Of a stretch of 51,100 nt of DNA, positions 1-51,100 are shown piece by piece. Location of the stretch: assembly GCA_903918315.1 (NCBI GenBank), contig CAIXEA010000181.1:1-51100 (forward strand), written 5' to 3'. Both the position numbers and the translations under genes were made by a program. The notes under the pieces are model-generated. The model was not told where the DNA came from. It did not search any database and saw only the letters and a program-made list of their open reading frames with translations. The stretch comes from an uncultured Acetobacteraceae bacterium (GTDB lineage: Bacteria; Pseudomonadota; Alphaproteobacteria; Acetobacterales; Acetobacteraceae). The stretch's first letter is position 1, and every line of letters begins with the position of its first letter.

Positions 1-2
1 AC

Positions 3-209
3 GTTTACCTGGCCCGTATTTATACGGCGGCGCTCGACCTCTTCCGCGTGGCAGCGGTCAGTGCCTCGGTCGATCGCAAACTGTCGATGATCCGGGACAC
101 TTACGCGGCTCTTTATGAGGAAGCTTCAGCCGGGCGTGCCGCCCTGATGGAGGCAGCGATCGTGATGCTGATCGTGATCGAAATCGTGCTGGTTTTCGTG
201 CATCCCTGA
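3..209 (+). CDS. RMD1/DUF155 family protein, C-terminal fragment
   Basis: Only the last 68 codons are in the window; the gene enters from the left edge. The visible part has a basic, helical segment with an IDRKL-like stretch (SVDRKLSMIRDTYAALYEE) followed by a single hydrophobic helix (about 20 residues, rich in Ile, Val and Leu) and a short tail ending in HP. This arrangement, a DRKL-x-RDTY-A-LY segment just before one C-terminal membrane helix, matches the C-terminus of the RMD1/DUF155 family, whose bacterial members have no settled function. It would sit in the inner membrane as a tail-anchored protein. The reading frame is the only one open across this stretch, with strong G/C bias at codon third positions. 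The N-terminal domain cannot be judged. Confidence 0.7.
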   Translation, partial: VYLARIYTAALDLFRVAAVSASVDRKLSMIRDTYAALYEEASAGRAALMEAAIVMLIVIEIVLVFVHP

Positions 210-238
210 TTTTCGTGAATCCCTGGCGCACGACCGGA

Positions 239-1672
239 TCAGTCGCTACCCTGCGGAGCCCGGAAGCCACCAACCCCGCGCTCGATATCGGTGACATGGC
301 GGGGCAGGAAACCCGTCACATCACCGGCACCGCAGGAATGCGCGATCATTTCCACTTCTTCACGAAGCCGATCGGCGTAGTGCTTGACCCGGGCGGCTTT
401 GTCGGTTGGATCAAGGCCGGCAATCAGGCTTTCCTTCGATGCCGTGACTCCGGTCGGGCAGTGGCCGGAGCCGCATTTCATCGCCTGAATACAACCGAGG
501 CTGAACATGAACCCACGCGCCGATGACACGAAATCCGCGCCCATGCACAAGGCCCAGGCGACTTTGTCCGGGGTGATCAGCTTGGCGGAGGCGATGATGC
601 GGACCCGCTCCCGCAGGCCATGCCGTTCCCGCGCCGCCACCACATAGCCCAATGCCAAAGTGATCGGCAGGCCCACATAATCCATCAGAGGGGCAGGTGC
701 GGCACCGGAGCCCCCTTCGCCGCCATCGATCTGGATGTAATCCGGGCATCCGTCCGGATGGGTGACGCAGTCAGCGAACCATTCGTCCAGGAAGGCCGGG
801 TCGCCGAGGACGAATTTCACGCCGACGGGCTTGCCGGTGACCGTGCGAACCCGGTCCACGAACTGGCCCAGTTCCCGAATAGAGCCGATATCGGTGTGGC
901 GGTTGGGGCTGATGCTGTCTTGCCCCTGCGGGATGCCTCGGATCGCGGCGATCTCGGCAGTGACCTTGGCGCCAGGGAGAATGCCGCCTTTGCCGGGTTT
1001 AGCCCCTTGGGCGAGCTTTACTTCGAACATGCGGATGTTTTCGTGCGCCGCGAGTTCGCGCAGCCGGTCCTCCGACAGGTGCCCGTTGGCGTCTCGCACG
1101 CCGTATTTGGCGGTGCCCATCTGCATGACGACGTCGCAGCCACCCTCCAGATGATAGGGCGCCAGCCCGCCTTCGCCGGTTGCCATCCAGATCCCCGCCA
1201 TTCTGGCGCCGCGTGACAGGGCCGAGACCGCCGCGTGGCTCAGCGCGCCATAGCTCATGCCACTGATATTGAAGAAGCTGCGGGCAAAATAGGGCTGGCG
1301 GCAGGCGCCCGGCCCCTCGGCGATGCCGATCATCTTGCCGGGGTAGGGGCGTTTTTCCTGATCGAGCACGGGAAAGGCGGCGTTGCGAAAGATGAAACTC
1401 GGCACATTCTCGCTACCAAAGCTTCGCAGATTCGACACGCCCTTGGCGGAGCGATAGACCCAACTGCGCTCCAGCCGGTTGAACGGCCGTTCGGACCAAT
1501 CCGGAAGATATTGATATTGACGCATATATTCGCCCAACGTCTCAGCGAAATAGCGAAAATAACCAATGATCGGGTAGTTGCGCAGGATCGTATGGGACGT
1601 CTGCCGTTTGTCGTGCGCATAGAGCAGGGCCAGCCCGATCAGGGTTAACACCACGATGAACATGAAGGTCAT
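239..1672 (-). CDS. FMN-binding glutamate synthase-like protein, membrane anchored
   Basis: This 477-residue protein corresponds to the FMN/Fe-S synthase domain of the glutamate synthase large subunit (GltB). A hydrophobic helix at residues 2-18 is followed by a basic stretch, so it is probably anchored to the inner membrane. The synthase domain has the loop around residues 225-245 (KPGKGGILPGAKV), the phosphate/flavin segment QIDGGEGGSG at about 314-323, and three cysteines C394-x5-C400-x4-C405, the spacing of the [3Fe-4S] ligands in GltS. The glutaminase domain and FAD subunit are missing, so ammonia-dependent glutamate synthesis or a different redox role is possible. I chose ATG 1672, preceded by an AGAGGA-like site; an upstream TTG (1738) would add 22 unlikely residues. 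A possible small gene lies just upstream. Confidence 0.85.
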   Translation of the reverse strand: MTFMFIVVLTLIGLALLYAHDKRQTSHTILRNYPIIGYFRYFAETLGEYMRQYQYLPDWSERPFNRLERSWVYRSAKGVSNLRSFGSENVPSFIFRNAAFPVLDQEKRPYPGKMIGIAEGPGACRQPYFARSFFNISGMSYGALSHAAVSALSRGARMAGIWMATGEGGLAPYHLEGGCDVVMQMGTAKYGVRDANGHLSEDRLRELAAHENIRMFEVKLAQGAKPGKGGILPGAKVTAEIAAIRGIPQGQDSISPNRHTDIGSIRELGQFVDRVRTVTGKPVGVKFVLGDPAFLDEWFADCVTHPDGCPDYIQIDGGEGGSGAAPAPLMDYVGLPITLALGYVVAARERHGLRERVRIIASAKLITPDKVAWALCMGADFVSSARGFMFSLGCIQAMKCGSGHCPTGVTASKESLIAGLDPTDKAARVKHYADRLREEVEMIAHSCGAGDVTGFLPRHVTDIERGVGGFRAPQGSD

Positions 1673-1750
1673 CACGCCCGTCCTCTTTCCCGGTGATGCT
1701 ATAACGACTTCACTGTGCGTCCTTTGTAACAGCCCCAACGAAATTTCTTG

Positions 1751-1924
1751 TTAAGAATTCGAGCCGCGGCCCGGCTTTTGTGATTGCGGCACGATGCGCA
1801 CGGGTATGCGGACGGCATGGAGGAGGCCAGCCCGCGAGGCGGCGGTCACATCCCCATCCTGAACGAGGATGGCAGGCACGGTGACGTCGTGGATCAGATG
1901 GTTGGAGGGTATATCGTCAGTCAT
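1751..1924 (-). CDS. Possible small protein of 57 residues, unknown
   Basis: On the minus strand an ATG at 1924 opens a frame of 57 codons ending at TAA (1751-1753), about 80 bases before the chosen start of the glutamate-synthase-like gene and in the same direction. The product begins MTDDIPSNHLIHDVTVPAIL and continues with a soluble Val/Ile/Arg-rich sequence that has no signal peptide or membrane helix. Most codons end in G or C, as in the neighbouring genes. The base sequence has a CCAGG a few bases upstream of the ATG, a weak ribosome binding site. I do not recognise the family. It could be a real small gene co-transcribed with the flavoprotein, or a chance open frame. Confidence 0.4.
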   Translation of the reverse strand: MTDDIPSNHLIHDVTVPAILVQDGDVTAASRAGLLHAVRIPVRIVPQSQKPGRGSNS

Positions 1925-1948
1925 ACGAGCGCCTGGATAAAGTTCCTG

Positions 1949-1987
1949 TTATGTTCTTACTGCTTCGACCGGCGCGGGGCAACATAA
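1949..1987. promoter_or_regulatory. Inverted repeat upstream of the NadQ-like gene
   Basis: TTATGTT at 1949-1955 is matched by AACATAA at 1981-1987, giving two 7-base arms whose starts are 32 bases apart, about three helical turns. It lies in the AT-richer gap between the divergent minus-strand genes and the NadQ-like regulator. Placement before a regulator gene suggests an operator, possibly autoregulatory. The binding protein is not known from the sequence. Confidence 0.35.
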
Positions 1988-2040
1988 AAAATCCTGCATT
2001 TCGGTGGTGGCGCGGCTCCGGCCTGTCGTGCGATGACAGG

Positions 2041-2973
2041 ATGATGCCTGATACTCATGCGCACCGGGACGCGGCCTTCGTCGCCGCGGAACTGATCGCG
2101 GTCATCGTCGCGGTGACCGACGGCCAGCCGCGCGTGCTGACCATCGAGCAGGGGCGCGCGTTGCCCTCGGGGCCATTCGAGTTCGGTCATCGCTCCCTGC
2201 AAGCGGGCCTGCGCTCCTGGGTGGAACGCCAGACCCATCACCCGCTCGGCTATGTCGAACAGTTGTATACATTCGCCGATCGCGACCGGACGGACGGGGT
2301 GGCGGAACGGGTGGTGTCAGTGTCGTATCTGGGCCTGACCCGGGAGGCGCGTCTGGCCCGTGAGCCCGGCGCGGGATGGCAGGGCTGGTACCGCTACTTC
2401 CCCTGGGAGGATCGCCGGGGGGAGGCATCGGCCATGGTCAGCGACCCGTTAGTGCCGCCGTTGACAGCTTGGGCCGACGCAGCACCGGATGCGGCCAGCC
2501 GCCGGGCTCGGCGGCACCGGGTCGCGGTCAATTTCGGCCAGGACGGGCAACGCTGGAATGAAGAACTGGTGCTCCAGCGCTATGAGATTTTGTGGGAGGC
2601 CGGGCTGGTACCGGAAGCCGGCGCGCAATCTGCCCTGCCTGGCACGCCCATGGCACACGACCATCGCCGCATCCTCGCCACCGGTATCGCGCGGCTTCGG
2701 GCCAAGATCAAATACCGCCCGGTCGTGTTCGAACTGATGCCGCCTTCGTTTACCCTATTGCAACTGCAACGCGCGGTCGAAGCACTCGCGGGCCGTCTAT
2801 TGCATAAGCAGAATTTCCGTCGCCTGATCGATCAGCAGGATTTGGTGGAAGAAACGGGTGAGGTCGCGACAGAAACCGGCGGCCGCCCGGCCAAGCTCTT
2901 CCGTTTCCGGCGGGAGATTCTGGCCGAACGTGCCGTGATAGGCTCGAAACTGCCGTTGGTAAGGGCGGTCTAA
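2041..2973 (+). CDS. NadQ-like NAD biosynthesis regulator (Nudix-related plus winged helix)
   Basis: A 310-residue protein resembling the alphaproteobacterial NAD regulator family (COG4111, NadQ), which is distantly related to Nudix proteins and to NrtR. The first ~190 residues look like the Nudix-like ligand domain (ELIAVIVAVTDGQPRVLTIE near the N-terminus, then GYVEQLYTF). The last ~100 residues, from about LPGTPMAHDHRRILATGI onward, look like the DNA-binding winged helix, with the basic ending RPAKLFRFRRE. Family members are thought to repress NAD synthesis genes in response to cofactor level. No nad gene is in the window, so its targets are elsewhere or include itself. Two ATGs at 2041 and 2044 are candidate starts, just after an ACAGG; an upstream ATG at 1951 would add 30 poorly conserved-looking residues. 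Confidence 0.75.
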   Translation: MMPDTHAHRDAAFVAAELIAVIVAVTDGQPRVLTIEQGRALPSGPFEFGHRSLQAGLRSWVERQTHHPLGYVEQLYTFADRDRTDGVAERVVSVSYLGLTREARLAREPGAGWQGWYRYFPWEDRRGEASAMVSDPLVPPLTAWADAAPDAASRRARRHRVAVNFGQDGQRWNEELVLQRYEILWEAGLVPEAGAQSALPGTPMAHDHRRILATGIARLRAKIKYRPVVFELMPPSFTLLQLQRAVEALAGRLLHKQNFRRLIDQQDLVEETGEVATETGGRPAKLFRFRREILAERAVIGSKLPLVRAV

Positions 2974-2986
2974 GGGGGGGCGTAGA

Positions 2987-3022
2987 TGGAATCACCGTCG
3001 GTCTGAAACCCGCGATCCCGCT
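2987..3022. repeat. Intergenic repeat, copy 1
   Basis: The stretch TGGAATCACCGTCGGTCTGA followed by AACCCGCGATCCCGCTTTA shares most bases with two tandem copies near 16365-16467 (TGGCATCACCGAAGGTCTGA then ATCCCGCGATC). It sits between the stop of the NadQ-like gene and the stop of the crotonase gene, i.e. in a convergent gap. The match is by eye over about 30 bases. It looks like a dispersed intergenic element of the REP type; orientation relative to the other copies is the same. Confidence 0.55.
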
Positions 3023-3940
3023 TTAGTACTCCCCGCTGCGGTAGATTTCATCCAGCCGCTTGTTCTCTTCGTCCGACCGTTCCTCCCACGCCTCGCCACG
3101 GCGGCGGAGCGCGCCGGTGAAATTGGGCGGGCGCTTCTCGTTGAACGCGCGCCGGCCCTCCTCGCCATCGGCGGTGGTCTGGATCAGCAGGTGGTTCATC
3201 ATGTTCTGCACGTGCCAGGCCTGATCGGTCGGCAGATCGCCGAAGCGCACCACGAATTCCTTCATCATCCGGGTCGCGAGCGGCGGCATGGTGACGATGT
3301 GGCGGGCCAGGGTCTCAGCGCGGGCCAGCAGTTCGGCATGCGGCACGACCTCATTGACCAGGCCCACGCGCAGGGCTTCGTTGGCGTCGAACGGCAGGTC
3401 GGTCAGCAGTATCTTCATCGCGTCGGCGTAGCGTAGCTGCTTGGTCAGCAGCGCGGCGCCGGGCCCATTGCCCACCCAGCCCTGGCTGGTCAGCCCGAAT
3501 TTAAACCGCGCATGTTCGGCGCTTGCGATGCGGATGTCGGTGGAGGCCAGCAGGATATACATCCCCGCTCCCGCCGCCCAACCGTTCACCGCCGCGATCA
3601 CCGGCTTCCAGACGCGGGGGTAATGATCCCCCATGCGCCCGTCGACGCCGGTCTTCTGCCCGTACACCGTTCCGGCCAGCGGCCAGTAGATGCGCTGGGT
3701 GCGCAGGAACTCCCGTTCTTCCTCCGTCACGTCCGGCCGCGGCGCCAGGTTATGCCCGCCGCAAAAATGCCGATCACCGGCGCCGGTGAGGATGGCGCAG
3801 CGGATGTCGCGGTCTTCCCAGAGGTCGATCCAGGCAGCCGAGATGTCGTCGGACATCGTCTTGTCGAGGATGTTCGCCTTCGCCGGATTGTTCAGCGTGA
3901 TATAGGCGACCCCGTCGCGCTTTTCGTAGTCGAGACCCAA
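3023..3940 (-). CDS. Crotonase-fold protein (enoyl-CoA hydratase/isomerase family), atypical active site
   Basis: A 305-residue crotonase-superfamily protein. The N-terminus reads VAYITLNNPAKANILD, the usual first strands and CoA-binding turn. CGGHNLAPRP gives the first oxyanion-hole segment and NGWAAGAGMYILLASTDIRI the second. An insert of about 40 residues follows the first segment, making it longer than the usual ~260. In true hydratases the second segment carries one catalytic Glu and the FGxPE segment the other; here the equivalents (GAGMYI and FKFGLTSQG) have no Glu. So CoA-thioester binding looks intact but hydration of enoyl-CoA is doubtful. It is the last gene of a minus-strand operon, 15 bases after an alpha/beta hydrolase. 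It may act as an isomerase, decarboxylase or hydrolase on a CoA ester. Confidence 0.85.
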   Translation of the reverse strand: MGLDYEKRDGVAYITLNNPAKANILDKTMSDDISAAWIDLWEDRDIRCAILTGAGDRHFCGGHNLAPRPDVTEEEREFLRTQRIYWPLAGTVYGQKTGVDGRMGDHYPRVWKPVIAAVNGWAAGAGMYILLASTDIRIASAEHARFKFGLTSQGWVGNGPGAALLTKQLRYADAMKILLTDLPFDANEALRVGLVNEVVPHAELLARAETLARHIVTMPPLATRMMKEFVVRFGDLPTDQAWHVQNMMNHLLIQTTADGEEGRRAFNEKRPPNFTGALRRRGEAWEERSDEENKRLDEIYRSGEY

Positions 3941-3955
3941 GACGATGTCCTCCCA

Positions 3956-4894
3956 TTAACCCCAGGATTGCCGCAGGCCGAGCGCCACGGCCTGGATGGC
4001 GTTTTCCGCCTGCCGCAGCACTTTGCCCATCGAGACGAAGCCATGGATCATGCCGCTGAAATAGGCGGTGTTGACCAGCACCCCATCCTGTTCCAGCCGT
4101 TTTGCATAGGCCAGGCTTTCATCCGCCAGCGGATCATAGGCGGCCACGACAACGGTCGCCGGCGCGGTGCCCGCGAGGCTGGCCGCGCGCAGGGGGGAGG
4201 CGCGCCAGTCGTATTTGTCGGCCTCATTGCGCAGATAGTGGTCGATGAACCAGACCATGGTGCGGTTGACCAGGGGGAATCCCTCCGTGATGCGGGCGTA
4301 GGAGCCCAGCGTCATCGCCATGTCAGTGGCCGGATAGATCAGCGCCTGATGCGTCAATGTGATCCCGGCATCGCGCGCCGCCAGGGCCGCCGCCGCCGCG
4401 AGATTGCCGCCGGCACTGTCGCCGCCAACAGCGACCCTGGTGCCGTCGATGCCGAGCGCATCCGGATTGGCGACGGCGTATTGCATCGCCGCCACCGCAT
4501 CGACATAGGCGGCGGGGAATTTGTGCTCCGGCGCCAGGCGGTAATGCACCGACAGCACCGCGCAGCCGGCATCGTTGGCTAACCGGCGGCACAGCACGTC
4601 ATGCGAGTCCAGGTCGCCGATCACCCACCCGCCGCCATGGTAATAAACCAGGCAGGGCAGTTTTGCCTCCGCCGCGGTTCCGTTGCCGCGATACAGTCGC
4701 ACCGGGATCGCGCAATCCGGCCCCGGAATGGTGAAATCGCGGACCGAGGCGACCTCGGCCGGCGTCGGCTGCAACACCGTGCGCCCCGACAGGAACGCCA
4801 CCCGCGCTTCCGGCGGCGGTAACGTATCCATCGCCGGGCGTCCGGCAGCCTTGATCAGGTCGAGCAGTCCGATGACATCGGGGTGGAGAGACAT
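3956..4894 (-). CDS. Alpha/beta hydrolase, hormone-sensitive-lipase family
   Basis: A 312-residue carboxylesterase of the HSL (bacterial family IV) type. The oxyanion-hole motif HGGGW is at residues 86-90, and the nucleophile motif GDSAG places Ser160. DPLADES gives the acid (Asp254) and MIHGF the His (His284), so the triad is complete. It has no signal peptide and should be cytoplasmic. Family members hydrolyse short or medium acyl esters. It lies between a second hydrolase (gap 28 bases) and the crotonase-fold gene (gap 15) and is read in the same direction, so the three are likely one operon for breaking down ester or CoA-ester substrates. The substrate is not evident. Confidence 0.9.
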   Translation of the reverse strand: MSLHPDVIGLLDLIKAAGRPAMDTLPPPEARVAFLSGRTVLQPTPAEVASVRDFTIPGPDCAIPVRLYRGNGTAAEAKLPCLVYYHGGGWVIGDLDSHDVLCRRLANDAGCAVLSVHYRLAPEHKFPAAYVDAVAAMQYAVANPDALGIDGTRVAVGGDSAGGNLAAAAALAARDAGITLTHQALIYPATDMAMTLGSYARITEGFPLVNRTMVWFIDHYLRNEADKYDWRASPLRAASLAGTAPATVVVAAYDPLADESLAYAKRLEQDGVLVNTAYFSGMIHGFVSMGKVLRQAENAIQAVALGLRQSWG

Positions 4895-4922
4895 GTCGTC
4901 GCCTTATGCGTGTTGTTGAGAC

Positions 4923-5792
4923 TTACCCAAGGAAGCGGTGGAAGAACGCCGCTGTCGGGTTGTGGGACAGGTCGGAGGCTTTGGTGGCGTTGTCGATATA
5001 CAACGTCTCCAGGTAACCGCCGGCGCCGCGGTAATCATGCGCGAAGCGCAGCGGCTCGTTCAGTTCGACGGGCGATTCCGGATCGCGGTAATCATGCGTC
5101 TGATCCGGCTGGCCCTGGATCCACAATGTCGGCGGGGTCAGGACTTTCTGGCCCTGTTCCAGAATCAGAACGGGGTTGCCCTCGCTCATGCCATCCTCGC
5201 TGCCCCAGAACTGGACCTGACGCTCCGGGATATTGCCGATCCAGGACGGCGGATTGGCCGAAGCCCGCAGCCGCATCGCATGGCGGTAGCGCGAGATCGG
5301 GTTGATCACCGGCCATTGCATCACGATCGCCTGCGCGGTTGCGTCCACCGCGGGCGAACCGGCCGGCAGCGGGATCGATTCATAGCGCGCATCATGCGGC
5401 CGCATCGCCACCAGCATCGCCAGATGCCCGCCCGAGGAGGTGCCGGACAGCCCAACCTTATCGGCGCGGCCATTGAAGCGCGCCGCGTTCGCCTTCATCC
5501 AGCGGATACCGTAATTAATATCCGCCATGCAGGCGAGATACCCATCCGCGCCATGGCGGAAATTCATCGCCGCCACCACGAACCCGCTGGCCGCCAGCAC
5601 CTGGTCGCGGGCGTCGCAATCGGCGCGGTCCCCCTGGCTCCAGGCGCCGCCATGCAGGTCGATAATCATGGGGAAGGGCCCGTCGCCGGTGGGGCGATAC
5701 AGCGTCAGGCGCTGCGGCGTATCGCCGTGGCGGATGTATTCGATGTCCTCGGTGGTGAATGCGTGGCTCGCTGCGGGGCTTTGGGCAGGCAT
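4923..5792 (-). CDS. Alpha/beta hydrolase, BD-FAE-like
   Basis: A 289-residue esterase-like protein. HGGAW at residues 47-51 is the oxyanion motif and GTSSG at 117-121 carries the nucleophile Ser119. The arrangement resembles the BD-FAE group, which includes feruloyl and acetyl esterases and kynurenine formamidase. A candidate acid residue lies in the GQPDQTHD segment and a His in the LSHNP segment near the C-terminus. No signal peptide is visible, so it is probably cytoplasmic. It is the first gene of the minus-strand trio ending with the crotonase-fold protein. The first ~10 residues are low in complexity and the start could be a little further in. The substrate is unknown. Confidence 0.85.
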   Translation of the reverse strand: MPAQSPAASHAFTTEDIEYIRHGDTPQRLTLYRPTGDGPFPMIIDLHGGAWSQGDRADCDARDQVLAASGFVVAAMNFRHGADGYLACMADINYGIRWMKANAARFNGRADKVGLSGTSSGGHLAMLVAMRPHDARYESIPLPAGSPAVDATAQAIVMQWPVINPISRYRHAMRLRASANPPSWIGNIPERQVQFWGSEDGMSEGNPVLILEQGQKVLTPPTLWIQGQPDQTHDYRDPESPVELNEPLRFAHDYRGAGGYLETLYIDNATKASDLSHNPTAAFFHRFLG

Positions 5793-5906
5793 CGCGACAC
5801 TCCCTTATACGGCACACTCGGCGCCCCGTTCGGGGCATCCGGCGGCACAGTTTGATTGAGTGTGAGCATAGGCCGGCGGCCCCTGCTTGGCCAGCCGGCG
5901 GCAGGA

Positions 5907-6236
5907 TCAGAACAGCTTGTCCTTCTCGCCATACTGGACCACGACTTCATTCGGCTCGGCGCGGCCGAGTTTCTCCCGCGCGCGTTCGTCGAGTGTGTCG
6001 GGGTCGATATGACGATTGCGAAGCCCGCCGACGCGGTGTTCCAGGGCGACCAGGTCTCGTTTGGCCTGCGCGTTGTCATTTTGCGCCTGGGCCAACTGAT
6101 CTTGCAACTGGGCGCTGACCACCAGTCCGTGGTTGCCCTGGGCGGCGCTGAAGCCGAAATAGATGGCGATCGCGCTGAAAAACACGGGCAGGATGATCCC
6201 TCTGACCCGCCGTTTCACGCCTTGCCAAAACGCCAT
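5907..6236 (-). CDS. FtsB/DivIC-like cell division protein
   Basis: A 109-residue protein with the FtsB plan. A short basic N-terminus is followed by one membrane helix (about residues 14-31, IILPVFFSAIAIYFGFSA). Next comes a coiled coil of about 45 residues rich in Gln, Asn, Ala and Leu, ending LEHRVGGLRN. The compact end DPDTLDERAREKLGRAEPNE is typical of FtsB/DivIC. Family members join FtsL and FtsQ in the divisome and sit in the inner membrane with the coiled coil outside. The usual alphaproteobacterial neighbours (enolase, pyruvate dehydrogenase) are absent here. The start ATG 6236 is preferred over one three codons upstream, since it begins directly with the basic segment. Confidence 0.8.
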   Translation of the reverse strand: MAFWQGVKRRVRGIILPVFFSAIAIYFGFSAAQGNHGLVVSAQLQDQLAQAQNDNAQAKRDLVALEHRVGGLRNRHIDPDTLDERAREKLGRAEPNEVVVQYGEKDKLF

Positions 6237-6280
6237 GAACCACATCCTTCGCCCGAGTCGCGGACACTAAACCATGTCAT

Positions 6281-6311
6281 CCGCGATTTGGAAGAGTCTG
6301 CCGCGATTTGG
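6281..6311. repeat. Short direct repeat in a divergent promoter region
   Basis: CCGCGATTTGG occurs at 6281-6291 and again at 6301-6311, a spacing of 20 bases or about two helical turns. The pair lies between the divergent ftsB-like gene and the small secreted protein gene. Spacing and position suit a binding site for a regulator that docks on one face of the DNA. No regulator can be named. Confidence 0.4.
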
Positions 6312-6383
6312 GCGTAAATCCGCCATGATGTGGGGCGACTAAGCACACACCGGCGCATCGTTGGCCGCCGGATGGAGGTCTTC

Positions 6384-6653
6384 ATGAATACACGCAGTTT
6401 CCTATGCGCCGCGCTGGGGTCCGTATTCATCCTCGGTGCCGCAGCGCCCACCCCCGCATTGGCCGATTGGGACGGCTGGCGCCGCCATGAATGGCGGGAG
6501 CGTGAATGGCGCGAACATGAATGGCGCCGGCACGAATGGCGTGAACAGCATGGCTGGCGCCCCACCTATTATGCCCCGCCCCCGGCCTATTATGTGCCAG
6601 CCCCTGCCTATTACGCGCCCCCCGTGGTGACGTTCGGCTTCGGGATCCGCTGA
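6384..6653 (+). CDS. Small secreted His/Trp/Arg- and Tyr/Pro-rich protein
   Basis: An 89-residue protein with a clear Sec signal peptide: a basic MNTRSF start, a hydrophobic core, and a likely cleavage after the ALA at about residues 25-27. The mature part has two repeat zones. The first has four to five units of the type HEWRE/REWRE. The second has units of the type AYYxPxP, and the protein ends VVTFGFGIR. It should be periplasmic or outer-envelope. The unit pattern could bind metal through His or interact with cell wall polymers, but no function can be assigned. GGAGG lies four bases upstream of the ATG at 6384; an in-frame ATG at 6372 is an alternative. It is alone, divergent from ftsB and convergent with the MerA-like gene. 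Confidence 0.7.
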   Translation: MNTRSFLCAALGSVFILGAAAPTPALADWDGWRRHEWREREWREHEWRRHEWREQHGWRPTYYAPPPAYYVPAPAYYAPPVVTFGFGIR

Positions 6654-6687
6654 TCGCCCCGCTGGAGCGGCCTGCTGGCGCCTCTCC

Positions 6688-8118
6688 TCATCCGGGCAGG
6701 CGCGCCAGCAGGCGGACCAGTAGCCGCGTCCGATCGGAGAACAGCCGGGGCGTGAACCAGGTTCCCAGGGCCCGTTTGCCGGCTTCCGCGCGGGTCGGAT
6801 AAGGGATGATCAGCCCGGCGAGCGCCGATAGTTTCGTGCCCGCCGCGATGGCCAGGGTCCATTGCCCAATCATCTCGCCGGCCCCTGGTGCGACGATGCC
6901 CGCCCCGACGACGCGGTTGGCATGCACGACCAGCTTGACCAGGCCGGTGGTGTCGGCGTCCGCCACGGCGCGGTCGTTGTCAGCCATCGGCCAGCGCAAC
7001 GCCGACACCGTCAGCCCGGCCTGCCGCGCCGCTGCTTCGGTCAGGCCAACCTGGGCCAGCGCGGGGTTGGTGTACGTCACCCTGGGCACGGCGCGGTCGT
7101 CGATGCGCGCCGGCAGTCGGAACAAAGCCCGCCGGATCACGATGCCGGCATGGTACCCCGCCACATGGGTAAACGCCCTTGGTCCGACCCCATGGGGGTC
7201 GGCGACGTCGCCGGCCGCGAAGACCCGCTTGTTGCTGATGCTGCGCAGGCCCGCATCCGTCAGGATCCCCTGCCGGCTGACGGCCACCTGACCGATCGGG
7301 AGGTCCAGGGCCTCCAGCGATGGCTTGCGTCCGGTCGCGATCAGGAGATGGCTGCCGCTGACCCGGCGCCCATCGGCCAGCCGCAGCACCGGACCATCCT
7401 TTAACGGACCGTTCTCCACCCCGGCCACCGCGATGTTTTCATGGATCACGACGCCGCGTGCTCGCAGCGCCGCCCGCAAGGGGGCGACCAGTTCAGGGTC
7501 GTCCCGGTTGGCGATCGTCGTCGCCTCGATGATCGTCACCTGGGACCCCAATCCGGCGAAGGCGTCCGCCATCTCCAGGCCGATCGGCCCGCCGCCGAGT
7601 ATCAGGAGATGCGCTGGCCGGACGCTGAGCGCGAAAATGGATGCGTTCGTGAGATAGGGCACCTCCGCCAGGCCGGGGATGGCGGGCACGAAGGCTTTCG
7701 AACCGGTGGCAATCACGATCCGCCTTGCGGTCAGGCGTTGGCCGTTCACCGTGATCGCGTCGGGTGCGGCAAAGCGCGCCTCACCCAGGATCACGGTCGC
7801 GCCGAGGTCGCGAAAGCGTTCGATCGAATCGTTTGGCGCGATGGTTGTGATGGCGTTCCGCACATGCACCCGGACGCCATCCCAATCGACCGTCGGCTCG
7901 ACCGCGCCGAGGCCGAAACGCCCGGCGGTGCGCATCGCGTCAGCGGCATGGGCGGCGGCGAGCAGCGCCTTGCTCGGCACGCAACCGGTGTTGAGGCAGT
8001 CCCCTCCCATCTGGTCGCGTTCAATCAGCGCGACGCGGACCCCGAGCTGCGCGGCGGCGGCGGTGATGGACAGGCCCGCGGATCCGGCGCCGATGACGAT
8101 CAGGTCGAAGTCAGGCAT
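6688..8118 (-). CDS. MerA-like FAD-dependent pyridine nucleotide-disulfide oxidoreductase
   Basis: A 476-residue flavoprotein of the dihydrolipoamide dehydrogenase/mercuric reductase superfamily. The FAD motif GAGSAG is at about residues 10-15, and the redox pair Cys41 and Cys46 lies in CLNTGCVPSK. A second dinucleotide motif, LGGGPIGLE, follows at about 174. The C-terminal segment reads PYPTRAEAGKR, with Tyr where lipoamide dehydrogenases have the active His. That resembles MerA. It lacks both the N-terminal heavy-metal domain and the C-terminal Cys pair that true MerA needs, so calling it a mercuric reductase is not justified. It overlaps the TVP38 gene by 8 bases and that gene lies upstream on the same strand. 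Such MerA-like/TVP38 pairs recur in bacteria, suggesting a shared but unknown role. Cytoplasmic. Confidence 0.85.
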   Translation of the reverse strand: MPDFDLIVIGAGSAGLSITAAAAQLGVRVALIERDQMGGDCLNTGCVPSKALLAAAHAADAMRTAGRFGLGAVEPTVDWDGVRVHVRNAITTIAPNDSIERFRDLGATVILGEARFAAPDAITVNGQRLTARRIVIATGSKAFVPAIPGLAEVPYLTNASIFALSVRPAHLLILGGGPIGLEMADAFAGLGSQVTIIEATTIANRDDPELVAPLRAALRARGVVIHENIAVAGVENGPLKDGPVLRLADGRRVSGSHLLIATGRKPSLEALDLPIGQVAVSRQGILTDAGLRSISNKRVFAAGDVADPHGVGPRAFTHVAGYHAGIVIRRALFRLPARIDDRAVPRVTYTNPALAQVGLTEAAARQAGLTVSALRWPMADNDRAVADADTTGLVKLVVHANRVVGAGIVAPGAGEMIGQWTLAIAAGTKLSALAGLIIPYPTRAEAGKRALGTWFTPRLFSDRTRLLVRLLARLPG

Positions 8119-8803
8119 GCCGCCGCCGCTTCCAGGCGATCGACCCCAGGCTCAATAAAGCCAGCCCTCCCAATGGTAAAAGGATTGGTGCCGACAACAA
8201 CAAGGATACATCCGGGCGCCCGCCCGCCGCCAGCACATCCCCGATCCCAGCGCCGACAGAGGCAATGACGAATGTCGGCGGCGCAATCCCCAGGGCGGTC
8301 GCCAACGCGAAAGCGGTCAGCCGGATACCGCTCAACGGTGCCGCGAGATTGACCAGCCAGAACGGGAAGATGGGCAACAACCGGATCGTGAGCAAATAAG
8401 AGAAACCGTCCCGCGCCAGCGCGTCCCGCAGCGTCGCCATCAGCGGCCCGCCCCGCCGCGCGATCACGCCACCGAACGCGGAGCGGGTGATGACAAACAA
8501 CACAACGGCGCCGGAGGTGGCGCCGGTGACGGCCAGCACCGCGCCCAGCACGGAACCAAACAGCAAACCGCCAACGATGGTCAGGAACGCCGCCTGCGGC
8601 AGCGACAGCACCGTGGACGCGATGTAGATCAGGACGAACAGAACGGGTGCGATGATCGGGTGATCCGCCACCCAACCGGCCAGCCGCGCCTGTTCCAGCC
8701 CGAGACGGGCCCAGCTGAAAGTGCCCGCGACTCCGCTCATCCAGAGCACGACGGCCGTGACAATGAGCAGTATCAGCGGGAGGGCGCGTTTGACGTCATG
8801 CAT
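8111..8803 (-). CDS. TVP38/TMEM64 (DedA-related) membrane protein
   Basis: A 230-residue integral membrane protein with about six hydrophobic helices. The first is residues 8-24; a core of several helices follows around residues 50-200, carrying the FLTIVGGLLFGSVLGAVLAV stretch typical of the VTT/SNARE-associated domain. A short basic tail (WKRRRHA) ends the protein. Family members are related to DedA flippases and are implicated in lipid or small-molecule movement across membranes. The substrate here is unknown. It is upstream of the MerA-like flavoprotein and overlaps it by 8 bases, implying translational coupling. ATG 8803 is preferred because the 25 residues added by the upstream start lack the basic-hydrophobic pattern of a true N-terminus. 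Confidence 0.8.
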   Translation of the reverse strand: MHDVKRALPLILLIVTAVVLWMSGVAGTFSWARLGLEQARLAGWVADHPIIAPVLFVLIYIASTVLSLPQAAFLTIVGGLLFGSVLGAVLAVTGATSGAVVLFVITRSAFGGVIARRGGPLMATLRDALARDGFSYLLTIRLLPIFPFWLVNLAAPLSGIRLTAFALATALGIAPPTFVIASVGAGIGDVLAAGGRPDVSLLLSAPILLPLGGLALLSLGSIAWKRRRHA

Positions 8804-8883
8804 GGCTGATGGTTTGCCACCACATTGACGGTGAGTCGCGCATATTCCGATGACGGCGGGGCCTGCCTGCCGCCGCAAACCGA

Positions 8884-8912
8884 TTGACGGCCACCGCCGC
8901 CCCGCCTATAAG
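8884..8912 (+). promoter_or_regulatory. Sigma-70-type promoter of the rpmH operon
   Basis: TTGACG at 8884-8889 and TATAAG at 8907-8912 are separated by exactly 17 bases. They lie about 80 bases upstream of the rpmH start, in the gap divergent from the TVP38 gene. It fits well as the main promoter for rpmH and the genes behind it. Confidence 0.7.
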
Positions 8913-8992
8913 CCGCCCCCTGCGACGGGCCAGCCCATTGGATGGCCCGCTCTCGCGTCCGCGCGGGTTGTAAAAGAGTTCGGAGAATTGTC

Positions 8993-9127
8993 GTGAAGCG
9001 CACTTACCAACCGTCGAAGCTGGTCCGCAAGCACCGGCACGGGTTCCGCGCCCGGATGGCCACTGTCGGCGGCCGCAAGGTGCTGGCCAACCGCCGGGCC
9101 AAAGGCCGCAAGCGCCTCTCCGCCTGA
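8993..9127 (+). CDS. rpmH: 50S ribosomal protein L34
   Basis: The 44-residue product begins [20 protein letters not shown] and ends [17 protein letters not shown], the full conserved L34 sequence. It is a very basic protein of the large ribosomal subunit. The start is GTG 8993 with CGGAG about eight bases upstream; an upstream ATG (8942) would add non-conserved residues. Together with rnpA, yidD, yidC and engB downstream it forms the usual bacterial cluster for translation, tRNA processing and membrane insertion. Confidence 0.97.
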
Positions 9128-9155
9128 TCGAACCCCGCGGCAATAGGGGAGTGCC

Positions 9156-9542
9156 ATGACCGGCGATCCCATTCTGGCCGCGCCGCTTCCGGATCTGTCT
9201 GCGCACGCGAAACCCGGGCGCCTGAAACAGCGCGCGGAATTTCTGCGGGCAGCCGCGAAAGGCCGCAAGGCTCCGACGCACGGGGTCGTGCTGCAGGCCT
9301 TGCCACGCGGTGATGCGTTGCCCGCGCGGCTGGGTTTCACGGTCACCAAAAAAGTCGGCAATGCCGTGATCCGCAACCGCACCCGCCGCCGCCTAAAAGA
9401 GGCCGCCCGGTTGGAACTGGCGGAGCGCCCGGTCATCGGCTTCGATCTGGTCCTGATCGGCCGGGATCATACCCGCGGCCGGCCGTTCCTGATCCTGCGT
9501 GACGATATTCGCCGCGCACTGGGCAAGGTCGGCGCGCTATGA
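9156..9542 (+). CDS. rnpA: Ribonuclease P protein component
   Basis: The 128-residue protein is the basic protein subunit of RNase P, which with its RNA removes 5' leaders from pre-tRNA. The N-terminal RLKQRAEFLRAAAKGRK segment, the central LGFTVTKKVGNAVIRNRTRR segment (with the conserved RNR motif) and the DLVLIGR strand are all typical. A 20-residue N-terminal extension rich in Pro and Ala is longer than in most relatives. The gene is 28 bases downstream of rpmH, and its stop overlaps the yidD start (ATGA), so translation is probably coupled. Confidence 0.95.
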   Translation: MTGDPILAAPLPDLSAHAKPGRLKQRAEFLRAAAKGRKAPTHGVVLQALPRGDALPARLGFTVTKKVGNAVIRNRTRRRLKEAARLELAERPVIGFDLVLIGRDHTRGRPFLILRDDIRRALGKVGAL

Positions 9543-9781
9543 CGCCCGTCGCCGCCGTCGCGGTCGGTGTCGTGCGCACCTATCAATGGACACTCCGCCC
9601 CGTCATCGGCGCCAATTGCCGCTTTTGGCCGAGTTGCAGCGAATACGCGATTGAGGCCTTCCGTGGTCACGGCGCGCTGCGCGGTGGCGTTCTGACGGCG
9701 AAGCGCATTCTGCGCTGCAATCCCTGGCATGAGGGCGGCATCGATCCCGTCCCAGACCCTGACCGCCGGAAGGCACGTTAA
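9539..9781 (+). CDS. yidD: Membrane protein insertion efficiency factor YidD
   Basis: A compact 80-residue protein with the YidD hallmarks: YQWTLRPVIGANCRFWPSCS, then YAIEAFRGHGALRGG, then KRILRCNPWHEGGIDPVP. The conserved cysteines (CRFWPSCS and RCNPW) are present. YidD sits at the inner face of the membrane and helps YidC insert proteins. The gene overlaps rnpA by four bases, and its last base is the first base of the yidC start, so all three are tightly coupled. Confidence 0.95.
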   Translation: MTPVAAVAVGVVRTYQWTLRPVIGANCRFWPSCSEYAIEAFRGHGALRGGVLTAKRILRCNPWHEGGIDPVPDPDRRKAR

Positions 9782-11511
9782 TGGACCAGAAGAGACTCTT
9801 CCTCGCGATCGCGATCTCACTCGGCATTCTGCTGGGTTATCAGAGCTTCATCGCGCCGCACCTGCCCAAACCGCCCGTCGCGGTGGTGCATGAGGCGGAA
9901 CCGGCGAAGCCGGCCGGCACCCCGGGCGCGGTGGCCCAATCGACGCCGGCGGTTCCCAAAGTCGTGCCGCGGGTGGCGATCGACGGACCCAAAGTGCGCG
10001 GTTCGATCAGTCTGCTCGGCGGGCGGCTCGATGACCTCGTTCTGACCGACTATCGCGAAACCCTGGCCCCCGACTCGCCCTTCGTGCGCCTGCTGGAACC
10101 GCGGTCCGACGACCATCCCTATTATGTCCAATACGGCTGGACCCCCGCGACCGGGGAAACGGTCAAAGTGCCCGACAACGACACCGTCTGGTCCGCCCCC
10201 GCTGGCGCCACGCTGACCGATAAAACCCCCGTCACGCTGTCCTGGGACAATGGCGAGGGCCTGACCTTCCGACTCGAAATGGCCGTCGACGCCGAGTATT
10301 TGTTCACCGTCAGGCAGACTGTTCACAACGCGTCCGGCAAGCCGGTGAAGCTATTCCCGTGGTCGCGCATTCGCCGCGATTACACACCCACCGTGGCCGG
10401 TTATTATGTGCTTTTCGAGGGCCTGTACGGCGTCGCCGACGGCACCCTCAAAGAGATGAAATACGAAGACGCCAAATCGGGCGGCGAGAAAAAGAAGGGC
10501 ATCGCCTTCGAATGGACCGGCGCCGGCGGCTGGGTCGGTATCACCGACAAATACTGGCTGGCCGCCCTGATCCCAGACCAGGCGGTGCCGCAGACCGTCA
10601 ATTTCCGCCATATCGATGACCATGGCGATCGCTATCAGGTGGATTACCTGGCGCAGGACGCGCAGACCATCGCGCCGGGCGGCGACGCCGCTCTTGGCTC
10701 GCATGTCTTCGCCGGCGCCAAGCTGGTGCATGTGCTGGATCGCTACCAGGACGCGCTGAACCTGCCACATTTCGACAAGGCGGTGGATTTCGGCTGGTTC
10801 TACTTCCTGACCAAGCCCATCTTCTTCGCCATTGATTATCTGAACGGCCTCATCGGCAATTTCGGCCTCGCGATCCTGGCCTTCACCGTCTTCGCCAAGG
10901 CGTTGTTCTTCCCGCTGGCCAACTACTCCTACCGCTCCATGAGCAAGATGAAGCTGCTGGGGCCCAAGGTCACGGCCCTGCGGGAACGCCTGAAAGACGA
11001 TCCCCAGCGTATGCAGCAGGAGATGATGGCGCTCTACAAGCAGGAGAAGGTGAACCCCGCCTCTGGCTGCTTGCCGATGCTGGTCCAGATCCCGGTGTTC
11101 TTCTCGCTCTATAAGGTGATCTTCGTGACCATCGAGATGCGGCAAGCGCCGTTCTTCGGCTGGATCCACGATCTGTCGGTGGTGGATCCCACCAACATGT
11201 TCAACCTGTTCGGGCTGATCCCCTTCGACCCAACCACGCTCCCCGGCCTGGGCGCCTATCTGCACATTGGCGTCTGGCCGCTGGTCATGGGCATCACCAT
11301 GTTCCTGCAACAGAAGCTGAACCCGCCGCCGCCCGACCCCGTGCAGGCGCGCCTGTTTCAGTTCATGCCCATCCTCTTCACCTTTATGATGTGCAACTTC
11401 CCCGCCGGCCTGGTGATCTACTGGAGCTGGAACAACGCATTGTCGATCGGACAACAATGGCTGATCATGAGCCGGACCAAGCTGGACAAGCCGAACCTGG
11501 CACGCACCTGA
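9781..11511 (+). CDS. yidC: Membrane protein insertase YidC
   Basis: A 576-residue, Gram-negative-type YidC. Residues 5-21 form the first membrane helix and about 30-340 the large periplasmic domain. The C-terminal region (about 350-560) has the conserved insertase helices, including the FGLAILAFTVFAKALFFPLA segment, the cytoplasmic MSKMKLLGPKVTALRERL loop, and the NPASGCLPMLVQIPVFFSLY helix. It inserts membrane proteins with or without the Sec translocon. The start overlaps the yidD stop by one base. The engB coding frame starts inside the last 55 bases of yidC, so the pair is translationally linked. Confidence 0.96.
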   Translation: MDQKRLFLAIAISLGILLGYQSFIAPHLPKPPVAVVHEAEPAKPAGTPGAVAQSTPAVPKVVPRVAIDGPKVRGSISLLGGRLDDLVLTDYRETLAPDSPFVRLLEPRSDDHPYYVQYGWTPATGETVKVPDNDTVWSAPAGATLTDKTPVTLSWDNGEGLTFRLEMAVDAEYLFTVRQTVHNASGKPVKLFPWSRIRRDYTPTVAGYYVLFEGLYGVADGTLKEMKYEDAKSGGEKKKGIAFEWTGAGGWVGITDKYWLAALIPDQAVPQTVNFRHIDDHGDRYQVDYLAQDAQTIAPGGDAALGSHVFAGAKLVHVLDRYQDALNLPHFDKAVDFGWFYFLTKPIFFAIDYLNGLIGNFGLAILAFTVFAKALFFPLANYSYRSMSKMKLLGPKVTALRERLKDDPQRMQQEMMALYKQEKVNPASGCLPMLVQIPVFFSLYKVIFVTIEMRQAPFFGWIHDLSVVDPTNMFNLFGLIPFDPTTLPGLGAYLHIGVWPLVMGITMFLQQKLNPPPPDPVQARLFQFMPILFTFMMCNFPAGLVIYWSWNNALSIGQQWLIMSRTKLDKPNLART

Positions 11512-12149
11512 CGCCCGAAGAGCAGGCTGCCGCGATTGAGCGTGGCCGTCTGCTCTTCGCCGCCGAGTGCCAGTTCTACTACGCCGCCCAGCGCCTGGAC
11601 CAACTCCCCCCGATGGATCGCCCCGAGATCGCCTTCGCAGGCCGATCAAACGTGGGCAAATCGTCGCTGCTGAATAAACTGACGGGGCGCAACCATCTCG
11701 CGCGGACCTCGTCCGAGCCTGGGCGTACGCGCCAGCTCAACTTCTTTAACCTCGGAGATCGTCTGAGCCTGGTGGATATGCCGGGCTATGGCTATGCCAA
11801 GGCCTCCAAGGAGATCAAGGGCGACTGGCAGGACCTGATGTTCGACTACCTGCGCGGGCGCCCGACGCTGCGACGGGTGGTTCTGCTGCTCGACTCGCGG
11901 ATTGAGGTGAAGGACCTCGACCTCAAGGTCATGGGCCTGCTCGACCGCGCCGCGGTGACCTATTTCGTGGTCCTGACCAAGGCTGATGGGGTGAAAGCCG
12001 GCGCGCTGGTGCGTAAGCAGGCTGAGGTGCAGGCCCTGATCCGCAAACATCCCGCCGCATTCCCGGAACTGCTGACCACGAGCAGTGAAACCGGGTTCGG
12101 CATGCCCGAACTGCGGGCGCTGCTGGCGGGGCAGGCGGACACTCTCTAG
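11457..12149 (+). CDS. engB: Ribosome biogenesis GTPase EngB (YihA/YsxC)
   Basis: A 230-residue GTPase. The P-loop GRSNVGKSS is at residues 62-70, DMPGYGYAKA provides G3 and TKADG provides G4. Family members act in late assembly of the large ribosomal subunit. The N-terminal ~45 residues are less conserved. The start ATG at 11457 lies within yidC (55-base overlap). The alternative ATG at 11391 would extend the overlap and add unlikely residues; a non-ATG start nearer residue 20-45 cannot be excluded. It closes the conserved block; the next gene is unrelated. Confidence 0.93.
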   Translation: MADHEPDQAGQAEPGTHLTPEEQAAAIERGRLLFAAECQFYYAAQRLDQLPPMDRPEIAFAGRSNVGKSSLLNKLTGRNHLARTSSEPGRTRQLNFFNLGDRLSLVDMPGYGYAKASKEIKGDWQDLMFDYLRGRPTLRRVVLLLDSRIEVKDLDLKVMGLLDRAAVTYFVVLTKADGVKAGALVRKQAEVQALIRKHPAAFPELLTTSSETGFGMPELRALLAGQADTL

Positions 12150-12165
12150 AATTTGGCCCATCGGA

Positions 12166-12191
12166 CGGTGATCAAGCCACGACGATCACCG
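12166..12191. other. Perfect 8-base inverted repeat after engB
   Basis: CGGTGATC at 12166-12173 and GATCACCG at 12184-12191 form an 8-base perfect stem with a 10-base loop. It follows the engB stop by 16 bases and precedes the HpaB-like gene. There is no T run after it, so it may be a Rho-independent-like pause, an operator for the next operon, or an RNA-stability hairpin. Confidence 0.4.
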
Positions 12192-12248
12192 GCCCCTTGA
12201 CGTCCCCCCGCCGGAGTGGACCATGCGTCCCATAACGGGAGGACGCCA

Positions 12249-13709
12249 ATGCCAGCACGCTCCGGCAAAGACTACCTGGACCGCCTGCGGGCCCAGGATA
12301 CCGAGGTCTGGTTGCGCGGGGAGCGCGTCAGGGACGTCACCAGCCATCCTGGGCTGAGCGGCGGCGCCCGCGCCATCGCCTCCCTCTACGATCAGCAGAT
12401 GGACCCGGCGCTGCACGACTCCATGACCTATGTCTCACCGGCAACCGGCGATCGGCTGGGCCTGTCGTTCATCATTCCCCGCACGCAGCAGGATCTGGAA
12501 AATCGCCGGGTGATGATGCTGAACTGGGCACGCACGACCTGCGGCATGATGGGTCGTTCCCCGGATTTCATGAATGTGACTTATGCCGCCTGGGCGGGGG
12601 CGGCGGATTATTTCGGCCAGGGCAGACCCGACTATGCCGAGAATATGCGCCGCTATTACGCGTATATCAGTGAGAACGATCTCGTCCTCACGCACGCGCT
12701 GATCAACCTGCAACGCAGCCGCACCGTCGATGGTGCCTTCAACCTGCAGGAGGGGACGGCCTTGCAGGTGGTGAAGGAAACCTCCGCCGGTCTGGTCGTG
12801 CGCGGCGCGCGGGTGCTGGCCACGCTGGGCCCGCTGTCCGATGAGATCGCGGTCTATTCCCCCCGCCTCGGCCAGCACACCGAGGCCCACAGCCCCTTCG
12901 CGCTGAGCTTCGCCATCCCCTCCGCCACGCCGGGGCTGCGTTTCCTGTGCCGCGACTCCTTCGATTATGGCAAGTCGCATTTCGACCATCCGCTGGGCTC
13001 GCGGTTTGAGGAAATGGACAGCATCGTCTTCTTCGACGACGTGGTCGTGCCCTGGGATCGGGTGTTCATCTACGGCAGCGTCGATCTGCTGAATAACACC
13101 GCCTACAAAACCTTTTCCTCGGCGCATACCTCGCATCAGGGCGCGGCCAAGAACCTCGCCAAATGCGAGTTGGTGCTGGGCGTGGCCCTGCTGATGACCG
13201 AGACGCTGGGCAATGCCCATCTGCCGCATTCGCAGGAGCGCATCGGCGAGCTGATGATGTACACTGAGCTTATGCGCGCATGCATCCGCGCGTCCGAGGC
13301 CGATGCCAGGCTGAACGAATATGGCGTGATGTGCCCGGCGCCCCTGCCGGCGGAAACCACCCGCAACCTGTTCATGACCGCCTATCCGCGGATGGCGGAG
13401 ATCCTGCAATTGCTGGGCTCGTCCAGCCTGATGATCCTGCCGACGGAGGCGGATATGGACGCCCCCCTGGCTGGCCATATTTCTCAGTATCTGGCGACCG
13501 ATAGCAGCGATGCGCGGTCGCGGATCAAGCTGTTCCATCTGGCCTGGGATATCGCCTGCAGCTCCTTCGGGCAGCGGCAGGTGCTGTATGAGCGTTTCTT
13601 CGCCAGCGACCCGTTGACCCGCGCCCGGGCTTTGGCCGCCATCTTCCCGAAGCAGGAAATCACCGACCGCGTGCTGGCCTTCCTCAACCAGGAGGACGGG
13701 CCGTCATGA
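12249..13709 (+). CDS. 4-hydroxyphenylacetate 3-monooxygenase oxygenase-like (HpaB family)
   Basis: A 486-residue flavin-dependent hydroxylase-like protein of the HpaB family. The N-terminus has SGKDYLDRLRAQDTEVWLRG, as in HpaB enzymes. The middle has IVFFDDVVVPWDRVFIY, a conserved family segment, and the C-terminal helical part follows to about residue 480. Such enzymes use reduced FAD from a separate reductase to hydroxylate phenolics or related substrates. No reductase (HpaC) gene is nearby, so it would need one encoded elsewhere. GGGAGGA lies upstream of the chosen ATG 12249. The next gene, a VOC enzyme, starts within its stop (ATGA). The pair suggests an aromatic ring hydroxylation and cleavage or similar step (inference). 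Confidence 0.8.
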   Translation: MPARSGKDYLDRLRAQDTEVWLRGERVRDVTSHPGLSGGARAIASLYDQQMDPALHDSMTYVSPATGDRLGLSFIIPRTQQDLENRRVMMLNWARTTCGMMGRSPDFMNVTYAAWAGAADYFGQGRPDYAENMRRYYAYISENDLVLTHALINLQRSRTVDGAFNLQEGTALQVVKETSAGLVVRGARVLATLGPLSDEIAVYSPRLGQHTEAHSPFALSFAIPSATPGLRFLCRDSFDYGKSHFDHPLGSRFEEMDSIVFFDDVVVPWDRVFIYGSVDLLNNTAYKTFSSAHTSHQGAAKNLAKCELVLGVALLMTETLGNAHLPHSQERIGELMMYTELMRACIRASEADARLNEYGVMCPAPLPAETTRNLFMTAYPRMAEILQLLGSSSLMILPTEADMDAPLAGHISQYLATDSSDARSRIKLFHLAWDIACSSFGQRQVLYERFFASDPLTRARALAAIFPKQEITDRVLAFLNQEDGPS

Positions 13710-14191
13710 CTCATCGGACGATGTATCTCGGCCATGTGAACCTCTATGTCCGCGATGCCGACAAGGCGCGTGACTGGTACGAAAAGGTGCTGGGCCTGCA
13801 CACCTATCATCACCGCCCCGGCGTCGCGGCCTTCATGTCGGCCGACCTGGACCAGTCGCATGAGGTCGCCCTGATGCAACTCGGCCCTGAAGCGCCCTTG
13901 CAGCCTCGGGGCCAGGTCGGCCTGAACCATCTTGCCTGGATGGTCGATAGTCTCGCGGCGCTGGCGGTGTCGTATCAACGCCTCAAGGACCATGGGGTGA
14001 AGATCGAGGCGATCGCCGATCATGGCATTTCCCTGGGGATTTATTTCCGGGACCCTGATGGCAACGGGCTGGAAGTGTCATACGAATTGCCGCGCGATCA
14101 ATGGCCCAGCCAGGACCAGGTGTTCGGTGTGCCCGCGGAGAGCCGTGGCCGCTTCCCGGGTCCCTGGGACGCCGATCCGGCACGGAAATAA
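13706..14191 (+). CDS. VOC-family metalloenzyme (extradiol dioxygenase/glyoxalase-like)
   Basis: A 161-residue vicinal-oxygen-chelate protein. GHVNLYVRDADKARDWYEKV opens the first beta-alpha-beta module and gives His10. GLNHLAWMV supplies His75, and FRDPDGNGLEVSYE supplies Glu123, the usual two-His one-Glu metal set. The HGISLGIYFRDPDGN segment is close to extradiol catechol dioxygenases, so aromatic ring cleavage is plausible, though the single-domain size also fits other VOC enzymes. It overlaps the HpaB-like gene by four bases and precedes a PEP-mutase-like gene by 11 bases, so the three look co-transcribed. Cytoplasmic. Confidence 0.8.
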   Translation: MTHRTMYLGHVNLYVRDADKARDWYEKVLGLHTYHHRPGVAAFMSADLDQSHEVALMQLGPEAPLQPRGQVGLNHLAWMVDSLAALAVSYQRLKDHGVKIEAIADHGISLGIYFRDPDGNGLEVSYELPRDQWPSQDQVFGVPAESRGRFPGPWDADPARK

Positions 14192-14202
14192 GGAGCGATG
14201 GG

Positions 14203-15081
14203 ATGAACCAGACGACGAAGTTGCGGGCCCTGCTGCGCCAGCCCGGCATGGTCACCGCCCCCGGCGCCTATGACGGGCTGACGGCGATGCTGGTGGCTCA
14301 GGCTGGCTTTCCGGCGGTCTATATGACCGGCGCGGGCACCTCGGTGGCGCAGGGCTACCCGGATTTCGGGTTGCTCACTGGCTCCGAAATGGTGGCCAAC
14401 GGCGCCCGCATGGCGCGCGCGGTCGATGTGCCGGTGATCTGCGACGCCGATACCGGCTATGGCAATGAGCTGAACGTCATCCGCACCGTGCAGGATTACG
14501 AACGCGCAGGCGTGGCGGGCATCCATATCGAAGACCAGGTTTCACCCAAGCGCTGCGGCCATCTCGACGACAAGGAAATCGTCCCGTTGGAGGACTGGAT
14601 CGCCAAGATCCGCGCCGCCGCCGCCGCCCGGCGTGACCCCGATTTTCTGCTGATCGCGCGCACCGACTCCCGCGCGGTGATGGGGTTCGAGGAATCGATC
14701 CGCCGCGCCAATGCCGCGTTGGATGCCGGTGCGGATATGGCCTTTGTCGAGGCCCCGCAGACCATGGACGAGCTGACCGCGGTGCCGAAGCTGGTGAAGG
14801 GCCCGTGTTTGCTGAACGTGGTCTGGGGCGGGAAAACCCCGGATATCGACATGCGCGCGGCGGAGGCGCTTGGTTTCAAACTGGCCATCGTCCCGGCGCT
14901 GCTGCTGATGGCGTCCATAACGGCCTGCGATCAGGCTTTGGCGCGGTTCAAGGCGACCCAGCGCTATCCGGAACAGGGCGCTCTGACGGTGCGCGACGCC
15001 TTCAATCGCGTCGGTGCGGCGGAATGGGGCGTGTTCCGCACGCAGTTCCGGGATGACGATGTGAAGAAAGCGGCGGAGTGA
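14203..15081 (+). CDS. Isocitrate lyase/PEP mutase superfamily enzyme
   Basis: A 292-residue TIM-barrel enzyme of the ICL/PEPM superfamily. The N-terminal TAPGAYDGLTAMLVAQAGF, the VICDADTGYGN metal-binding segment, IHIEDQ, and the SPKRCGH loop with the catalytic Cys are all present. The KRCGH motif is found in 2-methylisocitrate lyases and related oxaloacetate or dimethylmalate-type lyases, so a C-C bond lyase is more likely than a PEP mutase. The substrate cannot be chosen from sequence alone. AAGGAG lies about six bases upstream of ATG 14203. It follows the VOC gene closely and is probably part of the same catabolic operon. Confidence 0.88.
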   Translation: MNQTTKLRALLRQPGMVTAPGAYDGLTAMLVAQAGFPAVYMTGAGTSVAQGYPDFGLLTGSEMVANGARMARAVDVPVICDADTGYGNELNVIRTVQDYERAGVAGIHIEDQVSPKRCGHLDDKEIVPLEDWIAKIRAAAAARRDPDFLLIARTDSRAVMGFEESIRRANAALDAGADMAFVEAPQTMDELTAVPKLVKGPCLLNVVWGGKTPDIDMRAAEALGFKLAIVPALLLMASITACDQALARFKATQRYPEQGALTVRDAFNRVGAAEWGVFRTQFRDDDVKKAAE

Positions 15082-15088
15082 GCCGGCA

Positions 15089-15436
15089 ATGATGTTTATT
15101 GTGCGCACCGAATCCGCAACGCTGGATGCCCCCGGCTGCGCCGTCAAAATGGTCCGCCGCACACCGGCGATCGTCCCCGGCGGTGCGGGGATGACGGATC
15201 ATTTCTGTGAGGGGGAACCGGATGCCGCGCGCGCGGCCGGGCTGGCGGTCGTGGCGGTGCATGATGGCTGGTACGCCGACGATACCGGGGGCGGTGTGGC
15301 TGTCTTCGGGCAGGGCAAATTCTGGGAGGTTCGTCATACCCCGTTTTCCATCCGGGAATCCGATGACGGGGTGGCCGAGGCGGCTGCGGCCAGCGCGGAT
15401 TTGGTCAATGTCCGTGGGGCTATTTTCGGGGTTTGA
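15089..15436 (+). CDS. Hypothetical protein, 115 residues
   Basis: An open frame directly after the PEP-mutase-like gene (7-base gap). The product is soluble with no signal peptide or membrane helix. It has a patch of Gly and Val (DDTGGGVAVFGQGKFWEVRH) and an Ala-rich region near the C-terminus. I do not recognise it. It could be a small downstream member of the operon or a spurious frame in GC-rich DNA; the codon third positions look coding-like but the upstream ribosome binding site is weak. An opposing minus-strand frame covers part of it. Confidence 0.4.
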   Translation: MMFIVRTESATLDAPGCAVKMVRRTPAIVPGGAGMTDHFCEGEPDAARAAGLAVVAVHDGWYADDTGGGVAVFGQGKFWEVRHTPFSIRESDDGVAEAAAASADLVNVRGAIFGV

Positions 15437-15438
15437 TG

Positions 15439-15476
15439 GGCGGGATAGGCCCGCGAACCTTGCCGGTCATCCCGCC
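15439..15476. repeat. Intergenic hairpin with GGCGGGAT/ATCCCGCC arms
   Basis: GGCGGGAT at 15439-15446 pairs with ATCCCGCC at 15469-15476, with a 22-base loop. It lies between the hypothetical frame and the amidohydrolase gene. The arms share the GCGGGAT/ATCCCGC core with the intergenic repeats near 16365, so it may belong to the same element family or act as a transcript-stabilising hairpin. Confidence 0.45.
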
Positions 15477-15516
15477 GGGTCGTAGCCTCCACCCATCGTG
15501 AAAAAGGGTGGAAACC

Positions 15517-16359
15517 ATGCCGATTATCGATGCCCAGGTGCATGCCTATGAGCGCAACCATCCAGGCCGTCCCTGGGCGGCTGTCCTGCATGGCCCGGCC
15601 GAGGTCACCGGTGAGGACATGGTCGCCGCGATGGACGCCGTTGGCGTGGACGGCGCGATCCTGGTCTCCGCCTTCACCATGTACCAATACGATGCCAGCT
15701 ACGCCTTGAGCGTACGCAATCAGTTCCCCGGCCGCTTCGGTGTCGTCAAGCCGGTTAATCCCAACGACCCCGCGGTTGGTGAAACCATCGCCGACTGGAA
15801 GGCCACCCCGGGCACCGTCGGCATTCGGATCATGCTCAATCGTGGCGCGTCGGAAGATCCGGCGGATCCGGGGCTGACTCTGGTGTTGAAAGAAGCTGCC
15901 CGCCATGGCCTGCCGGTCAATTTGCTCTGCTGGGGGCGGCTCGGCCAGGCCGCGCAGATGGCGGCGCGCAATCCCAATACCCGCATTGTGATTGACCATA
16001 TCGGCCTGCAACAACCTTTCGAGCCGCCGGCACCGCCCAACCCTTTCGGTGATCTTCCGGCGGTGCTGGCCCTGGCCGCGCAGCCGAACATCGTGATCAA
16101 GATCTCCGGCGCCTGCACCCTGTCGCATGAGCCGTATCTCTATAACGACATCTGGGACCCGCTCTGCCGCATCTTTGATGCGTTCGGCTTTGACCGTTGC
16201 CTCTGGGGCACCGACTGGACCCGGGCGGTTGAGCTGCTGACCTACGCCCAGGGCGTGGAGCCTTTCCGTCTGACCGATCGCATCTCCGCCAGCGACCGGG
16301 CGATGCTGATGGGGGGGAGTCACCAGCGTGTGTATAACTGGGCGCCGACGAAGGGCTGA
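15517..16359 (+). CDS. Amidohydrolase-2-family TIM-barrel hydrolase
   Basis: A 280-residue metal-dependent hydrolase of the amidohydrolase-2 family (the group that includes aminocarboxymuconate semialdehyde decarboxylase and related hydrolases/decarboxylases). The N-terminus PIIDAQVHAYERNHPGRPW has the first strand with a QVHAY in place of the usual DxHxH. The middle has MDAVGVDGAILVS and VNPNDPAVGE, and the C-terminus has LWGTDWTR, the conserved metal-binding Asp strand. Substrate class is likely a lactone or carboxylated ring compound (inference). It follows the HpaB-VOC-lyase group and precedes a DMT exporter. ATG 15517 has AAAAAGGG about ten bases upstream. Confidence 0.8.
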   Translation: MPIIDAQVHAYERNHPGRPWAAVLHGPAEVTGEDMVAAMDAVGVDGAILVSAFTMYQYDASYALSVRNQFPGRFGVVKPVNPNDPAVGETIADWKATPGTVGIRIMLNRGASEDPADPGLTLVLKEAARHGLPVNLLCWGRLGQAAQMAARNPNTRIVIDHIGLQQPFEPPAPPNPFGDLPAVLALAAQPNIVIKISGACTLSHEPYLYNDIWDPLCRIFDAFGFDRCLWGTDWTRAVELLTYAQGVEPFRLTDRISASDRAMLMGGSHQRVYNWAPTKG

Positions 16360-16364
16360 GCAAA

Positions 16365-16467
16365 GCGGGATGACCGAAGGTGGCATCACCGAAGGTCTGA
16401 ATCCCGCGATCATGCGCCATCGCGGGATGACCGGAGGTGGCATCATCGGAGGTCGTAATCCTGCGAT
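16365..16467. repeat. Two tandem copies of the intergenic repeat (copies 2 and 3)
   Basis: Copy 2 starts at 16365 and runs to about 16411; copy 3 starts at 16422 and runs to about 16467, a period of 57 bases. Each begins GCGGGATGACC, has GAAGGTGGCATCA or GGAGGTGGCATCA in the middle, and ends in a CCCGCGATC or CCTGCGATC. The GCGGGAT start can pair with the ATCCCGC near the end in copy 2, forming a stem. Related bases also occur at 2987-3022. This places a REP-like family between the amidohydrolase and DMT genes. Confidence 0.65.
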
Positions 16468-16481
16468 CGCGCTCTAAAACC

Positions 16482-17366
16482 ATGGCCGGTTCGCCTGGGC
16501 GGCAGTGGGATCGCAACCTGCTGGCGGGAGTGTTTTTCATCTGCCTCTCCGGCGTGACCTCGCCGCTGATGAACGGGTTCGCGAAGCTGCTGGGGGCGCA
16601 TTACAGCTCCTTGCAGGTCTCCTGGGCGCGGGCCTTCGGGCATGTGCTGTTCATGCTGATCGTGTTCCTGCCGCGGTTCGGGATGAAGATGCTACGGACC
16701 AGGCGGTTCGGGATGCATCTCGCCCGTTCCGCCAGCCTGTTCATCTCGAACCTTGTCTATTTCCTCGCCATCACCTTCATCCCCATCGGCAAAGCCGCCT
16801 CCATCAACATGATCGGCCCCCTGCTGGTCGCGGCCTTGGCCTGGCCGATGCTGGGGGAGCGGACCAATCCCCGCCGGGTGGCGGCGGTATGCGTGGGATT
16901 TCTGGGCGTGCTGATCATCATCCGCCCGGGGACCGAGGTGTTCCATTGGGCGGCGCTGCTGGTGATTTTCAGCGCCCTGATGAACGGGTTCTACCAGATC
17001 TTCACACGGCGGATTTCGGACACGGAAAGCGCCCCGACCCAGGCCATTTACAGCTCCGTCGTTGGGGCCTTCGGGATGCTGCTGGTGCTGCCCTTTGTCT
17101 GGAAGACGCCGGAGAACTGGGCCGATCTGGCGTTTTTTTGTAGCATGGGGGTGCTGGGGGCGATCAGCCATTATTTCGTGGCGCTGGCGCTGGGATTCGC
17201 CCCGGCCAATATCGTGACGCCGTTTCAGTACACGCAGATGCTGGGCTCGGTCCTGGTGGGCTACCTGATTTTCGGCGACTTCCCGGATGCGCTGACCTGG
17301 GCCGGTGCCGGGGTCGTGGTGGCCTCGGGGTTGTATATGGGCTGGACCCAGACCCGGCGTGCGTAG
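16482..17366 (+). CDS. DMT-family (EamA) transporter
   Basis: A 294-residue integral membrane protein with two EamA-type halves and about ten hydrophobic helices. The N-terminal half has LLAGVFFICLSGVTSPLMNG and the second half begins near the loop after WAALLVIFSALMNGFYQIF. EamA proteins export amino acids, metabolites or cofactors. It has no associated regulator. The start is ATG 16482 (MAGSPGRQWDRN); an upstream GTG in the repeat would add 15 residues that look like non-coding repeat. It is downstream of the amidohydrolase and may export the pathway product or a similar compound. Confidence 0.85.
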   Translation: MAGSPGRQWDRNLLAGVFFICLSGVTSPLMNGFAKLLGAHYSSLQVSWARAFGHVLFMLIVFLPRFGMKMLRTRRFGMHLARSASLFISNLVYFLAITFIPIGKAASINMIGPLLVAALAWPMLGERTNPRRVAAVCVGFLGVLIIIRPGTEVFHWAALLVIFSALMNGFYQIFTRRISDTESAPTQAIYSSVVGAFGMLLVLPFVWKTPENWADLAFFCSMGVLGAISHYFVALALGFAPANIVTPFQYTQMLGSVLVGYLIFGDFPDALTWAGAGVVVASGLYMGWTQTRRA

Positions 17367-17460
17367 ATTCCGGCGATTCCTGCCGGGCCCCGATGCTGGA
17401 TAAACAGACTGCGCGTCCTTTGCATTCCGCCGGACAGAACCTGGTCATTCAGAAAAATCC

Positions 17461-18513
17461 ATGCCCCAACCCGTCCAGCTGATGTCTGTCGTGACCTCCG
17501 TCCCGCCTTTTTGCTTTGAGCAGCGGGACGTCGCCGCCGCGGCGCATCGCGGCTTCTCAGCGCGGTATCCCGATTTCGAGCGGCTGGCCCGGGTGTTTGA
17601 AACATCCGGCATCCGGCGCCGCTATGCCGTCCGCCCGATCGACTGGTATTTTGAGCCGCTGGGCTGGCCGGAACGCAGCGCGGCCTATCTCGACGGGGCC
17701 GTCGCGCTGTTCGCCGATGCGGCGGCGCGGGCGCTCGATGCCGCCGGCATTCAGGCCCGGGACGTGGATACGATCGTCACGGTCTCCTCGACCGGCATCG
17801 CCACGCCCAGCATCGATGCGCGCGCCACCAGCCGCATGGGGTTCAATACCGCGGTCGAGCGGGTGCCGGTGTTCGGACTGGGTTGCGCCGGTGGCGTCAG
17901 CGGCCTCTCGCTGGCGGCCCGCATGGCGGAGTCCCGCCCCGGCAGCGTCGTGCTGATGGTCGCGGTCGAAACCTGCAGCCTGGCCTTCCGGCTGGACGAG
18001 CTGACCCCGGCGAATATCGTGGCCACGGCGCTGTTCGGTGACGGCGCGGCCGCCTGCGTGCTGCGCACCGGGGAGGACGGCCTCGCCGCGGTGGAAATGA
18101 GCGGCCAGCACACCTGGCCCGACACGCTCGACATCATGGGTTGGTCGGTGGATCGGCAGGGGTTCGGGGTGATTTTCGACCGCGCCATTCCGCCCTTCGC
18201 CGAGGCCCAGATGGCGCCCGCCATCGCCGGCATTCTGGCGCGGTTCGGACTGGAATTGGCCGATTTTGATCGCCTGGCCTTCCACCCCGGCGGCAAAAAG
18301 GTGGTCACTGCTTTGGAACGGGCTTTCGCTTTGCAGCAGGGCACGCTCGACCACGAGCGGACCATCCTGGCCGAATACGGCAATATGTCGGCGCCGACGG
18401 CCCTGTTCGTGCTGGAACGCCTCATCGACGACGGCCTGCCGGCACGAACCTTGCTGACGGCCATGGGACCTGGTTTCGTGACCAGCTGTATTTCCCTCAC
18501 GAGGGCCGCGTGA
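17461..18513 (+). CDS. Type III polyketide synthase (chalcone/stilbene synthase family)
   Basis: A 350-residue type III PKS. The catalytic triad is complete: Cys142 in GLGCAGGVSG, His275 in AFHPGGKK, and Asn308 in YGNMSAPT. GDGAAACVL and the PGFVTSC-like C-terminal GPGFVTSCISL segment are also typical. The enzyme extends an acyl-CoA starter with malonyl-CoA to make pyrones, resorcinols or phloroglucinols. The four-base overlap with an isoprenylcysteine-type methyltransferase parallels BpsA-BpsB of Bacillus, which makes alkylpyrone methyl ethers (established), so a methylated alkyl product is likely but not proven. Upstream is the DMT gene. The next gene after the methyltransferase is a DHA2 exporter. 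Confidence 0.93.
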   Translation: MPQPVQLMSVVTSVPPFCFEQRDVAAAAHRGFSARYPDFERLARVFETSGIRRRYAVRPIDWYFEPLGWPERSAAYLDGAVALFADAAARALDAAGIQARDVDTIVTVSSTGIATPSIDARATSRMGFNTAVERVPVFGLGCAGGVSGLSLAARMAESRPGSVVLMVAVETCSLAFRLDELTPANIVATALFGDGAAACVLRTGEDGLAAVEMSGQHTWPDTLDIMGWSVDRQGFGVIFDRAIPPFAEAQMAPAIAGILARFGLELADFDRLAFHPGGKKVVTALERAFALQQGTLDHERTILAEYGNMSAPTALFVLERLIDDGLPARTLLTAMGPGFVTSCISLTRAA

Positions 18514-19016
18514 TCCCAGCTGTTGTCCTGCTGACCTGCGTCACGGCCGAACGGCTGGGGGAGCTCTGGCTCGCCCGGCGCAACACCGCCGCGCTGATTG
18601 CCCGCGGCGCGTTCGAGGTCGCACCGCGGCACTATCCCCTGATCGTCCTGTTGCATGCTGCGTGGCTGGCGAGTCTCTGGGCGTTCGGCTGGGACAGGCC
18701 GCTCGATCCGCTCTGGCTGCTGGTGTTTCTGGCGCTGCAGGGTGGCCGGTTCTGGGTTCTGGCGACGCTGGGCCGCCGCTGGACGACGCGGATTATCGTC
18801 CTGCCCAATGCGCCGCTGATCGCCGCGGGACCGTACCGCTACGTCTCACATCCCAACTACCTCGTGGTTATCGGCGAAATCGCGGCCCTGCCGCTGTGCC
18901 TGGGCCTGCCGGGCCTGGCGCTGCTGTTCTCGGCTGCCAATCTCGCGGTTCTGGCCATTCGCGTGCGGGCGGAGAGTGCCGCGCTGCAGGGGCCTCGCGG
19001 TGTCGCCTATCGCTAA
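18510..19016 (+). CDS. Isoprenylcysteine carboxyl methyltransferase-family protein
   Basis: A 168-residue integral membrane methyltransferase of the ICMT family. It has several hydrophobic helices; GPYRYVSHPNYLVVIGEIAALP, near residues 109-130, carries the RYxxHPNY motif that binds SAM. In Bacillus the similar protein BpsB O-methylates the pyrone made by the type III PKS (established), so it likely modifies the product of the PKS upstream. The start GTG 18510 overlaps the PKS stop (GTGA). The C-terminus overlaps the start of the DHA2 exporter by 17 bases. Confidence 0.88.
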   Translation: MIPAVVLLTCVTAERLGELWLARRNTAALIARGAFEVAPRHYPLIVLLHAAWLASLWAFGWDRPLDPLWLLVFLALQGGRFWVLATLGRRWTTRIIVLPNAPLIAAGPYRYVSHPNYLVVIGEIAALPLCLGLPGLALLFSAANLAVLAIRVRAESAALQGPRGVAYR

Positions 19017-20910
19017 CGCGGAAGGTCGCGCGCCGGTAACGGCCGCGACCTGGTTCGGCTTCGGGGCGATGTGCATCGGCATGTTCATGGCCATACTCGA
19101 CGTGCAGATCGTCGCGACCTCCCTGCCGGACATCCAGGGCGCGCTGGGCATCGCGCCGGACCAGATGAGCTGGGTGCAAACCGCCTACCTGATCGCCGAG
19201 GTCGTCGCGATTCCCCTGACCGGCTTTCTGACCCGGCTGTTGAGCATGCGCTGGCTGTTCGTGGGCGCGGTGGCCTGTTTCACCCTCGCCTCCCTGGGCT
19301 GCGCCACCAGCGGCGATTTTGGCACGCTGATCGCCTGGCGCATTGTGCAGGGCTTCTCCGGCGGGACGTTGATTCCAGCGGTGTTCTCGGCCGTGTTCCT
19401 GCTGTTTCCGGTGCGCCGCCAGGGGATCGCCACCATGCTGGCCGGGGTGCTGGCGGTCCTGGCGCCAACGGTCGGGCCGGTCGCCGGCGGCTGGATCACC
19501 GGCACCTATTCCTGGCACTGGCTGTTTCTGATCAACGTCGCGCCCGGCATCGCCGCGGCGATCCTGGCCGCCGCCCTGCTGCCGCGATCCCCGCCCCGTC
19601 TGACGGAGGCAAGGACGCTGGACGCCCCGTCGCTGGCGATGCTCGCGCTGGCTTTGGCGGCGCTGGAGATTGCCTTGAAGGAGGCGCCGCAGCGCGGCTG
19701 GGCCTCGGGCCTGGTGATCGGGCTTCTGCTTCTCAGCCTGGCCAGCGGCGCGGGCTTCGCCGCCAGAACGCTGCGATCCGGCCATCCGATCGTCGACCTC
19801 CGGGCTTTTTCCGACCGGAATTTCACTATCGGCTGCGTTCTGAGTTTCGTGCTGGGGATCGGCCTGTTCGGATCGGTCTACCTCATGCCCGTCTTCCTCG
19901 CCTTCGTCCGCTCCCACGACCCCTGGGAGATCGGCGTGATCATGCTGGTCACCGGGGTGGCGCAGCTGCTGGCGGCGCCCGTTGCCGTGACGCTGGAACA
20001 AAGGGTCGATGCCAGGCTGCTGACCTTTGCCGGGTTTGGGCTGTTCGCGGCGGGCCTGGGCCTGAGCGCCTGGCAGAGCCCTCAGACTGACTACGATGGC
20101 ATGTTTTGGCCGCAGGTCCTGCGCGGCCTGGCGATCATGTTCTGCCTGTTGCCCCCGACCCGGCTGGCTTTGGGCAATCTGGCGCCGGCCCGCGTCCCGG
20201 ATGCCAGCGGCCTGTTCAACCTGATGCGCAATCTCGGCGGCGCCATCGGCCTGGCCCTGATCGACACGGTGATTTACAGCCGCACGACCCTGCATGGCCT
20301 GGCGATCGTGGAGCGGTTGAAGGCCGGCGACGCCGAGGCCGCCGCGTTTATCGGCCTGTCCGCCAGGGCCTTCGCCGAACGTCCCGCCGGCCCGCCTGAC
20401 GCGGCGGCGATGGCGCTGCTCAAGCCGCTGATCGAAAAAGCCGCTTTGACACAGGCGATCAATGAGGCCTGGGCGATGATCGCCGTTCTGACGGTCGTGG
20501 CCATGGTGATTGTGCTCTTCGCCAGGAAAACGGCCGCGGACGGCGCCCTGGCGGCGGGGGGAGGTCGCTTGTCTCGAGTCTGTCGCTCAGACCAATTTGT
20601 CCCGCCTGAGCGAAGCGATGAAGCTGTTCCGCGCCTGGGCCAACGGCAAAGACCTGACGCCGAGCGAGACGCAGTACGTCGCCCGAACGGGGCAGCGTCA
20701 GACCTTGCAATTCAGCAAAAGCGGCGACCAAACGATCGAGCGCTTGTATCGCACCCATTGGGTCTCGCCGGCGCTGTCGGAGAAAAAACGCGAGAAGCTG
20801 GCGGAGAAAGCCAGCCGACCGCCGGACCTCGTGGTGATTCAGCCGTTGAACCAGGACTGGACCTGCCATCGCTGCGCCGGCACCGGCGGGTTTCTGGTGA
20901 TGGAGAATGA
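19000..20910 (+). CDS. DHA2 (EmrB/QacA) MFS transporter with an abnormal C-terminal run-on
   Basis: A 14-helix MFS exporter of the DHA2 family. The N-terminal FMAILDVQIVATSLPDIQ and the GGWITGTYSWHWLFLINVAPG segment are typical. The normal end is near LFARKTAADG (about residue 510-520), but this frame runs a further ~110 residues with low-complexity sequence, ending at 20910. That tail overlaps the zinc-ribbon gene by about 290 bases in a different frame. Frame 0 has a TGA at 20607-20609. A run of six G at about 20556-20561 is a likely site of a one-base indel. The start is GTG 19000, with AGGGG upstream and overlapping the methyltransferase. Its neighbours suggest export of the PKS product. 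Confidence 0.8.
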   Translation: MSPIANAEGRAPVTAATWFGFGAMCIGMFMAILDVQIVATSLPDIQGALGIAPDQMSWVQTAYLIAEVVAIPLTGFLTRLLSMRWLFVGAVACFTLASLGCATSGDFGTLIAWRIVQGFSGGTLIPAVFSAVFLLFPVRRQGIATMLAGVLAVLAPTVGPVAGGWITGTYSWHWLFLINVAPGIAAAILAAALLPRSPPRLTEARTLDAPSLAMLALALAALEIALKEAPQRGWASGLVIGLLLLSLASGAGFAARTLRSGHPIVDLRAFSDRNFTIGCVLSFVLGIGLFGSVYLMPVFLAFVRSHDPWEIGVIMLVTGVAQLLAAPVAVTLEQRVDARLLTFAGFGLFAAGLGLSAWQSPQTDYDGMFWPQVLRGLAIMFCLLPPTRLALGNLAPARVPDASGLFNLMRNLGGAIGLALIDTVIYSRTTLHGLAIVERLKAGDAEAAAFIGLSARAFAERPAGPPDAAAMALLKPLIEKAALTQAINEAWAMIAVLTVVAMVIVLFARKTAADGALAAGGGRLSRVCRSDQFVPPERSDEAVPRLGQRQRPDAERDAVRRPNGAASDLAIQQKRRPNDRALVSHPLGLAGAVGEKTREAGGESQPTAGPRGDSAVEPGLDLPSLRRHRRVSGDGE

Positions 20911-21151
20911 GGGCCCCGCGTGCCTGCGCTGCGTGGGGCTGGATGACCTGGTCGGTTTGCCGGCGGGGGACGCGCTGTTATCGCGCCGGGCCAAGGCCCG
21001 CAGTGCCCGAAGCGCGGTGGTCGTGCGTTTCAGCCGCAGCCGCAAGCAGTATGAACGGCAAGGCCTGCTGGTTGAACCGGACGTGCTGGCGGCGGTCGAA
21101 AGCGAACTGGAGACGGAGCGGCGGGAGAAAGCTGCGAAGAAGACCAGATAG
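20618..21151 (+). CDS. Zinc-ribbon protein of unknown function
   Basis: A 177-residue soluble protein. A helical N-terminal region (KLFRAWANGKDLTPSETQY) is followed by a zinc-ribbon with two CxxC pairs (CHRC and CLRC, about 20 residues apart), then GDALLSRRAKA, a basic segment with SRSRKQYERQGLLVEP, and a Lys-rich end. The LPAGDALLSRRAKARS segment and the layout resemble the family that precedes DUF2293 domains, but I could not confirm it. No membrane segment. The start is unsettled: ATG 20618 begins at MKLFRAW, but the frame is open further upstream and the true start may lie there. It is read in the same direction as the exporter and precedes two amidohydrolase genes. Confidence 0.65.
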   Translation: MKLFRAWANGKDLTPSETQYVARTGQRQTLQFSKSGDQTIERLYRTHWVSPALSEKKREKLAEKASRPPDLVVIQPLNQDWTCHRCAGTGGFLVMENEGPACLRCVGLDDLVGLPAGDALLSRRAKARSARSAVVVRFSRSRKQYERQGLLVEPDVLAAVESELETERREKAAKKTR

Positions 21152-21174
21152 CCGCCCCTTGCCACAAACCCGCC

Positions 21175-21192
21175 CCGGGATGACGATCCCGG
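21175..21192. other. Short perfect hairpin upstream of the amidohydrolase
   Basis: CCGGGAT (21175-21181) and ATCCCGG (21186-21192) form a 7-base stem with a 4-base loop (GACG). It lies 24 bases after the zinc-ribbon gene stop and about 27 bases before the next start. It could end the upstream transcript weakly or regulate the amidohydrolase pair. No T run follows it. Confidence 0.35.
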
Positions 21193-21218
21193 AAACGGTA
21201 CGGCAGGAGGGTAACCCC

Positions 21219-22370
21219 ATGAAATACGATCTGGTCCTGACGGGCGGGGAGGTCCTCGACCCCAGCGCCGGCTACAGCGGTATCATGGATATCGGCATCA
21301 ACGCCGGCAAAATCGCCGCCGTCGCCCCGGCCATTCCGGCCGAGCAGGCGCGGCGCTCCATCAGCGCCAAGGGGTTCCTGGTGACCCCCGGCCTCGTCGA
21401 TATGCACGCGCATGTCTTTGTGAACGGCCATGATATGGGCGATCGCACCGATCATTTCTGCAGCTGCAGCGGCGTGACCACGATGTGCGACGCGGGCAGC
21501 GCGGGCTCGTCCAACTTCGCCGGGCTGCGGCAGGTGCTGGACAACGATGTGCGCACGCGGGTGCGGGCCTTCGTGAACCTGTCGGCCATCGGGATCACCG
21601 GCACCTCCCGCGGCGGGGAGTTGCAGCATTTTCCCTATGCCGACCCCGAGGGCTGCGCGCGGACCATCAGCGAAAACCCGGATCTGGCGATTGGCGTGAA
21701 ACTGCGCTTCGGACCGGGGCTGGTGTGGGAGTATTCGGCCGAACCGGTCAAGCTCGCGCGCCGCACCGCCGACATGGCGGGCGGGGTGCCGATGATGATG
21801 CACATCACGGATTCGCCGGTGCCGCTGCCTGATCTGATCGAACACATGAAGCCCGGCGACATCGTCACCCACTGCTACCACGGCCGCGCCCACGGGATCA
21901 TGGGGCAGGAGAAGCAGTTCCTGCTGCCGCAGGTGATCGAGGCGCAGAAAGCCGGCATCATCTTCGATTGCGCGCATGGGCGGAACCACTTCAACTTCCG
22001 CATGATCGAGCGGGCGCTGGATCAGGGCTTCCTGCCCGACACGATCTCCACCGATCTGACCATGATGAGCGCCACCAAGGGCCCGGTCTGGGACCTGCCG
22101 ACGACGATGTCGAAGCTGCTGCATTTCGGCCTGCCGCTGGCCGAGATTATCCGCCGCTCCACCGCCGCCCCGGCGAAAATCATGGGCTATGAGGGTACGG
22201 TCGGCACTCTGAAGCCGGGGGCGAACGCGGATATCTCGGTCTTCGAGCTGCGCGATGGCGCGTTCGAACTGCGCGATAGCGACGGCGACACCATCACCGC
22301 CAAACGCCGCCTGATCCCGCAAATGACCCTGAAGGACGGCCGCGTCTGGTACCAGCGCCCAGCTGAATAA
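21219..22370 (+). CDS. Amidohydrolase/deacetylase-family metallohydrolase
   Basis: A 383-residue amidohydrolase-superfamily enzyme of the EF_0837/AHA_3915 type (COG3964). It opens YDLVLTGGEVLDPSAGYSG, then has DMHAHVFVNG with the HxH metal pair. MMMHITDSP and HCYHGRAHG carry further His ligands, FDCAHGRNHF follows, and STDLTMM gives the metal-binding Asp. The C-terminus has the RSTAAPAKIMG and LKPGANADISVFEL segments. Related enzymes act on N-acyl or cyclic amides. AGGAGG upstream supports ATG 21219. It is 14 bases before a D-aminoacylase-type gene, and the two likely act on related substrates. Confidence 0.87.
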   Translation: MKYDLVLTGGEVLDPSAGYSGIMDIGINAGKIAAVAPAIPAEQARRSISAKGFLVTPGLVDMHAHVFVNGHDMGDRTDHFCSCSGVTTMCDAGSAGSSNFAGLRQVLDNDVRTRVRAFVNLSAIGITGTSRGGELQHFPYADPEGCARTISENPDLAIGVKLRFGPGLVWEYSAEPVKLARRTADMAGGVPMMMHITDSPVPLPDLIEHMKPGDIVTHCYHGRAHGIMGQEKQFLLPQVIEAQKAGIIFDCAHGRNHFNFRMIERALDQGFLPDTISTDLTMMSATKGPVWDLPTTMSKLLHFGLPLAEIIRRSTAAPAKIMGYEGTVGTLKPGANADISVFELRDGAFELRDSDGDTITAKRRLIPQMTLKDGRVWYQRPAE

Positions 22371-22384
22371 GAGAGGAACCAATC

Positions 22385-24094
22385 ATGTCCGACCTCGTCA
22401 TCCGCCATGGCACCATCGTCGATGGCACCGGCGCCGCCTCCTACGAAGCCGATATCGCGGTCAAGGACGGCCGCATCACGACCATCGGCCCCAACCTGCC
22501 GCGCGGGACCAAGGAAATCGACGCCCGTGGCAAGATCGTCACGCCTGGCTTCGTCGATCCGCATTCCCACTACGACGCCCAGGCGACCTGGAGCAGCCGA
22601 ATCACCCCGTCGTCATGGAATGGCGTCACGACCACGCTGATGGGCAATTGCGGCGTCGGCTTCGCCCCCTGCCATCCCGACCAGCGCGACATGCTGGTCA
22701 AACTGATGGAGGGGGTGGAGGACATCCCCGAAGTCGTGCTGACCGAGGGCTTGCCCTGGAACTGGACCAGCTTCCCCGATTACCTCAACGCGCTCGAAGC
22801 CCGTCCCTACGATCTGGATATCGCCACACAGGTTCCGCATGCCGCATTGCGGACCTATGTGATGGGCGCACGCGGCCTGGCCCGCGAACCCGCGACCCAG
22901 GCCGATAGCGACGCGATGGCGCGTCTGGCGGCCGAAGGGGTGAGGGCTGGGGCACTGGGCTTCTCGACCTCCCGCTCGATCAACCACAAGACCAAAGCCG
23001 GGGAGCTGATCCCGACGCTGCAAGCCGAAGAGGCCGAACTCACCACCATCGGCCAGGCGCTTGGCGCCATTGGTGCGGGCTGGCTGCAGGTGATCTCCGA
23101 CTTCGATGACGCCGAGCGCGAATTCGCCATGCTGCGCCGGGTGACGGCGGCCTCGGGCCGCGGTATGGCGATCACCATCCTGCAACGGGACTCCAAGCCC
23201 GAAGAATGGCGCCGCGTCACTGGCTGGATCGCTGAGGCCAATGCCGAGGGGGTCGGCATGCTCGGCCAGGTGCTGACGCGCGCCACCGGCATTCTGCTGG
23301 GCTTCGAGATTTCCCAGAACCCGTTCATTGACCGTCCCAGCTACACCGCCCTGGCCGGCTTGCCGCATGCGGAGCGGATCGCGGCGTTGCGCCAGCCAGA
23401 GGTGCGCGCGCGCATTCTGTCGGAAAGTATCGGCGACGAGGTCCTGGCCCGCCGCGTATCCCGCTGGGACCGCATTTTCCCGCTGCATGATCGACCGGAT
23501 TACGAGCCGGCACCGGAACACAGCATCGCCTTCCGTGCGGCCCGCGAAGGCCGGGACCCCGCGGATCTGGCCTATGACCTGCTGCTGGAGAAGGATGGCA
23601 AGGCGATCCTGTATCGCCCGCTGTCGAACTATACCGAGGGTAATCTTGATTCCGTGCATGACATGCTGGCCCATCCCGCGACCATCGTCGGTCTGGGCGA
23701 TGGCGGCGCGCATGTGGGCATTCTGTGCGATTCCAGCGCGATCACCACGATGCTGACGCATTGGACCCGCGACCGCACCCGGGGCGCGAAATTCGGCCTG
23801 CCCTGGGCGATCCGGCGAGTGACCTCGGATTCCGCCGCAGCCATCGGGCTGCATGATCGCGGCGTTCTGAAACCAGGCTTCAAAGCCGACATCAACGTCA
23901 TCGACTACGATCGGCTGGCGCTCCATGCGCCACAGGTGGTTTATGACCTGCCGAGCGGCGGGCGCCGGGTGATCCAGAAAGCGGCGGGGTACGAGGCGAC
24001 AATTGTCTCCGGCGTGCCGGTCTACCGGGAAGGGGAGGCGACCGGTGCGCTGCCGGGGCGCCTGATCCGCGGCGCGAAGTCGGCGCCGATCTGA
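22385..24094 (+). CDS. N-acyl-D-amino-acid deacylase-family amidohydrolase
   Basis: A 569-residue amidohydrolase of the D-aminoacylase group. The N-terminus [20 protein letters not shown], the metal motif [11 protein letters not shown] and NCGVGFAPC (with the family Cys) are present. [13 protein letters not shown] with THWTRDR is the conserved C-terminal metal segment. [13 protein letters not shown] gives the terminal strand. Relatives release fatty or acetyl groups from N-acyl-D-amino acids or act on similar amides. It follows the first amidohydrolase by 14 bases and ends the run; the gap after it contains an inverted-repeat element. Cytoplasmic. Confidence 0.9.
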
Positions 24095-24139
24095 CCGCCG
24101 CATGGTGGCCGTCACCTTGAGGTTGGCGGCGGGATTTTG

Positions 24140-24212
24140 ACACAGACGATGACAGATCGGGATCGATGCGCCGCGCGGTACCATCGAGTCTGATCCGTGT
24201 TCATCTGTGTTA
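24140..24212. repeat. Imperfect 73-base inverted-repeat element
   Basis: Left arm ACACAGACGATGACAGATCG is partly complementary to the right-hand ATCCGTGTTCATCTGTGTTA (reverse complement begins ACACAGATGAACACGGATC). The arms meet around a CGATG/CATCG core. The whole 24140-24212 stretch could fold as a long imperfect hairpin. It sits between the D-aminoacylase and molybdoenzyme genes, where 190 bases otherwise hold no gene. It may be a MITE- or REP-like element. Confidence 0.5.
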
Positions 24213-24284
24213 AACGCGGTATCGCGATCAGCGCCCATCCTGGACGGTGGCGCGCCTTATCTCTGTGCTCACGGAATATACCCC

Positions 24285-26540
24285 ATGGCATTTATCGGCC
24301 AATCACTCCTCCGCACGGAGGACCAACGCTTTCTCACCGGCACCGGCCGCTATGTTGAGGATATCGACTTCCCGGACCAGCTCTGGGCCCAGGTCGTGCG
24401 GTCACCGCATGCGCATGCGCAGATCACGGGTCTCGACGCCGAAGCCGCCCGCGCCATCCCGGGGGTTCTGGCCGTCTATACGTATGACGATATCGCCCAT
24501 CTCGGGTTGATGGGTTGCCCGACGCAGGTCGCCTCGGTCGAGCCGATGCGCATCCCGCCCCGGCCGGCCTTGGCTCGCGCGCGGGTCCGCCATGTCGGCG
24601 ATCCCGTGGCCTTCGTCGTCGCCGCAACCCATGCGGCTGCGCGGGATGGGGCCGAAGCGGTGCTGGTCAGTTACGACCCGCTGCCCTGTGTCGTTGACGG
24701 ACCCACCGCCAGGGCGGCCGATGCCCCGGTGCTATGGGACGATATCCCGGGCAATCTGTCATATCGGTTCCAGAAGGGTGATGCCACCGCCGTGCAAGCC
24801 GCATTGGCCTCGGCGGCTCATGTTGTCGAAATGGATCTTATCAACAATCGCCTCGTGATCGCGTCGACCGAGAATCGCGGCGCCATTGCCCGCTTCGGCG
24901 ACGACGGGTTTGAGCTGATCCTCTCCGCCGCCAGCGTGCATGCCATCCGCGATCAGCTCATGGGCGTGTTCAATGAACCCGCTGAACGTATCCGCGTTAT
25001 CGCCCCGGATGTCGGCGGCGGGTTTGGGATCAAGAACGCGCTCCATTCGGAGTTGGTGTTGCTGCTGCACGCCGCCCGCGACCTCCGACGACCGGTGAAA
25101 TGGATCAGCGAGCGGGGTGAGGATTTCATCAGTACCGCGCAAGGCCGGGACAACGTCACCAAGGCGCGCCTGGCGCTGGATGCGCAGGGTCATTTCCTGG
25201 CGCTGGATGTGGCGACCACGGCCAATCTGGGGGCCTATTTGTCCTCTGGTGGGCCCGGCAGCTCCACCAACGCCCCGGCCAACGCCATGGGCAGCGGCTA
25301 TGTCATTCCCGCCATCTTCATGGAGGTGCATGGCGTGTTCACCAACACTTTGCCGATCGACGCCTATCGCGGGGCGGGGAAGCCGGAGGTGAATTATCTG
25401 ATGGAGCGGCTGGTCGATCGCGCCGCCCGCCAGCTAGGCATGGATCCGGTCGAACTGCGGCGGCGCAATCTGGTTCGATCGTTTCCATACAAAAAGGCCC
25501 TCGGCACGACCATCGACGGCGGCCGCTTTGCCGCGAACATGGACGATGCGGTGGCCAAGGCGGATCGCGCCGGATTCCCCGCCCGTCGTGCGGCGAGCGA
25601 AGCGCGAGGATTGCGCCGCGGGATGGGCATTGCCTGCTTCCTCGAAACCGCCCGCGGCGCCCCGAATGAGGGTGCGGAACTGCGCTTTCAGGCCGACGGC
25701 CGCATTGCTCTGGTCGTCGGCACACAGTCCAATGGTATGGGCCACGAAACCACCTATCCGCAGATCGCCGCCGATTTTCTGGGCATGCCGCCGGAGGCCT
25801 TTGTCTATGTTCAGGCTGATACCGGCCTGGTCCGCGCCGGCAATGGCCATGGCGGGGCGCGGTCGATGCATATGGGCGGCGCGGCTTTGGTGAAGACCAT
25901 CAACACCACGCTGGACAAGGCCCGCCTGATCGCAGCGCGCCTGCTGCAGGCGGAGGCGGTGGACTTCGCCGATGGCCGCTTTTCCGTCGTCGGTGATCCC
26001 GCCCGCGGCATCGGCCTGCTGGATGTCGCGCATGCCGCCCGCGACCAGGGCGACAGCCTGGACACCTATGTCTGGAATTTGCTCGACATCATCACCTTCC
26101 CCAATGGCTGCCATATCGCGGAGCTCGAGGTTGATCCCGATACCGGCTTCGTGCGGCTGGATCGGTATACCGCGGTCGATGACTACGGCACCCTGATCAA
26201 CCCCATGCTGACTTTGGGCCAACTGCATGGCGGCGTCGCTCAGGGCATTGGCCAGGCGGTGCTGGAACACGTCGTCTATGACCCGCTTTCGGGCCAGTTG
26301 CTGAGCGGCTCGTTGCTGGACTACGCGCTCCCCCGTGCGGATGACATGCCGGATTTCGACGTGACCCTGACCGGGGTGGCGACGGATGCCAACCCGCTGG
26401 GCGTCAAGGGTGTGGGCCAGGCCGGCGCCATCGCGGCCCCGCAGGCGTTGGTGCTGGCTGTCATCGATGCGCTGGGCATCGACACGATTGACATGCCGTT
26501 GACGCCGGAGCGGGTCTGGCGGGCGATCCGGGGCGGCTGA
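24285..26540 (+). CDS. Xanthine-dehydrogenase-family molybdopterin-binding subunit, Gln at the active-site Glu
   Basis: A 751-residue large subunit of the xanthine dehydrogenase/CO dehydrogenase (CoxL-like) family. It opens FIGQSLLRTEDQRFLTGTGRYVEDI, as in CoxL-type subunits. GGGFGIKNALHSE is the first molybdopterin segment, and YRGAGKPEVNYLMERLVD is the usual AYRGAGRPE motif region. The C-terminal motif normally reads KGVGEAG with the catalytic Glu. Here it reads KGVGQAGAIAAP, with CAG (Gln) at 26418-26420, residue 712. The Fe-S and FAD subunits are not next to it. Catalysis is therefore doubtful or altered. ATG 24285 is chosen; the upstream in-frame start adds 26 unlikely residues. The TPP gene follows by 59 bases. 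Confidence 0.88.
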   Translation: MAFIGQSLLRTEDQRFLTGTGRYVEDIDFPDQLWAQVVRSPHAHAQITGLDAEAARAIPGVLAVYTYDDIAHLGLMGCPTQVASVEPMRIPPRPALARARVRHVGDPVAFVVAATHAAARDGAEAVLVSYDPLPCVVDGPTARAADAPVLWDDIPGNLSYRFQKGDATAVQAALASAAHVVEMDLINNRLVIASTENRGAIARFGDDGFELILSAASVHAIRDQLMGVFNEPAERIRVIAPDVGGGFGIKNALHSELVLLLHAARDLRRPVKWISERGEDFISTAQGRDNVTKARLALDAQGHFLALDVATTANLGAYLSSGGPGSSTNAPANAMGSGYVIPAIFMEVHGVFTNTLPIDAYRGAGKPEVNYLMERLVDRAARQLGMDPVELRRRNLVRSFPYKKALGTTIDGGRFAANMDDAVAKADRAGFPARRAASEARGLRRGMGIACFLETARGAPNEGAELRFQADGRIALVVGTQSNGMGHETTYPQIAADFLGMPPEAFVYVQADTGLVRAGNGHGGARSMHMGGAALVKTINTTLDKARLIAARLLQAEAVDFADGRFSVVGDPARGIGLLDVAHAARDQGDSLDTYVWNLLDIITFPNGCHIAELEVDPDTGFVRLDRYTAVDDYGTLINPMLTLGQLHGGVAQGIGQAVLEHVVYDPLSGQLLSGSLLDYALPRADDMPDFDVTLTGVATDANPLGVKGVGQAGAIAAPQALVLAVIDALGIDTIDMPLTPERVWRAIRGG

Positions 26541-26599
26541 CCCTTCCTTTCCCCGAGGGGGCGCGCCACACTCCGCCCAACACAGCCGGGAGAGCGTTC

Positions 26600-28288
26600 A
26601 TGACCAACCCACCCCGCATCGCCGCGGAAGAGTATCTCGACGCCCTCGCCGCGCATGGGATCGAGCATCTGTTCTGCAACCCAGGCACCGACTTCGCCCC
26701 GATCGTCGAGGCTTATGCCCGTGCCGCCAAAACCAATGCCATCGTGCCGCGCCCGATGGTCGTGCCGCATGAGAACTGCGCGGTGGGCATGGCGCATGGC
26801 TACACCATGGTCTCCGGCCGGGCGCAGGCCGTCATGCTGCATACGAACGTCGGCACGGCCAACGCTATCAACATGCTCATCAACGCCAGCCGCGATCGGG
26901 TGCCGATGCTGCTGACGTCTGGCCGCACCCCCTTCACCGAAACCGGGGCGGAGGGCTCGCGCAGCGTGCACATCCACTGGGCGCAGGAGATGTATGACCA
27001 GGCCGGCATGCTGCGCGAGATGGTCAAGTGGGATTACGAAATGAAGCGTGGCGATCAGGCCGGCACGGTGGTGGATCGGGCGTTGGAAATCGCCCATGCG
27101 TCCCCGCAAGGCCCGTCCTATCTGTCATTGCCGCGGGAGGTGTTGGGGGAGGTCGTGGGGCCCTGCGCCTCAAACCGGGCGCAACGGGCCGGGCCACGGG
27201 CGCCGATCCCGGCTTCGGATGATATCGAAATTCTGGCGGGCTGGATCGCGCAGGCGAAGAACCCGCTGATCATCACGGGCATGCTGGGCAAGGATCCGCG
27301 TGACAGCATCGCGCTCGAACAGTTGATCGACCGCTGGGCCATTCCCGTCATTCCTTACAATACCCGCTATTTCGCGCTGGGATCGGACCATCCGATGTTC
27401 CAGGGTTCCGCCCCCGGCCCGTTGCTGGCCGAGGCCGATTTGGTCATCGTCTTCGAAACGGACGTGCCCTGGCTTCCCAGCAAGGAATCCCCCCCTTCCA
27501 CCGCCCGAATCGTTCAGATCGGTGAGGACCCGCTGCACGCCCGCCTGCCGATGCGCAGTTTTCCGTCCGACATGACGATCACCGCGACGGCGCTATCGGT
27601 CCTCAATGCGCTGAATGAAGAACTGCGGACATATGCGATGGCGCATGTTTCCGCGCGATTGGACCGTTTGACGGCCCGGTCAGAATCCCTGCACGCCGGC
27701 TGGCGCGATGAGGTCGAGAAAGCAGGGCAGGCCGAAACTATTTCCTTGCCCTGGCTGAACCATTGCCTGCGGGCGGTCATCGATCGCAACGCCATCGTCA
27801 TCAGCGAATATTCCTTCCGTCAGGAATATTGCCCCCTGACCCGTCCCGGCAGCCTGTTCGCACTTAGTTCCGCCGGTGGCCTGGGCTGGGGCTTCCCCGC
27901 GGCCCTGGGTGCCAAGCTGGCGGCACGCAGCCGGATGGTCGTTTCGGTTCTCGGCGATGGGGCCTATATGTTCTCCAACCCCACCGCCTGCCATTATGTC
28001 GCGCAGATGCAGGCGTTGCCGGTTCTGACGGTGATCTACAACAATGCCCTGTACGGCGCGGTGCGCCGGGCGACATTGGAAATGTACGGCAACGGTACGG
28101 CAGCGGAAGGTGACGGGCGGCTGATGGCCGATCTGCCGGCGGCGAATTTTGAAAAGATCGTGCTGGCACATGATGGCCATGGGGAGCGGGTGGAGCGGCC
28201 GGCGGATTTACCCGCCGCCTTGCAGCGCGCCGTGGCGGCGGTGCGGGCCGGGCAGCAGGCGTTGGTGAATGTGATTTGCCCCCCGTGA
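26600..28288 (+). CDS. Thiamine-diphosphate-dependent enzyme (acetolactate-synthase-like)
   Basis: A 562-residue ThDP enzyme with the three-domain plan. The N-terminal domain has HLFCNPGTDFAPIVEAY and the activating Glu in VVPHENCAVGMAHGYT. The middle domain follows from about residue 200. The C-terminal domain has VLGDGAYMFSNPTACHY, then IYNN, as the GDG-x~25-N metal/ThDP motif. It is like acetolactate-synthase or benzoylformate-decarboxylase-type enzymes, but the active-site residues that would decide between them are not clear by eye. It has its own upstream GGAGAG. The next gene, an esterase, follows by 27 bases, so the group is likely one operon. Confidence 0.87.
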   Translation: MTNPPRIAAEEYLDALAAHGIEHLFCNPGTDFAPIVEAYARAAKTNAIVPRPMVVPHENCAVGMAHGYTMVSGRAQAVMLHTNVGTANAINMLINASRDRVPMLLTSGRTPFTETGAEGSRSVHIHWAQEMYDQAGMLREMVKWDYEMKRGDQAGTVVDRALEIAHASPQGPSYLSLPREVLGEVVGPCASNRAQRAGPRAPIPASDDIEILAGWIAQAKNPLIITGMLGKDPRDSIALEQLIDRWAIPVIPYNTRYFALGSDHPMFQGSAPGPLLAEADLVIVFETDVPWLPSKESPPSTARIVQIGEDPLHARLPMRSFPSDMTITATALSVLNALNEELRTYAMAHVSARLDRLTARSESLHAGWRDEVEKAGQAETISLPWLNHCLRAVIDRNAIVISEYSFRQEYCPLTRPGSLFALSSAGGLGWGFPAALGAKLAARSRMVVSVLGDGAYMFSNPTACHYVAQMQALPVLTVIYNNALYGAVRRATLEMYGNGTAAEGDGRLMADLPAANFEKIVLAHDGHGERVERPADLPAALQRAVAAVRAGQQALVNVICPP

Positions 28289-28315
28289 GTTGTTGTACAT
28301 GAACTGGAGTTCGCA

Positions 28316-29152
28316 ATGACAGACATCCGCCGTGCGATCGTTTTCGGCAACCATGACGGTGTCGTGCTTTTGGCCGATGCCTATATCCCGTCCGCCCCCG
28401 GATCGTTCCCCGCTTTGGTCGCCGTTCATGGCGGCGGTTGGCAGCAGGGATCGCGGGATATCTACCGCTTTTGGGGGCCATTCCTGGCCGAGCGGGGTTA
28501 TGTGCTGCTGGCGATTGACTACCGCGTCGCGGCACCGGGGCGCAAATGCTTCCCCGATGCGGTGCATGACGTGCGCGCCGCGGTTCAGTTTCTGCGGTCG
28601 CAGGCTGCCGCTTTCAAGGTTGATCCGGCTCGCATCGCCCTGATCGGGGATTCCGCCGGCGCGCATCTCGCGAGCCTGGTGGCACTGGCCGGCGATTCCC
28701 CAATTTTTTCCGGCGTATATCGAAACGATACCTATGCCGGTGAGAGTACCAAGGTGAAAGCTGCCATCGGTGTCTATGGCATCTACGATATGGTCCGGCA
28801 GTGGAACAGTGATCAGGTCAGCCGTCCACGTAACCAAATCACCGAACAATTCCTCGGTGGCGCACCCATGGATGATCGGCGTGTCTTCTTCGACGCCTCA
28901 CCCATGAGCTACGTGACCATGGCAAACAACAAGACCGCCTTCCTGCTGGCCTATGGCACGGAGGATGATATCGTTGATCGCGGTCAATCCGACGATTTCC
29001 TGCTCGCATTGAAACAAGCAAAGTTCTACGCACGCAATGCCGTTTTTCCGGGTTGGGGGCACTACTGGATGGCCACGGATCCGAAAGACCCCGCCACCGG
29101 ATCGTTCCTTTTGGCCCCCCGGCTGCTACGCTTTCTGAATGACATGCTGTGA
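28316..29152 (+). CDS. Alpha/beta hydrolase (esterase/lipase family)
   Basis: A 278-residue hydrolase. HGGGWQQGS gives the oxyanion-hole motif near residues 41-45. GDSAGAH carries the nucleophile near Ser111-115 and YGTEDDIVD and WGHYW give the likely acid and base near residues 215-245. It is of the BD-FAE type like the gene at 4923, but a different sequence. No signal peptide. It follows the TPP gene by 27 bases and overlaps the start of the next gene (molybdoenzyme) by four bases. The substrate is unknown; a role with the adjacent molybdoenzyme is inferred from the overlap. Confidence 0.87.
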   Translation: MTDIRRAIVFGNHDGVVLLADAYIPSAPGSFPALVAVHGGGWQQGSRDIYRFWGPFLAERGYVLLAIDYRVAAPGRKCFPDAVHDVRAAVQFLRSQAAAFKVDPARIALIGDSAGAHLASLVALAGDSPIFSGVYRNDTYAGESTKVKAAIGVYGIYDMVRQWNSDQVSRPRNQITEQFLGGAPMDDRRVFFDASPMSYVTMANNKTAFLLAYGTEDDIVDRGQSDDFLLALKQAKFYARNAVFPGWGHYWMATDPKDPATGSFLLAPRLLRFLNDML

Positions 29153-31362
29153 CCGAAACAATATACGAAGCTCCACGTCCCGCCCCGCGCGCGGGGGAAG
29201 CCGTTGTCACCAGCACCTGCGGCCATAATTGCGGGGGCCGCTGCGTGGTCAACGCGCATGTCGCGGATGGGCGGATCGTGCATATCTCCACCGATCAACG
29301 GCGATGGAACCCGGACCATCCGCCGCTTCCGGCCTGCGCCCGCGGCGTTGGGCAGATCGAGCGGGTCTATCATCCTGATCGCCTGAAATACCCGATGCGC
29401 CGCACCGGACCGCGGGGCTCGGGGCAGTTTGCGCGGATCAGTTGGGATGAGGCGTTGGACGAAGTCGCCGCCCAGATGCGGCGCGTCCGGGAAACCTATG
29501 GTAGCGCGGCGATCCTGGATGCGTCGCGCACCGGCAGTCTCAGCAGCCTGCATGGCCGCGCCGCCGCGCAGCGATTCCACTACATGGCCGGCGGTTGCAC
29601 TGATCTGTGGTCGAACATGTCCGCCGAAGCGGAGGTCTTCGCCGTTCGCACCACCTTTGGCACCGCGGCGGACTACAAGGCGTCTGGACGCGAACCGACC
29701 GACTACATCAATTCCAAACTCATTCTGATGTGGGGATGGAGTCCGGCTGACGGCACCTTCGGCACCGGTACCATGCCCTTCCTGCGGCAGGCCAAACAGG
29801 CCGGTGTGCGCATGATTTGTGTCGACCCGCGCCGCACCATCACCAGCAGGGTGCTGGCGGATGAGCACATTTTCATCCGCCCCTCCACCGACACCGCGGC
29901 CCTGATCGCGATGGCGCAGGTCATCGTCAGACAAAACCTGCACGATCAGGATTTTTGCGACCGTCATGTGCTCGGCTTTGATAGCACGGGATTGCCGGAC
30001 GGCGCGGAATCGTACCGGTCTTATATCATGGGCGAACGCGACGGGATCGCTAAAACCCCGGAATGGGCGGAGCCAATCACCGGCATTCCCGCTGAAACGT
30101 TACGGCGTCTGGCGGTTGAGTTCGCTACCAGCAAGCCCGCGGCGCTGCATTGCGGCTATGCCCCTGGCCGCACGATTGAGGGTGAGCAATTTCATCGCGC
30201 TGCCTACGCTTTGACCGCGATCACCGGCAATATCGGCATTCCCGGCGGCAATTCCGGGGTGAGCAATGGTGCCACCGGCCGTCGCGCTATTGGCAGCCTG
30301 CCCACGGGCAAGAATCCGATCGTTGCGCGGGTGGCGTCCCCGTTGCTGGCTGATCTGCTGGCGCGGGGCAAGGCGGGTGGCTATCCGGCGGATATCAGGC
30401 TGATTTATTCCGCAGGCAGTAATTTGTTCAATCAGGCACCGAATGCGTCGAAAATGGTCGCGTCCCTGGACAAGGTGGAATTCTTCGTCGCCCAGGACAA
30501 TTTCCTCACCCCCACCGCGCGCTACGCCGATATCCTGCTGCCGGCGACGACTTTCTGGGAAAGGAATGACGTCCACACCCCCTGGGCCGGCGCCGGGCAT
30601 TATAGCATCTACATGCGTCAGGCGATCGAACCGATGTATGAGTGCCGTAATGATATCGATATTTTCAGCGATCTCGCGAAGCGGCTGGGGATCGCCGGCT
30701 ACAATGACAAGACCGAGGATGAATGGCTCCGCGATCTGACCGCCCAGGCGGTCGGTGACTTCGAGCAGTTCAAGGAACAGGGCGTCGCGCGCTTCCCCAA
30801 GCCCAGGGACGCGGTGGCGTTCGCGGCGGAAATCCGCGGTGAAAAGCCGTTTTCCACCCCGTCGGGGCGGATCGAAATCTATTCCACGACCCTGGCCGCG
30901 AATCCCGATCCTTATGGGATTGGCCGCATCACCGCGATCCCGACCTGGAACGCGCCGGCGGACGATGCGGTGCGGTATCCGTTGAGTCTTTGCACCCCCA
31001 AATCACGGGCGCGCACCCATTCCATCCATGGCAATCAGCCGGCGCTCGCCCGGGTTGATCCGGACACCGTCTGGCTGCATCCGCTGGATGCCGCCGCCCG
31101 CAGCATCGCCGACGGCGACATGGTTCGGATCGTCAGCGCGGCCGGTTCCACCCGCATGATTGTGGAGGTCACGGACGGCATCGCGCTGGGTGTGGTTTCG
31201 GTCAAAGAGGGGGCTTGGTTCACCCCCGATGCCTCCGGTGCCGATACCAATGGCTGCGCCAACAGCCTCACGCTGGATCGCTCCGCGCCGTGTGGTGCGA
31301 CGACCTATAATTCTAACCGGGTAGAGATCGAGCGTATCGATCCGCATACTGTAACGCACTGA
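29149..31362 (+). CDS. DMSO-reductase-family molybdopterin oxidoreductase (DmsA-like)
   Basis: A 737-residue molybdoenzyme. Cys24, Cys28, Cys32 and Cys63 give the DmsA-type Cx3Cx3C-x~30-C set for one [4Fe-4S] cluster. The first domain then has RTGPRGSGQFARISWDEALD. A Ser in the SNMSAEAEVF region is a likely molybdenum ligand. The later MoCo segments include WGWSPADGTFGTG and YGYAPGRTIEG-type sequence. There is no Tat signal, so it is probably cytoplasmic, unlike classic DmsA. No Fe-S or membrane-anchor subunits (DmsB/C) are near. The GTG start at 29149 overlaps the esterase stop by four bases. It is upstream of an SGNH hydrolase. Confidence 0.88.
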   Translation: MTETIYEAPRPAPRAGEAVVTSTCGHNCGGRCVVNAHVADGRIVHISTDQRRWNPDHPPLPACARGVGQIERVYHPDRLKYPMRRTGPRGSGQFARISWDEALDEVAAQMRRVRETYGSAAILDASRTGSLSSLHGRAAAQRFHYMAGGCTDLWSNMSAEAEVFAVRTTFGTAADYKASGREPTDYINSKLILMWGWSPADGTFGTGTMPFLRQAKQAGVRMICVDPRRTITSRVLADEHIFIRPSTDTAALIAMAQVIVRQNLHDQDFCDRHVLGFDSTGLPDGAESYRSYIMGERDGIAKTPEWAEPITGIPAETLRRLAVEFATSKPAALHCGYAPGRTIEGEQFHRAAYALTAITGNIGIPGGNSGVSNGATGRRAIGSLPTGKNPIVARVASPLLADLLARGKAGGYPADIRLIYSAGSNLFNQAPNASKMVASLDKVEFFVAQDNFLTPTARYADILLPATTFWERNDVHTPWAGAGHYSIYMRQAIEPMYECRNDIDIFSDLAKRLGIAGYNDKTEDEWLRDLTAQAVGDFEQFKEQGVARFPKPRDAVAFAAEIRGEKPFSTPSGRIEIYSTTLAANPDPYGIGRITAIPTWNAPADDAVRYPLSLCTPKSRARTHSIHGNQPALARVDPDTVWLHPLDAAARSIADGDMVRIVSAAGSTRMIVEVTDGIALGVVSVKEGAWFTPDASGADTNGCANSLTLDRSAPCGATTYNSNRVEIERIDPHTVTH

Positions 31363-31369
31363 GGGAACG

Positions 31370-32689
31370 ATGTTGAAATATGCTTTTGCCATGATGCTGG
31401 CTGGCGCGATGGTCGCGAACACGGCCGTCGCCGCCGACAGCCGCAATTGGGTCGTAAGCTGGACCGGGTCCGCCCAGGGGCCCTATCCCGTCGGCAATGC
31501 CACGGCGCAGCCGGAGTTGAAATTCGCCTTCCCCGAACCGTCCAGAGGCGCCATCAACCAGACCTTCCGCCTGATCGTTCGCCCGGATATCTGGGGCCGT
31601 GAGGCGCGGATCCGCCTGTCGAACGTATTCGGAACGAAACCGGTCACCTTCGCCGATGCGCATACCGGCTTACAGACATCGGGTGCCGCGGTGCTCAAAG
31701 GCAGCAACCGTGCCGTCACCTTCAAGGGCAAAACCAGCGTCACCGTCGCGCCAGGGCAATGGGTCGAGAGCGATCCGGTCGCGCTGTCCTTTGTCACATC
31801 CCCCAACGACCCGATGCTGAGCGGGCGCAAGCTCGCGGTCAGCTTCCATGTCGTGGGGGAAAGCGGGCCGATGACGTGGCATGCCAAGGCGCTGCAGACC
31901 TCATACCTCGGCCCGCAGGGGGGTGGATCGCAGGCGGGGGATGAGGCTGAGGGCGCCTTTCCGTTCTCCACCACGTCATGGTACTTCCTCGACGCGGTCA
32001 TCATGAACGCCGCACCGGGCACCAAAGCGGTGGTTGCGTTTGGTGATTCGATCACCGACGGCACGGCATCGACCCTGAACGGGGATGATCGCTGGCCTGA
32101 CGTGTTTTCCCGCCGTCTGCATGCTGCCATTGGGGACCGTTACGCTGTCGTCAATCAGGGTATTGGCGGTAATCAGGTCGTCGGACCCAAGGATTACGCG
32201 GCCAATCCGATCGGTGGTGGCCCCTCGGCCATCAGCCGGTTGGAGCGGGATATCGTCTCCCTTCCCGGTGTCGGCGCGGTGGTGTGGTTGGAGGGTATTA
32301 ACGATTTCGGCACCTCCGGCGCGACGATGGAGGCCGTGGCCGATGGCTATCGCCAGGGCGTCGCCACGCTGCGGGCCAGGCTGCCGGGGGTGAAAATCTA
32401 CGTGGCGACGCTGACCACCGCCCTGAACAGCACACCCACCCACGGAACGCCGGACGTCGATGCGAAGCGCAAGGCCCTGAACGCCTTCTTCAAATCCGAG
32501 AAAATTTTCGACGGCGTGGCCGATTTCGACGCGGTGACGCTGGATGGCACGACCGGGGCGATCAAGCCCGAATTCGCCCCCAACTCCACCACCGGCGGCC
32601 CCGGTGATCGGCTGCATCCCAACCGCGCTGGTTATGCGGCGATGGGTGGGGCGGTGGACCTGGGGTGGTTTGGTGCGGGGAAGCGCTGA
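31370..32689 (+). CDS. Secreted SGNH/GDSL-family hydrolase
   Basis: A 439-residue hydrolase with a Sec signal peptide (a hydrophobic core AFAMMLAGAMVANTAVA, likely cleavage after about residue 22). An N-terminal beta-rich domain of about 190 residues precedes the SGNH domain. The catalytic-block motifs are GDSITDG (Ser227), GIGGN, GIND and DRLHPN, which give the Ser, Gly, Asn and Asp-x-x-His residues of the family. It is likely periplasmic or secreted and hydrolyses an ester or cell-wall-linked acyl group. It follows the molybdoenzyme by seven bases. Its stop faces the acyl-CoA ligase stop. Confidence 0.9.
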   Translation: MLKYAFAMMLAGAMVANTAVAADSRNWVVSWTGSAQGPYPVGNATAQPELKFAFPEPSRGAINQTFRLIVRPDIWGREARIRLSNVFGTKPVTFADAHTGLQTSGAAVLKGSNRAVTFKGKTSVTVAPGQWVESDPVALSFVTSPNDPMLSGRKLAVSFHVVGESGPMTWHAKALQTSYLGPQGGGSQAGDEAEGAFPFSTTSWYFLDAVIMNAAPGTKAVVAFGDSITDGTASTLNGDDRWPDVFSRRLHAAIGDRYAVVNQGIGGNQVVGPKDYAANPIGGGPSAISRLERDIVSLPGVGAVVWLEGINDFGTSGATMEAVADGYRQGVATLRARLPGVKIYVATLTTALNSTPTHGTPDVDAKRKALNAFFKSEKIFDGVADFDAVTLDGTTGAIKPEFAPNSTTGGPGDRLHPNRAGYAAMGGAVDLGWFGAGKR

Positions 32690-32707
32690 CGATCGTGTCT
32701 CGGTTGA

Positions 32708-32721
32708 GGGGGCACTCCCCC
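32708..32721. terminator. Possible weak convergent terminator
   Basis: GGGGG (32708-32712) and CCCCC (32717-32721) flank a CACT loop between the SGNH hydrolase stop (32689) and the acyl-CoA ligase stop (32726). The stem is short and has no T run, so this is a tentative call. The gap is otherwise too small for a gene. Confidence 0.3.
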
Positions 32722-32725
32722 CCCG

Positions 32726-34423
32726 TTACCGCTGCAATTTCGCCAGGATCTCCGTATTCGCCCGGATCACCAGCATCCGACGGATTTTCTGCGTGGGTGT
32801 CAGTAGGCCGTTGTCTACCGTGAAGGCTTCCACCAGCGCGTGCTTGCGGATGCGTTCGGTCACGGACAGGCGCTGGTTCACTTCGGTCACGCCGACGGCG
32901 ACCGCGACATCGTCGAAGCCCTCTGACGCCACCACAAGCGCGGTCAGCCCGGCCCGCCCGTCGCCGACAACCACGGCCTGGGCGATGGCGGGTTCGGCCA
33001 TCAGCATGCCCTCGATCTTGGCGGGGGATACGTTCTCGCCCCCGGACAGGACGATCATGTCCTTCTTGCGATCGGTGATCCGCACGTAGCCCCCGGGTCC
33101 GATCGCCCCGATGTCGCCGGTGTGGAGCCAGCCGTCGACGATGGTGGCTTCGGTATCGTCCGGGCGGCCCCAGTAGCCGTCCATCACCAGATCGCCGCGG
33201 ATCAGGATCTCCCCGTCTTCAGCCAGACGCAGTTCGACGCCTTGCAACGCGGTGCCCACGGTTTCGATGCGGATGGCATCGGGCGGATTGGCGCTGACGA
33301 TCGGTCCCGCTTCGGTCTGGCCGTAGCCCTGGATGATACGGATGCCAAGCGCGAGGAAAAAGCGGCCGACTTCAGGTTCCAGGCGCGCCCCACCGGAGCA
33401 GGCGGCCACCAGCCGACCGCCGAAGCGGGCGCGGACCTTGGCGCGGACGAGGCGGTCCAGGAAAGGATCGAGGACCCGCTCCAGCAGCGTCAGTGGCGCT
33501 TTGTCCAGGCGTTTCAGGCCGATATCCAGGGCTCTCTGAAACAGGCGCTGGCGGTTCTCAGGCTGACGCGCGACCTGGGCCAGGACGCGGGCCCGAATGA
33601 CCTCCAGCACGCGCGGCACGACCGTCATGATGGTGGGGCGGACAGTCAGCATATCAGCGGCGAGGTGTTCGACGCCGCGGGCATAGACGATCTCGGTCCC
33701 GATGCTCGGCAGGAAGAAGCCGCCGACGGTGTGTTCGTAGGCGTGGGAGGCGGGGAGATAGGACAGATAGGTCTCATCCTCCAGCTTCAGCGGCTTGAGC
33801 AGGATGAAAGCGCCCTGGCAGTTCGACAAAATGGCGCGATGCGAGAGCATGACCCCCTTGGGCGCGCCGCCGGTGCCGGAGGTGTAGATCAGGCAGGCGA
33901 GGGCGGTGGTTGGGATATGCCCGGCCTCCGCGGCGATATCGTCGGGCGGGGCCGGGTCGGTGATGAGGCTGGACCAGGCTGTCATACCGGCTCCCTGTCC
34001 TTCCATCACCACCACCAGATCCAGACCGCCGGCATGCGCACCGGCTTCGATCAGCTTCGCCGCCAGGGCCGGGTTGGACACGATCACCGCTCGCGCCCCG
34101 GAATCCCGCAGCAGATGAGCGTGATCGTTCACGGTATTGGTGGTGTAGGCCGGTACCGGCACGGCGCGGATGGCCATCAGCGCGGTTTCGGCAATCGGGT
34201 ATTCGGGCCGGTTTTCGGCGCAGATCAGCACCCGGTCCCCGGCCGACACCCCTGCCGCGCGCAGTTGCCGGGCGCAGGATGCCGCCATGCGGGCGAATTC
34301 CCCCCAGGTTATGCCGTGCCAGGCACCGTTGCGCCAGGACCGCAGCAGCGGCTTGTTTGGCCATTCCCCCGCGCGGGAAAACATCATCGCCGGCAGGTTC
34401 GGCCAGGTCGGGTAAGTGCGCAC
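32726..34423 (-). CDS. Long-chain-type acyl-CoA synthetase / AMP-dependent ligase
   Basis: A 565-residue member of the ANL superfamily. The ATP/Mg motif YTSGTGGAPKGVMLSH is at about residues 173-188; SYLPASHAYEHT and the GYGQTEAGP motif (about 350) follow. TGDIGAIGPGG and the hinge RKKD-x-I-V-L-S-GGENVSP precede the C-terminal lid. Motif order fits the long-chain fatty-acyl-CoA group. It activates a carboxylic acid with ATP and CoA. It is the only gene in its direction here and convergent with the SGNH hydrolase. The oligoendopeptidase starts about 100 bases away in the other direction, so the gap holds both promoters. Confidence 0.9.
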   Translation of the reverse strand: MRTYPTWPNLPAMMFSRAGEWPNKPLLRSWRNGAWHGITWGEFARMAASCARQLRAAGVSAGDRVLICAENRPEYPIAETALMAIRAVPVPAYTTNTVNDHAHLLRDSGARAVIVSNPALAAKLIEAGAHAGGLDLVVVMEGQGAGMTAWSSLITDPAPPDDIAAEAGHIPTTALACLIYTSGTGGAPKGVMLSHRAILSNCQGAFILLKPLKLEDETYLSYLPASHAYEHTVGGFFLPSIGTEIVYARGVEHLAADMLTVRPTIMTVVPRVLEVIRARVLAQVARQPENRQRLFQRALDIGLKRLDKAPLTLLERVLDPFLDRLVRAKVRARFGGRLVAACSGGARLEPEVGRFFLALGIRIIQGYGQTEAGPIVSANPPDAIRIETVGTALQGVELRLAEDGEILIRGDLVMDGYWGRPDDTEATIVDGWLHTGDIGAIGPGGYVRITDRKKDMIVLSGGENVSPAKIEGMLMAEPAIAQAVVVGDGRAGLTALVVASEGFDDVAVAVGVTEVNQRLSVTERIRKHALVEAFTVDNGLLTPTQKIRRMLVIRANTEILAKLQR

Positions 34424-34523
34424 GATACCTCCCTTGCGCGGGTCTTATCTCTATCAGCCCTTCTATCCCGTGGGGTCCTACCTTACATCGGGAGTCAACG
34501 CACCAGCCTGAGGATTGCCACCG

Positions 34524-36293
34524 ATGTCGGACGCCGCCGAAACCCTCCCGTCCTGGGACCTCACCGACCTGTATCCCTCGCCCACCAGCGCGGAGATCGA
34601 GGCCGATTTTGCCCTGGCCGAACAGTTGGCGCGGGTGTTTGAAGGGGCATATCAGGGGAAGCTGGCGGGATTAAGCGGGGGCGAACTGGCCGCCGCGATC
34701 AGCGAATACGAACGGATCGAGGAGACCTTCGGTCGGCTGGGTTCGTATTCTGGACTGTTGTTCTCGGGCGACTCCACCTCCGCCACCATCGGCCAGTTCT
34801 ATCAGACGGTCAGTGAGCGGATCACGCTGATCAGCACGCATCTGATTTTCTTCACCCTCGAACTGAACCGCATGGACGACGCGGTGCTGACCGCCAAGCA
34901 GAGCGACCCGTCGCTGGCGCGCTATGCGCCCTGGCTGCGCGACCTGCGCGTATTCCGTCCGCACCAGTTGTCCGATGAAGTCGAGAAGCTGCTGCACGAC
35001 AAAGAGGTCACCGGCCGCTCCGCCTGGAGCCGCCTGTTCGATGAGACCATGGCCTCGATGCGGATCCCCCTGAACGGGGAGGAGCTGACCGTCAGCGCCA
35101 CCCTGAACAAGCTGTCCGATCCGGACCGATCGGTGCGCGAATCCGCCGGCAAGGCGGTGGGCCAGGCCTTCGGCGAGCGCATCAAGCTGTTCTCCCTGAT
35201 CACCAACACCTTGGCCAAGGACAAGGAGATCATCGACAACTGGCGCCATTACGAGCGCCCCGGCAGCTATCGCAATCGCTCCAACATGGTCGAAGACGCA
35301 GTTGTCGATGCCTTGGTGACGGCCGTCCGAGGGTCCTATAGCCGACTGTCGCACCGTTATTACGCGATGAAGGCCAATTGGCTGGGCCTGCCGAAGCTGC
35401 AACACTGGGACCGCAACGCGCCGCTGCTCAACGATGTGGATCGGGTGATCCCCTGGGGCGAAGCGCGGGAGCGGGTGCTGAGCGCATACGGCGCCTTCAG
35501 CCCGGACCTCGCCGCCGTGGGCAAGCGCTTCTTCGACAACCAATGGATCGACGCCGGCCCCACGCCGGGCAAATCGGGGGGGGCCTTCGCGCATCCGACC
35601 GTGCCGAGCGCGCATCCCTATCTGCTGCTGAACTATCACGGCCGCACCCGCGACGTGATGACGCTGGCGCATGAACTCGGCCACGGCGTGCACCAGGTGC
35701 TGGCGGGCGGGCAGGGCTACCTGATGTCCGGCACGCCGCTGACCCTGGCCGAGACCGCTTCGGTCTTTGGGGAGATGCTGACCTTCCGCGCCTTGCTCGA
35801 CGCCGCCACCCCGGCGCAGCGGCGGGTGATGCTCGCCTCGAAGGTGGAGGACATGCTGAATACCGTCGTTCGCCAGATCGCCTTCTACCAGTTCGAAACC
35901 CGCCTGCACGACGAACGCAGATCGGGGGAGATGGTGCCTGAGCGGCTTGGCGAAATCTGGCTGGATGTGCAGACCGAGAGCCTTGGCCCGGCCTTCGAAT
36001 TTACCCCCGAATACAGCGTCTTCTGGTCCTATGTGCCGCATTTCGTGCACTCCCCGTTCTACGTCTACGCCTATGCCTTCGGGGATTGCCTGGTGAACGC
36101 CTTGTATTCGGTGTTCCAGAACGGCCATCCGGGCTTCCAGGCCAAATACCTGGATATGCTGCGCGCCGGCGGCACCAAGCGGCACAAGGAGCTGCTGGCC
36201 CCGTTCGGGCTGGATGCGTCGGACCCCGCGTTCTGGACCAAGGGCCTGGATGTGATCTCGGGCTTCATAGATGAGCTGGAGCAGGCGGGGTAA
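34524..36293 (+). CDS. Oligoendopeptidase F-like M3 metallopeptidase
   Basis: A 589-residue M3-family zinc peptidase. The motif HELGH at residues 383-387 (in LAHELGHGVHQ) holds the two zinc His ligands and the catalytic Glu; Glu410 in TLAETASVF is the likely third ligand. The all-helical N-terminal half (DLYPSPTSAEIEADFALAEQL) fits oligoendopeptidase F. It is probably cytoplasmic and digests short peptides. The chosen ATG 34524 has TGAGGA upstream; a TTG at 34515 would add three residues. The stop and the ABC1 kinase start share a base (TAATG), so the two are coupled. Confidence 0.92.
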   Translation: MSDAAETLPSWDLTDLYPSPTSAEIEADFALAEQLARVFEGAYQGKLAGLSGGELAAAISEYERIEETFGRLGSYSGLLFSGDSTSATIGQFYQTVSERITLISTHLIFFTLELNRMDDAVLTAKQSDPSLARYAPWLRDLRVFRPHQLSDEVEKLLHDKEVTGRSAWSRLFDETMASMRIPLNGEELTVSATLNKLSDPDRSVRESAGKAVGQAFGERIKLFSLITNTLAKDKEIIDNWRHYERPGSYRNRSNMVEDAVVDALVTAVRGSYSRLSHRYYAMKANWLGLPKLQHWDRNAPLLNDVDRVIPWGEARERVLSAYGAFSPDLAAVGKRFFDNQWIDAGPTPGKSGGAFAHPTVPSAHPYLLLNYHGRTRDVMTLAHELGHGVHQVLAGGQGYLMSGTPLTLAETASVFGEMLTFRALLDAATPAQRRVMLASKVEDMLNTVVRQIAFYQFETRLHDERRSGEMVPERLGEIWLDVQTESLGPAFEFTPEYSVFWSYVPHFVHSPFYVYAYAFGDCLVNALYSVFQNGHPGFQAKYLDMLRAGGTKRHKELLAPFGLDASDPAFWTKGLDVISGFIDELEQAG

Positions 36294-37639
36294 TGGCCGA
36301 GGGCAGCAATCTTTTCGGCGAACTTCGCCGCTTCGCGCGCACCTCCGGCGCCGTCAGCGGCATCGCCGCGCGCGTCGCCGGGGAGCGGGTATTTGGCATC
36401 AAAACCGATCGATCCGCGCATGCCGAGGATCTGAAGGTCATCCTGGGCGGGCTGAAAGGCCCGTTGATGAAGGTGGCGCAGTTCCTGTCCACCGTGCCCG
36501 ACGCGCTGCCGGCGGAATACGCGCTGGAACTGGCGCAGTTGCAGGCCAATGCCCCGGCCATGGGCTGGGCCTTCGTGCGCCGGCGCATGGGGAGCGAGTT
36601 GGGGCCGAACTGGCAGTCGAAATTCACCTCCTTCACGCAGGAGGCCTCGGCCGCGGCGTCGCTGGGTCAGGTGCATCGCGCGGTTTTGCCCGACGGCACC
36701 GATGTCGCCTGCAAGCTGCAATATCCCGACATGCCTTCCACGGTGGAAGCAGACTTGCGGCAGTTGAAACTGGCGATGGCGGTGTACCACCGGATGGACA
36801 GCGCCATTCAGCATGAGGAAATCTACAAGGAGCTGACCGAACGCCTGCGGGAGGAGGTGGATTACACCCGCGAAGCGGCGCAGATGCGGCTTTATGGCGC
36901 CATGCTGGCCGATACGCCGCAGGTGCATATCCCGGTTCCCATGCCGGGCTTCTGCACCGGCCGCCTCCTCACCATGACCTGGCTCCAAGGTCGGCCCCTG
37001 ATGGACCGCCTGAATGAGGACCCGCCGCAGGAGGAGCGCAATGCCATCGCTGAGGCCTTGTTCCGCGCCTGGTACGTGCCGTTCTATCGTTTCGGTGTCA
37101 TCCATGGCGATCCGCATATGGGGAATTACCAGGTGCGGCCGGATGGCTCGGTCAATCTGCTGGATTTCGGCGCCATCCGGGTGTTCGGCGCGCCGTTCGT
37201 GCGCGGCGTGATCGATCTGTTCGAGGCGGTGCGAGACAATGACGAAGCCAAGGCGCACCACGCCTATACCACCTGGGGTTTCACGGACCTGTCGAAGGAG
37301 AAGATGGAAGTCCTCGGCCTGTGGGCGAAATTTTTGTATGAGCCGCTGATGGACGACCGGGTGCGCCCGATCCAGGAAACGGATGATCCCCAGTTCGGGC
37401 GAGCCGTGGCGGCGGAGGTGCATGCCGGGCTGAAACGCACCGGCGGCGTCAAACCCCCGCGGGAGTTCGTGCTCATGGACCGTTCGGCCATTGGCCTGGG
37501 CGGAGTGTTCCTGCGGCTGAAAGCACGGATCAACTGGAGCCGCATGTTCCACGAATTGATCGAAGGCTTCGACGCTGCGGCCCTGGCGGAGCGGCAGGCG
37601 GCGGCTTTGGGGGCGGCGGGGGTGCCGAAGGCGGGGTAG
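36293..37639 (+). CDS. ABC1/UbiB-family kinase-like protein
   Basis: A 448-residue member of the ABC1 (UbiB/ADCK/COQ8) family, linked to ubiquinone metabolism or lipid homeostasis (established for relatives). The nucleotide loop EASAAASLGQVHRA (about 117-130), the lysine in CKLQYP, HGDPHMGNYQV and LLDFGAIRV follow in order. The family's KxGQ signature is KVAQ here (residues 60-63), an Ala instead of Gly. The ABC1-type EEVDYTREA motif is present. No membrane helix is obvious. It is coupled to the peptidase upstream and faces the NTF2-like gene. The KxGQ change may reflect a divergent subgroup. Confidence 0.88.
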   Translation: MAEGSNLFGELRRFARTSGAVSGIAARVAGERVFGIKTDRSAHAEDLKVILGGLKGPLMKVAQFLSTVPDALPAEYALELAQLQANAPAMGWAFVRRRMGSELGPNWQSKFTSFTQEASAAASLGQVHRAVLPDGTDVACKLQYPDMPSTVEADLRQLKLAMAVYHRMDSAIQHEEIYKELTERLREEVDYTREAAQMRLYGAMLADTPQVHIPVPMPGFCTGRLLTMTWLQGRPLMDRLNEDPPQEERNAIAEALFRAWYVPFYRFGVIHGDPHMGNYQVRPDGSVNLLDFGAIRVFGAPFVRGVIDLFEAVRDNDEAKAHHAYTTWGFTDLSKEKMEVLGLWAKFLYEPLMDDRVRPIQETDDPQFGRAVAAEVHAGLKRTGGVKPPREFVLMDRSAIGLGGVFLRLKARINWSRMFHELIEGFDAAALAERQAAALGAAGVPKAG

Positions 37640-37703
37640 GGCCTTACGCTGCCGCGTTCTGGGGCGAGCGAGGACACGCCAGGCATGCCCCCGCTTGGCC
37701 TTG

Positions 37704-38183
37704 TCAGATTTTCGTCGACGCCCGGTTCAGCAGTTTCCAGCCGGCGGCCTGCTTTTGCCAGGTCATCAGGATCGTCAGGTTGGTGCTGCTGCGCTTGCCG
37801 TCGGGGATGGATTCACTCTCCCCCATCCAATGGAAGCGAACGATGGCGGCCGTGCCGACAATGCGCACCGACACATCCTTGTACTCCAGCGTGATCGCCT
37901 TCGACTTCGCGTTGGTGGCGTTGGCGATGAACGTGGCCTTGTCTTCGACGTGCCCGTCGGAGTGGCTGTAGCTCAGCTCCGGCGCGCAGAGCGCGTCCAG
38001 CGCCTTCGGATCGCGGGCGAACTGGGCGGCGCGGAAGGCTTCAACCTTCTTCGCGACCGCCTGCTCGTCCGCGGTGGCGGCGGCTGCCGGGCCAATGCCC
38101 AACAATCCACCTGTGGCGAGTCCGGATAGGGCCAGTCCCATAGCGGGCAGCAGCCCGCTCAGGCTTCGACGACCGATTTTCAT
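37704..38183 (-). CDS. Exported NTF2-like (SnoaL/DUF4440-type) protein
   Basis: A 159-residue protein with a signal peptide whose start MKIGRRSLSGLL has an Arg pair that suits either Sec or Tat export; a hydrophobic run and cleavage near the AAAATADEQ site follow. The mature part fits the NTF2/SnoaL cone fold: VAKKVEAFRAAQFARDPKAL-type helix, LCAPELSYSHSDG and VRFHWMGES strands. Such proteins bind small ligands or act as isomerases. No catalytic set is certain. It is 27 bases downstream of the class II aldolase on the same strand, so probably an operon. It faces the ABC1 gene. Confidence 0.8.
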   Translation of the reverse strand: MKIGRRSLSGLLPAMGLALSGLATGGLLGIGPAAAATADEQAVAKKVEAFRAAQFARDPKALDALCAPELSYSHSDGHVEDKATFIANATNAKSKAITLEYKDVSVRIVGTAAIVRFHWMGESESIPDGKRSSTNLTILMTWQKQAAGWKLLNRASTKI

Positions 38184-38210
38184 TACGTTTCCTCCGGTTT
38201 TTGGGCGGGT

Positions 38211-38993
38211 TCAGTCCTTGTAGTCCGGCTCCTTGCGGTCAAGGATGCGCTTGAGGGCGTCGAAATGCCATTCGCAGTTCGGGCGGCCACCATATTGGTA
38301 ACGATTGTTGCGGAACTCGGCCAGGGTGTGATCGACCACCTCCGCCGGCAGGTGCTTCAGCGGCTTGCCGGTCCACATGGCATAGAGCTGCACCTGGGCC
38401 ACGCGCTCAGCATAGTACAGGCGATCATAAGCCTCGGCGACGGTCTTGCCGACGGTGGCGATGCCGTGATTAGCCATCATGAGCACGGTCTTGTCGCCGA
38501 TGACCTCGGCCAGGCGCGCGCCCTCGGCCGGGTCGAAGGCGGGGCCGGTGTAGATTTCGTCATAAGCGGTGTGCACCGCGGTGCCGAGTTCGGTCTGGCC
38601 GATGGCCAGGATGTGCTGATCTTCCAGCCGCGACAGCGCGCTGGCGAAGGGCATATGCGTATGGAACACCGCCGCCGCATTTTCCTTCAGCTTATGGATC
38701 GGCGCATGGATGCAATAGGCGGAGCGCTCGATCTCCCCCTCCCCGCTGAGGCGGGTACCGTCATAAGCGATTTCCATGAAGCAGCTTGCGGTGACTTCCG
38801 ACCAGTGCAGGCCGAAAGGGATCTGGTAGTAGCGATCGTTGGTGCCGGGCACGCGCAGGGTGAAGTGGTTGAAAATGCCTTCATTCAGGCCGTGCATAAC
38901 GGCCAGGCGGTGGGCGGCGGCGAGGTCAACACGGGCGCGCCAGCGCACGGCGTCGAGATCGATATCCTGGGGCTGCAGTGACTCCAACGGCAT
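38211..38993 (-). CDS. Class II aldolase/adducin-family protein
   Basis: A 260-residue zinc aldolase-fold protein. HTH at residues 111-113 and His176 in ANHGIATVG give the metal ligands. MHGLNEGIFNHFTLRVPG and CIHAPIHKLKENAAAVFHTH are typical of the class II aldolase family, which includes fuculose-phosphate aldolase. It has no signal peptide. The chosen ATG 38993 follows AGGAG by eight bases; the listed longer frame would add 20 residues. It is upstream of the NTF2-like gene and co-directional with it. Substrate class is unknown; many members act as decarboxylases or epimerases. Confidence 0.88.
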   Translation of the reverse strand: MPLESLQPQDIDLDAVRWRARVDLAAAHRLAVMHGLNEGIFNHFTLRVPGTNDRYYQIPFGLHWSEVTASCFMEIAYDGTRLSGEGEIERSAYCIHAPIHKLKENAAAVFHTHMPFASALSRLEDQHILAIGQTELGTAVHTAYDEIYTGPAFDPAEGARLAEVIGDKTVLMMANHGIATVGKTVAEAYDRLYYAERVAQVQLYAMWTGKPLKHLPAEVVDHTLAEFRNNRYQYGGRPNCEWHFDALKRILDRKEPDYKD

Positions 38994-39024
38994 GGCGTAC
39001 GCTCCTGTCATTAAACTGGTGGCG

Positions 39025-39053
39025 ATCATTCGCCTCAGGCGCGGGCCCGTCAA
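39025..39053 (-). promoter_or_regulatory. Candidate promoter of the class II aldolase
   Basis: Read on the minus strand, TTGACG (39053-39048) and AATGAT (39030-39025) are 17 bases apart and about 30 bases upstream of the aldolase start. It fits a sigma-70-type promoter for the aldolase and NTF2-like pair, though the -10 box is imperfect. Confidence 0.5.
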
Positions 39054-39263
39054 TCTTAACCGTTATGCGGCGCCGGCGAACCGCTTGAACGGTCACACTT
39101 CCCCTTGGATGACGTGGGAGAGAGGGATCGATGCTGTACGAGGCCTCGCCAACAGCGTCGCCGGGGAATTGGGCGCCGCCAAACTCATGACAAGGTATAT
39201 GGCGGCTTTCTGCCGATTGCGTTGGTTGAGCTCAGATTGAGCTGCGATCCAGGCCCTCTAAGC
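39054..39263. other. Gap without a supported gene
   Basis: Apart from the candidate aldolase promoter at its left side and the terminator at its right, this stretch shows no open frame with coding-like codon use or ribosome binding site on either strand. Short open frames here are shadows or noise. I see no repeat of note. Confidence 0.5.
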
Positions 39264-39289
39264 AAAAACGGCCCCGAAGGACCGTTTTT
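39264..39289 (-). terminator. Rho-independent terminator of tRNA-Gly
   Basis: Read on the minus strand, AAAAACGG-TCC, a TTCG loop, then GGG-CCGTTTTT form an 11-base-pair stem (one T-G wobble) with a UUCG tetraloop and a T tail. It lies 26 bases downstream of the tRNA-Gly 3' end, so it ends that transcript. Confidence 0.75.
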
Positions 39290-39315
39290 AATGCCTTGAT
39301 ATAATGAGGGAAATC

Positions 39316-39390
39316 TGGAGCGGGCGAAGGGATTCGAACCCTCGACCCCAACCTTGGCAAGGTTGTGCTCTACCCCTGAGCTACGCCCGC
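39316..39390 (-). tRNA. tRNA-Gly (anticodon GCC)
   Basis: Read on the minus strand, the gene starts GCGGGCGTAGCTCAGGGGTA and ends CGCCCGC-T-CCA with the CCA encoded. The acceptor stem pairs GCGGGCG with CGCCCGC. The anticodon stem CAACC/GGTTG holds a 7-base loop TTGCCAA with anticodon GCC. The T loop is GGTTCGAATCC-like. It reads GGC, GGT and likely other Gly codons with wobble. It has its own promoter at 39409-39437 and a terminator downstream. Confidence 0.97.
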
Positions 39391-39408
39391 GCTCCGTCCA
39401 GGCCGCGG

Positions 39409-39437
39409 TTGATAATGGGGTTCGCCGGGGATTGCAA
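39409..39437 (-). promoter_or_regulatory. Promoter of tRNA-Gly
   Basis: On the minus strand TTGCAA (39437-39432) is followed after 17 bases by TATCAA (39414-39409), about 20 bases upstream of the mature tRNA start. This is a fair sigma-70-type promoter in the gap divergent from cnoX. Confidence 0.55.
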
Positions 39438-39574
39438 CCCATAGAATTGCGGGTGCTGGACGGCGGCGGTGGCGGGCGTCATGGTCGGATGTGAAGCGGG
39501 TCGGTGCTTGTCTTATCGGCCAGAAACCTCATTTATACGGACGAAATCGTCCGACACGCGGGATACTCGACACC

Positions 39575-40504
39575 ATGGATACGATCATCGGCCAAGACCC
39601 AAACCCCGGTACACCCCCCATGATCATGGAAGGGGACCAGAAAAATTTTATGAAAGAGGTCATTGAGGCCTCTCGGGTCATCCCGGTCCTCGTGGATTTC
39701 TGGGCGACCTGGTGTGGTCCCTGCAAACAGTTGACCCCGACCCTCGAAAAAGTAGTCAAGGCGGCGGCCGGCCGGGTGAAGTTGGTCAAAATCGACATCG
39801 ACGCGAATCGGCAGTTGGTGCAGCAGCTCGCTCAGATGGGCTTGCCGATGCAGTCGGTGCCGACCGTCGTCGCCTTCTGGCAGGGGCAGATTGCGGACCT
39901 GTTCCAAGGCGCGCTGCCGGAATCGGACGTGAAGCGCTTTATCGAGACCCTGTTGAAGAATGCCGGCGGCACCATGCCGACAGCGGATGTGCTGGCGGAG
40001 GCGAAGACGGCGCTCGAGCAAGGCGACGCCCAGACGGCCGGTGAGCTGTTCAGCTCCGTTCTCGCGGAAGAGCCCGAAAACGGCGATGCCTGGGGCGGCC
40101 TGCTGCGGTCCCTCATCGCCCTCGGCCAGGAAGAGCAGGCTCTCGAAGCGTTGGAGCAGGTGCCGGAGAAACTGGCCGAACACGCCGAAATCGCCGGGGC
40201 CCGCAGCGCCCTTGCCCTGGCCCGCGAAGGGCGGGAAGCGCAGGCGCAGCTCGCCACCTATGAAGCCCGTCTGGCCGTCGATCCAGCAGATCATGAAGCA
40301 CGGTATGAGCTGGCGACCGCGCTGAATGCGATGGGTGAGCGAGAAAAGGCGGCCGACGCGCTGCTCGACATCGTGAAGCGTGCGCGCACCTGGAATGAGG
40401 GCGCGGCGAGGGTTCAATTGCTGAAATTCTTTGAGGCCTGGGGCTCCGATGATGCGGTGACTCAAACCGCCCGGCGGCGCCTGTCGGCGATTTTGTTCAG
40501 CTGA
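39575..40504 (+). CDS. cnoX: Thioredoxin-TPR co-chaperone CnoX (YbbN-like)
   Basis: A 309-residue protein. The N-terminal thioredoxin domain (about residues 22-130) has VDFWATWCGPCKQLTP with Cys47 and Cys50, and the cis-Pro segment SVPTVVAFW. The C-terminal ~180 residues form the TPR-like half found in YbbN/CnoX. E. coli CnoX has lost CxxC redox activity, while the CGPC form in alphaproteobacteria such as Caulobacter keeps it (established). It protects clients from oxidation and passes them to GroEL. ATG 39575 begins MDTIIGQDPNP; the listed longer frame adds 28 unlikely residues. The next gene starts on its last base. Confidence 0.9.
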   Translation: MDTIIGQDPNPGTPPMIMEGDQKNFMKEVIEASRVIPVLVDFWATWCGPCKQLTPTLEKVVKAAAGRVKLVKIDIDANRQLVQQLAQMGLPMQSVPTVVAFWQGQIADLFQGALPESDVKRFIETLLKNAGGTMPTADVLAEAKTALEQGDAQTAGELFSSVLAEEPENGDAWGGLLRSLIALGQEEQALEALEQVPEKLAEHAEIAGARSALALAREGREAQAQLATYEARLAVDPADHEARYELATALNAMGEREKAADALLDIVKRARTWNEGAARVQLLKFFEAWGSDDAVTQTARRRLSAILFS

Positions 40505-41169
40505 TGGTCGATTTTCACCCGCGGGCGGATGATCTGCCCACCGAGTTCGCGGTGTTCCCGCTAGCCGGGGCCTTGCTGTTGCCGCGGGGTAAATTACCGC
40601 TGAACATCTTCGAGCGTCGCTACCTCGCGATGACGGAGGATTCGCTCGCGTCAGGCCGCATGTTCGCGATGATCCAACCTGATCCGCATGCGGCCCCAAC
40701 CGAACATGGTCCCGGCCTTTATCGCACCGGTTGTCTGGGCCGGCTGACCTCGTTCAGCGAATCGGACGATGGGCGGTTTCTGATCACCCTCACCGGCCTC
40801 TCACGCTTTCACATCGCCGAAGAATTGCCCGGTCGGCGTGGCTATCGCCGGGTCAGAGCGGATTTTTCGGGCTTCCCAGCGGATCTCGACACGGCGCCAG
40901 CCGCGACGGGGGTGGAGCGTGACGCCTTGCTGACGGCCTTGAAGGCCTACTTCGTCCATCAGAAGTTCGACGCCAACTGGGATGCGATCCGCCGCATGCC
41001 GGACGACGCGCTGGTGGTTACCCTGGCGATGGTCTGCCCGTTTGAGCCGGCGGAGAAGCAAGCCCTCCTCGAAGCGCCTTCTGAAGCCGATCGTGCCGTG
41101 ACATTGCTGGCCTTGCTGCAGATGGGGGCCGCCAGTTCGGACCTCCCCCCCGGCCGCCCATTGAGCTAG
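40504..41169 (+). CDS. LON-domain protein (Lon N-terminal substrate-binding domain only)
   Basis: A 221-residue protein that matches the N-terminal substrate-recognition domain of Lon protease. The [26 protein letters not shown] opening and [18 protein letters not shown] strand are typical; the C-terminal half is helical ([21 protein letters not shown]). The ATPase and protease domains are absent, so it is not a protease on its own. Relatives of this size are common in alphaproteobacteria and their roles are uncertain. It overlaps the cnoX stop by one base and may serve in protein quality control together with it (inference). Confidence 0.88.
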
Positions 41170-41179
41170 AAGAGCGTGC

Positions 41180-41377
41180 ATGAGCGAAACCGCACCCCGC
41201 CCGACCCCGGTTGACCCCCGCCTGCTGGAGATTCTGGTCTGCCCGCTGACCAAGGGGCCGCTGGACTATGATCGCGCAGCCAATGAGCTGATCAGTCGCA
41301 AAGCCGGGCTTGCCTACCCGATTCGCGACGGCATCCCGATCATGCTGCCGGATGAAGCCCGTCCGTTGGACCCTTGA
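41180..41377 (+). CDS. Trm112-like family protein
   Basis: A 65-residue protein of the Trm112/YcaR family. [18 protein letters not shown] opens it and [22 protein letters not shown] closes it, as in YcaR. Eukaryotic Trm112 activates several methyltransferases; the bacterial role is not settled. Only one Cys is present, so the zinc site of the eukaryotic form is absent. It follows the LON-domain gene by ten bases and its last base is the first base of the next start. Confidence 0.9.
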
Positions 41378-41730
41378 TGATTATCGCCACCGACATCCGC
41401 TACAGCCGGGCTGAACGAACGTTGTATGTCACGTTCGAGGACGGTGCCTCGGTCTCGTTGCCCGCTGAATATCTGCGGGTGGAAAGCCCCAGTGCGGAAG
41501 TCCAGGGGCACGGCCCGGGGCAACGCGTGACCGTGGCTGGCCGCCGCCATGTCGGCATTATGGAAATCGAGCCCGTCGGCAACTACGCCGTGCGGCTGAT
41601 TTTTGACGACTTACATGATTCGGGGCTGTTCACCTGGGCCTATCTCCTGGAACTGGGCCAGCAGTTCGAGCGGCGTTGGGCGTCATATGAAGCCGAACTG
41701 ACCGCGAAGGGCCTCAGTCGAGATCCCTGA
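41377..41730 (+). CDS. DUF971 protein
   Basis: A 117-residue protein. TDIRYSRAERTLYVTFEDGASVSLPAEYLRV, then GIMEIEPVGNYAVRLIFDDLHDSGLFTW, match the DUF971 fold, which is also the N-terminal domain of gamma-butyrobetaine hydroxylases. On its own it is linked in some bacteria to Fe-S assembly proteins (the ApbC-like gene context), but no such gene is here. The start ATG 41377 overlaps the Trm112-like stop by one base; a TTG at 41374 is less likely. It precedes the Smr gene with a one-base overlap. Confidence 0.88.
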   Translation: MIIATDIRYSRAERTLYVTFEDGASVSLPAEYLRVESPSAEVQGHGPGQRVTVAGRRHVGIMEIEPVGNYAVRLIFDDLHDSGLFTWAYLLELGQQFERRWASYEAELTAKGLSRDP

Positions 41731-42269
41731 TGGCACTCCGGCGCCGCGTGCTGACGGAAACGGACCGCGAGGAATGGGCGCATTATGCCCGCGCGATCGC
41801 GCCCTTGCGCGGCAAGGTGGCGGTGCCACCGGACCCGCGCGTCGCGCCAGCGCCAGCGCCGGCCCCTCCGGCTGTCCGGCGGCCCGTTGTGCCGGTCCCG
41901 CATGCGCGGGTTACCCGGCATACGCCGTCAGTCGCGATTGGGTCCCATTCCGGCGGTATCGATACCTCCACCTGGCAGCGGTTTCAGGGCGGCAAGCTGG
42001 CTGCGGCGCGGCGGCTCGATCTGCACGGGCAGACAACGCAACGGGCCTATTTGTCACTCATGTCCTTCCTGCGCACCGCCCACGCCGATCGGGTGCGATG
42101 CGTGGAGGTGATTACCGGGCGTGGCAGTGGAGAGCACGGCGGCGCCATTCGGCGCGAGTTCCCGCTTTGGCTGAATTTGCCGGATATTCGTCCTTTGGTC
42201 CTGGCGGCCTCGCATCCCCACGCCGCCAATCAGGGATCGGTGCGCTTGCTGCTGCGGCGGGTGCGGTGA
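41730..42269 (+). CDS. Smr/MutS2-domain protein
   Basis: A 179-residue protein. The first ~90 residues are Pro/Ala-rich (PAPAPAPPAVRRPVVPV) and probably flexible. The Smr domain follows, with RLDLHGQT (about 95-102), VITGRGSGEHGG and LLLRRVR at the end. Smr domains have nicking or RNase activity and bind nucleic acid (family knowledge). It is coupled to DUF971 before it and to the XRE regulator after it by overlaps of one and four bases. It has no MutS part. Confidence 0.87.
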   Translation: MALRRRVLTETDREEWAHYARAIAPLRGKVAVPPDPRVAPAPAPAPPAVRRPVVPVPHARVTRHTPSVAIGSHSGGIDTSTWQRFQGGKLAAARRLDLHGQTTQRAYLSLMSFLRTAHADRVRCVEVITGRGSGEHGGAIRREFPLWLNLPDIRPLVLAASHPHAANQGSVRLLLRRVR

Positions 42270-42709
42270 CACCGTTCGGCGCGCGACTGCGGGCCTTGCG
42301 GGCTGAGCGTGGAGTCACGCTGACACATCTGGCAGAGACGTTGCAGGTCTCAGCGGCCTATTTATCGGCGTTGGAACATGGCAGGCGGGGTGCGCCCAGC
42401 CCCGGCCTGGTGCACCAGGTCAACGAATATTTCGGACTGATCTGGGACGATGCCGATGATTTGGCGGGATTGGCGCGATTGTCGAACCCGCGCGTGACCG
42501 TCAATACGGCAGGGCTGACGCCGGAGCAGACCGCTTTGGCCAACCGTCTGGCTCAGGCGATTCACCGGCTGGCACCAGAAACCGTGGCGGCCTTGCACGC
42601 GGTCCTGGATACGACAACGCCGCAACCCAAACCCAGATTGCGGCGTGCGGCCCGAAAAGGGGCGGAGAATAAGGCGGCTTCGACTGAGAGCAGCACCGTT
42701 AAGGATTGA
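42266..42709 (+). CDS. XRE-family helix-turn-helix regulator
   Basis: A 147-residue protein with an N-terminal HTH (TPFGARLRALRAERGVTLTH, then LAETLQVSAAYLSALEHGRR) of the XRE type. The remaining region has an amphipathic helix (LTPEQTALANRLAQAIHRLA) and ends in a basic, low-complexity tail. The start is GTG 42266, four bases inside the Smr stop (GTGA). The much longer open frame upstream is a shadow. It may control its own operon (inference) or be a regulator coupled to cell-wall or stress genes elsewhere. Confidence 0.83.
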   Translation: MTPFGARLRALRAERGVTLTHLAETLQVSAAYLSALEHGRRGAPSPGLVHQVNEYFGLIWDDADDLAGLARLSNPRVTVNTAGLTPEQTALANRLAQAIHRLAPETVAALHAVLDTTTPQPKPRLRRAARKGAENKAASTESSTVKD

Positions 42710-42745
42710 ACCGCGAAGCGATCATCTCAACGGGGAAACTGCGCC

Positions 42746-43042
42746 TTAGGCGGCGAGCTGCATCACCTGTGCCTCAATCTCCGCACCGAATTGCATCCGG
42801 GCAGTGGCGAGGTCGTAAGCGCTTTGCAGGCCAAGCCAGAACTGCGGGCTGGTCTTAAAGCAACGGGCGAGTCGCAGCGCCAGGTCGGAGTTCAGCGGCG
42901 CTTCATCCGCGATCAGCGGTGTGATTCGGCTGGGTGTCACCCCCAGCGCGTGAGCCAACGCGGCGGCGTCGAGCCGCAGGGGCTCCATGTACTCTTCGCG
43001 GAGCACTTTACCGGGATGCATCAGGCTGTTCATGCGTGCCAT
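42746..43042 (-). CDS. HigA-family antitoxin, no adjacent HigB seen
   Basis: A 98-residue HTH protein of the HigA addiction-module type. MHPGKVLREEYMEPL opens the domain, LAHALGVTPSRITPLIADEAPLN is the HTH, and LARCFKTSPQFWLGLQSAYDL is typical of the HigA end. The HigB toxin is normally encoded just upstream in the same direction; the ~120 bases there (43043-43160) do not encode it. Either the toxin is lost and HigA serves as a regulator, or the toxin is of another type. It lies between the XRE gene and MaoC, convergent with the former. Confidence 0.85.
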   Translation of the reverse strand: MARMNSLMHPGKVLREEYMEPLRLDAAALAHALGVTPSRITPLIADEAPLNSDLALRLARCFKTSPQFWLGLQSAYDLATARMQFGAEIEAQVMQLAA

Positions 43043-43160
43043 TGGTCGGCCTCAGGGGGTTTTGAACATGGCGAGGTATGGAACCGACTCATGGCGGAAA
43101 AAGGGCAAGATGTGCCCCAATTGAAAATTTCCTGCCTTTCTTGCCGCGCGACCGCCCCGA

Positions 43161-43646
43161 TCAACCCTGTGATGGCTTTTTCTTCAGTAAATACCGCTGC
43201 TTACCCTCCAGAACGAGTTCCCGGCGCTGATTGTGGATCGTGGTCCGGAAGCCCAGAACCCCGGTGGTGCGGCCGGGTGTCAGTTCCTCGATCTCCAAAG
43301 CGGAATACAATGTGTCGCCGGTGAAGACCGGTTTGAGGAATTTGCTGGACTGCTCGATGAAGCCGACCAGACAGTCTTCCACCAGGAAGGGGAACAGGCC
43401 AGCGCCCGGGGCGGTCTGCACCAGGGTTTGCAGCCCATGTGCCAGCAGGCCCGGCATGCCGCGGGATTTGCAGTATTCCAGGTCATAATGGACCGGATGG
43501 TTGTCGCCACTGGCGCCCTGGAAGGCGAGGAAGACGGCCTCGGTCATCGTGCGACTCGGCAGGATAAAGCGTTCGCCGATTCTGAAATCGTCGAACCAGC
43601 GTTGCTCCGGCACCATGCGGTGCTGGGCGGGATCAAAGTCGGTCAT
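43161..43646 (-). CDS. MaoC-family dehydratase/hydratase
   Basis: A 161-residue hot-dog-fold protein. WFDDFRIGERFILPSRTMTE opens it and FLAFQGASGDNHPVHYD is the hydratase motif with Asp48 and His53. Such enzymes hydrate enoyl-CoA or related thioesters with R-stereochemistry. It is coupled to the CoA-transferase upstream (ATGA overlap), so the pair likely processes an acyl-CoA. The C-terminal end is basic. It fits the size of single-domain MaoC proteins. Confidence 0.9.
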   Translation of the reverse strand: MTDFDPAQHRMVPEQRWFDDFRIGERFILPSRTMTEAVFLAFQGASGDNHPVHYDLEYCKSRGMPGLLAHGLQTLVQTAPGAGLFPFLVEDCLVGFIEQSSKFLKPVFTGDTLYSALEIEELTPGRTTGVLGFRTTIHNQRRELVLEGKQRYLLKKKPSQG

Positions 43647-44830
43647 ACGGCCCCCGAGGCGTGCATCGCCGCGATTTCATCGCTGGAATAGCCGAGTTCG
43701 CCCAGGATCGCATCGGTGTGCTGGCCGATAGCAGGGACCGGGCCCATGCCCATTTCCACATCGGTGAAGGTGAAGGGGGGCAGCAGGCCGCGATAGGGGC
43801 CGTGCTCGGTCTGAACCTCCCGCCAGCGGTTTCGGGCGGCGAGCTGCGGGTGGTCCCAGACATCCTGAGCGTCGTTCAGCCGGCCATTGGCGATGCCATT
43901 GTCGTCGAGCAGCTGCACCACCTCCAGCGAGGTCAGGGGCGCGAACCGGTCCTCGATCATCTGCGTCAGCACCACGCGGTTGTCCCTGCGGTCATTGGTC
44001 GAGCCGAAGCGCGGATCGCTGCGCATGTCCGGGCGTTCCATGACCTTGTCGCAGAACACCGACCACTCCCGGTCGTTCTGGATGCCGAAAATGACCTGGC
44101 CATCCTTGGTCTTGTGCGCGCCATAGGGGGCGATGGCCGGATGATTGGTGGGGGAACGCGGCACCAGCGTGCCCTGGTAGACCTTGCGCAGCATCGGCTG
44201 CGTCGTCCACTCCGCCAGCGCGTCGAGCATGGCGATCTTGATATTGGCGCCTTCGCCAGTGCGGCCGCGCCGGACCAGGGCGCCGAGGATGCCGGTCAGC
44301 GCATACATTCCGGTGCAGATATCGGCCGCCGAAATCCCCACCCGTGATGGCTCTTCCGGGGACCCCGTCACCGCGATCAGCCCCGATTCAGCCTGGATCA
44401 ACAGATCATAGGCCTTCTTCTGCACAAACGGCCCGCTCTCCCCATACCCCGAAATATCGCACACGATCAGCTTCGAATTGATCGGCTTCAGTGCCTCATA
44501 GCTCAGGCCCAGCCGCGCGGCGGCGCCGGGTGCGAGGTTCTGTAGCAGCACGTCGGCACCACCGATCAGCGTGTTCAGCGCGGCGCGGGCGGCGGGTTGC
44601 TTCACGTCCATGGTGATGCTGCGCTTGCCGCGATTCAACCAGACGAAATGGCTGCTCTGGCCATGGACAAAACTGTCATAGTCGCGGGCGAAATCGCCGC
44701 CGCCCGGCCGCTCGATCTTGATGACGTCGCAGCCCATGTCAGCGAGGTGCCGGCTGCACAAAGGCGCGGCGACGGCGTGTTCAAGCGCGATCGCGCGCAT
44801 GCCCTCCAGGGGGCGGCCGTGAGGCTGCAT
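43643..44830 (-). CDS. CaiB/BaiF-type CoA-transferase (first)
   Basis: A 395-residue family III CoA-transferase. MRAIALEHAVAAPLCSRHLA and GCDVIKIERPGGGDFARD open it; AYDLLIQAESGLIAVTG holds the likely catalytic Asp; the MYALTGILGALVRRGRTGEG and LLDDNGIANGRLNDAQD segments follow. It moves CoA between carboxylic acids. It overlaps the MaoC gene by four bases and follows an inositol-phosphatase-like gene by 51 bases. The MaoC-CaiB pair suggests degradation of an acid through its CoA ester (inference). Confidence 0.92.
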   Translation of the reverse strand: MQPHGRPLEGMRAIALEHAVAAPLCSRHLADMGCDVIKIERPGGGDFARDYDSFVHGQSSHFVWLNRGKRSITMDVKQPAARAALNTLIGGADVLLQNLAPGAAARLGLSYEALKPINSKLIVCDISGYGESGPFVQKKAYDLLIQAESGLIAVTGSPEEPSRVGISAADICTGMYALTGILGALVRRGRTGEGANIKIAMLDALAEWTTQPMLRKVYQGTLVPRSPTNHPAIAPYGAHKTKDGQVIFGIQNDREWSVFCDKVMERPDMRSDPRFGSTNDRRDNRVVLTQMIEDRFAPLTSLEVVQLLDDNGIANGRLNDAQDVWDHPQLAARNRWREVQTEHGPYRGLLPPFTFTDVEMGMGPVPAIGQHTDAILGELGYSSDEIAAMHASGAV

Positions 44831-44881
44831 TTTGGGTTTCCTCGGTTGCTTGGCGCAGAAAAGCCCCGCGGGGCGGTTCTG

Positions 44882-45652
44882 TCAAAAGAGTGCGGTCATC
44901 GCGCCGGCGATGCCAGGTGCGCAGGCCAGGATGGCATCGCCCTCGCTGCAGCCATGGCCCGCGGTGAAATCGCTGACGCTGGCACCGGCCTCGGTCAGGA
45001 TCGCCAGCGCCGCGGCGACGTCCCAGAGATTGATGTGCAACTCGGCATAGGCGTCCTGCCGCCCGGCGGCGACCTCTGCCAGACCCAGCGCGCCCGATCC
45101 GCCCATCCGCAGCGCGGCCCCCGATCCACGGATGCGGGTACAAAGGGCCAGAAAATCGGCATCGCTTCGGCGGCCCGACCAGCCGATTTCCACGGTGGCG
45201 CGGGGGAGGGCGGTTGTATCGGCGGCGCGGATGCGAATGCCGTTCAGCGTGGCGCCGCCGCCGCGCCGGGCGGCGAAAGTCTCGCCAATAGCGGGGGCGA
45301 CGATGACGCCCGCGAGCGGGCTGCGACCCTCCATCAGGCCGAGCGACACGCAGAATCGGTTGCCGCCGCGCGCATAGTTGGACGTGCCGTCGATGGGATC
45401 GACGACCCAGCGCAGGGTGCCCGTGCGGCCGATGCCGTCCTCCTCTCCCTGGAAGCCGTCCTCGGGGAAGGCCTGCAGCAGACGGTCGGACAGAAAGCGC
45501 TCGACGGCGCCGTCGGCCTCCGTCACCCAGTCCTGCGCGCCTTTCAGCTTCGCCTGGGTACTGCCGGGTTCGGGGCGCAGGCGCATGGCCATGGCGCCCG
45601 CCTCGGTCGCGAGGGTGAGGGCGGTTTCCAGACGGCGGTCGAGGGCGTGCAT
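44882..45652 (-). CDS. Inositol monophosphatase-family phosphatase
   Basis: A 256-residue Mg-dependent phosphatase. GEED (residues 69-72), the VVDPIDGTSNYARG motif with Asp85 and Asp88, and LWDVAAALAI with Asp211 give the complete metal-site set. Members dephosphorylate inositol phosphate, PAP or related compounds. The start is ATG 45652 (MHALDRRLET) with GGAG upstream; a further 32 residues in frame are not conserved. It is the first gene of the run to CaiB and MaoC. It is divergent from the substrate-binding protein. Confidence 0.9.
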   Translation of the reverse strand: MHALDRRLETALTLATEAGAMAMRLRPEPGSTQAKLKGAQDWVTEADGAVERFLSDRLLQAFPEDGFQGEEDGIGRTGTLRWVVDPIDGTSNYARGGNRFCVSLGLMEGRSPLAGVIVAPAIGETFAARRGGGATLNGIRIRAADTTALPRATVEIGWSGRRSDADFLALCTRIRGSGAALRMGGSGALGLAEVAAGRQDAYAELHINLWDVAAALAILTEAGASVSDFTAGHGCSEGDAILACAPGIAGAMTALF

Positions 45653-45746
45653 CGGTGGTTGCTCCGGGATAACCAGCCGAGGTAAAGCCCGGCTTTCCGA
45701 AATCCTCAATACGGCATTACACTTCGACCCAATGGAGGAACGGGTC

Positions 45747-46763
45747 ATGTGGTCAATGTTACGCCGAACCGTGCTTGCGGTTTCGCTGCTCTTGGGGGGC
45801 GGCTGGGCCAGTCTGGCAAAGGCCGAATCGAACGAACTGCGGGTCGTGATGCCCTACGGGCTGGGCTATCTGCCCATCTATGTCGCGATCGACCGGGGTT
45901 TCATTCAGAAGCGGGCGACCGAGGCGGGGCTCGGCGAGATCAAGATCACACTGAACCATCTGTCGAGCGGGCCGGCCGGCAGCGACATGCTGCTGTCGGG
46001 CGATGCCGATATGGCGATGGGCGGGTTCGGGCCGGGCTTCGTGCTGTGGGACAAGACCCGTGGGGCGCAGAAGGTGCGGGTGGTGACACCGCTCTCGGCC
46101 TCCCCGATCTGGCTGCTGAGCAACGATCCGCATCTGAAGTCGGTGCGTGATATCGGACCGAATGATCGCATCGCTCTGACCGGACTGAAGGTGACGGCGC
46201 AGGCGCTGTCGCTGCAGATGGCGGCAGCCAAGGAATATGGCTGGGACAACCGCTTCAAATTCGATTCCAATGTCGTGACCATGTCTAATCCCGATGGAAT
46301 GGCGATGATCCTGAGCGGTGTGGGCGAGGTCCGCAGCCAGTTGGCCATCGTGCCATTCAGCGTGGAGATGATGGAATCCGGCAAGGTCCACATGGTGATG
46401 AATTCGGAAGATTATATGGAACCGGGGTCATCGATTTCCGCCATTTTCGCCGGTGCGAAGTTCCACGATGGCAGCCCGAAACTATACGCCGCGACAGCGG
46501 CCGGGCTGGAGGACGCATTCGCCTTCATCAAATCCAACCCGCATGAATCCGCGCAGATTTACGTGGCCCGCGAACCCCAGAAGCGTGACCTCGCCTGGAT
46601 CGAAGGGATGATGACCGATCCGAAAATGCTGCAATACAGCTCGACCCCGCGCGGCTATCTCAAACACGCGGAATTCATGCATGCCACGGGCTCGTTGAAG
46701 AACAAGCCGGACAGCTGGAAGGATCTGGTTTGGGACAATCTCTGGGGCAAGGATGGTAGCTGA
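45747..46763 (+). CDS. ABC-type solute-binding protein (NMT1-like), no adjacent transporter
   Basis: A 338-residue periplasmic protein of the NMT1/THI5/SsuA type. It has a Sec signal (MLRRTVLAVSLLLGGGWASLAKA, cleavage about residue 26). The mature part has LRVVMPYGLGYLPIYVAIDRGFI, then LSSGPAGSDMLLSGDADMAMGG, as in these binding proteins. No permease or ATPase gene is adjacent, so it must work with components elsewhere or serve as a sensor. The start ATG 45747 (MWSMLRRTV) has GGAGGAA upstream. It is convergent with the cupin gene, the two stop codons touching. Confidence 0.85.
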   Translation: MWSMLRRTVLAVSLLLGGGWASLAKAESNELRVVMPYGLGYLPIYVAIDRGFIQKRATEAGLGEIKITLNHLSSGPAGSDMLLSGDADMAMGGFGPGFVLWDKTRGAQKVRVVTPLSASPIWLLSNDPHLKSVRDIGPNDRIALTGLKVTAQALSLQMAAAKEYGWDNRFKFDSNVVTMSNPDGMAMILSGVGEVRSQLAIVPFSVEMMESGKVHMVMNSEDYMEPGSSISAIFAGAKFHDGSPKLYAATAAGLEDAFAFIKSNPHESAQIYVAREPQKRDLAWIEGMMTDPKMLQYSSTPRGYLKHAEFMHATGSLKNKPDSWKDLVWDNLWGKDGS

Positions 46764-47597
46764 CTACGCCCCCCGCGGCGAGTCCACCCAGAGCAGGCGC
46801 AACGTCTCCGGGCCGTTGTTACGCAAGGCGGCCCGTTCCCCGGCCCGGACATGCAGACCGTCGAGCGGCCCCAACACCGCGTGCCCGCTATCGTCACGCG
46901 TGATCGCCTGACCCTCCGCCACCAGCCAAAGGCGATCGACGGGGAGGAGCTCGGCCGGTTGGGTATGGCCTGGCTCCAGCACGGTCAGGCCGATGGCGAT
47001 CTTGCTGTTGGCGACGGCCTGCTTCGGGCTGTGGTTGGGCGAACCCTCCAGACCGCTCACCCAATTGACCGACCAGCGCATGGTGCCGGGAACCCGTGCC
47101 TCGGGACCGGACCAGCCTGGTTCCAGATCGGAGAAGGTTACCAATTCGATCGGCGGGGCATCGGTGAAGACATGGTCATCGGGGTAGTAAATGGCGGTGC
47201 CGTTGCGCTCCACCCCGTCATGGACCCAGAACAGGATCACGTCCTCCTGCCCGCAATTGCGCACGCCATGCGGGCAGCCGACGGGGATATAGGTGCAATC
47301 CCAGGGCCCGGCACGGTGCGGATGACCGGAGGCATCGAAACCTTCCAGTTCGCCCCGCAGGATCACGTAGATTTCAGTGACCCCATGGACGTGCTTGTCC
47401 GCCTGACGCTGCCCGACCGGGAGGTACATCATCCCGACCGCATGATTCCGGCTTTCGAGAGCGGTCCCGGGATTGGTGTTGATGAACCCCTCCGGCCCAC
47501 CGACCCAGGTGACGAGCCAGCGCATGAATCCGGGCTCTTTGGCCTGCTTGGTGGTCCAGCTGGGCTCCAGATCGCGGAACCGGATGATGCGCGGCAT
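46764..47597 (-). CDS. Bicupin protein with degenerate second domain
   Basis: A 277-residue protein of two cupin-like halves. The first half opens RFRDLEPSW and the second FSDLEPGW, an internal duplication. The first half has DKHVHGVTEIYVILRGELEG and IPVGCPHGVRNCG, with His and Glu metal ligands. The second half lacks them (TQPAELLPVDRLWLVAEG, then HVRAGERAALRNNG), so it is probably structural. The enzyme could be a metal-dependent dioxygenase or isomerase, or a ligand-binding protein. ATG 47597 (MPRIIRF) is chosen because the longer frame upstream is not conserved. It is divergent from the second CoA-transferase gene, 79 bases away. Confidence 0.85.
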   Translation of the reverse strand: MPRIIRFRDLEPSWTTKQAKEPGFMRWLVTWVGGPEGFINTNPGTALESRNHAVGMMYLPVGQRQADKHVHGVTEIYVILRGELEGFDASGHPHRAGPWDCTYIPVGCPHGVRNCGQEDVILFWVHDGVERNGTAIYYPDDHVFTDAPPIELVTFSDLEPGWSGPEARVPGTMRWSVNWVSGLEGSPNHSPKQAVANSKIAIGLTVLEPGHTQPAELLPVDRLWLVAEGQAITRDDSGHAVLGPLDGLHVRAGERAALRNNGPETLRLLWVDSPRGA

Positions 47598-47676
47598 GGG
47601 GTTTCCTTTGGGCAGCCTGTCGCCAGGCTGGGGGAGCTGGGGTAGTTTTGGCAAAATAGCCAGAGGCCAGGAAACC

Positions 47677-48867
47677 ATGACCGAAGCCACAGGCCCCCTC
47701 AAGGGCATCCGTGTTCTCGACCTCTCCGCCGTTGTGCTCGGCCCCTTTGCCACCCAGACGCTGGGGGACTGGGGCGCGGACGTGATCAAGATCGAAGCCT
47801 TGCACGGCGACACCGCGCGCAATTCCGGTCTGTTCCGCCATCGGGGGATGGCGTCGGTGTTCTTGCAGATCAACCGCAACAAGCGCTCTATCGCGCTCGA
47901 TCTGAAGACCGAAGGGGGGAAGGAGGCGCTGCGCCGGCTGATCCCGACGGCCGATGTGTTGGTCAGCAACGTGCGCCCAGCGGGAATGGCGCGGCTGGGC
48001 TTTGGGTATGAGGATTGCCAAGCCCTGAATCCGCGCCTGATCTATGCTGTCGCCACCGGCTTCGGGCAGGACGGACCCTGGCGCGCGCGTCCGGCCTTTG
48101 ATGAGATCATCCAGGCGGCGAGCGGCTTCGCCTCCGCCATGGGATCCGATGATGCGCCGCAATTCGTGCCGAGCCTGGCGGCCGATAAGCTGACGGGGAT
48201 GGCCCTGGTCTCCGCCGTCTGCGCCGCTCTCTTTCAACGCGAACGGAGCGGGGAGGGCCAGTTGGTCGAAGTGCCGATGCTGGAAACCCTGGCCGCTTTC
48301 AACAGCGTGGAGATGATGGGCGGCATGGCGTTTGAGCCACCGCTGGGCGGGCCGGGTTACAAACGGATGCGAGAGCGCAAGCCGGCCCGGACCAAGGACG
48401 GCTGGATGACCATGTTGCCCTATTCCACCGCCAATTGGTGCGCCTTTTTCGAGGCCGTCGATCGGCCCGAACTGATCGACGAACTCGGGATCCGGGATCC
48501 GGTGCTGCGCAATCAGAATATCGACGTGGTCTATGCCACGATGCGTGAGATCGCCCTGACCCGCACCACGGCCGAGTGGATCGAACTGTTGCTGCGCATC
48601 GACGTGCCGCATACGGCGTTCACGAAGATGGCCGAAGTAACGGAGCAGCCGCATTTGAAAGCCGTCGGCATGTTCCCGGTGATTGACCATCCGAGTGAGG
48701 GCGCCATACGCATCGCCAAACCCCCGACCCGCTTCGCCAGCACGCCGGCAAATATCCGTCGCGACGCGCCCCGGCTGGGCGAGCATACGGCAGAGGTGCT
48801 GCGGGAGCTGGGCTTCAGCGAGGCAGACATCACGGCTATGGCGGGCGTGGTGGCTAAGCAGGCCTGA
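47677..48867 (+). CDS. CaiB/BaiF-type CoA-transferase (second)
   Basis: A 396-residue family III CoA-transferase that differs in sequence from the one at 43643. LKGIRVLDLSAVVLGPFATQ and GADVIKIEALHGD open it; GFGQDGPWRARPAFDEIIQAASG holds the likely catalytic Asp. The C-terminal third follows GERSGEGQLVEVPMLETLAA. ATG 47677 has CCAGGAAAC upstream. It is convergent with the MmgE/PrpD gene, the two 3' ends overlapping by 14 bases. Its partner acid is not evident. Confidence 0.92.
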   Translation: MTEATGPLKGIRVLDLSAVVLGPFATQTLGDWGADVIKIEALHGDTARNSGLFRHRGMASVFLQINRNKRSIALDLKTEGGKEALRRLIPTADVLVSNVRPAGMARLGFGYEDCQALNPRLIYAVATGFGQDGPWRARPAFDEIIQAASGFASAMGSDDAPQFVPSLAADKLTGMALVSAVCAALFQRERSGEGQLVEVPMLETLAAFNSVEMMGGMAFEPPLGGPGYKRMRERKPARTKDGWMTMLPYSTANWCAFFEAVDRPELIDELGIRDPVLRNQNIDVVYATMREIALTRTTAEWIELLLRIDVPHTAFTKMAEVTEQPHLKAVGMFPVIDHPSEGAIRIAKPPTRFASTPANIRRDAPRLGEHTAEVLRELGFSEADITAMAGVVAKQA

Positions 48868-50197
48868 CGACGGCGCGCATCAACGTCTCGATCGACGGCA
48901 TCGCATCCAGTTCCCAGACGGCCGCGATCACGGTGTCGATCGCGCCCGGGAAGCCGCCATGCAAGGCGGAGTCCCGAACCTTCGCTTCGATCTCGACGTC
49001 GGTCAGCGGGATTTCATTGCTGCCTTTGGCGTGGTGCACGGTCTTGGTCAGCGTCCGCCCGTCATGGGTCCGTACGGTCGCCGTGGCGGCGCCGCGCGGC
49101 AGGGTCGTATCCAGCCGGGCGGTGGTGCAGGCGCGGAAGGCCGCGACCGCCGGGTCGTGAACGGTGGCGTCTTCGAATTCCCGCAGGCCAGCCCCGCCGA
49201 ACAGGAACGACACCGCCGCGCAGTGGTGAATGCTGACGCGGGAGTCGCGGTCGTTGGTTACGATGCGGTCACCACGGTCGAGCAGGAGCTGCTCCCCGGA
49301 AACCTCCACCGAGGCGATATCAGCCGCGCTCAACCGGTGTTCCTGGCGCAGTGCCAGACAGGCATCGATCACCGGATGCATGACGATGCCGCAGGGATAG
49401 GGCTTGTAGGTATTCTTGCCCGCTTCCCAACGGGTGCCCAGGTCGCCGATAATCTCGGCCACATCGGGTGTGTCGCCCATGGCGCGGGCCCAGCCCAATG
49501 GCCCTTCGAGCGCGGCGGGCGCAGCCGTATAGCCTTGCTCCGCCAGAAGCGCGGCGAACAGACCGTTGCGGGCGGCATTGCCGACGCTGACGTTTTTCGC
49601 GGCTTGCGGCAGGTTCTCCACCGTGCCGGCGGATTGGCTGGAGGCGATTCCAATGGCATGTGCGGTCTGCGCCGCGTTCAGACCGAGCAGCTTCGCGCTG
49701 GCCGCGGCCGCACCGAAAATGCCGCAGGTGGACGTGATGTGCCAGCCGCGGGCGTAATGATGCGGGGAGACGGCGTTGCCGATCCGGCACGCGACCTCCA
49801 TCCCCAGCAGCAGCGCGTGGAGCACGTCAATGCCTGACAGGCCCCGCTGTTCGGCGAGGGCGAGCGCCACTGGCGACACCGGCGCGGCGGGGTGGATGAC
49901 GGTGCGTAGATGCGTATCGTCATAATCCAGCAGGTTGCCGCCGATGGCGTTGATGAAGGCGGCGCCGAGTGGGTCGAGCCGCTCGCTCCGCCCCAGAACC
50001 GTGACGCGGTCGGGGCCGGCGAGCGGCGCCAGCACCCGCAGCGCCATGGTGACCGGCGGGCTTTGTGCGACACCAAGGGCGCAGCCGATAAAATTTAGCA
50101 AGGAGCGTTTGGCTTCGTGCCGCACGATCGGCGGAAGGTCGTCCCAGCGCGATGCCGCGACAAAGCGGCCGAGTTGTTCGGAGGCTGTGGCGGTCAT
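48854..50197 (-). CDS. MmgE/PrpD-family protein
   Basis: A 447-residue protein of the MmgE/PrpD family, which includes 2-methylcitrate dehydratase and cis-aconitate decarboxylase. TASEQLGRFVAASRWDDLP and VRHEAKRSLLNFIGCALG open it. The YARGWHITSTCGIFGAAAAS and LGLNAAQTAHAIGIASSQSAG segments are typical of the helical core, and the lid domain (YPCGIVMHPVIDACLALRQ) follows. It acts on a hydroxy-acid or carboxylated substrate. The start ATG 50197 (MTATASEQ) is preferred over the long upstream frame. It follows a GST gene by 16 bases on the same strand. Confidence 0.9.
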   Translation of the reverse strand: MTATASEQLGRFVAASRWDDLPPIVRHEAKRSLLNFIGCALGVAQSPPVTMALRVLAPLAGPDRVTVLGRSERLDPLGAAFINAIGGNLLDYDDTHLRTVIHPAAPVSPVALALAEQRGLSGIDVLHALLLGMEVACRIGNAVSPHHYARGWHITSTCGIFGAAAASAKLLGLNAAQTAHAIGIASSQSAGTVENLPQAAKNVSVGNAARNGLFAALLAEQGYTAAPAALEGPLGWARAMGDTPDVAEIIGDLGTRWEAGKNTYKPYPCGIVMHPVIDACLALRQEHRLSAADIASVEVSGEQLLLDRGDRIVTNDRDSRVSIHHCAAVSFLFGGAGLREFEDATVHDPAVAAFRACTTARLDTTLPRGAATATVRTHDGRTLTKTVHHAKGSNEIPLTDVEIEAKVRDSALHGGFPGAIDTVIAAVWELDAMPSIETLMRAVVRPA

Positions 50198-50213
50198 CGC
50201 GCGGGGACTCCCG

Positions 50214-50888
50214 TCAGGCCACTTTGGCGGCGAGATGCGGGAACATCGCCAACTTCGCGGCTTCATCCATCTCTGCCTTAAAGCTATGCCGATCCTTAAG
50301 CGCCAGGGCGCGGGCGGCGGCCGGACGGGCGCTGACTTCGTCAAGATGACGCTTGAGGTTCGGGAATCCCGCCATCGCATCCGGCCCGAGGATCATCGGC
50401 ACCAGCCGCGACCAGCCCCAGAGCGCCATGTCGACGACGGTATAGGTATCGCCGAGCATGAAGCGGTGCGTCGCCAGACGGGCGTCGATGATGCCCCAAT
50501 GGCGCTTGGCCTCGAACGTGTAGCGGTTGACGGCGTAGTCCTTCGGCTCCGGCGCGACATTGCGGAAATGCACGGCCTGACCGGAATACGGGCCGATGCC
50601 GGAGGCAATGAACATCATCCACGACAGCAGCGGTCCGCGATCGGGGGAGCCGAACTGGCCGGTCTTTTCCGACAAATACAGCAGGATCGCGTTGCTATCG
50701 AACACGGTCACGCCATCGTCGATGATCGCCGGCAGCTTTGCGTTGGGGTTGATCGCCAGGAATGCCGGTTCATGCTGCTCACCCTTGCGGGTGTCGATCG
50801 GCTTCAATTCGTACGCCAGGCCCATTTCCTCAAGGCAAAGGGCAACCTTGGTCGGGTTCGGGGCGAGATTATAGTAGAATGTGATCAT
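50214..50888 (-). CDS. Glutathione S-transferase-family protein
   Basis: A 224-residue GST. The N-terminal thioredoxin-like domain has ITFYYNLAPNPTKVALCLEE, then NPNAKLPAIIDDGVTVFDSN (cis-Pro and the glutathione-binding segment). The C-terminal helical domain begins around residue 85. It conjugates or isomerises substrates with glutathione. The start ATG 50888 follows AGGAG by about 9 bases. It is the first gene of a minus-strand pair with MmgE/PrpD, which may use it on the same pathway (inference). The IS element begins about 75 bases upstream. Confidence 0.92.
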   Translation of the reverse strand: MITFYYNLAPNPTKVALCLEEMGLAYELKPIDTRKGEQHEPAFLAINPNAKLPAIIDDGVTVFDSNAILLYLSEKTGQFGSPDRGPLLSWMMFIASGIGPYSGQAVHFRNVAPEPKDYAVNRYTFEAKRHWGIIDARLATHRFMLGDTYTVVDMALWGWSRLVPMILGPDAMAGFPNLKRHLDEVSARPAAARALALKDRHSFKAEMDEAAKLAMFPHLAAKVA

Positions 50889-50960
50889 GCTTGGACGCTC
50901 CTGGTTATCGCCCACGGAGCTTAGCCGATCGGCTGGCCCACGGACATGGGCAAGCCGGCT

Positions 50961-51041
50961 GTGTGGCTAGCTCGTGATCTGTCCGGTGTTTGTAGCTCGT
51001 GACGTGTCCGGTCATCTGCCCTGTGAGGAACGGGGGCACAG
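50961..51041. mobile_element. Left end of an ISNCY-like insertion sequence
   Basis: TAGCTCGTGATCTGTCCGGT at 50968-50987 is followed by TAGCTCGTGACGTGTCCGGT at 50993-51012, two near-identical 20-base direct repeats with a 25-base period. They sit directly before a transposase start. This is the usual look of an IS left end with tandem transposase-binding sites. The exact IS boundary is uncertain, about 50961; the right end is outside the window. Confidence 0.65.
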
Positions 51042-51100
51042 ATGGACCGGGCACGCATTCACGAAGGGATCCGTCGGATGCGTTTTTCCGATGTGTTGGA
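51042..51100 (+). CDS. Transposase N-terminal fragment, ISNCY-like
   Basis: The last 59 bases encode MDRARIHEGIRRMRFSDVL and continue out of the window. The start MDRxRIxxGIRRMRF resembles transposases of the ISNCY family, as I recall it, which go on to an HTH segment. GAGGAACG is about ten bases upstream. Only the first 19 residues are visible, so the assignment is based on a short match plus the IS-end repeats before it. Confidence 0.6.
   Translation, partial: MDRARIHEGIRRMRFSDVL

Follow-up and report, generated by a model that had tools for sequence, protein, structure and literature searches.

In the window, which is the whole 51,100-nucleotide stretch of DNA analysed here from an uncultured Acetobacteraceae bacterium, we found three plus-strand genes that overlap in series. 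The first, at 17461..18513, encodes a type III polyketide synthase (PKS) of 350 aa. The second, at 18510..19016, begins with GTG and encodes an ICMT-family membrane methyltransferase of 168 aa. The third encodes a DHA2/EmrB-type MFS exporter, which can begin with GTG at 19000 and whose part common to relatives covers 19000..20550 (about 515 aa). The reading frames of the first two genes overlap by 4 bases (GTGA), and those of the second and third by 17 bases. The sequence-only reading had proposed these three genes with these two overlaps, and the coordinates and the Pfam and NCBIfam matches bear it out. In 6 of 20 exporter loci (L035, L038, L047, L050, L051, L052), an ATG placed to give the same overlap of 17 bases could serve as the start. 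The G+C content of the trio is 0.683 compared with 0.647 for the window. A scan of 16300-21300 found no promoter-like sites (0.4 expected) and five terminator-like sites (4.2 expected), and was uninformative.

The PKS matches Pfam Chal_sti_synt_N/C, and no other PF02797 match occurs in the genome, which comprises 5.04 Mb in 241 contigs. It is a thiolase-fold enzyme with a Cys-His-Asn triad (C142/H275/N308), which identifies it as a type III PKS and agrees with the complete triad claimed for it earlier. The methyltransferase has a Pfam ICMT match (2.4e-24), and this domain together with the predicted membrane fold places it in the ICMT family. Its score against NF040696, the equivalog of true protein-S-isoprenylcysteine O-methyltransferases, was 19.6 bits, below the cut-off of 160. 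The exporter scored 408.8 bits against TIGR00711 (efflux_EmrB; cut-off 230.2) and thus belongs to the EmrB subfamily. It resembles EmrB/DHA2 efflux pumps in this respect, but a Pfam scan of 15 window proteins found no HlyD/EmrA-type family.

We compared the locus with two sets of relatives. For the even sample, 385 genomes were drawn evenly across the class, and 86 of them had a PKS match at E <= 1e-20. These gave 89 rows, of which 71 were analysed as strong loci; the 18 left out were the window's own genome, a fragment (G251:C222), and 16 rows with E values no better than 6.8e-52, which presumably represent other type III PKS or KAS-III lineages. The named loci were the best 80 of at least 576 confirmed in GTDB genomes, and are therefore biased to kin of the window's PKS; judged by title, all are alphaproteobacterial, save one that looks mis-binned, and some possibly come from the same genomes as the even sample. 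The exporter searches used two transporters of the DHA2 family as queries and would miss other exporters. Loci with no exporter match and less than 1200 bases of record downstream were counted as not assessable (6 of 71 in the even sample, 4 of the best 80 of at least 576 named loci).

The triad is identical in 71/71 even-sample loci and in all 80 of the best 80 of at least 576 named loci, and the same holds for a tryptophan, W228. In 69 of the 71 even-sample loci, the methyltransferase gene is the next one downstream of the PKS gene, on the same strand. In the remaining two, one record ends 52 bases past the PKS, and the other has the methyltransferase 585 bases downstream. Among the best 80 of at least 576 named loci, 75 have the methyltransferase directly downstream; it is lacking at the other five, namely the R. 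etli-type loci L039-L042 and a MAG (L061). These counts show that the PKS-ICMT grouping is not due to chance, and that the pair is a stable core, nearly universal among the strong even-sample loci.

The exporter is distributed differently. It lies within 2.5 kb of the pair in 7 of the 71 even-sample loci (six downstream on the same strand, two of these with a desaturase-like gene in between, and one upstream on the opposite strand), and 58 of the 65 assessable loci have no exporter match near the pair. By contrast, it is the third gene in 35 of the best 80 of at least 576 named loci, with about 58-77% identity per aligned segment, and is divergent in two more. Among loci whose PKS shares 60% identity or more with that of the window, a same-strand trio is present in 28 of 53 within the best 80 of at least 576 named ones, and in 3 of 6 from the even sample. 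Since it is near the pair in so few even-sample loci, the exporter is a lineage-specific, recurring and optional third gene, in the minority across the whole clade. The trio does recur among kin of the window's PKS, so the proposal of a conserved trio survives the comparison with related genomes. In this respect the three genes behave as a single unit, as the sequence-only reading had it.

A FAD-dependent DAO oxidoreductase is the third gene in 13 of the best 80 of at least 576 named loci, mostly from Rhizobium, and the desaturase-like gene ahead of the exporter is found in L028 and L129. An annotated trio is carried on plasmids of Phyllobacterium sp. 628 and Rhizobium sp. BG4, the pair without exporter on a plasmid of Phyllobacterium zundukense, and the PKS alone on a plasmid of R. 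etli CFN 42. Cultured environmental strains with the trio include Mycoplana dimorpha DSM 7138 (L038) and Telmatospirillum siberiense. More distant plasmid loci include a Stenotrophomonas PKS (34% identical) with an ICMT gene, a Streptomyces PKS (L178, 39% identical) with an ICMT gene and a flavin-type oxidoreductase frame, and a Paenibacillus PKS (L179) that has no ICMT match, falls outside the clade and is not BpsA. Within the genus, 3 of 33 genomes (G000, G415, G004) have a PKS at least 75% identical to the window's, each with ICMT and exporter, and a fourth (G413) has a 43% identical PKS. In G004, the trio genes are split over two short contigs without the window's neighbour genes.

We then mapped the trio label on a 112-row PKS tree, which was built by a quick method, has several long outside branches, and places the window in no starred set of up to half the rows. 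The label requires 18 changes, whereas shuffled labels averaged 31.9 and none of 500 shuffles came as low. At least 11 gains or losses are unavoidable given the starred branches. The exporter has thus been gained or lost repeatedly, yet it is strongly clustered. Across 35 trio loci, pairwise distances correlate between PKS and exporter (r = 0.85), ICMT and exporter (0.69), and PKS and ICMT (0.65). In each case none of 2000 permutations reached the observed value, although common descent inflates such r values. The patchy occurrence in the genus and the tree neighbours from several orders suggest that the unit has moved horizontally.

The end of the exporter gene differs from what had been proposed, namely a frame reaching 20910. 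Of 20 exporters inspected in relatives, 19 terminate at most about 40 residues away from the point near 20550 (L033, with a longer tail, is the exception), and the codon-position GC pattern shifts phase at about 20520-20640, where another frame takes over. In the sister genome G415 of the same genus (99%, 98% and 99% identical to the window in PKS, ICMT and exporter), a 520-aa exporter is followed by a stop, a spacer and a longer next gene. BLAST comparison revealed that the window lacks 219 bp relative to G415, comprising the exporter stop, the spacer and the start of the next gene; the junction lies at 20545..20550, where the two BLAST segments overlap by 6 bases. With these 219 bp missing, the exporter frame in the window lacks its proper stop codon and reads into the next gene. 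This next gene is shortened to a plus-strand open frame at 20510..21151, which has no Pfam match, lies outside the unit and is 98% identical to the G415 gene from 20618 on. The last approximately 120 codons of the exporter frame (20551..20910, plus strand) are out-of-frame sequence of that gene and not native exporter sequence. Judged from these sequence comparisons, the exporter's own part ends near 20550, not 20910. The 219-bp difference may be either a true deletion or an assembly fault. The exporter may still work, since all transporter sequence common to relatives is present; equally, the disturbed tail means that export may be impaired in this strain. Synonymous/nonsynonymous counts against G415 (PKS 18/2, ICMT 8/3, exporter 25/6) fit purifying selection on all three genes.

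An EamA/DMT transporter gene (16437..17366, plus strand) ends 94 bases upstream of the PKS. The sequence-only reading had noted it there, and its position is correct, but a tie to the unit did not hold up. Used as a query, it matched near the PKS in 1 of the best 80 of at least 576 named loci (L051, opposite strand, 30% identity, about 7 kb away). Five genus genomes (G004, G007, G009, G410, G416) have a 76-82% identical DMT gene with no PKS, ICMT or DHA2 match in the stretch of 3.7 to 10 kb around it, and among the genus genomes opened, only G000 and G415 have it beside the trio. We therefore rejected it as a fourth part of the unit, as it is not conserved there. The other window neighbours look catabolic (HpaB-type hydroxylase, glyoxalase-type protein, PEP-mutase/ICL-type protein, amidohydrolases, molybdopterin enzymes); in a look for an empty site of the trio around the following amidohydrolase in G001, G004, G007, G010 and G408, no other window genes were matched, save one at 31%. 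Upstream of the PKS in L028 lie genes for an autoinducer synthase and a LuxR-type regulator. As a general feature, this LuxI/LuxR link was rejected: the L028 LuxI query matched only its own source among the 71 even-sample loci and none of the best 80 of at least 576 named loci.

Among known enzymes, those closest in sequence to the window's PKS are, as far as our searches indicate, Rhizobium type III PKSs and Pks11, an alkylpyrone synthase from Mycobacterium tuberculosis (4jao/4jat, 30% identity). The Rhizobium PKSs probably include R. etli RePKS, which was assayed in vitro (Jeya 2012, cited here from passages of the review PMC6274091) and probably belongs to the same clade, the assayed gene being assigned by species and not by sequence match. 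The R. etli p42d PKS is 70% identical to the window's over its full length and stands alone, unlike the window's unit, with neither ICMT nor exporter. The R. etli-like R. aethiopicum SEMIA 4074 has only two PF02797 matches, L042 and L101, which are 70% and 59% identical to the window's PKS.

A PKS gene followed directly by an ICMT gene is also the layout of the BpsA-BpsB and SrsA-SrsB pairs. As described in excerpts of PMC5686519, BpsA-BpsB of Bacillus subtilis is likewise a two-gene operon of a type III PKS and a methyltransferase making pyrones; unlike the window's trio, no exporter is named in those excerpts. SrsA-SrsB-SrsC of Streptomyces griseus likewise joins a PKS with an ICMT-family methyltransferase, but according to passages of PMC6669644 its third gene encodes a monooxygenase rather than an exporter, and its product is a modified alkylresorcinol. 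The window's trio is a variant of this kind, and PKS-ICMT pairs are already known. In the literature searched, mostly listings and passages, we found no description of a conserved pairing with a DHA2 exporter in alphaproteobacteria. A search combining type III polyketide, isoprenylcysteine and major facilitator superfamily found no paper, and no product or exporter of the alphaproteobacterial trio was described in the titles, abstract starts and passages covered.

Taken together, we consider it fairly probable that the trio is a biosynthesis-and-export unit for a methylated alkyl-alpha-pyrone, possibly also a resorcinol, with the DHA2 pump moving the product out. The unit is supported by gene order, overlaps, catalytic residues, predicted folds, conservation of pair and trio in kin, and the few amino-acid changes relative to the sister genome. 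From these data we infer the substrate, ring type, O-methylation, transport direction and cargo. The PKS is predicted to condense malonyl-type CoA iteratively on an acyl starter: an acyl-CoA, probably long chain, would be loaded on C142, and two or three malonyl-type units would be added before ring closure yields an alkyl-alpha-pyrone and perhaps a resorcinol too. Embedded in the membrane, the ICMT-type enzyme would use SAM to methylate a ring hydroxyl of this lipophilic product, which would then leave the cytoplasmic membrane via the pump. The exporter is assigned the PKS product as putative cargo by linkage only. The product does not generally need this pump, because most assessable even-sample loci have no exporter match.

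The nature of the product is where the alternatives differ. It is possible, though rather unlikely, that the product is a methoxy-alkylresorcinol, with the PKS making an alkylresorcylic acid that the ICMT-type enzyme decarboxylates and methylates. SrsB, which follows SrsA in Streptomyces griseus, reportedly carries out both steps on alkylresorcylic acid. The Streptomyces plasmid locus L178 has the srsABC layout given in passages of PMC6669644. W228 falls at the position of ArsB Trp281 and ArsC Gly284, as mapped through Pks11 and the text of PMC5916927 rather than by aligning ArsB itself. Passages of that paper describe a Trp there as required for resorcinol formation by ArsB and as conserved in SrsA, PKS10 and PKS11; on that reading the invariant W228 would speak for the resorcinol and against the pyrone. 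However, Pks11 and DpgA share this Trp and the resorcinol synthase CylI has Leu there, so W228 does not decide the product; passages of PMC6274091 also report that RePKS gives pyrones in vitro. The same passages describe a heptaketide pyrone made by RePKS from one acetyl-CoA and six malonyl-CoA, and a drug-type exporter suits a diffusible compound, so the product might instead be a small polar pyrone of this type from acetyl- and malonyl-CoA, exported as a soluble antibiotic or signal. We regard this as quite improbable: a membrane-embedded ICMT is more natural with a lipid substrate, the best fold match of the PKS is a long-chain alkylpyrone synthase, and RePKS, by the same review passages, also accepts C4-C18 acyl-CoAs.

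Very improbable, in our judgement, is that the exporter is a general multidrug pump that follows the pair by coincidence and is unconnected with what the pair makes. Its absence from most even-sample loci and the at least 11 forced gains or losses of the trio label fit such a pump. The same-place exporters with about 58-77% identity in 35 of the best 80 of at least 576 named loci, the recurring 17-base overlap, the r of 0.85 with PKS distances and the clustering of the trio label (18 changes against 31.9; 0 of 500 as low) argue against it.

A wider extension of the favoured pyrone-and-export reading is speculative, and we think it unlikely in full: a horizontally moving, dedicated system by which plant- and soil-associated alphaproteobacteria release an O-methylated lipid pyrone, built on an ancestral pair with an interchangeable third place. 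The occupants of that place would be the exporter, the FAD oxidoreductase (13 of the best 80 of at least 576 named loci), or desaturase plus exporter (2 of 71 even-sample loci). Since one lineage's unit lies directly behind a LuxR-LuxI pair, the product could there be a density-controlled secreted signal or antimicrobial.

Counting the window's own genome, 72 of the 385 genomes in the even sample have strong matches to the PKS clade. From the trio one would expect secretion of a methylated lipid pyrone or resorcinol by some members, with the DHA2 exporter as the putative pump. A Tn5 mutant of the Bradyrhizobium type III PKS BRADO0151, which we infer to belong to this clade, had no symbiotic defect according to passages of PMC3899966, so a role outside symbiosis is possible.

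Catabolic-looking genes surround the unit of type III PKS, ICMT-type methyltransferase and DHA2 exporter on the + strand of the window (12216-31362). They encode an HpaB hydroxylase, a glyoxalase-type protein, amidohydrolases, xanthine-dehydrogenase-type and other molybdopterin enzymes, and a TPP enzyme.

Among loci with PKS relatives, we found that an FAD-dependent DAO-family oxidoreductase replaces the exporter as the third gene at L081, L083, L085, L087, L089, L090, L092, L101, L105, L106, L107, L109 and L112. A plasmid of Streptomyces sp. NBC_01237 (L178) carries consecutive PKS, ICMT and flavin-type oxidoreductase frames, a gene row resembling the layout of srsABC (PKS, ICMT-family methyltransferase and monooxygenase of Streptomyces griseus). 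Its PKS is a very close match to Pks11, the Mycobacterium tuberculosis alkylpyrone synthase (4.5e-126). The PKS of Rhizobium etli CFN 42 plasmid p42d (L023) stands without ICMT or exporter and is followed by a response-regulator gene. Solo PKSs likewise occur at L039-L042, and all of these share ~70% identity with the window PKS.

At L028:2259-9715 (genome G027), the PKS and ICMT genes are followed by a desaturase-like gene and then by DHA2, and a LuxR-type regulator and an autoinducer synthase lie immediately 5' of the PKS. A further, weaker LuxI/LuxR match lies farther upstream. Three Bradyrhizobium loci (L079, L091, L093) have a closely related DHA2 downstream of the PKS and an extra DHA2-like match (just 22-24% identity) ~200 bases upstream of it.

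The closely related trio PKSs of L086 and L095 come from MAGs, one carrying the label Candidatus Kuenenia (Planctomycetota) and the other Rhizobium sp. Q54. Since the PKS tree (112 rows, quick method) places both beside L072, labelled Sphingomonadales, this suggests that their contigs are mis-binned or mislabelled.
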